This document shows positions 1 through 39,804 of a stretch of DNA of 39,804 bases, piece by piece. This stretch comes from Verrucomicrobiota bacterium. GTDB taxonomy: Bacteria > Verrucomicrobiota > Verrucomicrobiia > Limisphaerales > VHDF01. Numbering within the stretch: position 1 is the first letter of the stretch; each line of letters starts with the position of its first letter. The DNA lies in the NCBI GenBank assembly GCA_016871495.1, contig VHDF01000040.1, positions 1 through 39,804 on the forward strand, given 5' to 3'. The position numbers were made by a program, and so were the translations under genes. A model generated the notes under the pieces. The model had not been told where the DNA came from. It did not search any database and worked only from the letters and a program-made list of their open reading frames with translations.

Positions 1-94
1 TTGGACTCCACACTTTGTAAATCCATAGACTGTCTCGATTTTCACCGGATTCCTGTCCACTCTTCTGGTTTGTTTCAACGATCGCGACTCCCTC

Positions 95-1498
95 ATGACC
101 TCCGTGGTGACGGGACTGGTGCTTGCTTTCAACGGAGCGTTGATGTCCCGCCGGCAATCCGCCGCAACGAACCCGGAGTCTGCTAGCGCGGCGCTGATTT
201 TTGCATTCTTTCCATCGGCCATCTGGTTCATGAGCATCCTGCGCCATGCACCCGCGGCCTGGGAGCCGCCCTTGCTCGCTCTCCTTGGTCTTGGCCTCGG
301 TTTGCTGGCGCTCGGGATTCGCTATGCGGAAATGGGTTCCATGGGTCGGCTCTATTTCGTTCCTGCGATCGGATTCGGCATCCTGCAAGGGTTGGACCGG
401 GATTCCGGAATTCCCTGGTGGTCTCCAACGATCGTGGGTTTCGCCGCCACGGCCGCCTGTCATGTCTTGAAGCGCCCAAGCGTCAAGTCTGGAACCGAGA
501 CTGGCGTCCAACTTTGGGAAGCTGTCTTGAGCTTGGGGGTGGTCAGCCTGATCACCGTGTGGCTGCAGGCTCGGTTTGAATCTGGAAACTGGATCATCGT
601 CGCCTCGCTCACATCCCTTGGGCTGACAGCCTACGGCCTGGGAACTGGACTGCGATGGATGGCTGGGGCGGCCCAACTGCTTCAATGGCTGGCACTGATC
701 ACTTGGGCGCACGGGTTGTTTCAAGCACCGGTCTCCGCAGTTGCGAGTTGTGTTCTGATTTTGGCTGGGCTGGTTTATGCTCGTGTTTCCGAACATATCG
801 CTGCGCGCGTTTCCCCGGAACAGGGAGCAAGACTTCGCGACTTGGCCAGGGTTCATGACGGCACAGCCATCCTCATTTTGCTTGGCTGGACCTGCGGAAC
901 TTTGGATCCCGCCTGGCTTGGAGGGGTCTGGACCGGCATGGCCGCCGCGTTGCTGGCGCTCGGCTGGATGAGCCGGCGATTTCGGGTTCTGGGCTGCGGA
1001 ATGCTCCTGCTCGCGGCTGCCTTTGTGTCCCTCATCGTTCACCACTCCTCGAGCGATCCGGCATCCCGGCTGATGATCCAGATGGGGGCTCCGCTCCTGA
1101 TGGGGGTTGGTCTGCAGCAACTGGCCCGGCGGTATTCGAACAGGATCGAAGTTCCAGAGAATCTGCAACGGGTTTGGATTGGAGCTCTGGTCCTCGGATT
1201 CTGGTTTTTCACTTCCCGATGGACTGTTTCTGCCATGGGCGGGCGAGTCCTCGAGACCCTTGGATTCGTCACCATGGGATTGATGATTTTTGCCGGCGGG
1301 ATCGGATTGCACGAACGAGGCTACCGCCGTGGCGGGCTTGCCTTGCTTGGTTTTGCCCTTGGCCGCGCCTTGCTGGTGGACGTCTGGACCCTCAGCCTTC
1401 CTTATCGAATCGTTTGTTGCCTCGGATTGGGTGTTGCCCTTTTGGTGCTTGGCTACTTCTACAACCGGTTCCAGGACCGCCTTCGGCCATGGCTTTAA
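95..1498 (+). CDS. DUF2339-like polytopic membrane protein (possibly N-terminally truncated)
   Basis: A 467-residue protein made almost entirely of hydrophobic helices separated by short Arg-rich loops, with roughly a dozen or more membrane segments. The C-terminal part (GYRRGGLALLGFALGRALL, then VDVWTLS) resembles the end of DUF2339 proteins, large predicted inner-membrane proteins of unknown function. Known DUF2339 members are usually much longer (often 800 residues or more), so this looks like a C-terminal portion. In the same frame an amber codon lies at 26-28, and the codons between it and the ATG at 95 still read as fairly hydrophobic sequence. The gene may therefore be truncated by a nonsense change, or the start may be an upstream non-ATG codon. 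Membership of the family is from memory of its C-terminal pattern. No function can be assigned. Repeat R1 begins 32 bp after the stop. Confidence 0.6.
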   Translation: MTSVVTGLVLAFNGALMSRRQSAATNPESASAALIFAFFPSAIWFMSILRHAPAAWEPPLLALLGLGLGLLALGIRYAEMGSMGRLYFVPAIGFGILQGLDRDSGIPWWSPTIVGFAATAACHVLKRPSVKSGTETGVQLWEAVLSLGVVSLITVWLQARFESGNWIIVASLTSLGLTAYGLGTGLRWMAGAAQLLQWLALITWAHGLFQAPVSAVASCVLILAGLVYARVSEHIAARVSPEQGARLRDLARVHDGTAILILLGWTCGTLDPAWLGGVWTGMAAALLALGWMSRRFRVLGCGMLLLAAAFVSLIVHHSSSDPASRLMIQMGAPLLMGVGLQQLARRYSNRIEVPENLQRVWIGALVLGFWFFTSRWTVSAMGGRVLETLGFVTMGLMIFAGGIGLHERGYRRGGLALLGFALGRALLVDVWTLSLPYRIVCCLGLGVALLVLGYFYNRFQDRLRPWL

Positions 1499-1504
1499 CT
1501 TTAG

Positions 1505-1520
1505 AACGGCAATTGCCGTT
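1505..1520. repeat. 16-bp perfect palindrome downstream of the DUF2339-like gene
   Basis: AACGGCAATTGCCGTT is a perfect palindrome six bases after the stop codon at 1498. Its half-site AACGGCAATT recurs at 1602 at the left end of module B of repeat R1. It may be a remnant end of the element or a protein-binding or hairpin-forming site. Confidence 0.5.
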
Positions 1521-1530
1521 TTCAGGTTTA

Positions 1531-1765
1531 ACCTCCCGACTAACTTGATACTGAAGTTACGCACCGTCTCGCACCCCGGCCCGGCGGAGTTCTTGGCTAA
1601 AAACGGCAATTGATCAGCATCGATCTGTCGCAAGATCTTGGCGGCAAAGGCCTTTCTCAAGTTTCGATGGATCACCTTGCGGATCCACTTCAACTTTCGG
1701 CAGGCCTTTGCCACTCAAGCTTTTGCGCATCTCGACGCAGCTGAATTGCCGCTTCTAGGTTTAAG
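1531..1765 (+). repeat. Dispersed repeat R1, copy 1 (module A then module B)
   Basis: Positions 1531-1600 (module A) match 13494-13557 in reverse complement and 28965-29033 directly. Positions 1601-1765 (module B) match 13328-13494 directly with few differences. Module B has imperfect terminal inverted repeats: the left end contains CGGCAATTGATCAGC, and the right end reads in reverse complement as CGGCAATTCAGC preceded by AAACCTAGAAG. The minus strand of B and A is open as one frame, but that frame ends differently in each copy, so coding is not supported. The element resembles a MITE or other short non-autonomous unit. It fills the whole gap between the DUF2339-like gene and the convergent cyclase gene. 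Confidence 0.85.
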
Positions 1766-1815
1766 GATGAAAGAGATCGGTTCGGAGCCTTCCGCACGGA
1801 AGCCGCGAGGCGAGC

Positions 1816-3831
1816 TCAGGACGGTTCGTTTTCCTGGATGAACCGATCCTCCCCCAGGACTTCGATCAAGGTTTTGAGGGCGTGCAGTGCGGCCAGGGAA
1901 AATACCAACGGATACGCGGCCTCGAAGTACCACAGCCTGGCAAAATAGAATCCAATCGGAGTTGGGATGATGTCCTCAGCCCCTTGGATCTTCGCGGTCA
2001 GCCAGTCGGCTCCGGCACGGGCGGCTTGCAAATGGAGCGGGTCGGCGGGCAAACCCATCCCTGGGCGGAGCTGAAGGCGGAGATCGTCGGGCGATAAATA
2101 GGGCAGGCTGGGGATATTTTCCAGGGGCTCGCCCGAAACCCCAAGCGCAATGATGCCCGCCGCCAGTGCCTCCAAAGCGAGGGACGTCTCTTCAAGGGTC
2201 GAGGGAGCGCCCTGAGTCCCGCCCCAACCTCCATCCTCATTGCGCACGGAGGCGATCCAGTTCAGTGCCGCGCGCAGCATCACCGGCACTTGGGGAAAGA
2301 CGCGATGATTGAGCGATGACAGCGCCATCACCACGCGCGAAGTTCCATAGACCGGATTCGTTTCATCCTTTTGGTGATGGCTGCCGAACCACAGCGGGAT
2401 CCACGACCCGTTGGATTGCTGGGAATGTTGGAGAAAGCCGAGAGCACGCGTGATGGAGCGCCGGATTTGAAGTTTGTGCTTGGGGCTGAAGTCCTCGCTC
2501 CAAATCGTCCAGGCCCGGACGGCATGAGCGGTGATGTCCGGACTGCTGCGATCGAAGGGCAGCGTTCCCCAACCGCGGCAAAAGGTGGGCACGCCTCCGT
2601 CTCGATTCTGGAGCCCCCGCAGCCAGTTCAGCCCCGTGGCGGCCGCCCTTGACGAACGGGATCCGCTTGGATCGAGGTGTCGCAAAGCGATGAGGGCGCC
2701 GGAGGTGTCATCCGCGTCTGGAACTCCACCCGGCAGAGGGGTCCAGGCCCAACCGCCCGGAGGAGCTTGCGTGTAGGAATGCGGATGGCGGAATTGAGCC
2801 GCGAGCAGCCAGGAGAGGAGCAAGTCTCTTTCCGTGGGATCGGGGATGGGATGGGGAGGCTTGAGCCAAGGGCTCATGCCCATGGCGTTGACGGCCAGGG
2901 TCGAGACCCACACGGCGAGATTCGTATCGATGGGCCAACTGCCGTCCGATCGCGCCGATTTCCTCAGAAATTCGATGGCCTTCAGGACGACAGGGTGGTG
3001 GTCGAATCCGGCCCCGATCAAACTCATCGCGACAAAGCTGGTCAGCGGCGTGGCCTCGAGGAACCCCCCGTTTGAAGGTTGGATTTCCGCGAGCACGCTG
3101 AGCACCCTGCGGGTGGCCAGGTTTCGGACCCAGCGGCACGGAAGCCAGCGCGAAGGTTGTCGGCGATGATGAACCAGCCCGATCGCAATCAACGCGGGCA
3201 GTGCGTAACTCACCACCGGGAGACGCAACGTGGCGAACCAGGACCGTGGAAAGGCGGCGAGCTCGAAGGGCAACGGGATCACGTGCTGCCATGCATGTTC
3301 TTCTGGACCGAGGCAACCCGCCAGCGCCGCCATGGTGAGGATGGGAACGGAAAACGTGCGATCTTTGCCGTAGCGAGCGATGATTTCCTTCGCGAGCTGG
3401 TTTCCCTCGAGTCCGCCCGCAGCTTGGCGGATCCAGGCTTCCGCGCGCTCCAGGGTGGCAACATGCCGCGGATCGGTCTTCCCCGCGGAACCGGCCCGCA
3501 AGGCGGACCAGACCAGCGTGGTGGTGCTCAGATTGCTAGGACTGGCGGTGGTATCGCCCCATCCCCCGTCGGAATTGGCGTGAGCCACAAGCCAGGCATC
3601 ACCCCGGCTGATCAATTCGTCCAGGTCGGAATTGTGTTCCGAAGTGTTCCTTTGCTGGAGCTTGAGCGCGAACACGGCGGTCGCGGTGGAAAGCGCGCTG
3701 GAAGAAAGATGGCCCTCCCAAGATCCATTGGGTTGGCGGAGTTGAATCAGCCGCGTGCCCGTGACGCGGAGCGCTTGGTTGATTCGATCGGGGAGGTCCG
3801 GGTGCGAAACGTCCCGGCTTCGCGCGGTCAT
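1816..3831 (-). CDS. Squalene-hopene cyclase-like class II terpene cyclase
   Basis: The 671-residue protein is close to the usual length of squalene-hopene cyclases (about 630-680). It contains the class II catalytic acid motif DADDT at residues 372-376, aligning with the DXDDT motif whose central Asp protonates the substrate. It also has many QW-type repeats ending in GSW or GGW (residues about 36, 89, 297 and several in the C-terminal half), as expected of an alpha/alpha-barrel triterpene cyclase. A typical member cyclises squalene to hopene at the membrane; here the product is not known, and the C-terminal segment CRGWGTLPFDRSSPD differs from textbook hopene cyclases. I chose the ATG at 3831 because it overlaps the stop of the upstream DCC gene as ATGA. 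A longer frame to 3912 would overlap that gene by 85 bases. No other hopanoid genes are visible nearby. Confidence 0.82.
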   Translation of the reverse strand: MTARSRDVSHPDLPDRINQALRVTGTRLIQLRQPNGSWEGHLSSSALSTATAVFALKLQQRNTSEHNSDLDELISRGDAWLVAHANSDGGWGDTTASPSNLSTTTLVWSALRAGSAGKTDPRHVATLERAEAWIRQAAGGLEGNQLAKEIIARYGKDRTFSVPILTMAALAGCLGPEEHAWQHVIPLPFELAAFPRSWFATLRLPVVSYALPALIAIGLVHHRRQPSRWLPCRWVRNLATRRVLSVLAEIQPSNGGFLEATPLTSFVAMSLIGAGFDHHPVVLKAIEFLRKSARSDGSWPIDTNLAVWVSTLAVNAMGMSPWLKPPHPIPDPTERDLLLSWLLAAQFRHPHSYTQAPPGGWAWTPLPGGVPDADDTSGALIALRHLDPSGSRSSRAAATGLNWLRGLQNRDGGVPTFCRGWGTLPFDRSSPDITAHAVRAWTIWSEDFSPKHKLQIRRSITRALGFLQHSQQSNGSWIPLWFGSHHQKDETNPVYGTSRVVMALSSLNHRVFPQVPVMLRAALNWIASVRNEDGGWGGTQGAPSTLEETSLALEALAAGIIALGVSGEPLENIPSLPYLSPDDLRLQLRPGMGLPADPLHLQAARAGADWLTAKIQGAEDIIPTPIGFYFARLWYFEAAYPLVFSLAALHALKTLIEVLGEDRFIQENEPS

Positions 3832-4319
3832 GGGGACGGCGTGCGGTCGAGCGAAGACCCGTGGGACCGCCGGGAAGGCAGCAGGGTGCAGGCATCCTTG
3901 CAGCCAAACCACCGGCTGAGTAGATGGCGATTGCGGCTCACGTGCTTATAGACCCATTCGGCGATCAGAATGACGCCGGGAATCCAAAGCAACAGTCCGA
4001 CGGGGATCAGCAGGGGAAGGCGCAGGCTGACAAAGCGGATGCAACGGGCTCCCCGATGAATGGCGCCATCGCGAACCACCACGTGCATGGCTTCGAAAAG
4101 GGCGTCCGGCGTCACCCCGCGCGCGTATTGGACCGCTTCAGGATCGCTGATCGGCGCAAGGCGCAAGCAGTGGAACCAATCCAGCCAGGTCAGCAACTTC
4201 ATTTGAAAGGTGCAGAAGGAGCAGTCCCCGTCATAAAGCACCAGATGGCGCGCCAACGCCGGCAAGGGAACCTCTTGCGAACGCGAGGGAATGATCTGCT
4301 CGGGAGCGCTTTGGCTCAT
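3828..4319 (-). CDS. DCC family (DUF393) thiol-disulfide oxidoreductase-like protein
   Basis: A 163-residue protein with the signature YDGDCSFC at residues 29-36, the DxxCxxC motif that defines the DCC/DUF393 family (thioredoxin-like fold, Cys33 and Cys36). A hydrophobic stretch around residues 110-130 (PLLIPVGLLLWIPGVILIAEW) suggests membrane association. Members are predicted thiol-disulfide oxidoreductases, but the substrate is generally unknown. The stop codon overlaps the start of the terpene cyclase gene by four bases (ATGA), so the two are almost certainly co-translated. The start ATG at 4319 leaves about 28 residues before the motif, which is normal. Why a DCC protein is coupled to a cyclase is unclear. 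Confidence 0.82.
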   Translation of the reverse strand: MSQSAPEQIIPSRSQEVPLPALARHLVLYDGDCSFCTFQMKLLTWLDWFHCLRLAPISDPEAVQYARGVTPDALFEAMHVVVRDGAIHRGARCIRFVSLRLPLLIPVGLLLWIPGVILIAEWVYKHVSRNRHLLSRWFGCKDACTLLPSRRSHGSSLDRTPSP

Positions 4320-4532
4320 GCGAGCCGCATGGTGTTCCCGCCCTAGCCGGGAAGCAATGGCGAATTCGACACGGAAGCCTCAAACGCTCGGGATTTGACC
4401 TGTGATGGATGTTGAACTTCACGGAGATATCCGGGTTACGAAGTGGATATCCGAATCGAGATCCTCCGTGTCTTGGTGGGAGGATTCGTCCAAGGCCGGT
4501 GCATCCAGAGTTTGTCGGTGACCGGGGTCGGC
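4320..4532. other. Intergenic region with duplicated GGATATC motif
   Basis: This gap should hold the promoter of the leftward DCC-cyclase unit. The only structure I see is a pair of GGATATC-containing sites (around 4424-4431 and 4446-4453) separated by a short spacer. No convincing -35/-10 pair was found. Confidence 0.3.
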
Positions 4533-5911
4533 TTAGGGTTCGGCGGTGAGGGCGATGAGGAAAGGGAAGTTTCCCTCTGCGAGATCCGACTCGAAATCCA
4601 GGGTGGCGATCGTTTTGCCGGGGTGGGGATTGGTCCAGGCGAAGTGGTGGAGGAGCGGTTTGTAGCCGCCGTCAGCAGTTCGCCCGCGGCTTACGGGGAG
4701 GTTCCAAATGACGTCCACAGTGGGGGAACCGAAACCAAGACGCCAGAAGCAGATGGTGTTGTCCGCTTCCGGCCTTGGGTTTGGGTCGTTACGATCGAAT
4801 TGCTGAAATGGACGGAGGGGAATGATCTCGGACGTGCCGTCGGTGTAGTGGAGGACATACCGGCCGATGACGGGAACGAATGTGCCGGGGTTGCCGGTGC
4901 TATCGTGGAGGAAGTGGAGTTTGCGCGCGTGTTGGCGGATGGGGATGCCGGTGACCTTTTGGGGATAGAATCGATCGGTTCCCGGGGGGGCTTGGCCCAA
5001 CCGGAAAGCACGACCGCGCCGCGGATGTCGAAGGGAATGTTGGGCGCGGGGGGCTGGGAGTTCGGGAACCCTGCAGACGGGGTGTTGAACCTCAAGACGC
5101 CGCGGGGGAGTTCCGCGTAGTTGAGGTCGAGGTGATCCGTGCGGGTGACGGGGACGAAGGCCACATCGAGCAACGCGGTATAGTGGCGTGAGAGATCGAT
5201 GCATTCGGGGGGGGTATTCGGATCTCGCTGGGGCCAGAGCGAATGGTCGATGGTTTGGACAGGATCGAGAGGGGATTGCGGGGGGCGAAGTAAGTGGGTC
5301 ATGCGGCGGGCGTGGTCGGCACGGGCGTAGTGCTCGATCCGATCGGGGAGTTGGTTGTGGCTTGGGCCCGGGTAGGAGGAGGCGAGCCATGGGAACGCGT
5401 TCCAGCGGGTGGCCACGCCGACGTCGTCGCCGCTGAACACGCCGAGGCCGTCGGGTGTGATGGCGGTGGAGTTGTAGGCCGTGGGGTTTCCGTCGAGGGA
5501 CATCAGGTTGCGCGCGGTATCGGGATCCCAGACCTCCTGGGCGGGTCGTCCCTCGTCCGACAGAAGCTGGGTGCGGCTCACGAAGAGGCGCCGTCCGTCG
5601 CGCGTGTAGGCGAGGCCGCGGATGGAGCCGCTGCCCGGGAGCGATTTGGTTTCGCGCCAGCGTTCGACGTCCCAGACGAACACCCGGTTGTCCCAACCGT
5701 CGGTCACGGAAAGCTTTCCGCGGATGCCGAACGGTGCGAACGGGTGGAATTGGGTCCAGTTTGTGGACATGGCAGGCAGCGAGAAGTCATCCAAAATGGT
5801 TATCTCTGCGGCTGCGGCGCGAATCGGCGAGCATGCGGCGAGCAGGACGGTGCCGGCGAGGACGAGCCTGTGGAGTGGGCTGGTGTGATGACGGGATGGG
5901 ATGGGATTCAT
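4533..5911 (-). pseudogene. Secreted WD40-like protein, interrupted by a one-base frameshift
   Basis: The start at 5911 gives a signal-peptide-like N-terminus (Arg/His-rich, then LVLAGTVLLAACSPIRAAAA). Residues about 35-220 resemble WD40-type blades (DGWDNRVFVWDVERW, then SIRGLAYTRDGRRLF, then STAITPDGLGVFSGDD). The frame stays plausible to GAVVLSGWAKPP and then degenerates. From that point a different frame continues sensibly from PGTDRFYPQKVTGIPIRQHA to the stop at 4533, including YVLHYTDGTSEIIPL. The switch falls exactly on a run of seven G (seven C on the coding strand) at 4984-4990; an eighth C would restore one open frame of about 459 residues. The C-terminal module resembles one I recall from secreted or kinase-linked Verrucomicrobia proteins. 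The frameshift may be a real inactivation, phase variation or a sequencing error. Function unknown. Confidence 0.7.
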
Positions 5912-6249
5912 GGTGTTGGGAATAATGTCATGAGCTCTCCGGGCGCGGCCGGTTTCGACCACCCGAGTCGTTCACGTGAGTTAAAAGTTTTTTCGAGTGG
6001 AGGTTCCGCGGGGATGTCGAGCACCGTTGCGGACGAGGGGGCGAACGACTCCAACACGAGGCGGACGACTCGCGACGAGGAGCCGCGAGATCGCCGCGAT
6101 GCCGGAGGTGCGCTGGGGAAGTTACGGGTATGACGAAGGCGGTTCCGATCTGGCAAACGGGCTGGGCGCGGCGGCGGTGACTGAGCTGGTTTCGAGGGCG
6201 TTGGTGCTCGAGACATCGGGAACGGCCCCCGCGGACATGATCGCTAAGG
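5912..6249. other. Gap between the frameshifted secreted gene and the PIN remnant
   Basis: No convincing gene here. Short frames exist, for example ATG at 6130 encoding about 16 residues (MTKAVPIWQTGWARRR) and one overlapping the PIN start. They could be the decayed antitoxin of the following PIN remnant, but nothing identifies them as such. The promoter of the leftward gene must lie here; a short A/T tract at 5982-5994 is the only AT-rich feature. Confidence 0.3.
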
Positions 6250-6540
6250 ATGCTCTGTCCCATCGATACGGACGTTCTGATCGAAGGAGTGAGAGCTGAT
6301 CCAGAGTTCATTTCCTGGCTCGAATCCGTCTCGGAAGTCGCCTCAGAGGATGTGGTGCGAGGCGAATTCCTGCTTGGCGTCCATGCGGTTCCCGACCCAG
6401 CCAAACGCAGGCGTGGGGAGGAGTTTTATGTCGAGCGCATCAATGGCCTGGCATCCTTGGCGAGTGATCCATCCGATTAGGAATCAGCGGCACGGATTGC
6501 CGGGTCGGCATGGTGTCAAGGATGGACCGACGTCGACCCG
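6250..6540 (+). pseudogene. Truncated VapC-like PIN-domain toxin remnant
   Basis: The open frame from 6250 to the TAG at 6478-6480 encodes 76 residues beginning MLCPIDTDVLIEGV, the N-terminal strand of a PIN domain with its first acidic residue. EDVVRGEFLLGV supplies the second conserved acid. VapC ribonucleases are normally about 130 residues. Reading through the TAG in the same frame gives ESAARIAG, which resembles the helix normally following at this point, and then low-quality sequence. The third and fourth acidic residues of the active site are not present in a recognisable form. I therefore read it as a decayed toxin with a nonsense codon. The end given is approximate. No intact antitoxin is visible upstream. 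Identification rests on the N-terminal motif only. Confidence 0.55.
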
Positions 6541-6669
6541 TTGAGCGGCACATCGGCTTCCCCCTGCTCCAGCCCTCCAGCCATTCCGCCGATTTTCAAC
6601 TTGAGCGAGGGAATCGAGTTTGGCTTAATCCCGCTCCCTGGCGCGGTCGCGACTGCGCTGGAATTGGTC

Positions 6670-6755
6670 GGTAGGATACCCAAGTGGCCAACGGGGGCAG
6701 ACTGTAAATCTGCTGGCTTACGCCTACGCTGGTTCGAATCCAGCTCCTACCACCA
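6670..6755 (+). tRNA. tRNA-Tyr (anticodon GTA)
   Basis: A class II tRNA with a long variable arm. The acceptor stem GGTAGGA (6670-6676) pairs with TCCTACC (6745-6751), followed by discriminator A and an encoded CCA (6753-6755). The anticodon loop CTGTAAA presents GTA, for tyrosine. The T arm contains GGTTCGAATCC. Length is 83 bases plus CCA. No integrase or duplicated attachment core is seen next to it. Confidence 0.96.
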
Positions 6756-6800
6756 CCCCGCACACCATCATTTTCCATGGATTTGCCAGTCCATCCCCCA

Positions 6801-7226
6801 ATGAGCGATTCCATTTATCCCCGCAGTCCTCGTGAAACCATGGCAGGCTGGGTTCATTTGCCGCGATACATCGACAAGATTCGGCTTCATTTGGCAGGCA
6901 AATTGCATCCTGACTATCAACCCAACTTTGGGCGCGGATTCGACGGATGGTGGCTGGAAGCCGCCGACGTGAAGGCGGAAACGTTGATCGAAGTGGTGAG
7001 GCGGAGTGTGACCGACGGTGAGGTTTGCGACTGGGTGTTGAAAAACGTGAGGGCCGATGCCGCCGCCAAGACAGCGCACTTGCACCGCATGTTGGATTAT
7101 CCGAAAGCCGACGATGCTTCCGGGCAGGAGCGTTTGTGCAAACGAAAGGCGGATGCAGGAATGGCCCATCGCGACGACATCCGCTGCTTCGTGGATTTCA
7201 TCGACGCGGACGAGAAACGGATTTAA
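6801..7226 (+). CDS. DUF5069 domain-containing protein
   Basis: The N-terminal block PRSPRETMAGWVHLPRYIDK, followed by IRLHLAGKLHPDY, is the hallmark of DUF5069, a small bacterial family of unknown function common in Verrucomicrobia and Planctomycetes. From the ATG at 6801 the protein has 141 residues, typical for the family. An in-frame ATG at 6777 would add eight residues (MDLPVHPP) and lies only 22 bases from the tRNA 3' end, so I prefer 6801. No membrane segments or catalytic motifs are evident. The gene stands alone between tRNA-Tyr and a structured intergenic region. Confidence 0.82.
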   Translation: MSDSIYPRSPRETMAGWVHLPRYIDKIRLHLAGKLHPDYQPNFGRGFDGWWLEAADVKAETLIEVVRRSVTDGEVCDWVLKNVRADAAAKTAHLHRMLDYPKADDASGQERLCKRKADAGMAHRDDIRCFVDFIDADEKRI

Positions 7227-7618
7227 TTCGCTCGACGGATGCCTGAGGAGTGGGATGCCTCAAAAGTAAACGCCCCGGTCAATCGGAGACCCATCCGAGA
7301 GCCGGGGCGAAAACTTAACCCCACCGTAATGCCGTGTGGAACAGTTCCTTTGAACGGTTCGAGGAAACAAAGGGACGAGCCCGATAGCTTTCGACTTCCA
7401 GTCAAGGCCTGTCGGCTACAATCATAGGGCAAAGTCCCGCATCAGTTATCTTACGGTCCAAGGAATTTGCTTCAATGCACGAACATGGCAGGGTTAAAAC
7501 CATGAACGACAAATTGTTCTCAAAGAGCCCGGCGCCCGCTTCAAACTTTTGATCCGAATCGCTCGCCGTTGGTGGATGGGAACGTGACTGATCTCCGATA
7601 AAATCTCAAGACAAAATC
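7227..7618. other. 392-bp intergenic region, possible structured RNA or regulatory DNA
   Basis: No supported gene. A strong hairpin lies at 7264-7313 (listed separately). The rest (7314-7618) is lower in GC than the flanking genes and carries no convincing ORF. The end nearest 7619 should hold the promoter and leader of the alcohol dehydrogenase gene, but no clear -35/-10 pair or Shine-Dalgarno was found. Confidence 0.35.
7264..7313. other. Long bipartite hairpin
   Basis: Nested pairings: AAGT pairs with ACTT, a symmetric AAA/AAA internal loop follows, then CGCCCCGG (7271-7278) pairs with CCGGGGCG (7302-7309), then TCGGA (7283-7287) pairs with TCCGA (7294-7298) across a six-base loop. It lies 37 bases after the DUF5069 stop. 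The plus strand lacks a U-tract; on the minus strand the stem is followed by TTTACTTTT. It could be a terminator or the core of a small structured RNA. Confidence 0.5.
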
Positions 7619-8788
7619 ATGATGTCCATCCTCCCAGCGCGCTTCTCTTTCTCCTTTCCCACGCCCACCCTTTGCGGGCCAGGTGTGATCTCCGATTTGC
7701 CCGGTCACCTCGCGGAGTTGGGCGTGCGGCGTCCACTCGTGGTGACCGATCCCGGACTCCTTTCCACCCGAGCCTTCCAACGTTTGCGCGAAGTCTTGGG
7801 CGCCAGCGCGCAAGGCACGGAATGGCATCTCTACAGCGGCGTGCATCCCAATCCGGTCGAGCAGGACGTTCGCGGCGCCGCGGAGTCTTGTGTGCGCGTC
7901 GGATGCGACGGCATCATCGCCTTCGGTGGCGGCAGCGCTCTGGACGCGGGCAAAGCCGCGCGCATTCTGGTCCGGCGTCCGGGTCTGGATCTGGCGCGGT
8001 TCTATGATCATTCCGAGTGGACGGGACTGCTGCCGCTGGTGGCGATCCCAACGACGGCCGGGACCGGCAGTGAAGTGGGCCGCAGCTCGGTCATCACGCT
8101 CGACAGCACCGGTCGCAAGTCCGTGTTGTTTCATCGCGAACTGTTGGCGCGCCGCGTGTTTCTCGATTCTGAATTGACCTTCGATTTGCCCGCCAAGTTG
8201 ACCGCGGCCACCGGAGCCGACGCGCTCACCCACTGCATTGAAAGTTTCACTTGTCCGGCCTTTCATCCCCTGTGCGATGGGATCGCGCTGGAAGGCATCC
8301 GGCTGGTGGTGGAAGCCTTGCCCCGGGCCTGCGCGAACGGACGCGATGTGGACGCGCGTCAGAAAATGCTCGTCGCTGCGGCGATGGGCGCAGTGGCGTT
8401 TCAAAAGGATTTGGGCTTGGTCCATTCGCTGGCGCACCCGTTGTCGACGCTTTGCGGCATGCACCATGGCTTGGCGAACGCCCTGTGCCTTTCGGCGGGA
8501 ATGAAGTTTTGCGCTGAACGCAAGCCCGGCCTTTATCGGAGGGTCGGCCAGGCATGCGGCTTGAAGGTGGAAGGCCTTGACGACCGGCAAGCGGACGCGG
8601 CCACTCTGGAATTCATCGGGCAATTTCTGGGTTCGTTGGGACTGAAGGGAAAACTGAGGGAACATGGCGCTCGCGAGGATTTGCTGGACGCGCTGGTCCT
8701 GCAGGCGGTGGACGATCCCTGTCATAGGACGAACGCTGTACCTGTCAGCGCCGAGGACTTTCGTCTTCTCTATCGGGAACTGATCTGA
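7619..8788 (+). CDS. Iron-containing (group III) alcohol dehydrogenase
   Basis: A 389-residue protein, the usual length for iron-dependent alcohol dehydrogenases. Cofactor-binding motif GGGSALDAGK is at residues 103-112, and PTTAGTGSEV at 144-153. Metal ligands can be placed at Asp201 and His205 (GADALTHCIE), His273 (LAHPLS) and His283 (HHGLANA). Members interconvert primary alcohols and aldehydes using NAD(H) or NADP(H) in the cytoplasm; the substrate cannot be read from sequence. The start is ATG 7619 or the adjacent ATG 7622, neither with a strong ribosome site. It appears monocistronic, between a structured intergenic region and a repeat-rich gap. Confidence 0.93.
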   Translation: MMSILPARFSFSFPTPTLCGPGVISDLPGHLAELGVRRPLVVTDPGLLSTRAFQRLREVLGASAQGTEWHLYSGVHPNPVEQDVRGAAESCVRVGCDGIIAFGGGSALDAGKAARILVRRPGLDLARFYDHSEWTGLLPLVAIPTTAGTGSEVGRSSVITLDSTGRKSVLFHRELLARRVFLDSELTFDLPAKLTAATGADALTHCIESFTCPAFHPLCDGIALEGIRLVVEALPRACANGRDVDARQKMLVAAAMGAVAFQKDLGLVHSLAHPLSTLCGMHHGLANALCLSAGMKFCAERKPGLYRRVGQACGLKVEGLDDRQADAATLEFIGQFLGSLGLKGKLREHGAREDLLDALVLQAVDDPCHRTNAVPVSAEDFRLLYRELI

Positions 8789-9008
8789 TGCTGCCGCGAA
8801 GGCGGTGCACCCGCGAGTAGTCGGGGCGCGCCGTTCACGGCGCTTCCGCTCGCGCCCATCGGCCGCGGCGATCTCCTCCCGTTCCATGGCCCGCCCTGGG
8901 TGAATGCCTTCGCCCTGGCAGCACCCTTGGCCGTTGAAGGGGCCCTTCCCCTTTGAAGACACACCCTGAGGCGGCGTGAACGCCGCGCCCCGGCGCTGCC
9001 GCGCGCAT
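8789..9008. repeat. Hairpin-rich intergenic segment
   Basis: Two related hairpins with four-base loops lie at 8828-8843 (GCGCCG, loop TTCA, CGGCGC) and 8971-8986 (GCGGCG, loop TGAA, CGCCGC). They are roughly inverted copies of one another, with about 125 bases between them. They directly precede R2 copy 1. No credible gene here; long frames on the minus strand are shadows of the dehydrogenase and the repeats. Confidence 0.5.
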
Positions 9009-9177
9009 CGCCGACAGCCCTGTCTGCTGTAGCGCCGGCTGCCCAGCCTGCGGGGCGACGAAGGGAACCCGGCGCGCGGAGAGCATGGAAGGGCCTCGTT
9101 CTTCACCCGCCGGGCCGACGGGCCGTCGGCGATACGGCAGGCTGGGCAGCCTGCGCCACACGACAGACGACTTCGGG
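9009..9177 (-). repeat. Dispersed repeat R2, copy 1
   Basis: This 169-bp segment matches 26321-26489 in reverse complement with scattered differences and no large gap. Each copy is itself quasi-palindromic: both ends carry variants of GCAGGCTGGGCAGCCTGCG near GTCTGTCGTGTGG or CAGCAGACAGGG. It is intergenic in both cases. The same frames stay open in both copies, but this follows from sequence identity and is not evidence for a protein. Confidence 0.85.
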
Positions 9178-9254
9178 CTGCACCGCCTCGCCGCAGGAGG
9201 GGAAAAATGGTTTCGCTTTTGTCGTGAGGAGAGGACTAGTCTAAGGAACGAACC

Positions 9255-9974
9255 ATGAGTGTGCCGATTCGAGTTTGCTTGTATGTGCTCTGCCTGGGTT
9301 TGTCGGCGGTGTTCGGCTATCGCCTGTATGTCGAGTACGAAGGGGTGTCGAAGAAGCCTGCCTCCGCTACGACCACCGACCTCGACATCAAGCTTCCGGA
9401 GGAATCCGGCGGCGGGAAGAGAAAAGGTGCCCAGGCGAATCTGGGCACTTGGGGGGCGGCCTTGTTTTTCACCCTGGCCGGATTAGGCCTGCTCGCGGGC
9501 CAGGACATTTCGAAGTATTTCTCGGGACGCGCCACCAAGCTCCTGTTCAATGACGACGGAGATCCGATTACCGATCCGGAGTATGAGATTGCCGAAAACG
9601 AATGGGCCAAGGGCAATCATCTTGATGCGATCCGGCTCTTGCGGGAATACCTTGCCAAGAACCCGCGCGAACAGTTTGCCGCGCTCCGAATCGCGGAGAT
9701 CTACGAGAAGGATTTGAACAATCCGCTGGCGGCCGCCCTGGAGTACGAGGAAGTGCTGACAAAGAAGCTGCCGCCGGAACGATGGGGATGGGCGGCGATT
9801 CACCTGTGCAATCTTTATTCGACCAAACTCGGCCAGATGGACAAAGCGGTGGCTTTGTTGCGGCGCTTGGACGAGGAGTATCCTGAAACCGCGGCGGCGG
9901 GCAAAGCTCGCCAGCGGCTGGCGATGTACGATCAAGGCGAGCTCGGTCCGGAACCGAGGGAAGGCGGCGCGTAA
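9255..9974 (+). CDS. TPR-containing membrane-anchored protein
   Basis: A 239-residue protein. Residues 1-26 form a hydrophobic N-terminal helix (VCLYVLCLGLSAVFGYRLYV), and residues about 74-93 form a second (WGAALFFTLAGLGLLAG). Residues about 120-225 are helical with TPR-like spacing: AENEWAKGNHLDAIRLLREYL, AALRIAEIYEKDLNNPLAAALEYEEVL and AVALLRRLDEEYP. This suggests a periplasmic or cytoplasmic tetratricopeptide scaffold tethered to the membrane. AAGGA lies eight bases before the ATG, supporting this start. The gene converges on the coiled-coil membrane protein with only 17 bases between stop codons. Specific function unknown. Confidence 0.78.
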   Translation: MSVPIRVCLYVLCLGLSAVFGYRLYVEYEGVSKKPASATTTDLDIKLPEESGGGKRKGAQANLGTWGAALFFTLAGLGLLAGQDISKYFSGRATKLLFNDDGDPITDPEYEIAENEWAKGNHLDAIRLLREYLAKNPREQFAALRIAEIYEKDLNNPLAAALEYEEVLTKKLPPERWGWAAIHLCNLYSTKLGQMDKAVALLRRLDEEYPETAAAGKARQRLAMYDQGELGPEPREGGA

Positions 9975-9991
9975 TCCCCTTTCCGCCATCC

Positions 9992-11932
9992 CTACTTCTT
10001 GCCCTCGTCGAAGTAGTCCTTCACGGCTCCCTGGTAAGCCCGGGGCACTTGATCCTGATTGAGCGCGCTCTGGGAATCACTCTGGGAACTCGTGCCCGCC
10101 TCCGTGTAAGAGACCCGGCTTTGTCCTTTGATGCTGACACCCTTCAGCGTGATGCTGGGCATCGGGCCGCCTGGATTGATTTGGCCTCGGACTTTGGTGG
10201 GCGATAAGTTGTCGGCCAGTTGTCCGTCGCCGCGATCGATGATCCCGCGGCTGTCGATGTCGGGCTGGGTAATGCCGGTGTTATCCCAGCTCTCGGAAAA
10301 TTCGGGGATCTCCCAGCTGTTTTCATCGGTCCATGTGCCGACGCCGCGGTTGCGACCGGTGCCGCGTCCGCGGTTACGACCGGCCTGCGATTGCCCTTTG
10401 CCCCAGCCTTGGCCGGAGGCGATGGCGGTTTGCGCGCGTTCCATGGCGTCGAGCGTGGCCATGAGGGATTCGGCATCGGCCAGTTGCTCGACCATTTCGG
10501 CCAGTTCCTTGGCGGCTTCCGCCATCTTTTCCGAACTTTCCTTTTGATCTTTCTTTTGGAGAGCTCGGGCGGCTTTGGCCAGTTTCTCGCCCACCTTGCC
10601 AAGCTTTTCGCCGGGTTCGGCGGCTTTGGACAATTCCCCCGCCATGTCCTTCAGTTTTTCCTCGGAGAGTTCGCCCTGCTTCAACTGTTCGATCATTTTT
10701 TCGAGGGATGCGCGGGCCGCATCGGCCTGGCCGTATTGCAATTGTTCGGCCAGGTCCTTTCCGTATTTCGCGGTCGCCTGCTGGGATTGCTGGATCGTTT
10801 TCGCCAGCGACTTCAGGTTTTCGAGGTCAATTTCCGTCATCTTCAAATCTTTCAAGAACTGGTCGATCTGGCTCGCGGCCAAGGCCTCCATCGCGTCATT
10901 CAGATTGGGCAGGGATAATCCCATGTCACGCGCGCGTTTGGAGAGATCGCCCAGGGACTGCTCGATATTTTCGCGGGCCGCGTTGGCGGCGGCGCCATCC
11001 TTATCTTCAAGACCCTTGGCCATGTCCTGAATTTTCTGCAAATCGCGCTTCATCTGATCGAGCGCGTCGGCGTCCGCGTTTTTGCCGTCGTTGATCGCCT
11101 TCTTCAGGGAATCGATTTGTTTCTGGAGGGCGTCGGACGTGGACTTGTTCGGATTGCTCGCGGTGCGTGCGGCTTCCTCCAATTTGCGCGCGTCGGAGCT
11201 TTGCATCATTTGTTGTGTTTCCTGCTTCAGCTTTTCCGCCGCGTTGGAGAGCTCGCGCAGGGCGTCGCTCTTGGTCAGGCGTCCGCCGTGAAGTTTCTCG
11301 CCGAGAGCGACGGCATTCTCGAGGGCTTTTTGGGTGGGCTCAAGGACCGGGGGGCGGTTTTGCAGGTTGCGCTTGACGAGTTCCGCAAGCTGTTTTCCGG
11401 CCGTTTGGATGATCTCCGCATTTTTCTTTTTTTCGAGCAGGGCCACGGAACGGTATTCGGGCACGAACCCGAGGCCGAACGTGAGCACGAGCAGCAGGCA
11501 GGTCCAGCGGGCCAGTTTGGGAAGCTGAAGAGGAAAGCTGGCGCGGGGATCGATGCGGGAAGCGTATTGCGCGGCGTCGGATACCACCCGGGCAGTCCAG
11601 GGATGCGCGGTGGAGCCGCTACCCAATTCGAGGGCGGTGCTGAGTCGCTCCTCGAGTTTGCCTTGCCGATCGAGCCAGCGGGCCATCTGCAGCGTGGGGA
11701 TTGGGCGGCGGGCCGCCAAGAGGGCACCGGCCAAGGCGGCTAAAACCGTGAAAGGAAGCCCGTAAGCAAGGATGCTTTCGGGGATGGGAGCGACTTTGTA
11801 AACGAGCACGGCGACCAGCCAGCCGGCGGCTCCGGCCGAGCCTCCCTTCCAGGCCCCTTGCCAGGCGCGCTGCCAGCGAAGTCGGCGGGCGGCGGACTGG
11901 ACCTTTTCTGAGATCTGATCGAGCTCACTCAT
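9992..11932 (-). CDS. Large coiled-coil membrane protein (DUF4175-like)
   Basis: A 646-residue protein. The N-terminal part has hydrophobic helices at about residues 27-48 and 55-75 and again at 145-165 (ARWTCLLLVLTFGLGFV), an architecture reminiscent of DUF4175 proteins. From about residue 180 to 520 it is dominated by Lys/Glu/Ala/Gln-rich heptads (repeated LEDK, QLAEL, AEAAKELAEMVEQLA-type sequence), a long coiled coil. A Gly/Arg-rich linker (about 525-545) and a Ser/Gln-rich C-terminus follow. In related bacteria such proteins sit in clusters with MoxR ATPases and von Willebrand-domain proteins, which are not present here. Role unknown; a structural or envelope role is only a guess. The start ATG is at 11932. 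Confidence 0.7.
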   Translation of the reverse strand: MSELDQISEKVQSAARRLRWQRAWQGAWKGGSAGAAGWLVAVLVYKVAPIPESILAYGLPFTVLAALAGALLAARRPIPTLQMARWLDRQGKLEERLSTALELGSGSTAHPWTARVVSDAAQYASRIDPRASFPLQLPKLARWTCLLLVLTFGLGFVPEYRSVALLEKKKNAEIIQTAGKQLAELVKRNLQNRPPVLEPTQKALENAVALGEKLHGGRLTKSDALRELSNAAEKLKQETQQMMQSSDARKLEEAARTASNPNKSTSDALQKQIDSLKKAINDGKNADADALDQMKRDLQKIQDMAKGLEDKDGAAANAARENIEQSLGDLSKRARDMGLSLPNLNDAMEALAASQIDQFLKDLKMTEIDLENLKSLAKTIQQSQQATAKYGKDLAEQLQYGQADAARASLEKMIEQLKQGELSEEKLKDMAGELSKAAEPGEKLGKVGEKLAKAARALQKKDQKESSEKMAEAAKELAEMVEQLADAESLMATLDAMERAQTAIASGQGWGKGQSQAGRNRGRGTGRNRGVGTWTDENSWEIPEFSESWDNTGITQPDIDSRGIIDRGDGQLADNLSPTKVRGQINPGGPMPSITLKGVSIKGQSRVSYTEAGTSSQSDSQSALNQDQVPRAYQGAVKDYFDEGKK

Positions 11933-12100
11933 GAGGAAAGCGATTTAAGGATTGACCGTGCTTCCTCGGGAAGGACGGCGTTGTAAGGTGGCCCAATTCA
12001 CTCGAACTGGCGAGGAAAAACCCTTTTCGATCTTGAAGGGATTGTGAGTTGTGTTAACAGTGGAGCCTGTTCCAAGCGTCACGAAACGTCATTCCATGCT

Positions 12101-12913
12101 ATGAAACTCACTCGTTCCCGCCGTTCCAACGCTTTTACACTGATCGAGTTGCTGGTGGTCATCGCCATCATTGCGATTTTGGCCGGCATGTTGTTGCCCG
12201 CGCTTTCCAAGGCGAAATCCAAGGCCCAGATGACCAAGTGCCTGAACAATATGCGTCAGTTGGGCATCGCCACGGTGATGTATGTGACCGACAACCAGAA
12301 GTATCCGGGAACACTCTTCGTCAACGGAGGGTTCCGCTATGTTTGGCCTTTGCGTTTGTTCACTCAAATTGGAACCAATCGCGAAGTATTCCACTGCCCG
12401 TCTGCCCGTCCGGATTCGAGTTGGAACACGAATCTGAACAAGACCCTGGGCGCCAGTCACATGTACGGACCGGGGCGTGACCCGTGGGGCATCAGCGAAA
12501 CCTCCCTTTTCTCAATTGGTTATAACGATTGGGGTGCGTTCCCTGCCTTCTCGGACAAGGGTTTAGGGGGTGACGTGGACAATCTGCAGTATGAAGTGAA
12601 GGAATCGGCGGTGCGCAATCCGGCTGACATGTTGATGTTGGCCGATTCCAAGCCCGGGGATGGCAATAGTGCGAAACCAACGCGGGGCTCCTTCGATGGG
12701 AATGTGGATCCCACCACGGCTGGGGAATGGCCTTCCAACCGTCATAATCGCCGCACGGTTGTGATGTTTTGCGATGGCCACGCGGAGAGCGCTTTACGCA
12801 ATGAAGTGATTGACCCGAAAAATGACCGCTGGCACCGGCGGTGGAACAACGACAATTCCCTGGCGGGCACTTGGACGGTGGTTGCCGCGCAAGCGAATCG
12901 GATCGACCCGTAA
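12101..12913 (+). CDS. Type II secretion/pilin-like protein with N-terminal methylation motif
   Basis: A 270-residue protein starting [20 protein letters not shown], a prepilin leader ending before FTLIE and followed by a hydrophobic helix. Prepilin peptidase would cut before the Phe and methylate it. The rest ([12 protein letters not shown], then [16 protein letters not shown], and a final FCDGHAES block) is the pattern of the very abundant Planctomycetes/Verrucomicrobia pseudopilin-like proteins annotated as DUF1559 or H-X9-DG family: here H-x9-DG fits [12 protein letters not shown]. These are probably extracytoplasmic, and many paralogues exist per genome. A GTG at 12044 gives a longer frame but would place 19 implausible residues before the leader. 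No secretion genes are adjacent. Confidence 0.88.
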
Positions 12914-13028
12914 TCACGATCCTGACCCATTTTGAGACGGCATCTGTCCTGCTATAGGACAACTTGAGAATGCTGCGACATTCGGAAATCGAGGGTTCAA
13001 GGATGAGCCCGCATTTTGGGAAAAGGTC

Positions 13029-13289
13029 ATGGAAGAAGCTTTGTGGGTGTCGGGATTGCTTTTGTTGTGGGGATTGTTTTTCGACAAGCCGCGCCGTATT
13101 TGGGCCGCGTTGATGTCGGGACCGGCGGCGAGGATGGAGGACAAGGCCGGGTTGCTGGTCGATCCTTCCACGGGAGAAGTTCAAGCCGTCCCGGCCATTG
13201 CCGGAGTCGAAGAAGAGTTCGCCCGGTTGCATTCGAAGCGCACCACGAGTTCATTCGCGGGACTGCTCGGGCCGCATTCATGGAACTGA
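13029..13289 (+). CDS. Small hypothetical protein with N-terminal membrane helix
   Basis: 86 residues: MEEALWVSGLLLLWGLFF at the start is a likely membrane anchor, followed by a mixed soluble tail. GGGAAAAGG lies just upstream of the ATG and could act as a ribosome site. No family recognised. It sits in the gap between the pseudopilin-like gene and the end of the nuo operon, immediately before repeat R1 copy 2. Codon use is ordinary for the region. It might be a chance frame; the N-terminal helix and ribosome site are the only positive evidence. Confidence 0.4.
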   Translation: MEEALWVSGLLLLWGLFFDKPRRIWAALMSGPAARMEDKAGLLVDPSTGEVQAVPAIAGVEEEFARLHSKRTTSSFAGLLGPHSWN

Positions 13290-13327
13290 TTCTCCTCGGG
13301 GCGGATTTTGGGGAAATGCTTGGATGG

Positions 13328-13557
13328 AAACCTAAGAACCGCAATTGATCAGCATCGATCTGTCGCAAGATCTTGGCGGCAAAGGCCTTTCTCAAGTTTC
13401 GATGGATCACCTTTCGGATCCACCTCAACTTTCGGCAGGCTTTTGCCACTCAAGCTTTTGTGCATCTCGACGCTGCTGAATTGCCGTCTCTAGCAAAAGA
13501 ACTCCGCCGGGCCAGGGTGCGGAAGGGTGAGTAACTTCAGCATCAAGTTCGTCGGGA
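13328..13557 (-). repeat. Dispersed repeat R1, copy 2 (module B then inverted module A)
   Basis: 13328-13494 matches module B of copy 1 (1601-1765) in the same strand sense. 13494-13557 matches module A of copy 1 in reverse complement. Relative to A, module B is therefore flipped compared with copy 1. Module A starts within a few bases of the nuoN stop codon (13560) and points away from that gene, the same gene-relative orientation as in copies 1 and 3. Confidence 0.85.
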
Positions 13558-13559
13558 TT

Positions 13560-15056
13560 TTAAAGCACACCCAATTTGAGCGCGTGGTGAATGCGTCCCA
13601 GGAGGAATTCGGGGAAGAATCCCAGGACGAAAAGGACGACAACGACGAAAAGGACTGTGAGTCGCGCGCAGAGCGGGATTTCCAGCGGCGGCATATCCTC
13701 GCGAGTTGGCGCGGCAACGTAAGCCTGCTTGAGGACGAGCAGGTAGTAGTAGAGGGAGACACAACTCATCGCGATGGCGATGCTCACCAGCCACATCCAG
13801 CCCAATGGCTTCACCGCCGCAACGGCCGCGAAGAGATAAAACTTGCCAAAGAATCCCGCCAACGGCGGCACACCAGCCAGGGAAAGCAGCAACGCCATCA
13901 GACTGAACGCCAACACGGGTGAGCGTTTGGAAAGGCCGGTGAAAGCGTCGAAGCGGTCGTGCCCCGCCGCGTTCTCCACAAAACTCACGACGCCGAAGGC
14001 GCCGATCGAGGAGAATCCGTAGACGAGGCTGTAGAACACCACACTGGCGGCGCCTTGCTCGCCTTGCGCGAGGATTCCCAGCAATAAATATCCGCCATGC
14101 GAAACGGCCGAAAAAGCCAGCAGACGGCGCACGCTTGATTGTCCCAGGGCGGCGATGTTTCCCATCACCATCGACAGAGCGGCGACTCCGGCGAGGAGGG
14201 GCATCCAGCCCGAAACGAAATGACCCCAGGATCCGTCCCCGGCCGCTCCGGCCAGGCCAGAACCCATGAACTTGAGCATCAGCCAGAAACTGGCCACTTT
14301 GGATCCGGAAGCGATCAACGCGGCGGAAGCCGCGGGTGCGCCTTGATAAACATCGGGGGCCCACCAGTGGAACGGAACCACGGCGACCTTAAATCCGAAC
14401 CCTGCCACCACCATGGCCACGGCCACCCAGACCAAGGGATCGGGACTTCCGGCGGCAAGCTTGGCTCCCAGCGCTTTGAGGGTCATTTCTCCCGTGGCGC
14501 CATAGAGAAGACTGAAACCGTAAAGCAGGAAGGCCGCCGCGACGCCGCCGAACAGGAAGTATTTCAAACCGGCCTCGGTCGATTCGCGCTGGCCTTTGTT
14601 CAAGGCGGTGAGGATGTAGAGCGAGAGGCTCGCCAGTTCGACGCTCGCAAAAATCATGAGCAGATGCTCCGCGCTGGCCATGCACAGCATGCCCACCAAG
14701 GCGAGGGCGAGCACGGCGAAGTACTCACCGGCGTGTTCGGACCAATCGCCGGGCGCCATGAGGCAGGCCGAAAGCAGTCCCATCACGATCAAGCCTTGCT
14801 TCACGACAAGGCCCGTGGCGCCCAAGGACCACATGCCGCCCGGCGCGATGCCGGCGAACGGCCAGAGAAAAGTGGTGAGCAAAGCCAAAGCGCCGCCGGA
14901 AAGAAACGCCGCCAGCAGCACGCGGCGCCGGCGCGTGTCCTCCAGTTCGCGTGCCCAGACCAAATCGAGGAAGAGCACAAGCAACGACGTGGCGGTGAGG
15001 GCCAATTCCGGCAGGCAAGCCTTCGCGAGATCGAGATAGGCGGCGGAGTTCACCAT
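13560..15056 (-). CDS. nuoN: NADH-quinone oxidoreductase subunit N
   Basis: A 498-residue, ~14-helix antiporter-like subunit of the membrane arm of complex I. Key residues of the proton channel are present: Glu140 in the TM5 segment FASVELASLSLYIL, Lys223 in FKVAVVPFHWWAPDVYQG (TM7), Lys253 in the TM8 region, and a lysine in GFFGKFYLF (TM12). PFHWWAPDVYQG is specific for NuoN rather than L or M. It is the last gene of the operon; its ATG overlaps the end of the second nuoM by seven bases. Repeat R1 module A follows the stop directly. Confidence 0.95.
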   Translation of the reverse strand: MVNSAAYLDLAKACLPELALTATSLLVLFLDLVWARELEDTRRRRVLLAAFLSGGALALLTTFLWPFAGIAPGGMWSLGATGLVVKQGLIVMGLLSACLMAPGDWSEHAGEYFAVLALALVGMLCMASAEHLLMIFASVELASLSLYILTALNKGQRESTEAGLKYFLFGGVAAAFLLYGFSLLYGATGEMTLKALGAKLAAGSPDPLVWVAVAMVVAGFGFKVAVVPFHWWAPDVYQGAPAASAALIASGSKVASFWLMLKFMGSGLAGAAGDGSWGHFVSGWMPLLAGVAALSMVMGNIAALGQSSVRRLLAFSAVSHGGYLLLGILAQGEQGAASVVFYSLVYGFSSIGAFGVVSFVENAAGHDRFDAFTGLSKRSPVLAFSLMALLLSLAGVPPLAGFFGKFYLFAAVAAVKPLGWMWLVSIAIAMSCVSLYYYLLVLKQAYVAAPTREDMPPLEIPLCARLTVLFVVVVLFVLGFFPEFLLGRIHHALKLGVL

Positions 15057-16555
15057 CCCACCACCTTCCTGAGCCCGGCGAAAAACGCGCCGTCAAACGC
15101 CGATTGGATCCAGATCATCATCCAGGCGGGGTACAAACCGATCGCGATGCTGATCGCGAGCAAACTCACGGCGCCAAGCTTTTCAGCGCAACTGATCGGT
15201 TCCCACGGATCGTGAGGAGCCGCGCTTTCGGTTGTGCCAGGGGCGAGGACGCCCGCATCGGCTGCGAAGAACGCTCGCTGCATGGCGCGCAGCGTGTAGG
15301 CGGCGCCGACGACGATGCCGAGGCCCGCCGCGATGGCCATCCACGGAAAGCGTTTCCAAGCGCCCATGAGAACTTGCAGCTCGGCGACGAATCCGCTGAA
15401 GCCGGGCAGCCCCATGGAAGCGCAACCGGCGAGCACGAACGTGGCTGCCGCGAAAGGAAGTTCGCGCCCGAGGTTCAACTGTTTCAGCTCGTCGAGGTTT
15501 CGTGTGTGCGCCCGGTCATAAACCATGCGCCCGACCACGCCGAAGAGAAGTCCCGCGAGGATGCCGTGTGAAAACATCTGCAAAACCGCGCCGACCAATC
15601 CGGCGATGTTCATGCTGGCGAGTCCGAGCAGAACGAAGCCCATGTGGCTGACGCTGGAATAGCCGATGACGAACTTGAAATCCGATTGGGCGAGGGCGAC
15701 GAGAGCGCCCAGGACAATGCCGGCCACCGCCAGCCATCCGATGGATTCGTGCCAGATTTTGAGTCCTTGCGGGAACAAAGCCATGGAGACGCGCAACGCG
15801 CCGTAGGCCCCAAGCTTCATGACCACGCCCGCGAGCAGCATGGACGCCGCGGTGGGCGCCGCGACGTGACCGGTGGGCGCCCAGGTATGGAACGGCCACA
15901 GACCCGCCAGAATGGCGAAGCCGACGAAGGACACTGGAAACGCCCAGCGCTGGAAATCGGCGCTGAATCCGACCTTGGCCAGTTCCGGCAGGCTGAAGGT
16001 TTGGCTTCCCGACAGCACGTAGGCGGCCACCATCACCGCGAGCACCAGCGCGCTGCCGACGAAGGAATACAGGGCCAGTTTCATGGCGCCAAACTCGCGG
16101 TTGGTGGAGCCCCAAATGGCGATCAGGAAGTATTTGGGGATGATGGCGATCTCGTAAAAGACGAAGAGTTGGAACAGATCGAAGCTGAGGAAAACCCCGT
16201 GCACCCCGCCGATCAGCGCCAGGTAAAAGGCAAAGAATTCGCGCGGGCGCTTCTCGACGTTCCAGGAAAAGAGGATGCCGGCAACGGAGGCAATGCCTGT
16301 GAGCAGGACGAGGGTGAGGCTGATGCCATCGTAAGCGAGGTGGAAGTCGATCCCAAGCGAAGGGATCCACGCCCATTTCTGGATCGTGATCAATTCGCCG
16401 GCGGGCTTGAACTTCACCGCTTCCAGGAGGGCGATGCCAAGTCCCGTGAGCGAGCTGGCGAGGGCAACGCCACGTGCCCAGCGCGCGCCCGGCACGGGCA
16501 CGAACATGAGCACGAGCACTCCGAGGAACGCGCTATAGAGGGTCCAAGCCAGCAT
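15050..16555 (-). CDS. nuoM: Second NADH-quinone oxidoreductase subunit M (NuoM2), atypical
   Basis: From ATG 16555 the protein has 501 residues and the NuoM fold. Glu135 (FYEIAIIPKYFL) is the TM5 glutamate, Lys247 (GVVMKLGAYG) the TM8 lysine, and GFVAELQV carries the TM12 glutamate. However, the TM7 motif that should read like FAVKVPMFPFH reads FAILAGLWPFHTW: the conserved channel lysine is Leu216. In TM5, the position six after Glu135, normally Met, is Lys141. The gene is a paralogue, not a copy, of the upstream nuoM and probably represents a fourth proton pump. The frame is open to 16633 and a GTG at 16609 is an alternative start; ATG 16555 begins directly at the first membrane helix and clears the preceding stop at 16585. 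Confidence 0.9.
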   Translation of the reverse strand: MLAWTLYSAFLGVLVLMFVPVPGARWARGVALASSLTGLGIALLEAVKFKPAGELITIQKWAWIPSLGIDFHLAYDGISLTLVLLTGIASVAGILFSWNVEKRPREFFAFYLALIGGVHGVFLSFDLFQLFVFYEIAIIPKYFLIAIWGSTNREFGAMKLALYSFVGSALVLAVMVAAYVLSGSQTFSLPELAKVGFSADFQRWAFPVSFVGFAILAGLWPFHTWAPTGHVAAPTAASMLLAGVVMKLGAYGALRVSMALFPQGLKIWHESIGWLAVAGIVLGALVALAQSDFKFVIGYSSVSHMGFVLLGLASMNIAGLVGAVLQMFSHGILAGLLFGVVGRMVYDRAHTRNLDELKQLNLGRELPFAAATFVLAGCASMGLPGFSGFVAELQVLMGAWKRFPWMAIAAGLGIVVGAAYTLRAMQRAFFAADAGVLAPGTTESAAPHDPWEPISCAEKLGAVSLLAISIAIGLYPAWMMIWIQSAFDGAFFAGLRKVVGW

Positions 16556-16584
16556 GAGGAATTGGTGGGTCGATCGGATGAATT

Positions 16585-18147
16585 TCAGAATCTCAACCAA
16601 CCCACCCACTGCGTCACGGTCGCGTGGGTCCAATGCACAATGGCCTGAGGCCAGACGCCCAGCCCGAGCGTCAGCAACGTGGCCGGTGTCACCAACAACT
16701 TTTCTCCCAGCGTCAGGTCAGGCCAGTGGGTCCACCGTTCCGGAAGCGGACCCCAAAAAACCTTCTGCATGATGCCGAGCAGGAAAATGGCGGTCACGAG
16801 CAGGCCGAGTGTGGCCACGGCGGTAGGGGCCCAGGCGAGGGCGTAAGCGCCTTTGAAAATCAGGAATTCCCCCGCAAAACCGTTCAATCCCGGCAGTCCC
16901 AGCGACGCGAACATGGAGAGCCCCATCAGCCCGCAGAAGACGGGCGCCGCCGCCCTCAGGCCTCCGAATTCGTTCAGCCCGCGAAGTCCGCCGCTGCGCT
17001 GTTCCAGAAAACCCAGGAAACAGAACAAGGCGGAGGCGGTGATGCCGTGATTGAACATCTGCAATAAAACGCCGTTCAAAGCCGCCGCCTTTTCCGCGCT
17101 CCACAGTCCGCCGGTTTCCGTGACCTTCATGGCCGCGAACACCCCGAGCAGACAGTAGCCAAGGTGATTGACCGACGAGTAGGCCAGGGTGCGTTTGAGG
17201 TCCTTCTGGCCTAACGCGGCGAAAGCCGAGAGCACGATGGTGGCCACCGCCAGCCAGAGAAGAAGGTCCAGGGCCTCCCTCATTTGCTCCGGAAAGACAG
17301 GCAGGATCAGGCGCAGCAAACCATACACCCCGAGCTTTGACATCGCGCCCGTCAGAATCATGGTCACGCCGCTGGGAGCCTCGCTGTAGGCCGAGGGCAG
17401 CCAGCTGTGGAAAGGGAACATCGGCACTTTCACCGCGAATCCGAGCAACGCCATCCAGAAGACGCACTGCGCTAAGCCTTCCTGGGTCTTGAACGTTTCA
17501 AACCAGGCCAGGCGCACGGACAGCGCTGAAGCCAGTTCTCCAGAGCGCCCCTTCTCCGCCCATTCCAGAAAATTGAAAGTGCCCGTGGCGACAGACACCG
17601 CCAGAAATGCGAGCAGCATGGAAACACTGCCGGCCATGGCATAAACGAAGAACTGAAACGACGCCGGACCCCTCCCCTCCCCTCCCCAAAACTTGATCAG
17701 GAAATAAGCGGGGACCAAGCTGAGCTCCCAAAAGAGGAACCAGTGGAAAAAATCAAGGGCGGTAAAGGCTCCGAACAAGCCGGCCTCGAGCCAAAGGATC
17801 AACGCGAACATCAAAGGAACGCGGCGCGTCTCGTGACGGCAGACTGCCATCGCGAAGGGCACGACCAACGCGGTCAACCCGATCATGACCAAGCCCAGGC
17901 CGTCCAAACCCAGGTGATAATCCACCTTGATGGAAGGAATCCACGGCCACTTTTCGACAAACTGCATCTCCGCCTGGGCCGAATCAAATCGCCCGCCAAT
18001 CCAAGCGACCCATCCGGCGCATAGTCCGGCGGCCAGAAAAGCCAATCCCTTTGCTGCCTTGGCGGCGCGCGCGGGCAGGAAGGCCACGACCAAGCCTGCC
18101 ACCAGCGGGATGAAAATGAGGGCCGAGAGGGAACCGAAGGTGTTCAT
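16585..18147 (-). CDS. nuoM: NADH-quinone oxidoreductase subunit M (NuoM1), canonical
   Basis: 520 residues with the complete NuoM proton-channel signature: Glu141 (FWELSLVPAYFLI, TM5), Lys240 (FAVKVPMFPFHSWLP, TM7), Lys271 (AMSKLGVYGLLR, TM8) and the TM12 glutamate in GFAGEFLIFKG. It is an antiporter-like pump in the membrane arm of complex I. The ATG at 18147 overlaps the nuoL stop as ATGA, so the longer frame (to 18207) is rejected. The next gene downstream is a second, divergent nuoM, making L-M-M-N. Confidence 0.95.
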   Translation of the reverse strand: MNTFGSLSALIFIPLVAGLVVAFLPARAAKAAKGLAFLAAGLCAGWVAWIGGRFDSAQAEMQFVEKWPWIPSIKVDYHLGLDGLGLVMIGLTALVVPFAMAVCRHETRRVPLMFALILWLEAGLFGAFTALDFFHWFLFWELSLVPAYFLIKFWGGEGRGPASFQFFVYAMAGSVSMLLAFLAVSVATGTFNFLEWAEKGRSGELASALSVRLAWFETFKTQEGLAQCVFWMALLGFAVKVPMFPFHSWLPSAYSEAPSGVTMILTGAMSKLGVYGLLRLILPVFPEQMREALDLLLWLAVATIVLSAFAALGQKDLKRTLAYSSVNHLGYCLLGVFAAMKVTETGGLWSAEKAAALNGVLLQMFNHGITASALFCFLGFLEQRSGGLRGLNEFGGLRAAAPVFCGLMGLSMFASLGLPGLNGFAGEFLIFKGAYALAWAPTAVATLGLLVTAIFLLGIMQKVFWGPLPERWTHWPDLTLGEKLLVTPATLLTLGLGVWPQAIVHWTHATVTQWVGWLRF

Positions 18148-20219
18148 CGAGGTCCTCCTCCCCACGCCAGGATGACGATCAGGAACACAAGGGTCAGTCC
18201 CAGCCACCGCAAGTAGCGCTGGGTGTCACCGTTTTGAAGGGCGCCCGCCCCCAGGCCCAATCGCTTCACGCCCTCGCACGCCTTCTCGAAGCCGAAATTG
18301 ACGAATCCCTCGTCCGCCTGCTTTCCGATCCACGCCAGCAATCGCGTCAGCCCGCCGGTCAGACGGACCAATCCGCCCACGACCCAAACCTCCATCCACG
18401 CGGCCAACCCGGCCAGGGCGCGTTGCCAGGCGATGACGGTGGCTTCGTAGAGTTCATCGACAAAGAATCGACCGCGCATGGCTTTGAAGAGCCGGGGCCA
18501 GCGAGCTTCGAGAGGGTCGGTCGCGGTCTCGTGGAGGTCAGCCGCGCTGTAAAGTTTCCAACCCGCTCCGAATCCCGCCGCGACCAAAATCGCCGACAGC
18601 ACGATCAGACCGAGGGTGGCTCCGTGGAACAGCGCTCCAAAATCCAACTGCAATGGCTTGCCTTCGAGGAAAGAGGCGAACCATGGCCAGGCGGGCGTTC
18701 CCAATCCACTGAGAAGCAGGGCTCCGGCGGCGAGCAACACGAGAGGCACTGTCATGACCGCGGGGCTCTCATGCGGGGAGTGAACGGCGTGTGGCGCTTG
18801 ATCCCCGGAGCCGTGGCCGGAAGCGAAAGCGCCCCGAGGGTGTCCCGCGAACACATGCAACATCTGGCGTGTCATGTAAAACGCGGTGAGCAAGGCGCCC
18901 GCGATGCCGAGGACTAATGGCCCCTTGGATGCAGGCCAACTGAGCGCCGCGTGCAGGATTTCGTCCTTGCTCCAGAATCCCGAGAAAAAGATCGGCACGC
19001 CGCTGAGCGCCATCATTCCGATGGCGTAGGTGGCGAACGTCACCGGCATGAAGGCTCTCAATCCGCCCATTCGCCGAATGTCTTGTTCACCGCCACAGCC
19101 ATGAATGACCGATCCCGCGCCCAGGAAGAGCAACGCCTTGAAGAAGGCATGAGTGATGAGGTGGAACATGCCCACGGCCACGCCGCCCGCGCCCACCCCC
19201 ATGAACATGTAACCGAGCTGCGACACGGTCGAATAGGCGAGAATCCGTTTGATGTCGTTTTGGCCCACGGCGATGAGCGCCGCGAACACGGCGGTGATGG
19301 CGCCCACCCAGGTCACCACTTGCAGTGCCGTGGTCACGGAGGAAGGTCCGGCGGGCGTGGCAGCCAGGAGCGGATGCGCGCGCGCGATGAGGAATACTCC
19401 GGCCGCAACCATGGTCGCGGCATGGATCAGCGCGCTGACCGGAGTGGGGCCTTCCATCGCGTCCGGCAGCCAGACATGCAGAGGGACCTGGCCCGACTTT
19501 CCGACGGCCCCGCAGAAGAGCAGCAACCCGATGGCCGCGTTCAAGGTGAGTCCGCCGAGGGTGGTTTGAGCCGCCAAGGCCTCGAGCGCTCCCGCCTCGA
19601 GGCAGCCCTTGCCGTTATCGTAGCAGAGCAGGGTTCCGGTTTCGGCCTGCAGCCAGACCAATCCCAGGAAAAATCCCACGTCGCCGATGCGGGTGGTGAT
19701 GAACGCCTTCTTGGCGGCCGCCGCGGCGCTGGGCTTTTGAAACCAGAATCCGATCAGAAGATAGGACGCCAGCCCGACGACTTCCCAGCACATGAAGAGA
19801 AGGAGCAGGCTGTTCGAGATGACAAGCCCGAGCATCGCGGCGGCGAAGAGGGAGAGGAAACAAAAGAACCGCGCCGCGTTGTCGTCATGCGCCATGTAGC
19901 CCGAGCTGAAAATAAAGATCAGACAGCCCACGAACGTGATCATCACCAGCATGACCGCGGTCATGGGGTCCACGAGCAATCCCAGCTTGAGCGTGGCGCC
20001 GCCCATCGAGATCCAGTCGAAATTCCAATAGTCTCGAGGAACTCCGTTCGTGTTGGACTTGGACAGCAACAGATACAATTCCCGGCAGGATAGGAGGAAG
20101 CCGATCGCCATGGATCCGATGGCGAGAGCGCTGCTGAGCCGCCTGGCATTCCTCGGCAGCAGCGAGGCCAGACCTGCGGCGAGCAGGGGCAGGAGAGGGA
20201 TGAGGGCGAGGGTCGTCAT
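18144..20219 (-). CDS. nuoL: NADH-quinone oxidoreductase subunit L with extended lateral helix
   Basis: 691 residues against about 610 in E. coli. Pump residues are present: Glu146 (CWEVVGLASYLL), Lys241 (GAVGKSGQVPLHVWLPDAMEG), His266 and Lys418 (GFWSKDEIL). Residues about 585-665 form the C-terminal amphipathic region that in complex I becomes the long lateral helix HL. Between DELY (588-591) and the YLRW before the last membrane helix there are 77 residues, against about 44 in E. coli NuoL as I remember it, an excess of roughly 33. That matches the pattern described for complex I cassettes carrying a fourth pump subunit. A His-rich loop (about 468-486) separates late helices. ATGA overlaps exist on both sides, with nuoK and nuoM. 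Confidence 0.95.
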   Translation of the reverse strand: MTTLALIPLLPLLAAGLASLLPRNARRLSSALAIGSMAIGFLLSCRELYLLLSKSNTNGVPRDYWNFDWISMGGATLKLGLLVDPMTAVMLVMITFVGCLIFIFSSGYMAHDDNAARFFCFLSLFAAAMLGLVISNSLLLLFMCWEVVGLASYLLIGFWFQKPSAAAAAKKAFITTRIGDVGFFLGLVWLQAETGTLLCYDNGKGCLEAGALEALAAQTTLGGLTLNAAIGLLLFCGAVGKSGQVPLHVWLPDAMEGPTPVSALIHAATMVAAGVFLIARAHPLLAATPAGPSSVTTALQVVTWVGAITAVFAALIAVGQNDIKRILAYSTVSQLGYMFMGVGAGGVAVGMFHLITHAFFKALLFLGAGSVIHGCGGEQDIRRMGGLRAFMPVTFATYAIGMMALSGVPIFFSGFWSKDEILHAALSWPASKGPLVLGIAGALLTAFYMTRQMLHVFAGHPRGAFASGHGSGDQAPHAVHSPHESPAVMTVPLVLLAAGALLLSGLGTPAWPWFASFLEGKPLQLDFGALFHGATLGLIVLSAILVAAGFGAGWKLYSAADLHETATDPLEARWPRLFKAMRGRFFVDELYEATVIAWQRALAGLAAWMEVWVVGGLVRLTGGLTRLLAWIGKQADEGFVNFGFEKACEGVKRLGLGAGALQNGDTQRYLRWLGLTLVFLIVILAWGGGPR

Positions 20220-20527
20220 CCGCGCAGGTTTCGCACCTGTTCCAGTTGCGTGGTTTTGAACCGGCGGTGCAGGTGGATGATCAAGGCCAGGCCCACGGCT
20301 GCTTCCGCCGCCGCGATCGCCAGCGAAAACAGCACCATCAAGGGACCGTCGAGGGAAGCGGGGTTTTGATGAAACCGCCAGAACGCGATAAAATTGAGAT
20401 TGGCCGCGTTCAACATCAGTTCGATGCCGATCAGCACCATGATCGCGTTGCGGCGCGCCAGCGCTCCCGCGAGTCCCACCGAGAACAGGAGGGCTGAAAG
20501 CAGCAAGTAGTGGGACAAGGCCGTCAT
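20216..20527 (-). CDS. nuoK: NADH-quinone oxidoreductase subunit K
   Basis: 103 residues, three membrane helices, the usual NuoK size. The central glutamates are visible in MVLIGIELMLNAANLN (TM2) and in AIAAAEAAVGLALI (TM3), which take part in the membrane-arm proton path. RRNAIMVLIGIELMLNA is the family hallmark. Start and stop overlap nuoJ and nuoL by four bases each (ATGA), so translation is coupled. Confidence 0.96.
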   Translation of the reverse strand: MTALSHYLLLSALLFSVGLAGALARRNAIMVLIGIELMLNAANLNFIAFWRFHQNPASLDGPLMVLFSLAIAAAEAAVGLALIIHLHRRFKTTQLEQVRNLRG

Positions 20528-21045
20528 GGATTGGGACGGGGGTCGCCGGGGTTTTTGGGCCGGTCGTGCAGGGCCAAAACGGCCGCGCCGATCATGGCGG
20601 AAGTGAGCAGCAACGCGATCAGTTCGAGCGGGAGGACGTGGGTGGTCATCAAGGATTGCCCCAAGGCCGCAACGGGAAGCTCGCGTGGTCCCGGATCCGC
20701 CGCCTTGCCGACGGTGCTGGCGGAGAACGACGCGGCCAGAACCAGGAATACCATGGAGGCGATGCCGAGTCCGTGAGCCCAGGCTTTGTTGCCGCGAGGC
20801 TCCGCCTGCGTCTCACTGCTCTTCGTCAGGAGCATGGCGAATACCACGAGCACTGAGATCGCGCCCACATAGACCAGCATTTGGGAAAACGCGATGAATT
20901 GGGCGTCCAGTTGGAGATAAATCACCGCCAACCCGATCAACGTTCCCACCAGGCAAAGCGCGCAATGAATCAAGTTCCGCAGCGTCATGGCGGCGATGGC
21001 CAGGACGGCGGTCCAAAGCGCGGTGATCACGAAGGTGAGGCTCAT
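20524..21045 (-). CDS. nuoJ: NADH-quinone oxidoreductase subunit J
   Basis: 173 residues with five predicted membrane helices. The TM3 segment LVYVGAISVLVVFAMLL contains the conserved YVGAI(S/M)VLVVF motif, where the helix with a pi-bulge lies in complex I. The ATG at 21045 overlaps the nuoH stop as ATGA. The open frame extends upstream to 21177, but those 44 residues are Arg/Pro-rich and lie inside nuoH, so they are rejected. The gene overlaps nuoK by four bases. Confidence 0.95.
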   Translation of the reverse strand: MSLTFVITALWTAVLAIAAMTLRNLIHCALCLVGTLIGLAVIYLQLDAQFIAFSQMLVYVGAISVLVVFAMLLTKSSETQAEPRGNKAWAHGLGIASMVFLVLAASFSASTVGKAADPGPRELPVAALGQSLMTTHVLPLELIALLLTSAMIGAAVLALHDRPKNPGDPRPNP

Positions 21046-22214
21046 TCGACCCAGCGGTAGGTTCGGGGCGCCCAGCGCGCCCGCGCGGCCAGGCCCTGGC
21101 CCAGCAGGAAGTAGGGGGCCACGACCAGAGTGGCGGACACCAGCCAGCGCAGAGGGCCGGATCCGAGGTGATGCCAAAGGCCGGCGTTGACGATGTTGAT
21201 CAAGGAAAGGGGAAGCATGAGTTTCCAGGCAAAATTCATCAATTGATCAATCCGCAGCCGGGGAACGGTGCCGCGCACCCAGATGAAAAACAGCATCAGC
21301 ACCGTCAATTTGGCGAAGAACCACATCCAGGATGGAATCCACGCCAGGAACGACACCGGCGCCGTCCACCCCCCGAGGAAAAGCGTGATGGCCAGCGAGG
21401 TCATGGCGAAAAGTCCGAGATACTCGCCGAGGAAAAACAAAGCGAACTTGAATCCACTGTACTCGATCAAATGGCCCGCGACGATTTCGGATTCGCCTTC
21501 GGGAATGTCGAACGGGGAGCGGTTTGCCTCCGCCATGCCGGCGATGAGAAACAGCCAGAAGGCGGCGAAGCCCCACGGGGTGAACACATGCCATTGCGCC
21601 AGCCCGAAGGAATAGGCGTTTTGAGCTTCCACGATCTTCGAGGGCGACAACGTGCCGGTGAGCATCAGCACCGGGATCGTGGAAAGAATGAGCGGCAGTT
21701 CGTAGCTGATCATTTGCGCCAGCGCGCGCATCGCGCCCAACAACGCGTACTTGTTCCGGCTCGCCCAGCCGGCCATGAACACGGCCAACTCGGCGCCCGC
21801 CCCCACCGCGAAGAAATAAAGGACTCCCGCATCCAGATCCAGAGCGGTCATGTTGCGGCCGACCGGGATCACCGCCAGCGCGAGAATGGCCGGGATCACC
21901 ATCACCACCGGCGCGAGGGTGTAGACGAGGCGGTCCGCGGCTCGGGGCACCACGTTCTCCTTGAACACGGCTTTCAGCCCGTCCGCGGCGGGTTGGAGAA
22001 TGCCGAACGGGCCGACACGGTTCGGTCCCGGACGATTCTGGATGCGTCCGAGCAGTTTTCGCTCGACGAGCGTAGTGAGCGCAAACAAACCGGCAAAAGC
22101 CCCAACCAGCGGTCCAATGGATAACAGGATCGACGCCCAGCCGCGCAACGCGGCGGGAAGCACGCCCAGCGCGCTGTGCTTCAGGGTGACCCAAATTTGA
22201 TCCAACGCTTCCAT
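21042..22214 (-). CDS. nuoH: NADH-quinone oxidoreductase subunit H
   Basis: 390 residues with eight or more membrane helices. Signatures are ERKLLGRIQNRPGPNRVGPFG near the N-terminus, RALAQMISYELPL in the middle, and AEANRSPFDIPEGESEIVAG, the loop lining the quinone chamber. NuoH joins the peripheral arm to the membrane arm. The start lies three bases after the nuoI stop. Here nuoI precedes nuoH, a reversal of the common H-I order. Confidence 0.96.
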   Translation of the reverse strand: MEALDQIWVTLKHSALGVLPAALRGWASILLSIGPLVGAFAGLFALTTLVERKLLGRIQNRPGPNRVGPFGILQPAADGLKAVFKENVVPRAADRLVYTLAPVVMVIPAILALAVIPVGRNMTALDLDAGVLYFFAVGAGAELAVFMAGWASRNKYALLGAMRALAQMISYELPLILSTIPVLMLTGTLSPSKIVEAQNAYSFGLAQWHVFTPWGFAAFWLFLIAGMAEANRSPFDIPEGESEIVAGHLIEYSGFKFALFFLGEYLGLFAMTSLAITLFLGGWTAPVSFLAWIPSWMWFFAKLTVLMLFFIWVRGTVPRLRIDQLMNFAWKLMLPLSLINIVNAGLWHHLGSGPLRWLVSATLVVAPYFLLGQGLAARARWAPRTYRWVE

Positions 22215-22217
22215 CGG

Positions 22218-22967
22218 TCAGGGCTTGGGGGCGTCCGGGGCGGCCGGTGTCGGCGGTCTGGACGGAACCGAGGGTTGAGCCTGAGGCTTGGCGGCAGGAG
22301 CCGCGGCGGGTGGCGCGGGTGGCGGAACATCCGAAGGCTTGGCGGCGGGAACCGCGGTCGCGGCTGGCGCGGCGGCGGCGGCTTTCGCTTTGGCTTCCGC
22401 TGCTTTCGCCTTGGCCTCGGCATCCGCTTTGGCTTTGGCCTCCGCCTTCACCTTGTCCTCCGCAAGTTTGCGGTCCACCTCGGCGGCTTCTGCGGGGTGG
22501 ATCTTATTGTAATGGGCGTTGGATTTTGCGAGGTCGGTCTTGTGGAGGAGGAGTCCCTCGAATCGATCGGAGCGGCTCCATTCGAAGTCCTGGTCCATCT
22601 TGATGGCCTCGAACGGGCAAACTTCCACGCAAATCTGGCAGCTCATGCAGACCGAGATGTCGATGTCGAAAATCTTGGGCTGGAACTGGAGCTTGCCGAT
22701 GTAGTCCGGTTTTTTGACGGTGTCCTTGACGATGTAAATGCACTGGGGCGGACATTCCTTCTCGCAGATCTGGCAGGCGACGCAGCGCAGGCCGAGCATC
22801 GGGTCGTCACCGTCATGGACCAGAAACGGGAACTGACGCGCGTTTTCCTTCATGGGAAGGCGCTGTTCCGGATATTCCACGGTCACGAAGCGATCCGGGT
22901 CGGTGTAACTGCCGACGAGGTTGCGTGCCGTTTCGACCATGCCTTTGACGATGCCGGTTCCTAGCAT
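22218..22967 (-). CDS. nuoI: NADH-quinone oxidoreductase subunit I with Ala/Lys/Pro-rich tail
   Basis: 249 residues. The core carries two 4Fe-4S motifs, Cys62-65-68-72 (CVACQICEKECP) and Cys107-110-113-117 (CMSCQICVEVCP), which bind the clusters N6a and N6b that pass electrons toward NuoB. Typical NuoI proteins have about 160-180 residues and end near the position of residue 165 here. The remaining 85 residues are a Lys/Ala/Glu-rich helix-like stretch (about 165-200) followed by a Pro/Ala-rich disordered tail. The tail may bind another protein or be dispensable; nothing in the sequence decides this. Confidence 0.95.
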   Translation of the reverse strand: MLGTGIVKGMVETARNLVGSYTDPDRFVTVEYPEQRLPMKENARQFPFLVHDGDDPMLGLRCVACQICEKECPPQCIYIVKDTVKKPDYIGKLQFQPKIFDIDISVCMSCQICVEVCPFEAIKMDQDFEWSRSDRFEGLLLHKTDLAKSNAHYNKIHPAEAAEVDRKLAEDKVKAEAKAKADAEAKAKAAEAKAKAAAAAPAATAVPAAKPSDVPPPAPPAAAPAAKPQAQPSVPSRPPTPAAPDAPKP

Positions 22968-22989
22968 AGGTCCTCGCTTTCCAGACGCT

Positions 22990-24168
22990 TCATCGATCCA
23001 CTTCCCCGAGCACGATGTCCACGCTGCCCAAGATCACCACGACATCGGCGATGGTATGGCCCAGGCACATGTCCTCGAGGATGGTCAGGTTGATGAGGCT
23101 GGGCGGGCGAACGCGATAACGGTAGGGATTGGCCGAGCCGTCGCTGATGAGATAAAAACCGAGCTCGCCCTTCGGCGCCTCGATGCGTCCATAAGCCTCG
23201 CCCGCCTTGGGTTTGAAGGCGCGAAGTTTCGCCTTCGGATCGACAATCGGGCCGCCCGGGAGCTCTTGGATGGCCTGTTTGAGGATCTTGATCGATTCGC
23301 CCATTTCCAGCAGCCGGATCATGAGGCGGTCATACACGTCGCCCTGCGCGCCCAGAGGCACGCGGAATGGGAACCGCCCGTAAATTCCGTATGGATCCGT
23401 TTTGCGAAGGTCATAATCGACGCCCGAGGCGCGCAGCATGGGCCCCGTGATGCTGGCGTTGACCGCCAGGGCGGCGGGCAGGATGCCGACGCCTTGCGTG
23501 CGGGCCATGAGAATCTCGTTCCCGGTCAGCAACCGCTCGAACTCTTCAAGGAATCGGGGATAGCCATCGACCACCCGAGCCGCTTGTTCGATCCAGCCCG
23601 GGGGCAGGTCCACCCGGCAACCGCCGAAACGCATGTAGTTGCACATCATGCGCGCGCCGGTGAGGGCTTCGAACAGGTCGAGAATTTTCTCCCGCTCGCG
23701 GAAGGCGTACATGAGCGGAGTGCCGAGGGCGCCCATGTCCTGCGCCAGGAAACCGAGCAGGCAAGTGTGATTCAGGAGCCGGGTCAATTCCGCGGTGATG
23801 ATGCGGATGTATTCGGCGCGCTCGGGCACGTTCAAGCCGGCCAGTTTTTCCACCGCCAGCGCGTAAGCCCAGTTGTTCGTGATCGAGCAGAAATAGTCGA
23901 GCCGGTCGGTGTAAGGCATCGACCCCAAATAGGTCGTGGCTTCCGCGATTTTTTCGTGGTTGCGATGGAGATAGCCGAACACCGGCTTCAGTTTGACGAT
24001 GCGTTCCCCGTCCAGCACCACGTCCATGCGAAACACGCCATGGGTGGACGGATGCTGCGGTCCCATGGAAACCTCCAGAAACTCGTTCCCAAGCCCGGAA
24101 TCATCGTGAGCGCGGGGCGAAAGTCGCGCGCGGGTGTCGGCGGGCACCGTGGGAGAATGGACACTCAC
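22990..24168 (-). CDS. nuoD: NADH-quinone oxidoreductase subunit D
   Basis: 392 residues, the 49-kDa subunit of the peripheral arm that forms the quinone-binding site with NuoB. Motifs include [15 protein letters not shown] near residue 35, [26 protein letters not shown] and the C-terminal [21 protein letters not shown]. The quinone-site histidine lies in GPQHPSTHG. The ATG at 24168 overlaps the nuoC stop as ATGA. C and D are separate genes, not fused as in E. coli. Confidence 0.96.
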
Positions 24169-24815
24169 GCGGTGCCTCCCTGAGTGCCCCCGTCGGCGGG
24201 ATAATGCGCTTTGGCCTTTTCGAGCACCTCATCGTGGGGCGTGGGTTCGTATTCGTAGTCGTCGGGCTCGACGAAATCCTTGCGCATCGGATGATGCCGG
24301 TAACCCTCCCACATGAGCAGCCGCCGCAAGTCCGGATGTCCGTCGAAGACAATGCCGTAAAGGTCGTAAATCTCCCTCTCTTGAAACTCGGCACCCCTCC
24401 ACACCGGGGTCAGGGATGGGAGATGCACTCCTTGCATTCGATCCGCCGTGCGAACGCGCAGGATCACGGGGCCTTGCTTCAAGGCCATGGAATAAAGGTG
24501 ATAGACCGCCTCAAGGCAACCCGGCTTGCGTTCTTCGAGGGTCTCCTCGACCTCTTGTTCCACACCGTTGATCTGCTTCTTCACTTTGACCTTCTGCTTG
24601 GTCACCGTGTCGGGCCAATCCACTCCCGTCGCGTTCGAGGCGTAATCGAGCCGCAGTCGGGGATCGTCACGCAGGAATTCGGCCACTTCCCGGGCTTTCT
24701 CGCGTCCCACCCGCAAAGAACGCTGCTGGCAGGGGGCATCGTTCGGCACGATCTCGACCGCGGCTCCGGTGACGGAGGCTTCGACGCGAGCCTTGATCTC
24801 TTCCAGCGATTCCAT
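24165..24815 (-). CDS. nuoC: NADH-quinone oxidoreductase subunit C
   Basis: 216 residues. The family signature is the C-terminal [23 protein letters not shown], followed by [17 protein letters not shown] Lys/Glu-rich insertion ([21 protein letters not shown], about residues 75-97) lengthens the N-terminal domain compared with many homologues. A TTG at 24830 would add five residues; the ATG at 24815 is preferred because it is a standard start and begins the first helix ([10 protein letters not shown]). It overlaps nuoD by four bases. Confidence 0.94.
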
Positions 24816-24837
24816 GCGGGAGCCGTGCAAATGAAAC

Positions 24838-25455
24838 TCAATCCTCCCGGACCATGGTGGGCGGACGCCACACCTCGGGATTGCTCGGGGGAGTCAGGTC
24901 GTCCGGTCCGCAGACCGGAATCGGGAATTCACTCGGGGCGTTGGGGTCCAAATGGCGGGGGCGACCGGGGCCCGTGAAGGTCTCTTTCGAGATTTTCTCT
25001 TGAAGGGTGATGAGCGCGTGAAGCAGCGCCTCGGGACGGGGCGGGCACCCGGGGATGTGCACATCCACGGGGATGAAGCGGTCAATGCCTTTCAAGACGT
25101 TGTATCCCTGCTTGAAGGGGCCTCCGGAGATCGCGCAGGCGCCCATGGCGATGACATATTTCGGTTCGGACATCTGATTGTAGAGTCGAACCACTTGGGG
25201 GGCCATTTTCTTGGTCACCGTGCCGGCGACAATCATCAGATCCGATTGCCGTGGGGAATTGCGAAAGACCTCCGAACCGAAGCGGGAGAGATCGAAGCGG
25301 GCCATGGCGGTGGCGATCATTTCAATCGCGCAGCAGGCTAGGCCGAACTGCATGGGCCAAAGGGAATTCTTGCGGCCCCAGTTGTAGAGGTCCTGGAACC
25401 CGGTGACAACCACCCCTTGCTTGCTGAGCTCGTTGCGAAGTCCCTCGTCGATCAT
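24838..25455 (-). CDS. nuoB: NADH-quinone oxidoreductase subunit B
   Basis: 205 residues. The ligands of the terminal N2 4Fe-4S cluster are visible: tandem Cys41-Cys42 (GLACCAIEM), Cys107 (MGACAISGG) and Cys137 ([10 protein letters not shown]). NuoB delivers electrons to quinone. The C-terminal 45 residues ([19 protein letters not shown] and beyond) form a longer tail than in E. coli. The gap to nuoA is 24 bases. Confidence 0.96.
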
Positions 25456-25479
25456 GCGATGCTGGTGCCGGTCCGGAAT

Positions 25480-25857
25480 CTATTTCCAGGCCAGCAACCC
25501 CTTTCTCCATGCCCAGACCAGTCCTTCAACCAACAGCAACAGAAAGAAAAGCATGGCGGCAAACGCGCCCAGAGGAAGTCCTTTGAAGGCGGCGGCGAAA
25601 GGCAGCAGAAAAAGAGTCTCCACGTCGAAAACCAGGAAAATCAAAGCGTAAAGGTAATACTCGGAACGAAACTGCACCCAGGCGTCTCCCTTCGACTCCA
25701 GGCCGCATTCGTAGATGGCATTTTTGTGCGGACCCGGTTTGGCGGGGCACATGAACTTCGCCCACGACCAGGCCGCCAAGAGGGGGCCGATCGGGAAGAG
25801 GATCGCAACCAACAGCAGGACGGCCAGAAATTCGTTGGTAGAATAGGAACCTGTCAT
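25480..25857 (-). CDS. nuoA: NADH-quinone oxidoreductase subunit A
   Basis: 125 residues, three membrane helices. Family signatures are KNAIYECGLESKGDAWVQFR and YYLYALIFLVFDVETLFLLP. The loop with the conserved Cys (YECGLE) contacts the quinone site. First gene of the operon. The ATG at 25857 is preferred over a GTG six bases upstream. An upstream gene in the same direction ends 112 bp away, so the nuo promoter probably lies in 25858-25969; I could not identify it. Confidence 0.95.
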   Translation of the reverse strand: MTGSYSTNEFLAVLLLVAILFPIGPLLAAWSWAKFMCPAKPGPHKNAIYECGLESKGDAWVQFRSEYYLYALIFLVFDVETLFLLPFAAAFKGLPLGAFAAMLFFLLLLVEGLVWAWRKGLLAWK

Positions 25858-25969
25858 GGGCACTCGCCGGCCGAGCTTTGATCGACTTGGGCGCGGGAAA
25901 ATTACCCTCCCCGGCTTTCGATGGTCAAGGAACCGGGACCCTTAGAAGCAAATCTAACCCGTAATGCAA

Positions 25970-26248
25970 TCAGTTCTGATGAGGTTCCTCGCGGCGGAGT
26001 CCGACGGAACGGGCGATATCATCAAATTCCTCGCGGCTGACTTCGTGCAGTTGTTTGCCTTTGGCCGCGAGCTTCTCATTGATCTTCACCGCTTTCTCCG
26101 TCATCTCTTCATGGGTGTCCTTCGAACCTCCGACCAGCGCGAAATTCGGTCCTGTCGTCACGCGCTTGTGGCCGTCGGAATCAAGGCCGACACCGAGCAG
26201 GAGTGCTTTGCCCTTGCGGCTCGGATTCTTTTTGGAAGGGTGCGCCAT
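25970..26248 (-). CDS. Small conserved-looking hypothetical protein
   Basis: 92 residues, starting MAHPSKKNPSRKGKALLLGVGLDSDGHKRVTTGPNF. The N-terminal half is basic and Gly-rich; the rest is Lys/Glu-rich helix (EEMTEKAVKINEKLAAKGK, then LHEVSREEFDDIARSVGL). No signal peptide or membrane segment. I do not recognise the family with certainty, but the gene has clean boundaries and strong coding character. It lies just upstream of nuoA in the same direction and could be part of its transcription unit. Function unknown. Confidence 0.7.
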   Translation of the reverse strand: MAHPSKKNPSRKGKALLLGVGLDSDGHKRVTTGPNFALVGGSKDTHEEMTEKAVKINEKLAAKGKQLHEVSREEFDDIARSVGLRREEPHQN

Positions 26249-26320
26249 AAAAGGGCATTATGACCGCCGGCCTGGAAGACCGCAAGTCTTCAAACGGTTG
26301 GCCCTGACGTACCGGTGCCT

Positions 26321-26489
26321 CCCGAAGTGGTCTGTCGTGTGGCGCAGGCTGCCGAGTCTGCCGTATCGCCGACGGCCCGGCGGCCCGGCGGGTGAAGAAC
26401 GAGGCCCCTCCATTCTTTCCACGCGCGTGGTTTCGTTCGTCGCCCCGCAGGCTGGGCAGCCTGCGCTACAGCAGACAGGGCTGTCTGCG
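26321..26489 (+). repeat. Dispersed repeat R2, copy 2
   Basis: Reverse-complement match of 9009-9177 over 169 bp. It contains the near-perfect palindrome CGCAGGCTGGGCAGCCTGCG at 26446-26465 and a related degenerate one at 26343-26362, giving an overall dyad. It lies in the 333-bp gap between the divergent 92-residue protein and the ASPIC-domain gene. Confidence 0.85.
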
Positions 26490-26581
26490 TTACCAAGACA
26501 ACGCGGTGCTCCGAACGGACGTTCCATGGAGCACGAATTAGAACCGCAGGGCTGCCGCGGCAAGGGTTCCATTCGCCCTTC

Positions 26582-28963
26582 ATGAGCCGCCCGCTTTCAA
26601 CGTTGGCCCAGCGATGCGCTTGGGGGATCGCATGGGGCGGCCTGGTTTTGGCGGGGATTCTTTTTTGGCGGTCACACACTCCCCAAAATGGCTCGGCGTC
26701 CATTGGCCCGAAGCAGTCCGATCCTGCGGCGAGGGGTGCCGTCACGCCGGAGTTCGCCAGGCAACTGGAGCAACTCGAAGCGCGCGAGCGGCACTTCGAC
26801 GAAACGCTCTGGAAACCCGAACTCGTCGCCCAGCAGCACGGCCAGGTCATCGAAGCGTTTTGGGACTCGGTCAACCGATCCACGAACAAGCTGGCCGCCT
26901 TGGCCCGCCTGGAGTTCGCGACCCTCGACATGCCGGTCTTCCATCCGCCCCGGGCGGCTCCGCACTCCATTCAGCTCCATTTTCCCTCGGGAAAGCCGCG
27001 GACCATTGGTGTGGAGCAATGGCCTGCGTTTCTGGAACGCTGGCGGATCGAGGGCTGGGCTTTGCTGCAGGTCGAGTTCAGGCATCTTCGGTTTAGGCCG
27101 GAAACCGAAGCGGCTCCAGCGTCGAGCGAGTTCTATTTTTCGGCCCACTTGGTTCATGGAAGCGGGATGGCACGGGCGAGCTTGGAAGGTCCGCTTCGGC
27201 TCGCGTGGGCCAAGTCGGGTTCCAGCTCCCCGGCTCCGGGGATCCAGAACATCGATGCGTCACGCTTGTCACTGGCGACGCGCCAGGGGCCGGCGGCTTT
27301 TCAGCTCCATTGGCAGGACCGGCTGGCCCCGCCGAGGAACGCGTATTCGATCGATCCCCTGCTCGTGTTCGACTTGGACGAGGATGGATATTCCGAAATT
27401 ATGCTGGCGAATTTGAACCTTGTTTATCGACGGCAAGCCGATGGCGGTTACCTTGGAGGTTCTTTATGCGCGCACGCTCCTGGGCTCATGGCTTGTGCCT
27501 TGCTGGGCGGATTCAACGGTGACGCGTTCGTGGATTTGCTGGTTTTGGGCGATCGCGGCCTGATGTTGTATTCCGGCGATGGATCGCCCCGGTTTGACCA
27601 GCCTCCCCGCCTCGTGTGGCCGGCCCCGGCCGAACTCAAACACGCGATGGCGATGACGAGCGGAGACGTGGATAGCGACGGCGACGCGGATCTTTTCATC
27701 GCCCAGTATCGTGTGCCTTACGAGGAAGGCTCCATGCCCACACCCTTTGACGACGCCAATGACGGACACCCCTCGTTCCTGCTGATCAACGAGGGGGCCG
27801 GGAGCTTTCGCGAAGCCACGGTCTCCGCGGGATTGGGCGCCAGGAGGTTTCGACGAACCTACAGTGCCTCTTTCACCGATCTGGACGGCGACCGGGATTT
27901 GGACTTGGCCGTGATCAGTGACTTTGCCGGACTGGATGTCTTTCGGAATGATGGCCGAGGTCGATTCGAGGACGTGTCCACGCAGTGGTTCGGCGAGCGG
28001 CGCGCGTTTGGGATGGCGCATGCGCTGGCGGATTTCAATGAGGACGGGCGGCTCGACCTGTTCATGATCGGCATGACCTCGCCCACCGCGAGCCGGCTCG
28101 AGGGTTTGGGATTGTGGCGGGAAACCGATCCCCGGCGTCGGGGCGCCCGCGCCGCCATGACGCGTGGGAACCGGCTCTTTTTGTCGTCCCCGGAAATGAT
28201 CTGGAGCGAGACGGCGTTGAGCGATGCCGTCGCGAATTCGGGCTGGTCGTGGGGTTGCGCCGTGTTGGATTTCGACAACGACGGCCATCTTGACGTTTAT
28301 GTGGGCAACGGGCTGGAGAGCCGGGATTCGGTCACGGACTATGAAAGTCAGTATTGGTTGCATGACGCCTACGTGGGGCAATCGCGCGAGGACCCGCTCC
28401 ATTATCTCTATTTCAAATCGGTTTTCACGCGCACGCGAGGGCGGGGCCAATCCTACGGTGGTTACGACAAGAACCGTTTTTTTCTTCGGGACGGAGATCG
28501 CTTCCTCGAGGCCGCGCATCTGCTGGGGCTGGGCTTGGAGAACGACACGCGCAATGTGGTGGCCGAAGACCTGGATCGCGACGGGCGCGTCGATGTGGTC
28601 CTGACCTGTTTCGAGCCGTGGCCGGATTCCCGCCAAAGCGTGCGGATTTACCTCAATCGCCTGGAGACACCGGGGCGCCGGTGGGTCGGCTTCCAACTCG
28701 AAGGAGAGGCCGCCGCCCCGGGCGTGCGAGTCGAGTTGATGGATTCGCAAGGGGGCGGACTTCAAATGCGCGAGTGGGTGAATGGCGATTCTTATCGATC
28801 CCAACACTCTCAGAAACTGCATTTCGGATTAGGCCCCTCCAACGTCGTGGAGAACGTGCGACTGCGCTGGATCGGCGGCGCGACGAGCGAACTTCACTTT
28901 CGCGATTTGGGAAAATATCATCCGGTCTCGATCGCGCCCCGGTCGTCCGGCCCCAAGCCTTGA
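26582..28963 (+). CDS. VCBS/FG-GAP repeat protein with C-terminal ASPIC/UnbV domain (CRTAC-like)
   Basis: 793 residues. An N-terminal hydrophobic anchor (about residues 11-28, CAWGIAWGGLVLAGILFW) implies export. Residues about 255-680 contain Ca-binding-type repeats: LDEDGYSEIML, DVDSDGDADLFI, DLDGDRDLDLAVI, DFNEDGRLDLFMI, DFDNDGHLDVYVG and DLDRDGRVDVVLT, forming a beta-propeller. The C-terminus (GVRVELMDSQGGGLQMREW, then HSQKLHFGLG and VRLRWIGGATSEL) is the ASPIC/UnbV domain found in CRTAC1-like proteins. An additional N-terminal region (40-250) is not recognised. Predicted extracytoplasmic, role unknown. The start ATG is at 26582. R1 module A begins two bases after the stop. Confidence 0.88.
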   Translation: MSRPLSTLAQRCAWGIAWGGLVLAGILFWRSHTPQNGSASIGPKQSDPAARGAVTPEFARQLEQLEARERHFDETLWKPELVAQQHGQVIEAFWDSVNRSTNKLAALARLEFATLDMPVFHPPRAAPHSIQLHFPSGKPRTIGVEQWPAFLERWRIEGWALLQVEFRHLRFRPETEAAPASSEFYFSAHLVHGSGMARASLEGPLRLAWAKSGSSSPAPGIQNIDASRLSLATRQGPAAFQLHWQDRLAPPRNAYSIDPLLVFDLDEDGYSEIMLANLNLVYRRQADGGYLGGSLCAHAPGLMACALLGGFNGDAFVDLLVLGDRGLMLYSGDGSPRFDQPPRLVWPAPAELKHAMAMTSGDVDSDGDADLFIAQYRVPYEEGSMPTPFDDANDGHPSFLLINEGAGSFREATVSAGLGARRFRRTYSASFTDLDGDRDLDLAVISDFAGLDVFRNDGRGRFEDVSTQWFGERRAFGMAHALADFNEDGRLDLFMIGMTSPTASRLEGLGLWRETDPRRRGARAAMTRGNRLFLSSPEMIWSETALSDAVANSGWSWGCAVLDFDNDGHLDVYVGNGLESRDSVTDYESQYWLHDAYVGQSREDPLHYLYFKSVFTRTRGRGQSYGGYDKNRFFLRDGDRFLEAAHLLGLGLENDTRNVVAEDLDRDGRVDVVLTCFEPWPDSRQSVRIYLNRLETPGRRWVGFQLEGEAAAPGVRVELMDSQGGGLQMREWVNGDSYRSQHSQKLHFGLGPSNVVENVRLRWIGGATSELHFRDLGKYHPVSIAPRSSGPKP

Positions 28964-28964
28964 T

Positions 28965-29060
28965 CCTCCCGACTAACTTGATGGTGCAGTTACTCACCGT
29001 TCCGCACCCCGGCCCGACGGAGTTCTTGGCTGAAAACGGCCATTGATCAGCGTTGAGATG
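28965..29060 (+). repeat. Dispersed repeat R1, copy 3 (module A plus fragment of flipped B)
   Basis: 28965-29033 matches module A of copy 1 directly. The adjoining bases, CATTGATCAG followed by CGTTGAGATGC, match the right-hand end of module B as seen from A in copy 2, so B here was in the flipped orientation and is truncated after about 25 bp. An imperfect hairpin (GCGGATCAAC with GTTGATCAGGCCGC, 29060-29095) follows. Confidence 0.75.
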
Positions 29061-29111
29061 CGGATCAACTACCCTTTCCGGGTTGATCAGGCCGCCAGAT
29101 GGGAACGCATG

Positions 29112-30650
29112 TTATGGCGCCGCAACAGGCGGAGCGACTCCGGGCTCCACCAGGACGTCGAGCGGAAAAACAGGGTTCTCGCGAACTTCACGTTTGAGCA
29201 ACGCCTTGGCCTGCTCAACGAGCGGTTGCTGGCTCGCTGCCAAATCGATGGATTCCGAGGGGTCCTTGGACAAGTCGTACACTTCCCAAGGACCGGGTGC
29301 TTTTGATTTCAGTTTTTGCCGGACCACTTTCATGTCGCCGATGCGGACGGCCACCTGGCCTCCGTACTCGGGAAACGCCCAGATCATAGGCCGCGCGCGG
29401 GTCCGGTAGGTCGCGGTCTTCAAGGCCGGCCAGAAGCTCTCCCCATCGAGGTTTTCCGGTTTGGGGAGTTGGGCCGCCTCGCACAGTGTGGGCAGCCAGT
29501 CGGCGAAGTAAGTGGGGGACGCGTTGACCGTCCCCGCCGGGATGGTTTGAGGAAGCCTGGCGATCATCGGCACGCGCAAGCCTCCCTCGTAGACGCTGCC
29601 CTTGTAGCCGCGCAGACCCGCGGTGCTGTTGAAGAATCGCGCGTCCACACCGCCGATGTGGAAGTCGTGATGGCCGGTTCCCGGGTGCGTGGTGCCGTTG
29701 TCGCTGCTGAAGATCACCAGCGTGCGGTCGGCCAAATTCGCCTTGTCCAAGGCCTCGAGCACCCGTCCCACATAGCCATCCAGGTCCGAGATCATCGCGG
29801 CGTAGGCGGCCCGCGGACGGGGATGCGGCAGATAGTTGTTCTCACCACGATAGACGTTCGTATCCCAAGACGCGGGAAAGCGGTCCAGGGATTTCCGCAG
29901 CGGGTGCATGGCGACGTGAGGTTCGATGAACGGAAGATAAAGGAAGAAAGGCCGGTCACGATGAGTCGCGATGAACTTTTCCGCTTCCGCCATCATGAGG
30001 CTCGGAGCGTAGGTTTTGCCCTGGGTGTCTTCGAGGCGGATCTCGCCTTCGAGTTGTTTGCGATGGCCGGGGACGGGTTGGGGATTGATGAAGACACGCT
30101 CTCGATTTCGCCAAAGGTGAGTTGGGAAGTAACTGTGGGCGATGGACTGGCAGTTGTAGCCGAAGAAAAGGTCGATTCCTTTGCGATTCGGTTCGCCGGT
30201 GCTCCCCACGGGTCCAAGCCCCCATTTGCCCATGGCCCCGGTGGAGTACCCGGCGCGTTGAAACAACTGTGGCAGCGTCAAGGCGCTTTCGGTGAGCGGA
30301 TGCTGGCCTTCGCTAAACTCGGGAAACCGGGCCTTGGCCGGGAGATTCCCGCGAATTTCAGCGTTGCCTGAATGCTTGCCTGTCATGAGGACGCATCTCG
30401 ATGGCGCGCAGACCGGCGCCCCGCTGTAATGCTGGGTCCAGCGCATGCCCTGGCCGGCCAAGCGATCCAAATGCGGCGTGGGAATCCGCCTTTGCCCGTA
30501 GCAACCCAATTCTCCCCAGCCAAGGTCGTCCGCCAGCATGAATACCACGTTCAGGCGAGGCTTGTCCGCCGCCCGCGCCCTCGGGACGAGCAGAAGCCCG
30601 ATCAGGAGCCACCCCCCAAACCCAAAGATCCCTTTCCAAGCGAGCCTCAT
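29112..30650 (-). CDS. Type I (formylglycine) sulfatase, secreted
   Basis: 512 residues. The N-terminus MRLAWKGIFGFGGWLLIGLLL ending in ARA-A is a signal peptide. CAPSR at residues 81-85 is the C-x-P-S-R motif whose Cys becomes formylglycine. Asp41 and Asp42 (LADDLGWGELGC) and SSDNGTTHPG supply metal and sulfate ligands; GKWGLGP and PFFLYLPFIEPHVAMHPL are further family blocks. Such enzymes hydrolyse sulfate esters, often on algal or host polysaccharides; the substrate is unknown. It is close to arylsulfatase A-like members of Verrucomicrobia and Planctomycetes. The ATG at 30650 follows the upstream stop by two bases (TGAGGATG), so the longer frame to 31136 is rejected. Needs a formylglycine-generating enzyme, not seen here. 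Confidence 0.93.
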   Translation of the reverse strand: MRLAWKGIFGFGGWLLIGLLLVPRARAADKPRLNVVFMLADDLGWGELGCYGQRRIPTPHLDRLAGQGMRWTQHYSGAPVCAPSRCVLMTGKHSGNAEIRGNLPAKARFPEFSEGQHPLTESALTLPQLFQRAGYSTGAMGKWGLGPVGSTGEPNRKGIDLFFGYNCQSIAHSYFPTHLWRNRERVFINPQPVPGHRKQLEGEIRLEDTQGKTYAPSLMMAEAEKFIATHRDRPFFLYLPFIEPHVAMHPLRKSLDRFPASWDTNVYRGENNYLPHPRPRAAYAAMISDLDGYVGRVLEALDKANLADRTLVIFSSDNGTTHPGTGHHDFHIGGVDARFFNSTAGLRGYKGSVYEGGLRVPMIARLPQTIPAGTVNASPTYFADWLPTLCEAAQLPKPENLDGESFWPALKTATYRTRARPMIWAFPEYGGQVAVRIGDMKVVRQKLKSKAPGPWEVYDLSKDPSESIDLAASQQPLVEQAKALLKREVRENPVFPLDVLVEPGVAPPVAAP

Positions 30651-30652
30651 CC

Positions 30653-31657
30653 TCACGTTTTCGATTCGGGGATGAACTCCGCGGTCATGAACGCCCCGGT
30701 CGCATTGGCCTCCATCACGAACTGGGGAATGCCCTGCACCACGTCGAGCGAAGGCCGGTGAATGTGGCCCGCAAAAACACCCGCCAGATTCGGCGCCGCG
30801 AAAACTTCGCGATGAAACTGCTTCGTGGCCTCGGTATGGCCTCCCTCCGGCCAGCGCGGACGCCTTTCCAGTTCGAAGTTTCGATCCGACTTCGCGCCCC
30901 ATTCGGGATGGCCGCAGCCAAACCCGACGGAACGGCCCGGGGCATACAGCGGAATGTGAACCATCAGGGCCAGGGGATTTCCGGAGCGGACTTGCTCGCG
31001 AAAAAACTCCAGTTGGCCGGGGAGAATTTCGTAGTGGGAATTGTCGAGGAACAGAAACCGGATTCCCCGAACTTCGACCGCGCTCATCAGCGGGTGCCGG
31101 CCTTGGTAGAGCGGCTTGAGCCGCCGTTCGATCCACGTCTGGCGCAACTCTTCCAATGAGCCCTCCATGCCTTCGTAATGCCAGTCATGATTCCCCGCCA
31201 CATAAGCGAAAGGCAGTCCTGCTTCCGCGAGCCGGGCCAGGGTCCATTCTACCGCCGCCTCCGAGGGAAAACTGAAGATATCGCCGATCAAAGCGACCAA
31301 GTCGGCGCCGCTTTCCTTGGCCAGCGCCAATCCTTGCACGAAGGCCTCGTTGGGATGCGTGGCCGCCCCGGTTTGAAAGTGCTTGGTTTGATTGTAGGCC
31401 TTGGCCATGCGCGCGCTGAACCTGCGATATGGTTCGCCGCGCTCGTCGTCGATAAATAAATGAGTATCCGCCATCATGAAGCACTTCACCCGTTGGGGAA
31501 AGGCGGAGGAAGTGAATCGCACCCGTTCGGCATCTAACGAGAAGGGAGCGCGGAACGAGGGCCGGCGGTCCTGGTCACGTGGAGAGGGCGTCGTCGCACC
31601 CACCCTCGGCAGGGCCGCGGCCAGAGCGCAAGTCTGGGCGAAGAATCTTCGGTTCAT
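30653..31657 (-). CDS. Secreted calcineurin-like metallophosphoesterase
   Basis: 334 residues from the ATG at 31657 (a second ATG at 31666 adds three residues). The N-terminus MNRRFFAQTCALAAALP has a twin-arginine and hydrophobic core, suggesting Tat export. Metal-binding motifs in order: MADTHLF, LIGDIF, GNHDWHYEG, VHIPLY and AGHIH, the five blocks of the calcineurin-like phosphoesterase superfamily. It probably hydrolyses a phosphate ester or diester with two divalent metals. It is translationally close to the sulfatase downstream (two bases apart), so the two are likely co-transcribed and may act on the same class of substrate; this last point is inference. Confidence 0.9.
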   Translation of the reverse strand: MNRRFFAQTCALAAALPRVGATTPSPRDQDRRPSFRAPFSLDAERVRFTSSAFPQRVKCFMMADTHLFIDDERGEPYRRFSARMAKAYNQTKHFQTGAATHPNEAFVQGLALAKESGADLVALIGDIFSFPSEAAVEWTLARLAEAGLPFAYVAGNHDWHYEGMEGSLEELRQTWIERRLKPLYQGRHPLMSAVEVRGIRFLFLDNSHYEILPGQLEFFREQVRSGNPLALMVHIPLYAPGRSVGFGCGHPEWGAKSDRNFELERRPRWPEGGHTEATKQFHREVFAAPNLAGVFAGHIHRPSLDVVQGIPQFVMEANATGAFMTAEFIPESKT

Positions 31658-31714
31658 GGAGGCCATGCAATTGGAGCACTTTTGCGCGCGACGAGCAAGA
31701 GGCGCGGGGCAACA
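31658..31714. other. Upstream region of the phosphoesterase-sulfatase unit
   Basis: The promoter of the leftward unit should lie here or within the neighbouring repeat; none could be identified. Confidence 0.25.
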
Positions 31715-31810
31715 ATTCTCATCTTGCGGAGCGCGGCTGTGCCGAAGACCAGCCGCAGCGCGCGGACAGATCGGAAGACTCCAGATTTCTCAACGTGCTG
31801 CAGCAGGTCG
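31715..31810 (+). repeat. Dispersed repeat R3, copy 1
   Basis: Matches 39579-39674 directly over about 96 bp with scattered substitutions. Shared core includes GACCAGCCGCAGCGCGCGGA and GGAAGACTCCAGATT. GCGGCTGTG and CAGCCGC can pair. It lies in the gap between two divergent genes. Confidence 0.8.
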
Positions 31811-32139
31811 CCGGACGACACAGCTGCGCTCCGAGACAGAATGAGAACGACTGGGGGCGGGATCCCTGTTCCACGGATAACCGCTGAGCCTTTCCTGGGG
31901 CAGCCACGGAACACACGGATGATACGGATGGAGGAAGAATTCCTCTCTGTCCTGGAGTTCCATCCCGACGGTCGAAGATCCTGATTCTCACCGAACCCAC
32001 CGAAAGCCTGTTTTCATCCGTGGGATTCGTGAGATTCGTGGGCAAATGCCCCCCGTATCCGTGGATTAGGGGGATCGAATAATGGGCCGAGCTGAGCAAC
32101 CTCCTTCCCTCGGCTCCGGAAATCTGCCAGCTTCCGCTC
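31811..32139. other. Intergenic region with CGGAT/CCGTG repeats
   Basis: No gene supported. Contains short iterated motifs: CACGGATAACC, CCACGGAACACACGGATGATACGGATGG (31904-31931 region) and, further on, CATCCGTGGGATTCGTGAGATTCGTGGG (about 32017-32044) and CCGTATCCGTGG. They are partly inverted with respect to each other and look like a decayed dispersed repeat. Confidence 0.4.
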
Positions 32140-33474
32140 ATGCAAATCCCCGCACTCGTGGCTCGCGCTCCTGCTCTGAATAGTTTGCTGGCCGGGCTTC
32201 TCCTCGCCGGTCCGGCCGGCTTTTCGTCCCTCGCTCTGGCTCAAACTCGCTCCTCCCGTTCTTCGCCGCCCCTGCGAGAATCCGCCCCCGCTGGCGCCGG
32301 CATGTCGAAGGAACGCCTGCTGCGCGTGGACCAGGCTCTGGAAAAGGCGATTGCCGAACAGCGCATTCCCGGGGCGGTCGCGCTCGTCGCGCGCCGTGGC
32401 CGCATCGTTTACCACAAAGCGTTCGGCCTGGCTGATCATGCCTCCAGGCGACCCTTGAAACGGGACGATATTTTCCGCATCGCATCCCAAACCAAGGCCA
32501 TCACCGCCACGGCGGTCATGATTCTGTGGGAGGAGGGCCGGTTTCAGCTGGACGATCCTGTTTCGAAATTCATTCCCGAATTCAAGAATGCGGGTGTGCT
32601 CAACACCTTCAATGAGCAGGATGTCACCTGGACCACGACTCCGGCGAAGAAGCCCATCACCCTCCGCCACTTGCTGACTCACACGTCCGGGATCGGTTAT
32701 GGAGTGATCGACGGAGATGCGCGCATGAGAAAAATCTACGCCAAGGCGGGCGTGGTCGATTTGTTCACCACCGAGCGCATCACGATTGCGGAAAGCGTGA
32801 AGAGGCTTGCCGCCCTGCCCCTCCACCACCATCCGGGAGAAAAGTACACTTACAGCGAAGGACTCGACGTGCTGGGCTATTTTATCGAGGTCGTTTCCGG
32901 ACTGCCGTTCGACGTGTTTCTGAAGACCCGGCTTTTCGATCCGCTGGGCATGAAAGACACCGCGTTCTATCTGCCCGCAGAGAAAGCGAGCCGCTTGGTG
33001 ACCGTGCAAAAACCGGAAAACGGGACCTGGGTGCGGTACCCGGTGACCTTTTATGACCCGGATTACCCGATCAAAGGCGCCAAGTCCTTCTTCTCGGGCG
33101 GCGCCGGCCTCTGCAGCACGGCTCTCGATTACGCCACCTTTCTGCAAATGTACCTCAACGGAGGTGAACTCAACGGCAAGCGCATCCTGAGCCGGACCAC
33201 GGTAGAAACAATCATGCGCAATCAAGTGGGCGACTTGTTTGGCGGCGGGATGAAACATTACGGTTTGGCCTTTGGTGTGCTGACCGAAAAGGGACAAGGC
33301 CGGGGCGGGGAAGGCACCGCTGGCACGTTCGATTGGGGCGGATACTTCAACACCCAGTATTTTGCCGATCCGGTCGAGAAGACCGTCGGCGTGCTGATGA
33401 AACAAACTCAAGGGGGTGCCGATGATACCGGCTGGAAATTTCGTCTCCTGGTGCAGCAGGCCATCGACGATTGA
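32140..33474 (+). CDS. Serine beta-lactamase family hydrolase, secreted
   Basis: 444 residues. A hydrophobic N-terminal segment (about 13-34, ending SLALAQT) is a signal peptide. The active-site tetrad motif is SQTK at 116-119 (IFRIASQTKAITA): Ser116 nucleophile and Lys119 base. The second motif, usually Y-x-N, reads Y238-S-E (YTYSEGLDVLGYFIE). LRHLLTHTSGIGYG is the other strongly conserved block of this family (Pfam Beta-lactamase, class C-like). Members include esterases, D-aminopeptidases and penicillin-binding-like hydrolases; no evidence favours antibiotic resistance. The start ATG is at 32140. It converges on the MFS gene with about 100 bases between. Confidence 0.92.
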   Translation: MQIPALVARAPALNSLLAGLLLAGPAGFSSLALAQTRSSRSSPPLRESAPAGAGMSKERLLRVDQALEKAIAEQRIPGAVALVARRGRIVYHKAFGLADHASRRPLKRDDIFRIASQTKAITATAVMILWEEGRFQLDDPVSKFIPEFKNAGVLNTFNEQDVTWTTTPAKKPITLRHLLTHTSGIGYGVIDGDARMRKIYAKAGVVDLFTTERITIAESVKRLAALPLHHHPGEKYTYSEGLDVLGYFIEVVSGLPFDVFLKTRLFDPLGMKDTAFYLPAEKASRLVTVQKPENGTWVRYPVTFYDPDYPIKGAKSFFSGGAGLCSTALDYATFLQMYLNGGELNGKRILSRTTVETIMRNQVGDLFGGGMKHYGLAFGVLTEKGQGRGGEGTAGTFDWGGYFNTQYFADPVEKTVGVLMKQTQGGADDTGWKFRLLVQQAIDD

Positions 33475-33577
33475 TGGCCGGACCCGAGGCTCGGATTGCG
33501 TTTGATCCCCGCCTCCACCGCCGCCCGCAGCGGGTGGATGATCGACACAGCCCCCCTCGGGCGGATCAAATATCCCG

Positions 33578-34939
33578 TCACCATCGCGGCCAGAGCCGCA
33601 ACCAGTAGCGGAGTTTGGACTGGAGCAAGGTTTCGCGCAGCAATTCATCCAGGGGCCGCGCCTTGGGTTCTTCAATGTTACGGCAAAGCACCAGCGCCGC
33701 GGCGAAGCTGACGAGAACGAGCGCGAAAAAGACGCTGTAACGATTGACCGCGAAGACGGAGTTCCCCGTCGAAATGTGTCCCATCGCGTCGATCAAAAGT
33801 CCCCAGCCGATCGGCGCCAATCCCAGCGTCACATTGAAGACCACGGAGAACAGCGCGAAAAAGTGGCTTCGTCCCATCGGCGGGGCAAGGACCATCGCCA
33901 GCCGCGTGTTGTTCATGTTGACCAGGGCGAACGCGAATCCCATGGCGACTTGCAGGGCCGCGACGATGGCCACGCTGGCCGGCACCGTTTGACCGGCCAG
34001 CAACGTCCAAACACCCGCCACCATGATCCAAACGCCCAGCGCTCCGGAAACCACCGGCTTGCTTCCGAAACGATCGGTTTTCGATTCGAACAGCCAGAGC
34101 CCCGAAAGCCCGCCCAGAAAGGAAAGCGCCGTGAGCAGCAGAATGCGGCCTTCGGTCAACTGAGCCTCAGATTTCAGAAATGCGACTGAGAAGGTGTTCA
34201 TGCCACCGTAGGCCACCGCCCAGGCCACGTTGAAGATCAGCAGTTTTCGGAACGGAGGATGACCCGCGATGTCCAGCCAGGGAACCGGTGTGGCATTGTT
34301 CCGGGCGGGATCCTCTGGCGGAGCCGCGTCGGGAATGGCTTTCAAGTGCTTCAAACTCACCGCGCCCATGGCGGCGCTAAACCCGAAGACGATCGCGAAT
34401 TGCCAGGAAGCCGGGTTGGAACCCAGACACGCTGCCGCGAACAAAAGCGCGGCCACGCTGGCCGCGTTCACCCAAACGGCCTCGCGCGCCAAGAACCTTC
34501 CCCGTAAGGACTCCGGCACCAGGGTGGTGATCCATGGCAGCCAGGCGCAACTCGAAATGCCGCGGGAAAGATTGAATCCAAAGAGTAAAAACAACAATAA
34601 GGCGAGCTGCGAGGAACGTTCGAGAAACACCCCGGCCAGAGGAACCGCCGCCATGGCGAAGATGAAGGCGACCCGCGTACCCCAGCCCGCGTAAACGAAA
34701 CGCTTGTAACCCACGCGGGCAACATGGTTGGCGGCCGGAATCTGAAAAATGACCAACAACGGCATCATCCCTGCTATAATCCCCAACACGGTGGCACTGG
34801 CCCCGAGGCTCTTGCCGTAAAGAACCATGGGACTGCCCAACACAATTTGGTAGGATAACGCGTTGAAAATGCCAAAATTATAGGCGTGACGAATCCCCTC
34901 GGGGAACCGATGTTTCATTGTCTCTGGTTGGGGCGGCAT
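33578..34939 (-). CDS. Major facilitator superfamily transporter
   Basis: About 453 residues with twelve predicted membrane helices in two six-helix halves and a soluble mid-loop (DAAPPEDPARNNATPVP). The segment GYKRFVYAGWGTRVAF and the second-half ESKTDRFGSKPVV correspond to the loop 2-3 and 8-9 positions of MFS proteins, though the motif A consensus is weak. The substrate is unknown. The ATG at 34939 is the first standard start; an ATG at 34918 (MKHRFPEG) is also plausible. No regulator nearby. Confidence 0.85.
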   Translation of the reverse strand: MPPQPETMKHRFPEGIRHAYNFGIFNALSYQIVLGSPMVLYGKSLGASATVLGIIAGMMPLLVIFQIPAANHVARVGYKRFVYAGWGTRVAFIFAMAAVPLAGVFLERSSQLALLLFLLFGFNLSRGISSCAWLPWITTLVPESLRGRFLAREAVWVNAASVAALLFAAACLGSNPASWQFAIVFGFSAAMGAVSLKHLKAIPDAAPPEDPARNNATPVPWLDIAGHPPFRKLLIFNVAWAVAYGGMNTFSVAFLKSEAQLTEGRILLLTALSFLGGLSGLWLFESKTDRFGSKPVVSGALGVWIMVAGVWTLLAGQTVPASVAIVAALQVAMGFAFALVNMNNTRLAMVLAPPMGRSHFFALFSVVFNVTLGLAPIGWGLLIDAMGHISTGNSVFAVNRYSVFFALVLVSFAAALVLCRNIEEPKARPLDELLRETLLQSKLRYWLRLWPRW

Positions 34940-34945
34940 GTCCAA

Positions 34946-35325
34946 GTTTCAATCCAATCTCCCCCGGCGGCCCGATTCACGCGCCTCCGGACGCCAGGAA
35001 GTATCCGTGCTCCATCCGTTTAGGACAGCTTCGATTACACCATTCTTCCATTTTGTCGCCCCGGTTCCCCGCTCAACAGTCAACCGCCTCAAACCGATAA
35101 GAACAACAGTGTCCTATTTGCTCATCTGACTTCTAAACCAGCGATGGCACTTGGTTTCGTCAGGTCTGGTTTTGAAGACTATTTCGTAAGTATTTTATGA
35201 TAAATATTTTGCCAATAATGTCGATTCTGGTGGACTTTGATAAGTCGACGAACATCGGCATGTAACTTGCTAATTATTGCAATCACTTTATAACCCAACC
35301 GGCCTCAATCCCCCCCTCAAAGCCT
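34946..35325. other. AT-rich 380-bp intergenic region upstream of the DUF1800 gene
   Basis: The stretch from about 35100 to 35290 is markedly AT-rich compared with the surrounding GC-rich DNA, with tracts such as TAAGTATTTTATGATAAATATTTTG at about 35187. No gene supported. It divides the MFS gene (minus) from the DUF1800-DUF1501 pair (plus) and probably holds the promoter of both. Confidence 0.5.
35237..35266 (+). promoter_or_regulatory. Candidate sigma-70-like promoter for the DUF1800-DUF1501 unit
   Basis: TTGATA at 35237-35242 (five of six to TTGACA), an 18-base spacer, and TGTAAC at 35261-35266 (four of six to TATAAT), about 60 bases before the ATG at 35326. It lies in an AT-rich stretch. 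Prediction by eye only. Confidence 0.35.
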
Positions 35326-37809
35326 ATGCACAAGCCGAAGATTCGGACGTTTTCGCTCGCCGCTCCATGTTTAGCCGGAGGCATCCTGCTCTCCAGCGTC
35401 TTGGCCCAGAATACCCCTCCGGCTGTCACGGAAGTCACGGTCAAAGACGGTAAGAAGACGATCAAGTTCAAACCTCACCCGGGTGCCGACAAGTACGAGG
35501 TCCAATCGAGCGCTACGGTCAGCGGACCCTTCCAGGACGATGCTTCGGGAAGTTTGAGTGGTACGGCCTGGACTTCTCCCCTCACGACGCCCATCGGGTT
35601 TTACCGCCTCAAAGTCACCGAAGTGCCGCCGAACCAGTTGCTCAGCGCGGTCATTCTCAATCGACTGGGCTACGGGCCGTCCCCCGAGGATCTGGATCGG
35701 ATTCGCTCCATCGGCCCCCAGGCCTACTTGGCGGAGCAGTTGGCGCCGGAAACCATCACGGAAAGCCTGCCTTTTGACGAAGTGCGCATCGATAACGGCC
35801 AAGGCGGCTGGCAATACGTGACCGTGACCGGCACCGGATCGAGTTCGAAGCTTTACCTTTACCTTAACACCGCCGGTGAGGCCCACATCGATGACATCAA
35901 ACTCGTCGCGGGCACCGTCGCGGGCGCGGGGCAAAACCTCATTCGCAACGGCGATTTCGAATCGCCCCTGACCGCCGCCGATTGGGCGATCGCCCCCAAC
36001 CATGCCAATTCTGCCATCGTCACCGGCGTGTCCAAATCCGGCAACGCGTCCCTGAAAGTCGTGGCAAGCGCGGGCGGATCCACCGAGAACTCGGCGATCA
36101 CCCAGTCGGGCATCACCCCCTCGCTCAACGCCAACTCGCGTTACACGCTGAGTTATTGGATCCTGCCGAGCACGAGCAAATTGAGCTCCATCACGGTCCG
36201 CCTCTCCCAAAACGGCATCGTGAGCACCCCCCTGCCCTTGCCCACTCTTGGGACCCGGCTTGAGTTGGGCGGCGCTTCGCTGAACGATCTCCGGCAATGG
36301 CATGTTCAGCGCGCGGTCCGTTCCCGGCGCCAGCTCCTCGAAGTCCTGCTTCAGTTCTGGGAGAATCACTTCGTCACTGAACACGGCAAGAGCGCGGATT
36401 ACCTCGACCGCTACTACAGCTCGAGCCAGGCCGACTACATGAACCAACTCGCGGCCCAATTCGAATACCGCGAAAACAAAAAATGGCGGTTGGTGTTGCT
36501 CCGTCCCAACGGCACCTTTCATGAATTGCTCAAGATCAGCGCCGAAAGCCCGGCCATGATCATCTTCCTCGACACGGTCGACAGCAAAGGCAACGGCAGC
36601 AATATCGCCAACGAAAACTATGCGCGCGAATTGCTCGAACTTTTCACCTTCGGCGTGGATAACGGCTACGATCAGGACGACATCGTGGAAACTTCGAAAG
36701 CCTGGACCGGCTGGGGCGTCGATATCGTGGACCAACCCGACAACCCCTTCCAGACCCGCACCACCAATCGCCCCGCCGGGACCGCGAATTCGGTCTCGAA
36801 CCTCATCGGGCACTGGACGTTCGTGTATAAGCCCGGCAACCACAACAATCGCCAGAAAGTCATCTTCCCCGGCAAGACGGTGCCGGAACGGTTCGGGCCG
36901 CCTTATGCCGGGCGTCCCTACGAACTCAGGCTCCCCGTTCGCACGGGCACGACCAACGGCGGCACCAACGGTATCAAGGACGGCTACGAGATCATGGCTC
37001 ACCTGGCCGACCTGCCCTTCACCCAGGAATTCATCAGCGTGAAGTTGTGCCGGTTGTTCGTGCATGACGATTTCGAAACCGGCTACGATTTCACGGATCC
37101 CAACCTGAGCCCCGAAGGGAAATTGGTGCGCCGATGCATGGAGGCTTGGGAAAATGGCAGCCCGAAAGGCCAGATCCGCCAGGTCCTCTCCGTCATCTTC
37201 AACTCGGACCTGTTCCGAACCCAGTCCGGCTCGGCGCAGAAGGTGAAGACACCCCTGGAATTCACCGTCAGCGCGGTGCGCGCTCTGAGCGCTGTGGACG
37301 CGAACGGGGCTTACACCGCCACGACCGACGGGAATTTCACATCGGCCCTGAATCGTATGGGAGCGATGCAGTTGTTCGATCGCGCGGAGCCCGATGGTTT
37401 CCCCGAGGCCGGTCCGCCTTGGATCAGCGCCGGCATCCTGGGCGAACGGCTGCGCTGGGCGCAGGCGTTCCTCCTGACTCCCGCGCAACGCTCCGCCGCC
37501 GGCATCAACGACGTGGGTTCCGGCACCTCCTGCGATCCCGTGGCTTTGCTTCGCCGCAAGCTTCCGTCGTCCAGTCTCGGCGATGCTTCCGCGGTGGCGA
37601 ACTACTTCATCGACGAACTCTACTCGGCCGAAGGCAAGGCCAATCTCGAAACCTATGGCTCCATCGCGGTGAATTTTCTGAACACCGCGGACAATGGAAC
37701 CACGGCATCCCTGTTCTCTTCCCTTGCGGTCGGGAGCGCCAACTACGACACGCGCGTCCGAGGCATGGTTGCGATGTTGCTGACCCTCCCCCGGTTCCAA
37801 GAACAATAA
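35326..37809 (+). CDS. DUF1800 protein with inserted carbohydrate-binding-like module
   Basis: 827 residues. A signal peptide (residues 1-27, ending SSVLAQ) is followed by a fibronectin-III-like domain (about 33-97). DUF1800 begins at about 103 (LLSAVILNRLGYGPSPEDLDRI) but is interrupted at about 145-320 by a beta-rich module containing NLIRNGDFESPLTAADW and AHIDDIKLVAG, typical of CBM4/9-like domains. DUF1800 resumes at LLEVLLQFWENHFV (338-350) and continues with NENYARELLELFTFGVDNGY. DUF1800 proteins have no known biochemical function. They are almost always next to a DUF1501 gene, as here (24 bases downstream), and are probably exported and act together. Confidence 0.92.
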   Translation: MHKPKIRTFSLAAPCLAGGILLSSVLAQNTPPAVTEVTVKDGKKTIKFKPHPGADKYEVQSSATVSGPFQDDASGSLSGTAWTSPLTTPIGFYRLKVTEVPPNQLLSAVILNRLGYGPSPEDLDRIRSIGPQAYLAEQLAPETITESLPFDEVRIDNGQGGWQYVTVTGTGSSSKLYLYLNTAGEAHIDDIKLVAGTVAGAGQNLIRNGDFESPLTAADWAIAPNHANSAIVTGVSKSGNASLKVVASAGGSTENSAITQSGITPSLNANSRYTLSYWILPSTSKLSSITVRLSQNGIVSTPLPLPTLGTRLELGGASLNDLRQWHVQRAVRSRRQLLEVLLQFWENHFVTEHGKSADYLDRYYSSSQADYMNQLAAQFEYRENKKWRLVLLRPNGTFHELLKISAESPAMIIFLDTVDSKGNGSNIANENYARELLELFTFGVDNGYDQDDIVETSKAWTGWGVDIVDQPDNPFQTRTTNRPAGTANSVSNLIGHWTFVYKPGNHNNRQKVIFPGKTVPERFGPPYAGRPYELRLPVRTGTTNGGTNGIKDGYEIMAHLADLPFTQEFISVKLCRLFVHDDFETGYDFTDPNLSPEGKLVRRCMEAWENGSPKGQIRQVLSVIFNSDLFRTQSGSAQKVKTPLEFTVSAVRALSAVDANGAYTATTDGNFTSALNRMGAMQLFDRAEPDGFPEAGPPWISAGILGERLRWAQAFLLTPAQRSAAGINDVGSGTSCDPVALLRRKLPSSSLGDASAVANYFIDELYSAEGKANLETYGSIAVNFLNTADNGTTASLFSSLAVGSANYDTRVRGMVAMLLTLPRFQEQ

Positions 37810-37833
37810 GCGAACCCTCAATCCTCGATCCCT

Positions 37834-39423
37834 ATGCAAATTATCAATCGGCGTTCGTTCTTCGATCGTTCCCTCAAGCTCGGCATGGCCACCGCGCTTT
37901 CAACCCTCGTGGATATCCCCTGGGTGGTGAAGCAAGCCATGGCCCAGACCCAGGGCCGCATCGGGCTCAATGGCAAGAAACTGCTCTTCGTGTTCCTGCG
38001 AGGAGCCAACGACGGCTTGAACTCCGTCATCCCGATCCAGGATCCCGCCTACAACACGACCAACCGCCCCACCCTGGTCATACCCAAGGACGCCGCGACC
38101 GATTACTCCAAACTCGGCCCTTGCGACTTTCCGCAATCCGGAGGCAGCGCCGCCACGTTCGCCTATGCCAACGCCATCCGGCTCGGCAACGGTTTCGCGG
38201 CTCTCCACCCGTCCCTCAAGTTCCTCGCCCCCGTTTACAACGCCGGTGAACTGGCCCTCATCCACCGCGTCGGTTATCCCAAGCAATCCCGCTCCCACTT
38301 CGATTCTCAGAACTATTGGGAGACCGGCACCCCGAACAAGAATCTGACCAAGGAAGGCATCTTCTACCGCACGATGGTGGAATCGGGACTGGCCAACACC
38401 TCGCCGCTCACCGGCGTGTCGATCCAATCTTCATTGCCCTTGTCCCTGCGCGGTTCCCAGGCGGCAATGACCAATTTGGATGATCCCAATCGTTACAACC
38501 TGCTGGGGGTGCCTGCGACGACAGGCGACGCCAAAGCCGACGCCGCCATCCGCGCGGCCGGCGGCGCCTCTTTTCCGGACAAGGCCTATCGGGGCTTGCT
38601 GGGTCTTCAATACAAGAATCTCACGGACACGCTCGCCATCTTCGCGAGTCTGAATTTCAGCGAGGCCGGCAACACGTTCCTCGATGATGAAAACACCGAC
38701 GGCGACTTCCCCTACCATTTGTTCCCCACGTCCAACGCCAAGAACGGGGGCTACACGCGTCCCGGCGGCGGCACCGAAGCCAACAAGTACGTGGTCGACA
38801 CCGGCGCCTACGGCTTCTTCAACCGCCTCAAATCCGCCGCGCTGGTGCTGAACAAGACGGACGCCATCGTGGCTGGCACGGAGTTTGGCGGTTTCGACAC
38901 GCACAGCCGCCAGGGCGCCGTCACCGGATCGCATCCCAACCTTCAGCGCCGAATTGCCTGGGCGATGTACGCGCTGCGCAAATACTTCACGAAATACGCC
39001 GACAAGACGCATTGGAAGGATTTGGTCATCGTCACGCTGTCCGAGTTCGGGCGCACGTCCGTCGAGAATTCCGACCGTGGCACGGATCACGCCGAGGCTG
39101 GCGTCATGTTCGTCGGGGGCGGAGCCGTCAAAGGCTTTGGCAAGGGCAACACCAGCGGCGTGTTCGGATGCCATCCCAACGATTCGGTGCCCTGGGTGAC
39201 GGGCCAGACCGGATCGATGTTCGGCGTGAGGGACCGGTATCTGAAACGCTCGATTGATTATCGTTCGGTGCTCGGCGAGTTGATCCGGGATCATCTCGGA
39301 GCCAGCAGCGAACAGTTGAACCGGATCATTCCGGGCTACACGGTCGCCGGCGAAGCGTTGCAAAACGGCGGCACCTCGACCCGGGACGCCACCCGGATCG
39401 CGGGCGAAATTGGCATCGTGTAG
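37834..39423 (+). CDS. DUF1501 protein, Tat-exported
   Basis: 529 residues. The N-terminus MQIINRRSFFDRSLKLGMAT carries a twin-arginine motif, followed by a hydrophobic segment, and cleavage is likely after QAMAQ. KLLFVFLRGANDGLNSVIP and HFDSQNYWETG match DUF1501 (alkaline-phosphatase-like fold, sulfatase relatives). FGGFDTHSRQGAV and SEFGRTSVENSDRGTDHAEA are the C-terminal blocks and could supply metal ligands. Function unknown. Paired with the preceding DUF1800 gene, likely one operon. Confidence 0.92.
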   Translation: MQIINRRSFFDRSLKLGMATALSTLVDIPWVVKQAMAQTQGRIGLNGKKLLFVFLRGANDGLNSVIPIQDPAYNTTNRPTLVIPKDAATDYSKLGPCDFPQSGGSAATFAYANAIRLGNGFAALHPSLKFLAPVYNAGELALIHRVGYPKQSRSHFDSQNYWETGTPNKNLTKEGIFYRTMVESGLANTSPLTGVSIQSSLPLSLRGSQAAMTNLDDPNRYNLLGVPATTGDAKADAAIRAAGGASFPDKAYRGLLGLQYKNLTDTLAIFASLNFSEAGNTFLDDENTDGDFPYHLFPTSNAKNGGYTRPGGGTEANKYVVDTGAYGFFNRLKSAALVLNKTDAIVAGTEFGGFDTHSRQGAVTGSHPNLQRRIAWAMYALRKYFTKYADKTHWKDLVIVTLSEFGRTSVENSDRGTDHAEAGVMFVGGGAVKGFGKGNTSGVFGCHPNDSVPWVTGQTGSMFGVRDRYLKRSIDYRSVLGELIRDHLGASSEQLNRIIPGYTVAGEALQNGGTSTRDATRIAGEIGIV

Positions 39424-39578
39424 CCGATGCACAAGATGGAAAAGGATGTGGACCTTTCCATCCTGTCGATCCTGATCATCCTGTCCCACCCGCTGAACGA
39501 TTCCCTGCGCTCCCGCAACGGACAGGGCGAAGCCGGCGGGTCGGCGGAGGACCGTCCCTCAGCGACAAAGAAACAGCC
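39424..39578. other. Intergenic region after the DUF1501 gene
   Basis: No gene supported. No clear terminator; a weak ATCCTGTCGATCCTGATCATCCTGTCC run of repeated ATCCTG units lies at about 39458-39483. Confidence 0.3.
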
Positions 39579-39674
39579 ATTCTCATCTCGGGGAGCGCGG
39601 CTGCGTCGGAGACCAGCCGCAGCGCGCGGACAGGTCGGAAGACTCCAGATTCTTCAAGGTGCTGCGGCGGGTTG
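39579..39674 (+). repeat. Dispersed repeat R3, copy 2
   Basis: Direct match of 31715-31810 over about 96 bp, sharing the blocks GACCAGCCGCAGCGCGCGGA and GGAAGACTCCAGATT. Located in the 3' intergenic region of the DUF1800-DUF1501 pair. Confidence 0.8.
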
Positions 39675-39736
39675 AAGGTAAGCGGTAAGCGGGGCGCATC
39701 TGTTCGGAGGGACTGGGGATGGGTTATGGTGAGGGC

Positions 39737-39804
39737 ATGAAGAGCGATCCTGGTGGAGTTTCGGCGAGCCGCGGCGCGGAGCGTGCGCGGTGGGTGAGGG
39801 AGTA
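39737..39804 (+). CDS. Start of an unidentified ORF, cut by the window end
   Basis: ATG at 39737 is preceded by GTGAGGG as a possible ribosome site. The frame (MKSDPGGVSASRGAERARWV and on) is open to the last base. Only about 22 residues are visible, too few to identify. It may be a chance frame. Confidence 0.35.
   Translation, partial: MKSDPGGVSASRGAERARWVRE

Follow-up and report, generated by a model that had tools for sequence, protein, structure and literature searches.

It has long been asked how redox energy in complex I is passed on to pumps as far as 200 Å away, and which of the buried charges this requires. The window analysed here, a stretch of 39,804 nucleotides of DNA, holds a complex I operon with two nuoM genes, and it raises the question of whether a fourth antiporter-like subunit is built into one membrane arm, whether both NuoM subunits are equipped to pump, and from which donor such a complex would take its electrons.

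Gene content and packing of the operon

Profile searches and open reading frames gave 12 genes on the minus strand, nuoA-B-C-D-I-H-J-K-L-M1-M2-N, from 25857 down to 13560, the same gene order that an earlier note had read from this DNA (nuoA-B-C-D-I-H-J-K-L-M-M-N). All 11 core complex I subunits (A, B, C, D, H, I, J, K, L, M and N) are encoded, C, I and J with scores below their NCBIfam cut-offs, plus a second M. The operon begins with nuoA (25480..25857; PF00507, E 2.5e-29), with an ATG at 25857 and an alternative GTG at 25863, followed by nuoB (24838..25455; PF01058, E 1.3e-29), whose cysteine motifs CC, GAC and PGCP we take to be those of cluster N2. The next gene, nuoC (24165..24815; TIGR01961 NuoC_fam, 107 bits, below the cut-off of 122), is unfused to nuoD; its ATG was chosen in an open frame that begins with TTG at 24830. 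A GTG start, a GTGA overlap with nuoC and the motifs GPQHPSTHG and YLHR characterize nuoD (22990..24168; NF004739, 438 bits, cut-off 360), while nuoI (22218..22967; TIGR01971, 76.5 bits, below the cut-off of 113) encodes two 4Fe-4S motifs and an Ala/Pro-rich C-terminal tail of 131 residues past the second motif. Then come nuoH (21042..22214; NF004741, 344 bits, cut-off 305), nuoJ (20524..21045; NF005168, 101 bits, below the cut-off of 154) and nuoK (20216..20527; NF004320, 110 bits, cut-off 57). The remaining genes are nuoL (18144..20219; 691 aa; TIGR01974, 591 bits, cut-off 407.5), nuoM1 (16585..18147; 520 aa), which adjoins nuoL, nuoM2 (15050..16555; 501 aa) and nuoN (13560..15056; TIGR01770, 357 bits, cut-off 332.6; key residues Glu/Lys/Lys/Lys). 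The quinone module is encoded by nuoB, nuoC, nuoD, nuoI and nuoH, and the operon also specifies four antiporter-like subunits for the membrane arm. The two NuoM genes share one operon with NuoL and NuoN, as defines a 2M complex I.

The earlier note had described tight ATGA overlaps throughout. The genes do form one close-packed operon and, with the chosen starts, 5 of the 11 junctions overlap by 4 nt (C/D as GTGA; H/J, J/K, K/L and L/M1), but the other six differ: M2/N overlaps by 7 nt, and five junctions have gaps of 3-29 nt (A/B 24, B/C 22, D/I 22, I/H 3 and M1/M2 29).

Two NuoM lineages and a lengthened lateral helix

Both M proteins are full-length and distinct members of the NuoM family, as had been proposed, with TIGR01972 scores of 447 bits for M1 and 431 bits for M2 against a cut-off of 263.8. 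Their predicted models (pLDDT 91.8 for M1 and 87.6 for M2) match solved NuoM chains; 481 residues of each were aligned to the E. coli chain 3rko_C, presumably its NuoM, with Z 51.4 and 1.5 Å for M1 and Z 49.6 and 1.9 Å for M2. In a tree of 59 of the 237 aligned NuoM (13 of 87 M1, 13 of 82 M2 and the others likewise thinned, with the trait columns kept in), the window's M1 and M2 belong to different clades, both well supported and not sister to each other. Since these separate clades are common to other genomes, a recent duplication or an assembly repeat was rejected.

The best 80 of 566 matches from a contig scan, whose two patterns contain the TM5 Glu and TM7 Lys of M1, were taken as related loci. 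M1 and M2 are both present in 75 of these best 80 loci and are adjacent in all 75; the fourth pump is therefore not a product of chance, and the claim of a fourth antiporter-like subunit is borne out by the second NuoM gene, by the family scores and by this recurrence. Within the same best 80 of 566, L-M1-M2-N is complete in 63, and all of A-N are found in 30, the remainder reaching contig ends or having broken frames. Gene order, taken by stop codon, is colinear in 72 of the 80, spanning two phyla; in 4 the operon is split into two divergent halves, and in 4 B is preceded by one additional C-like match, for which we hold an over-long NuoC reference responsible. In two loci (L022 and L024) M2 is split over two frames and the best piece was taken. 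The nearest named relatives among the best 80 are Verrucomicrobiota, in agreement with the Verrucomicrobiota-like genome suggested earlier, and 35 of the 80 come from the phylum of Acidobacterium capsulatum. Among Terriglobales and Verrucomicrobiota the cassette is common, and two NuoM genes in tandem, both exceeding the cut-off, were noted by eye in 8 of 144 genomes of the phylum (G000, G010, G013, G060, G080, G091, G140 and G142). Over 68 operons the distances of NuoM1 and of NuoM2 correlate with r 0.93, a value that none of 500 permutations reached; this is weak evidence because it is expected of linked genes.

Chadwick and colleagues (Chadwick, Hemp, Fischer and Orphan, 2018, ISME J 12:2668) reportedly described 2M complex I as having an extra NuoM between NuoL and NuoN together with a lengthened NuoL lateral helix. 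That insertion, which the earlier note had cited as known for fourth-pump cassettes, is present here: compared with the canonical NuoL of the same genome, all 83 aligned 2M NuoL, that of the window among them, have exactly 25 more residues in the lateral helix, the spacing between anchor tyrosines in the alignment being 77 residues in the window NuoL versus 52 in the canonical one. A second, motif-based measure gave 70 residues, compared with 44-46 for the canonical NuoL of this genome and of 12 other loci; it matched 35 of the 83 NuoL and left 48 unmatched, and one of the 35 gave 131 from a wrong anchor. As judged from sequence, the extra 25 residues, about 37 Å of helix, would be what reaching over one more subunit needs. 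M1 and M2 might instead be alternative subunits of two three-pump complexes and never meet in one arm, for which we found the two different M lineages and nothing further. We consider this very improbable, since the lengthened helix of all 83 2M NuoL would be useless in a three-pump arm and M1 and M2 are neighbours wherever, among the best 80 of 566 loci, both occur (75 of 80). In the single four-subunit arm that we prefer, the order outward from the quinone site would be N-M2-M1-L.

Charged residues of M1 and M2

Residue counts omit gapped cells. The TM5 Glu, TM7 Lys, TM8 Lys and TM12 Glu are all kept in 87 of 87 M1, that of the window among them, a figure that is partly forced by the scan patterns for the TM7 Lys and TM5 Glu; both are also present in the window and in six genomes found without patterns. 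At E. coli positions 155 and 412, M1 has in addition a Lys or Arg specific to its lineage. In M2, the place of the TM7 lysine (K234 of E. coli) is taken by Leu in 82 of 82 sequences; the TM5 Glu is kept in 82 of 82, the TM8 Lys in 81 of 81 ungapped and the TM12 Glu in 76 of 76 ungapped. M2 thus departs from the four-residue NuoM pump set at TM7 alone, and its family score and fold are still those of NuoM. It also has a lysine in TM5, at E. coli position 150, in 82 of 82 sequences, as against 0 of 155 other NuoM examined.

On one reading of passages in PMC7419157, the TM7 lysine is among the absolutely conserved, essential residues, and M2, which is without it, may therefore not be a full pump. 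The arm would then have four antiporter-like subunits with M2 as a mere relay or spacer, and the yield would stay at four protons per two electrons. The Leu of all 82 M2 fits with this; however, the canonical NuoM of Verrucomicrobiota, the phylum of the window, have the same Leu in 16 of 16 sequences, with a further 1 of 1 in another family, and so do those of two Bacteroidota (2 of 2). In these loci, insofar as they show it, the operon has no other NuoM (L-M-N in 9 of them; Prevotella). Moreover, M2 keeps its TM5 Glu, TM8 Lys and TM12 Glu and has the lysine in TM5. A relay or spacer role is therefore, in our opinion, unlikely, although it is the alternative to which we give the most weight. 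Loss of the TM7 lysine as a mark of 2M complexes only was rejected, because it is common to these canonical NuoM, and on the tree of 59 of 237 sequences it is a single change. As far as the alignments tell, the trait specific to M2 is the TM5 lysine and not the TM7 loss. In regular-helix geometry, Glu+6 and the Glu lie on different faces, which gives no support to the idea of a relocated lysine. Among the titles, abstract starts and passages covered by a literature search, no mention of a NuoM without the TM7 lysine was found, and the TM5 lysine of M2 does not appear in the passages either; Chadwick 2018 may speak of a NuoM without the TM7 lysine.

Under the reading in which both subunits pump, M1 would be a fully equipped channel, and M2 would use an altered proton path in which the TM5 Glu works with the TM5 lysine and the TM8 lysine in place of the lost TM7 lysine. 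We tentatively suggest, as a possibility that we rate somewhat below even, that the 2M complex found in Verrucomicrobiota and Acidobacteriota combines, as a chimera, two ancient NuoM lineages of differing electrostatics, M1 having the standard TM5-Glu/TM7-Lys and extra positive charges in TM5 and TM12, and M2 having given up the TM7 lysine and holding a lysine in TM5. If M2 and the other TM7-lysine-free NuoM of Verrucomicrobiota and Bacteroidota pump, the Lys(TM7)/Glu(TM5) ion pair would be dispensable in a central pump. In a four-subunit arm of this kind a pump naturally devoid of the lysine would sit next to a standard one, and the same organisms have a canonical complex I as well. Given natural NuoM variants without the TM7 lysine, Lys/Glu ion-pair models become testable, and the M1/M2 pair likewise allows tests of domino models and of the number of pump subunits against H+/2e.

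Electron entry and relation to known complexes

The operon of the window contains no nuoE, nuoF or nuoG, a point missing from the earlier note, and lacks in this the gene set of a 14-subunit NADH:quinone oxidoreductase. A blastp comparison at E up to 1e-6, with the E, F, G and fused EF of this genome as references, detected no gene like E, F or G in any of the 80 related loci (best 80 of 566, many of them incomplete). On another contig the genome encodes a canonical complex I that includes E, F and G, which makes ferredoxin the likelier donor for the 2M complex, and PF01855, the 2-oxoacid:ferredoxin oxidoreductase family, is represented by two genes. Passages in PMC6606698 and PMC12342949 propose a ferredoxin link for 2M complex I. 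The preference for ferredoxin follows from the gene content, namely the absence of E, F and G, which the canonical operon could lend. With such a loan the enzyme would be an NADH:quinone oxidoreductase with a longer arm. The genome's only canonical-type NuoF is located in the canonical operon, and at least one further NuoM above the family cut-off besides the tandem pair was seen by eye in 20 of 20 genomes checked among the 80 behind the loci. Nevertheless, we judge a borrowed NuoEFG to be unlikely, in view of the 0 of 80 loci (best 80 of 566) with such genes beside the cassette and of the NuoI tail, which is mostly longer in 2M complexes and rich in Ala/Pro (median 94 residues past the second cluster motif for 53 NuoI, range 19-135, with two rows lacking the motif) than the 59 residues of the genome's canonical NuoI and the 70 of E. 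coli. NuoI is the likely electron entry point.

A stand-alone fused NuoEF on another contig (C121) was rejected as an NADH module of the 2M complex, since among the matches listed only G000 of the 8 tandem-NuoM genomes has a close fused form. Some match to it occurs in 132 of 144 genomes of the phylum, mostly over the NuoF half; among the matches listed, a close relative (69%) that extends over almost all of it is confined to G059, and the match in G001 covers 11-549 at 39% with an internal stop codon. A possible role for this fused protein is that of diaphorase in a formate dehydrogenase. Molybdopterin-family matches besides the canonical NuoG, candidates for a second NuoG, lie on four other contigs, and the one inspected is a formate dehydrogenase.

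The complex could also run in reverse, drawing on the proton-motive force to pass electrons from quinol to ferredoxin, as passages in PMC6606698 and PMC12342949 propose for the 2M complex of Nitrospira. That proposal builds, however, on CO2 fixation via the reductive TCA cycle. Terriglobales and Verrucomicrobiota, in which the present cassette is common, are heterotrophs for the most part, and reverse running thus appears to us quite unlikely. In the forward reading that we favor, a soluble low-potential carrier, most likely ferredoxin, would feed electrons at NuoI and on to quinone, and the larger redox drop would power the longer pump chain, so that for every two electrons the export would exceed the usual four protons. 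On balance, we hold it to be rather probable that the operon encodes a 12-subunit 2M complex I free of an NADH module, with an N-M2-M1-L arm, ferredoxin feeding through NuoI, a standard path in M1, an altered path in M2 and, possibly, more than 4 H+/2e.

2M complex I is already a known kind of enzyme, and the operon of the window is another case of it. The 25 extra residues of the lateral helix compare with the roughly 26 expected of 2M complexes: passages in PMC9040806 give an insert of 26 residues for MrpD2 of Manganitrophaceae, a "similar length" for the Nitrospira 2M NuoL, and both the fourth subunit and the helix insert for Nitrospira 2M. The clade 3 complex of Nitrospira, as described in passages of PMC6606698 and PMC12342949, likewise has two NuoM, separate C and D and no nuoE/F, but it is without nuoH and has an enlarged nuoG, whereas the window cassette has nuoH (21042-22214) and no nuoG. 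The 2M complex of Chloroflexi also has a second nuoM between nuoL and nuoN, but its nuoBCDI lie apart with CD fused (passages in PMC7117926), in contrast to a single operon with separate C and D here. The green complex I of rhizobia and the five-pump Complex_I_3 of Manganitrophaceae share the presence of more than three antiporter-like subunits; in them two MrpD-type subunits replace NuoL (passages in PMC9040806), whereas one true NuoL (TIGR01974) is encoded here. The complex I operon of Prevotella nigrescens (L193) likewise has no nuoE/F/G and has Leu at the TM7 lysine position of its NuoM, but this is a single NuoM with no TM5 lysine, and C and D, separate in the window, are probably fused there given an annotated C of 1575 nt. 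By its description in passages of PMC11636273, the second complex I of Acidobacterium capsulatum resembles that of the window in having a duplicated nuoM alongside a canonical operon, and this duplicated-nuoM operon is transcribed.

The operon and the genome around it

The operon nuoA-B-C-D-I-H-J-K-L-M1-M2-N (minus strand, from 25857 down to 13560; M1 adjoins NuoL and M2 adjoins NuoN) is well supported as belonging to 2M complex I, a known kind in which a second NuoM stands between NuoL and NuoN, and in particular to its NADH-module-free form. Family searches named every gene in the order claimed by the earlier note, C, I and J scoring below the NCBIfam cut-offs, and both M proteins proved to be NuoM-type as proposed (447 and 431 bits against a cut-off of 263.8). 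The tight overlaps said to run throughout hold for part of the operon: five of the 11 gene junctions overlap by 4 nt and one by 7 nt, while at the other five the genes lie 3 to 29 nt apart. NuoB and NuoI contain cysteine motifs and NuoD contains quinone-site motifs, whose roles are presumed here. The window holds no nuoE, nuoF or nuoG, and a Pfam search of four neighbouring frames revealed no ferredoxin gene near the operon. A FG-GAP/ASPIC-UnbV repeat protein (26582-28963) adjoins the operon and a squalene-hopene-cyclase-like protein (1816-3912) lies more distant. NuoI (22218-22967) and its relatives mostly end in a C-terminal tail rich in Ala and Pro, whose length varies: across 53 sequences, a median of 94 residues follows the second cluster motif (range 19-135).

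The genome (5.06 Mb in 201 contigs, the window being one entire contig) encodes seven antiporter-type subunits, four in the window and three on contig C12, where a second operon encodes a canonical complex I with nuoE, F and G. It also contains two genes of the 2-oxoacid:ferredoxin oxidoreductase family (contigs C31 and C30) and, on contig C121, a stand-alone fused nuoEF-like gene (L011:1068-2741); among the matches listed, one other of 144 genomes of the phylum has a 69% relative of it over nearly its whole length. Contig C113 bears a formate-dehydrogenase-like protein (L198:904-3627) with one in-frame TGA, in the context CSRA-U-HSP, at what we take to be the active-site position; it is perhaps a selenoprotein.

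Distribution of the cassette

Searching named genomes with the M1 alignment yielded at least 566 related stretches. The best 80 were retained: 41 from Verrucomicrobiota, 35 from Acidobacteriota, two labelled Pseudomonadota and two without a phylum, several being titled as metagenome bins with possibly wrong phylum labels. The NADH-module-free 2M form occurs in Verrucomicrobiota and Acidobacteriota, and the phylum of our genome, taken as Verrucomicrobiota from its nearest named matches, agrees with the Verrucomicrobiota-like origin suggested earlier. Within these best 80, M1 and M2 are both present in 75 loci, L-M1-M2-N in 63 and the complete gene set in 30. By blastp against the genome's own proteins, none of the 80, many of them incomplete, showed an E-, F- or G-like gene; flanks of the 30 complete loci span 1-2643 bases left of the cassette and 90-7044 right. 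Ordered by stop codon, 72 of the 80 are colinear, four are split into divergent halves and four have one extra C-like match. In loci L012, L082, L086, L089 and L098 the cassette is split into A-B-C-D-I (as far as seen) and H-J-K-L-M1-M2-N on opposite strands.

Read by eye, 8/144 genomes of the phylum have two NuoM genes in tandem that both score above the cut-off, and all 20 genomes checked out of the 80 have a further NuoM above it. The operon with duplicated nuoM of Acidobacterium capsulatum is transcribed, according to PMC11636273. Contig C3 of genome G046 contains antiporter-subunit-like frames with several in-frame TGA, two of which score identically near its two ends; it is perhaps a circular mitochondrial contig contaminating that bin.

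Two NuoM lineages and their key residues

In a tree of 59 of 237 aligned NuoM (E. coli and Arthrobacter rows long), M1 and M2 are each monophyletic, with support of 100/99 and 100/100 respectively, and the two clades are not sisters, in line with the earlier view that they are not recent duplicates. A branch with support 100/99 sets M2, together with the canonical NuoM of the phylum and those of two Bacteroidota, apart from M1, which lies on its opposite side among lysine-bearing NuoM; one change suffices for the TM7 Lys/Leu state. Read most simply, with sampling confined to the groups named here, two ancient NuoM lineages were brought together in the cassette a single time, prior to its spread over two phyla.

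In E. coli NuoM numbering (locus L161), both M1 and M2 retain TM5 Glu144, TM8 Lys265 and TM12 Glu407 wherever the alignment has no gap. TM7 Lys234 is Lys in 87/87 M1 and Leu in 82/82 M2. The M1 counts for Glu144 and Lys234 are partly forced by search patterns containing both, which are also present in the window and in six genomes from a plain family search. At TM5 position 150, all 82 M2 have Lys, found in none of 155 other NuoM (87 M1; from the phylum, 16+1 canonical and 5 of another type; 9 and 30 Acidobacteriota; 7 others). The alignment is gap-free around both sites against Paracoccus and E. coli NuoM. Lys/Arg at positions 155 (87/87) and 412 (86/87) is specific to the M1 lineage. N retains its key residues in every row without a gap, as does L except for one Ser at the TM5 Glu and one Cys at the TM7 Lys. 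The TM7-lysine position is also Leu in 16/16 canonical NuoM of the phylum (L116-L130 and that on C12), in one of another family and in two Bacteroidota NuoM (L192, L193); in those 16 the TM8 lysine is directly preceded by an extra Lys and, six residues earlier, by a His.

The M2 and M1 models (pLDDT 87.6 and 91.8, pTM 0.90 and 0.92) each superpose 481 residues on E. coli chain 3rko_C, taken as NuoM, with deviations of 1.9 and 1.5 A; M2 residues 224-234, directly after the first half of TM7, have low prediction quality. The TM5 lysine of M2 is predicted inside a helix and, if this is regular, would lie on a different face from the TM5 glutamate. The two-lineage origin and these residue changes may be new; the literature searched, outside which the founding 2M paper lies, yielded no paper stating them.

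Probable electron entry and a longer arm

Because E, F and G are absent, electrons most likely enter at NuoI from a soluble low-potential carrier. The redox drop to quinone is larger from ferredoxin than from NADH, and could pay for a longer arm. For Nitrospira 2M complex I, ferredoxin has been proposed, with the enzyme running in reverse (PMC6606698, PMC12342949). The domino and ion-pair models (PMC10212512, PMC5938582) assign the role of switch to the TM5/TM7 pair within each subunit; PMC7419157 appears to describe the key residues as absolutely conserved and essential, the TM7 Lys being paired with the TM5 Glu. By its residues M2 departs from this picture, so its pumping is a real question.

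The insertion in the lateral helix named in the earlier note is present. In 83/83 2M NuoL, among them that of the window, 77 residues separate the anchor tyrosines bracketing this helix; the canonical NuoL encoded in the same genome has 52. A motif measure gives 70 residues in 34/35 motif-matching 2M NuoL (the deviant has a wrong anchor; 48 have no motif match), compared with 44-46 for the canonical NuoL of this genome and those of 12 canonical loci. The insert is therefore 25 residues, which at 1.5 A per residue adds about 37 A to the helix, and is the best evidence that both M subunits share one arm. Manganitrophaceae MrpD2 has a corresponding insert of 26 residues and Nitrospira 2M NuoL one of similar length, read as spanning a fourth subunit (PMC9040806). 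Whereas canonical complex I has TM12 charges Lys-Glu-Lys along N, M and L, the window cassette has Lys-Glu-Glu-Lys, the extra Lys/Arg of M1 sitting five residues past its TM12 Glu.

Follow-up and report, generated by a model that had tools for sequence, protein, structure and literature searches.

The window, that is, the whole stretch of 39,804 nucleotides of verrucomicrobial DNA that was analysed, encodes on its minus strand a compact nuo operon with the gene order nuoA-B-C-D-I-H-J-K-L-M1-M2-N (positions 13560 to 25863; Table 1); no nuoE, nuoF or nuoG is found within this operon. The operon matches 2M complex I, an already published kind of complex in which a second NuoM brings the number of antiporter-like subunits to four (Chadwick et al. 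2018, as cited in PMC12342949, PMC9040806 and PMC7117926): two nuoM genes lie side by side between nuoL and nuoN, nuoC is separate from nuoD, and the lateral helix of NuoL is longer. It presumably encodes a four-pump complex I of this kind. It has been suggested that a fifth proton is moved by the extra NuoM of such complexes (PMC12342949, PMC7117926, PMC9040806). The window also encodes, on the plus strand (12044-12913), a protein whose N-terminal methylation motif is like that of type IV pilins.

Table 1. Genes of the nuo operon, with positions in the window, characteristic residues and the evidence for each assignment.
Gene	Position	Strand	Product and residues	Evidence
nuoN	13560..15056	-	498 aa; Glu140, Lys223, Lys253, Lys405	TIGR01770, 356.8 bits (cut-off 332.6)
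nuoM2	15050..16555	-	501 aa; fourth antiporter-like subunit	translation, TIGR01972, AF2 model
nuoM1	16585..18147	-	520 aa, canonical; Glu141, Ala147, Lys240, Lys271, Glu427	TIGR01972, 447.6 bits
nuoL	18144..20219	-	691 aa; Glu146, Lys241, His266, Lys418/Asp419	NF005141, 617 bits
nuoK	20216..20527	-		position; similar to nuoK at related loci
nuoJ	20524..21177	-	start is that of the open frame as listed	position; similar to nuoJ at related loci
nuoH	21042..22214	-		NF004741, 344 bits
nuoI	22218..22967	-	two CxxCxxCxxxCP motifs in the translation	TIGR01971, 76.5 bits (below the cut-off of 113)
nuoD	22990..24168	-		NF004739, 438 bits (above the cut-off)
nuoC	24165..24830	-	separate from nuoD	TIGR01961, 107 bits (below the cut-off of 122)
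nuoB	24838..25455	-		NF011394, 335 bits
nuoA	25480..25863	-		NF005839, 103 bits (below the cut-off of 163); position

The arrangement of two nuoM genes in one operon between nuoL and nuoN (13560-20219 in the window) is shared by the related loci: NuoM2 follows NuoM1 at every locus with a readable neighbour (151 places, overlapping loci included), and NuoN comes after NuoM2 in 122 places. The lateral helix of the NuoL encoded here extends 99 residues past the DELYE motif, compared with 70-71 in the second complex I of the same genome, and so is about 28 aa longer; the corresponding length is 96-105 residues in nearly all 2M loci and 69-75 in 20 of the 23 loci whose one NuoM is without the lysine of transmembrane helix 7 (TM7). 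The NuoL lateral helix thus has the extra stretch of about 26 aa that is associated with 2M complexes, although this feature is non-specific: many Acidobacteriota operons with a single NuoM have 96-98 residues after DELYE, which makes helix length a weaker argument for a 2M arm, and single-NuoM operons of Manganitrophaceae likewise encode a long lateral helix (PMC9040806). The long helix can be considered supportive of the 2M identity but not specific for it. In the acidobacterial single-NuoM loci L249-L252, the helix spans 97-98 residues past DELYE (versus about 72), and some of these NuoL contain a repeated VDGLVNG motif in the lateral helix which looks like an internal duplication. Ferredoxin is the proposed electron donor for the 2M complexes of Nitrospira.

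The nuoM2 gene is an open frame (minus strand, translated from 16555 to 15050) whose product opens with MLAWTLYSAFLG and matches the family model for NADH-quinone oxidoreductase subunit M over residues 2-487 (TIGR01972, 431.6 bits, cut-off 263.8). The AlphaFold (AF2) model of this protein (pLDDT 96.1, pTM 0.95) has the antiporter fold common to Mrp and aligns best with NuoM of Paracoccus denitrificans in a structure comparison (TM-score 0.91). Both the family model and the fold identify the protein as a NuoM, yet a non-canonical one. Direct numbering of the translation identifies the TM5 glutamate (Glu135, within FVFYEIAIIPKYF), the TM8 lysine (Lys247, within LAGVVMKLG) and the TM12 glutamate (Glu392) of canonical NuoM, whereas the TM7 lysine is replaced by Leu216 (within GFAILAGLWPFH) where NuoM1 has Lys240. 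In addition, there is a lysine in TM5, Lys141, six residues after Glu135. The translation bears out the original prediction on each of these points; that prediction was also right in assigning Met or Ala to position 141 of canonical NuoM, with Met found in the E. coli type and Ala in nearly all NuoM1. Position 241, on TM8, is occupied by Leu. The lysines of NuoM2 between residues 100 and 300 are located at 102, 141, 159, 194, 247, 266 and 294, and TM7, which is predicted as a helix from 199 to 216 followed by a break, contains none of them. The possibility that the alignment had missed another lysine in TM7 is therefore rejected. The key residues are all kept in NuoM1, NuoL and NuoN, so that NuoM2 is the sole departure among the four antiporter-like subunits. 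The NuoM1 of these 2M operons has fixed changes of its own (Ser at 246, a basic residue at 146, and Tyr rather than His at 230) and is in this respect a non-standard NuoM as well.

These features of NuoM2 are highly conserved. A comparison of 123 distinct NuoM2, all from Verrucomicrobiota or Acidobacteriota, shows that Glu135, Pro140, Lys141, residue 142, His223, His230, Lys247 and Glu392 are fixed, as is Leu241; residue 216 is Leu in all but one sequence, which has Met. Cultured acidobacteria, namely Granulicella and Paracidobacterium (L040, L043), are among the carriers of a NuoM2 with these residues. In an earlier alignment of 109 NuoM2, His304 and His330 are invariant. Synonymous codons at the key sites are mixed freely (Lys141 is encoded by AAG in 69 sequences and by AAA in 54, and five leucine codons are used for Leu216), which indicates that the amino acids themselves are under selection. 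Given the nearly uniform state in 123 distinct sequences with varied codons, the combination of Leu216 and Lys141 is attributable neither to chance nor to sequencing error. Fixation of the channel residues is also unlike what is expected of a decaying spacer or a subunit without a channel. The alternative put forward along with the original prediction, that NuoM2 is a non-pumping structural spacer or adaptor lengthening the membrane arm, takes account of the loss of a residue whose mutation abolishes the function of NuoM in E. coli (PMC3046159). Nevertheless, it appears improbable because a spacer would have no need for fixed Glu135, Lys247, TM11 histidines and Glu392, and because there are complete complex I operons whose one NuoM is a close relative lacking this lysine as well (see below).

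The loss of the TM7 lysine extends well beyond NuoM2. In a survey of 367 distinct NuoM, drawn from Verrucomicrobiota, Acidobacteriota and three Bacteroidota records only, 167 proteins contain Leu or Met in place of this lysine. Lys141 is present in 123 of these and His241 in 43; no protein has both, and the remaining one has His245. Conversely, none of the 200 NuoM that have the TM7 lysine contains a basic residue at 141 or 241. The expectation that loss of the TM7 lysine and gain of the TM5 lysine always occur together thus fails, with 44 of the 167 proteins showing the loss without the gain (43 with His241 and one with His245). No relative was found on viral contigs, and a plasmid collection yielded only three records of the branch lacking the TM7 lysine, all from Bacteroidota. 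The protein with His245 on TM8 (FLAGVHMKLG; loci L015 and L254, genome G012) is a single NuoM without Lys141 or His241 and represents a third location of the base.

One of the proteins without the TM7 lysine is encoded in the source genome itself. Contig C12 (locus L001, 15000-34000) carries a second complex I, of the 14-subunit type, with nuoE, nuoF, nuoG and a single NuoM whose TM7 (GFGILVSLWPFH / GFGILVSLWPFHTW) is devoid of lysine; residue 141 of this protein is Thr, residue 241 is His, and TM8 has two adjacent lysines (HAGVLKKFG). Complexes of the C12 type are found in many genomes of the phylum. In Bacteroides, Phocaeicola and Prevotella, the TM7 of NuoM reads GFGVLGALFPFH, and residues 141 and 241 are Met and His, respectively. 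In C12, Prevotella, Bacteroides, G012 and another genome, G243, the protein lacking the TM7 lysine is the sole NuoM of a complete operon, which supports the view that the altered subunits are functional. The operon of G243 (L114, L146 and L255) is of the Bacteroidota type, although the genome is verrucomicrobial, and looks horizontally acquired; the NuoL encoded there has about 40 extra C-terminal residues.

In a phylogenetic tree of NuoM that was built without the columns under study, all proteins lacking the TM7 lysine form a single clade (bootstrap 100, SH-aLRT 99). Nested inside it, NuoM2 forms one clade (100/99) that is the sister group of the Bacteroidota-type NuoM with moderate support (91/86). 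A second tree, of 95 rows with NuoL and NuoN as the outgroup, gives the same picture. The possibility that NuoM2 is a duplicate of NuoM1 is rejected, given that the two belong to separate clades and NuoM2 groups with the single-copy NuoM of the Bacteroidota type; the fourth pump of these 2M complexes originates from another NuoM lineage and is not a copy of NuoM1. The tree requires one change at the TM7 site, one at position 141 and three at position 241, and puts the TM7 loss before the gain of the TM5 lysine, with the latter replacing the TM8 histidine at the base of NuoM2. The most economical history would include one loss of the TM7 lysine accompanied by the gain of His241, with subsequent replacement of His241 by Lys141 in NuoM2 and by His245 in L015. 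The TM7 loss is one event in this sample, so that a test by independent pairs yields a single pair and the coupling between loss and gain is without independent replication.

The TM7 lysine has been termed invariant and essential (PMC7419157), and mechanisms of complex I rely on it as such (PMC7419157, PMC10212512; mutants in PMC3046159). In canonical models, this lysine and the TM5 glutamate are a gate that tunes the TM8 lysine (PMC7419157, PMC11496545); an alternative model makes the pair an element of the proton relay (PMC10212512), and it has also been argued that the proton paths run along TM8 and TM12, with the TM7/TM5 pair serving electrostatic tuning only (PMC7419157). Neither loss nor relocation of the TM7 lysine was found described in the papers covered by our literature search, in which the original 2018 work on 2M complex I is represented by later papers that cite it.

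The two positions at which the alternative bases occur have counterparts in NuoL. The alignment between the TM7 lysine and TM8 is ungapped: 25 residues after Leu216 of NuoM2 is residue 241, and the same distance separates the TM7 lysine of NuoL from its conserved histidine in TM8 (Lys241/His266 for the NuoL of the window, Lys229/His254 for that of E. coli). The position six residues after the TM5 glutamate is Lys141 in NuoM2 and aligns with Ser150 of E. coli NuoL. In a 2026 simulation, His254 of NuoL, when facing the Lys-Glu pair, forms a hydrogen bond with Ser150, and Lys229 is connected with the histidine along a path of two waters and Ser150 (PMC13358369). By homology with this contact, residues 141 and 241 are likely partners between the Lys-Glu pair and TM8, which would explain why one of these positions is neutral whenever the other is basic. 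Relative to the central axis, both positions are cytoplasmic, given that TM5 ends and TM8 starts in the cytoplasm; in E. coli NuoM, the cytoplasmic end of TM5 has been placed in the K173 region (PMC3046159).

The reading that we favour, with moderate confidence, is that NuoM2 serves a 2M complex as its fourth antiporter-like subunit and belongs to an old branch of NuoM without the TM7 lysine, in which the base has moved to the TM5/TM8 site and which still relays or pumps a proton. The site would lie between TM5 and TM8, cytoplasmic to the central axis; the base is His241 in the single-copy members of the branch, on TM8 at the position of the NuoL/MrpA histidine (His245 in one sequence), and Lys141 on TM5 in NuoM2. 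Lys141 might replace the TM7 lysine as a displaced partner of Glu135, whereas the single-copy relatives would pair His241 with the same glutamate; the Glu135/Lys141 gate could then feed or tune Lys247, the TM11 histidines and Glu392. A direct pair of Glu135 and Lys141 is not assured, considering that residue i+6 of an ideal helix is turned by about 120 degrees from the TM7-facing glutamate. The case for relocation is built on which residues occur at these sites, how well they are conserved, the fact that they exclude each other, and the tree, from which we infer the contact, the gating and the pumping. With respect to the relocated Glu-Lys pair of the original prediction, a relocated base best fits the wider family, but the two changes are not one event, as indicated by the tree and by the 44 exceptions among the 167 proteins.

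Alternatively, the TM7 lysine could be dispensable in this branch, in which case the bases at 141 and 241 would be clade signatures related to packing or to proton uptake from the N side along TM8, and NuoM2 would pump via Lys247 and Glu392 without a Glu/Lys gate. The single loss on the tree is compatible with this interpretation, given that co-occurrence may reflect shared ancestry, and so are the proton paths along TM8 and TM12 (PMC7419157), the residues of which are intact in NuoM2. This alternative nevertheless seems rather unlikely: fixation of Glu135 in all 123 NuoM2 is hard to explain if its partner is lost, and His241 was lost twice within the clade, in NuoM2 and in L015, each time with another base present (Lys141 and His245, respectively). 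It is also conceivable that the branch carries a different ion, such as Na+, with the changed site, which lies beside the axis of an antiporter fold common to Mrp, tuning cation selectivity. Such a change of substrate appears highly improbable because a scan of the NuoM2 alignment columns revealed no cation site and no acidic residue that is newly conserved, and because the proton-type pattern (Glu135, Lys247, Glu392) is kept.

Extending the relocated base to the whole branch leads to a broader proposal, to which we would assign slightly less than an even chance: the base of the Glu/Lys pair in one NuoM lineage might have moved from the TM7 break to the contact between TM5 and TM8, that is, the site of the histidine switch in NuoL, as a TM8 histidine in the single-copy subunits and a TM5 lysine in the extra pump, so that the TM7 lysine would be one of several solutions. 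A large family of subunits that seem to work lost this lysine once and has a base gained nearby in every member, which amounts to a natural mutation experiment on the pump. The clade that lives without the TM7 lysine, which includes gut Bacteroidota that can be grown, has the base at two or three other sites and makes the disputed role of the Glu/Lys pair testable by comparison and by simple mutants.

Compared with known systems, the operon is like the published 2M complex I in its second nuoM, the nuoL-M1-M2-N order, the separate nuoC and nuoD, and the longer lateral helix of NuoL. NuoM2 shares the fold, the 14 TM helices, and the TM5 glutamate, TM8 lysine and TM12 glutamate with canonical NuoM, such as those of E. 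coli and NuoM1 of the same operon, which differ from it in having the TM7 lysine and non-basic residues at 141 and 241. In E. coli NuoM the TM7 lysine is Lys234, and positions 141 and 241 correspond to Met150 and Leu259, the latter 25 residues after Lys234. The single NuoM of C12 and its relatives resembles NuoM2 in the absence of the TM7 lysine but has Thr141, His241 and the double lysine of TM8, and is encoded in operons with nuoE, nuoF and nuoG and a short NuoL lateral helix. The nearest branch, the single-copy NuoM of Bacteroides and Prevotella (L166-L168), has Leu216, Glu135, Lys247 and Glu392 as in NuoM2, with Met141 and His241 in place of Lys and Leu and one NuoM per operon. The histidine switch of NuoL and MrpA (His254/Ser150 in E. 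coli NuoL) involves the same two positions, 241 and 141, beside the Lys-Glu pair; NuoL, however, keeps the TM7 lysine, whereas NuoM2, with Leu241 and Lys141, has no histidine switch, the characteristic His241 being found in the 43 single-copy relatives.
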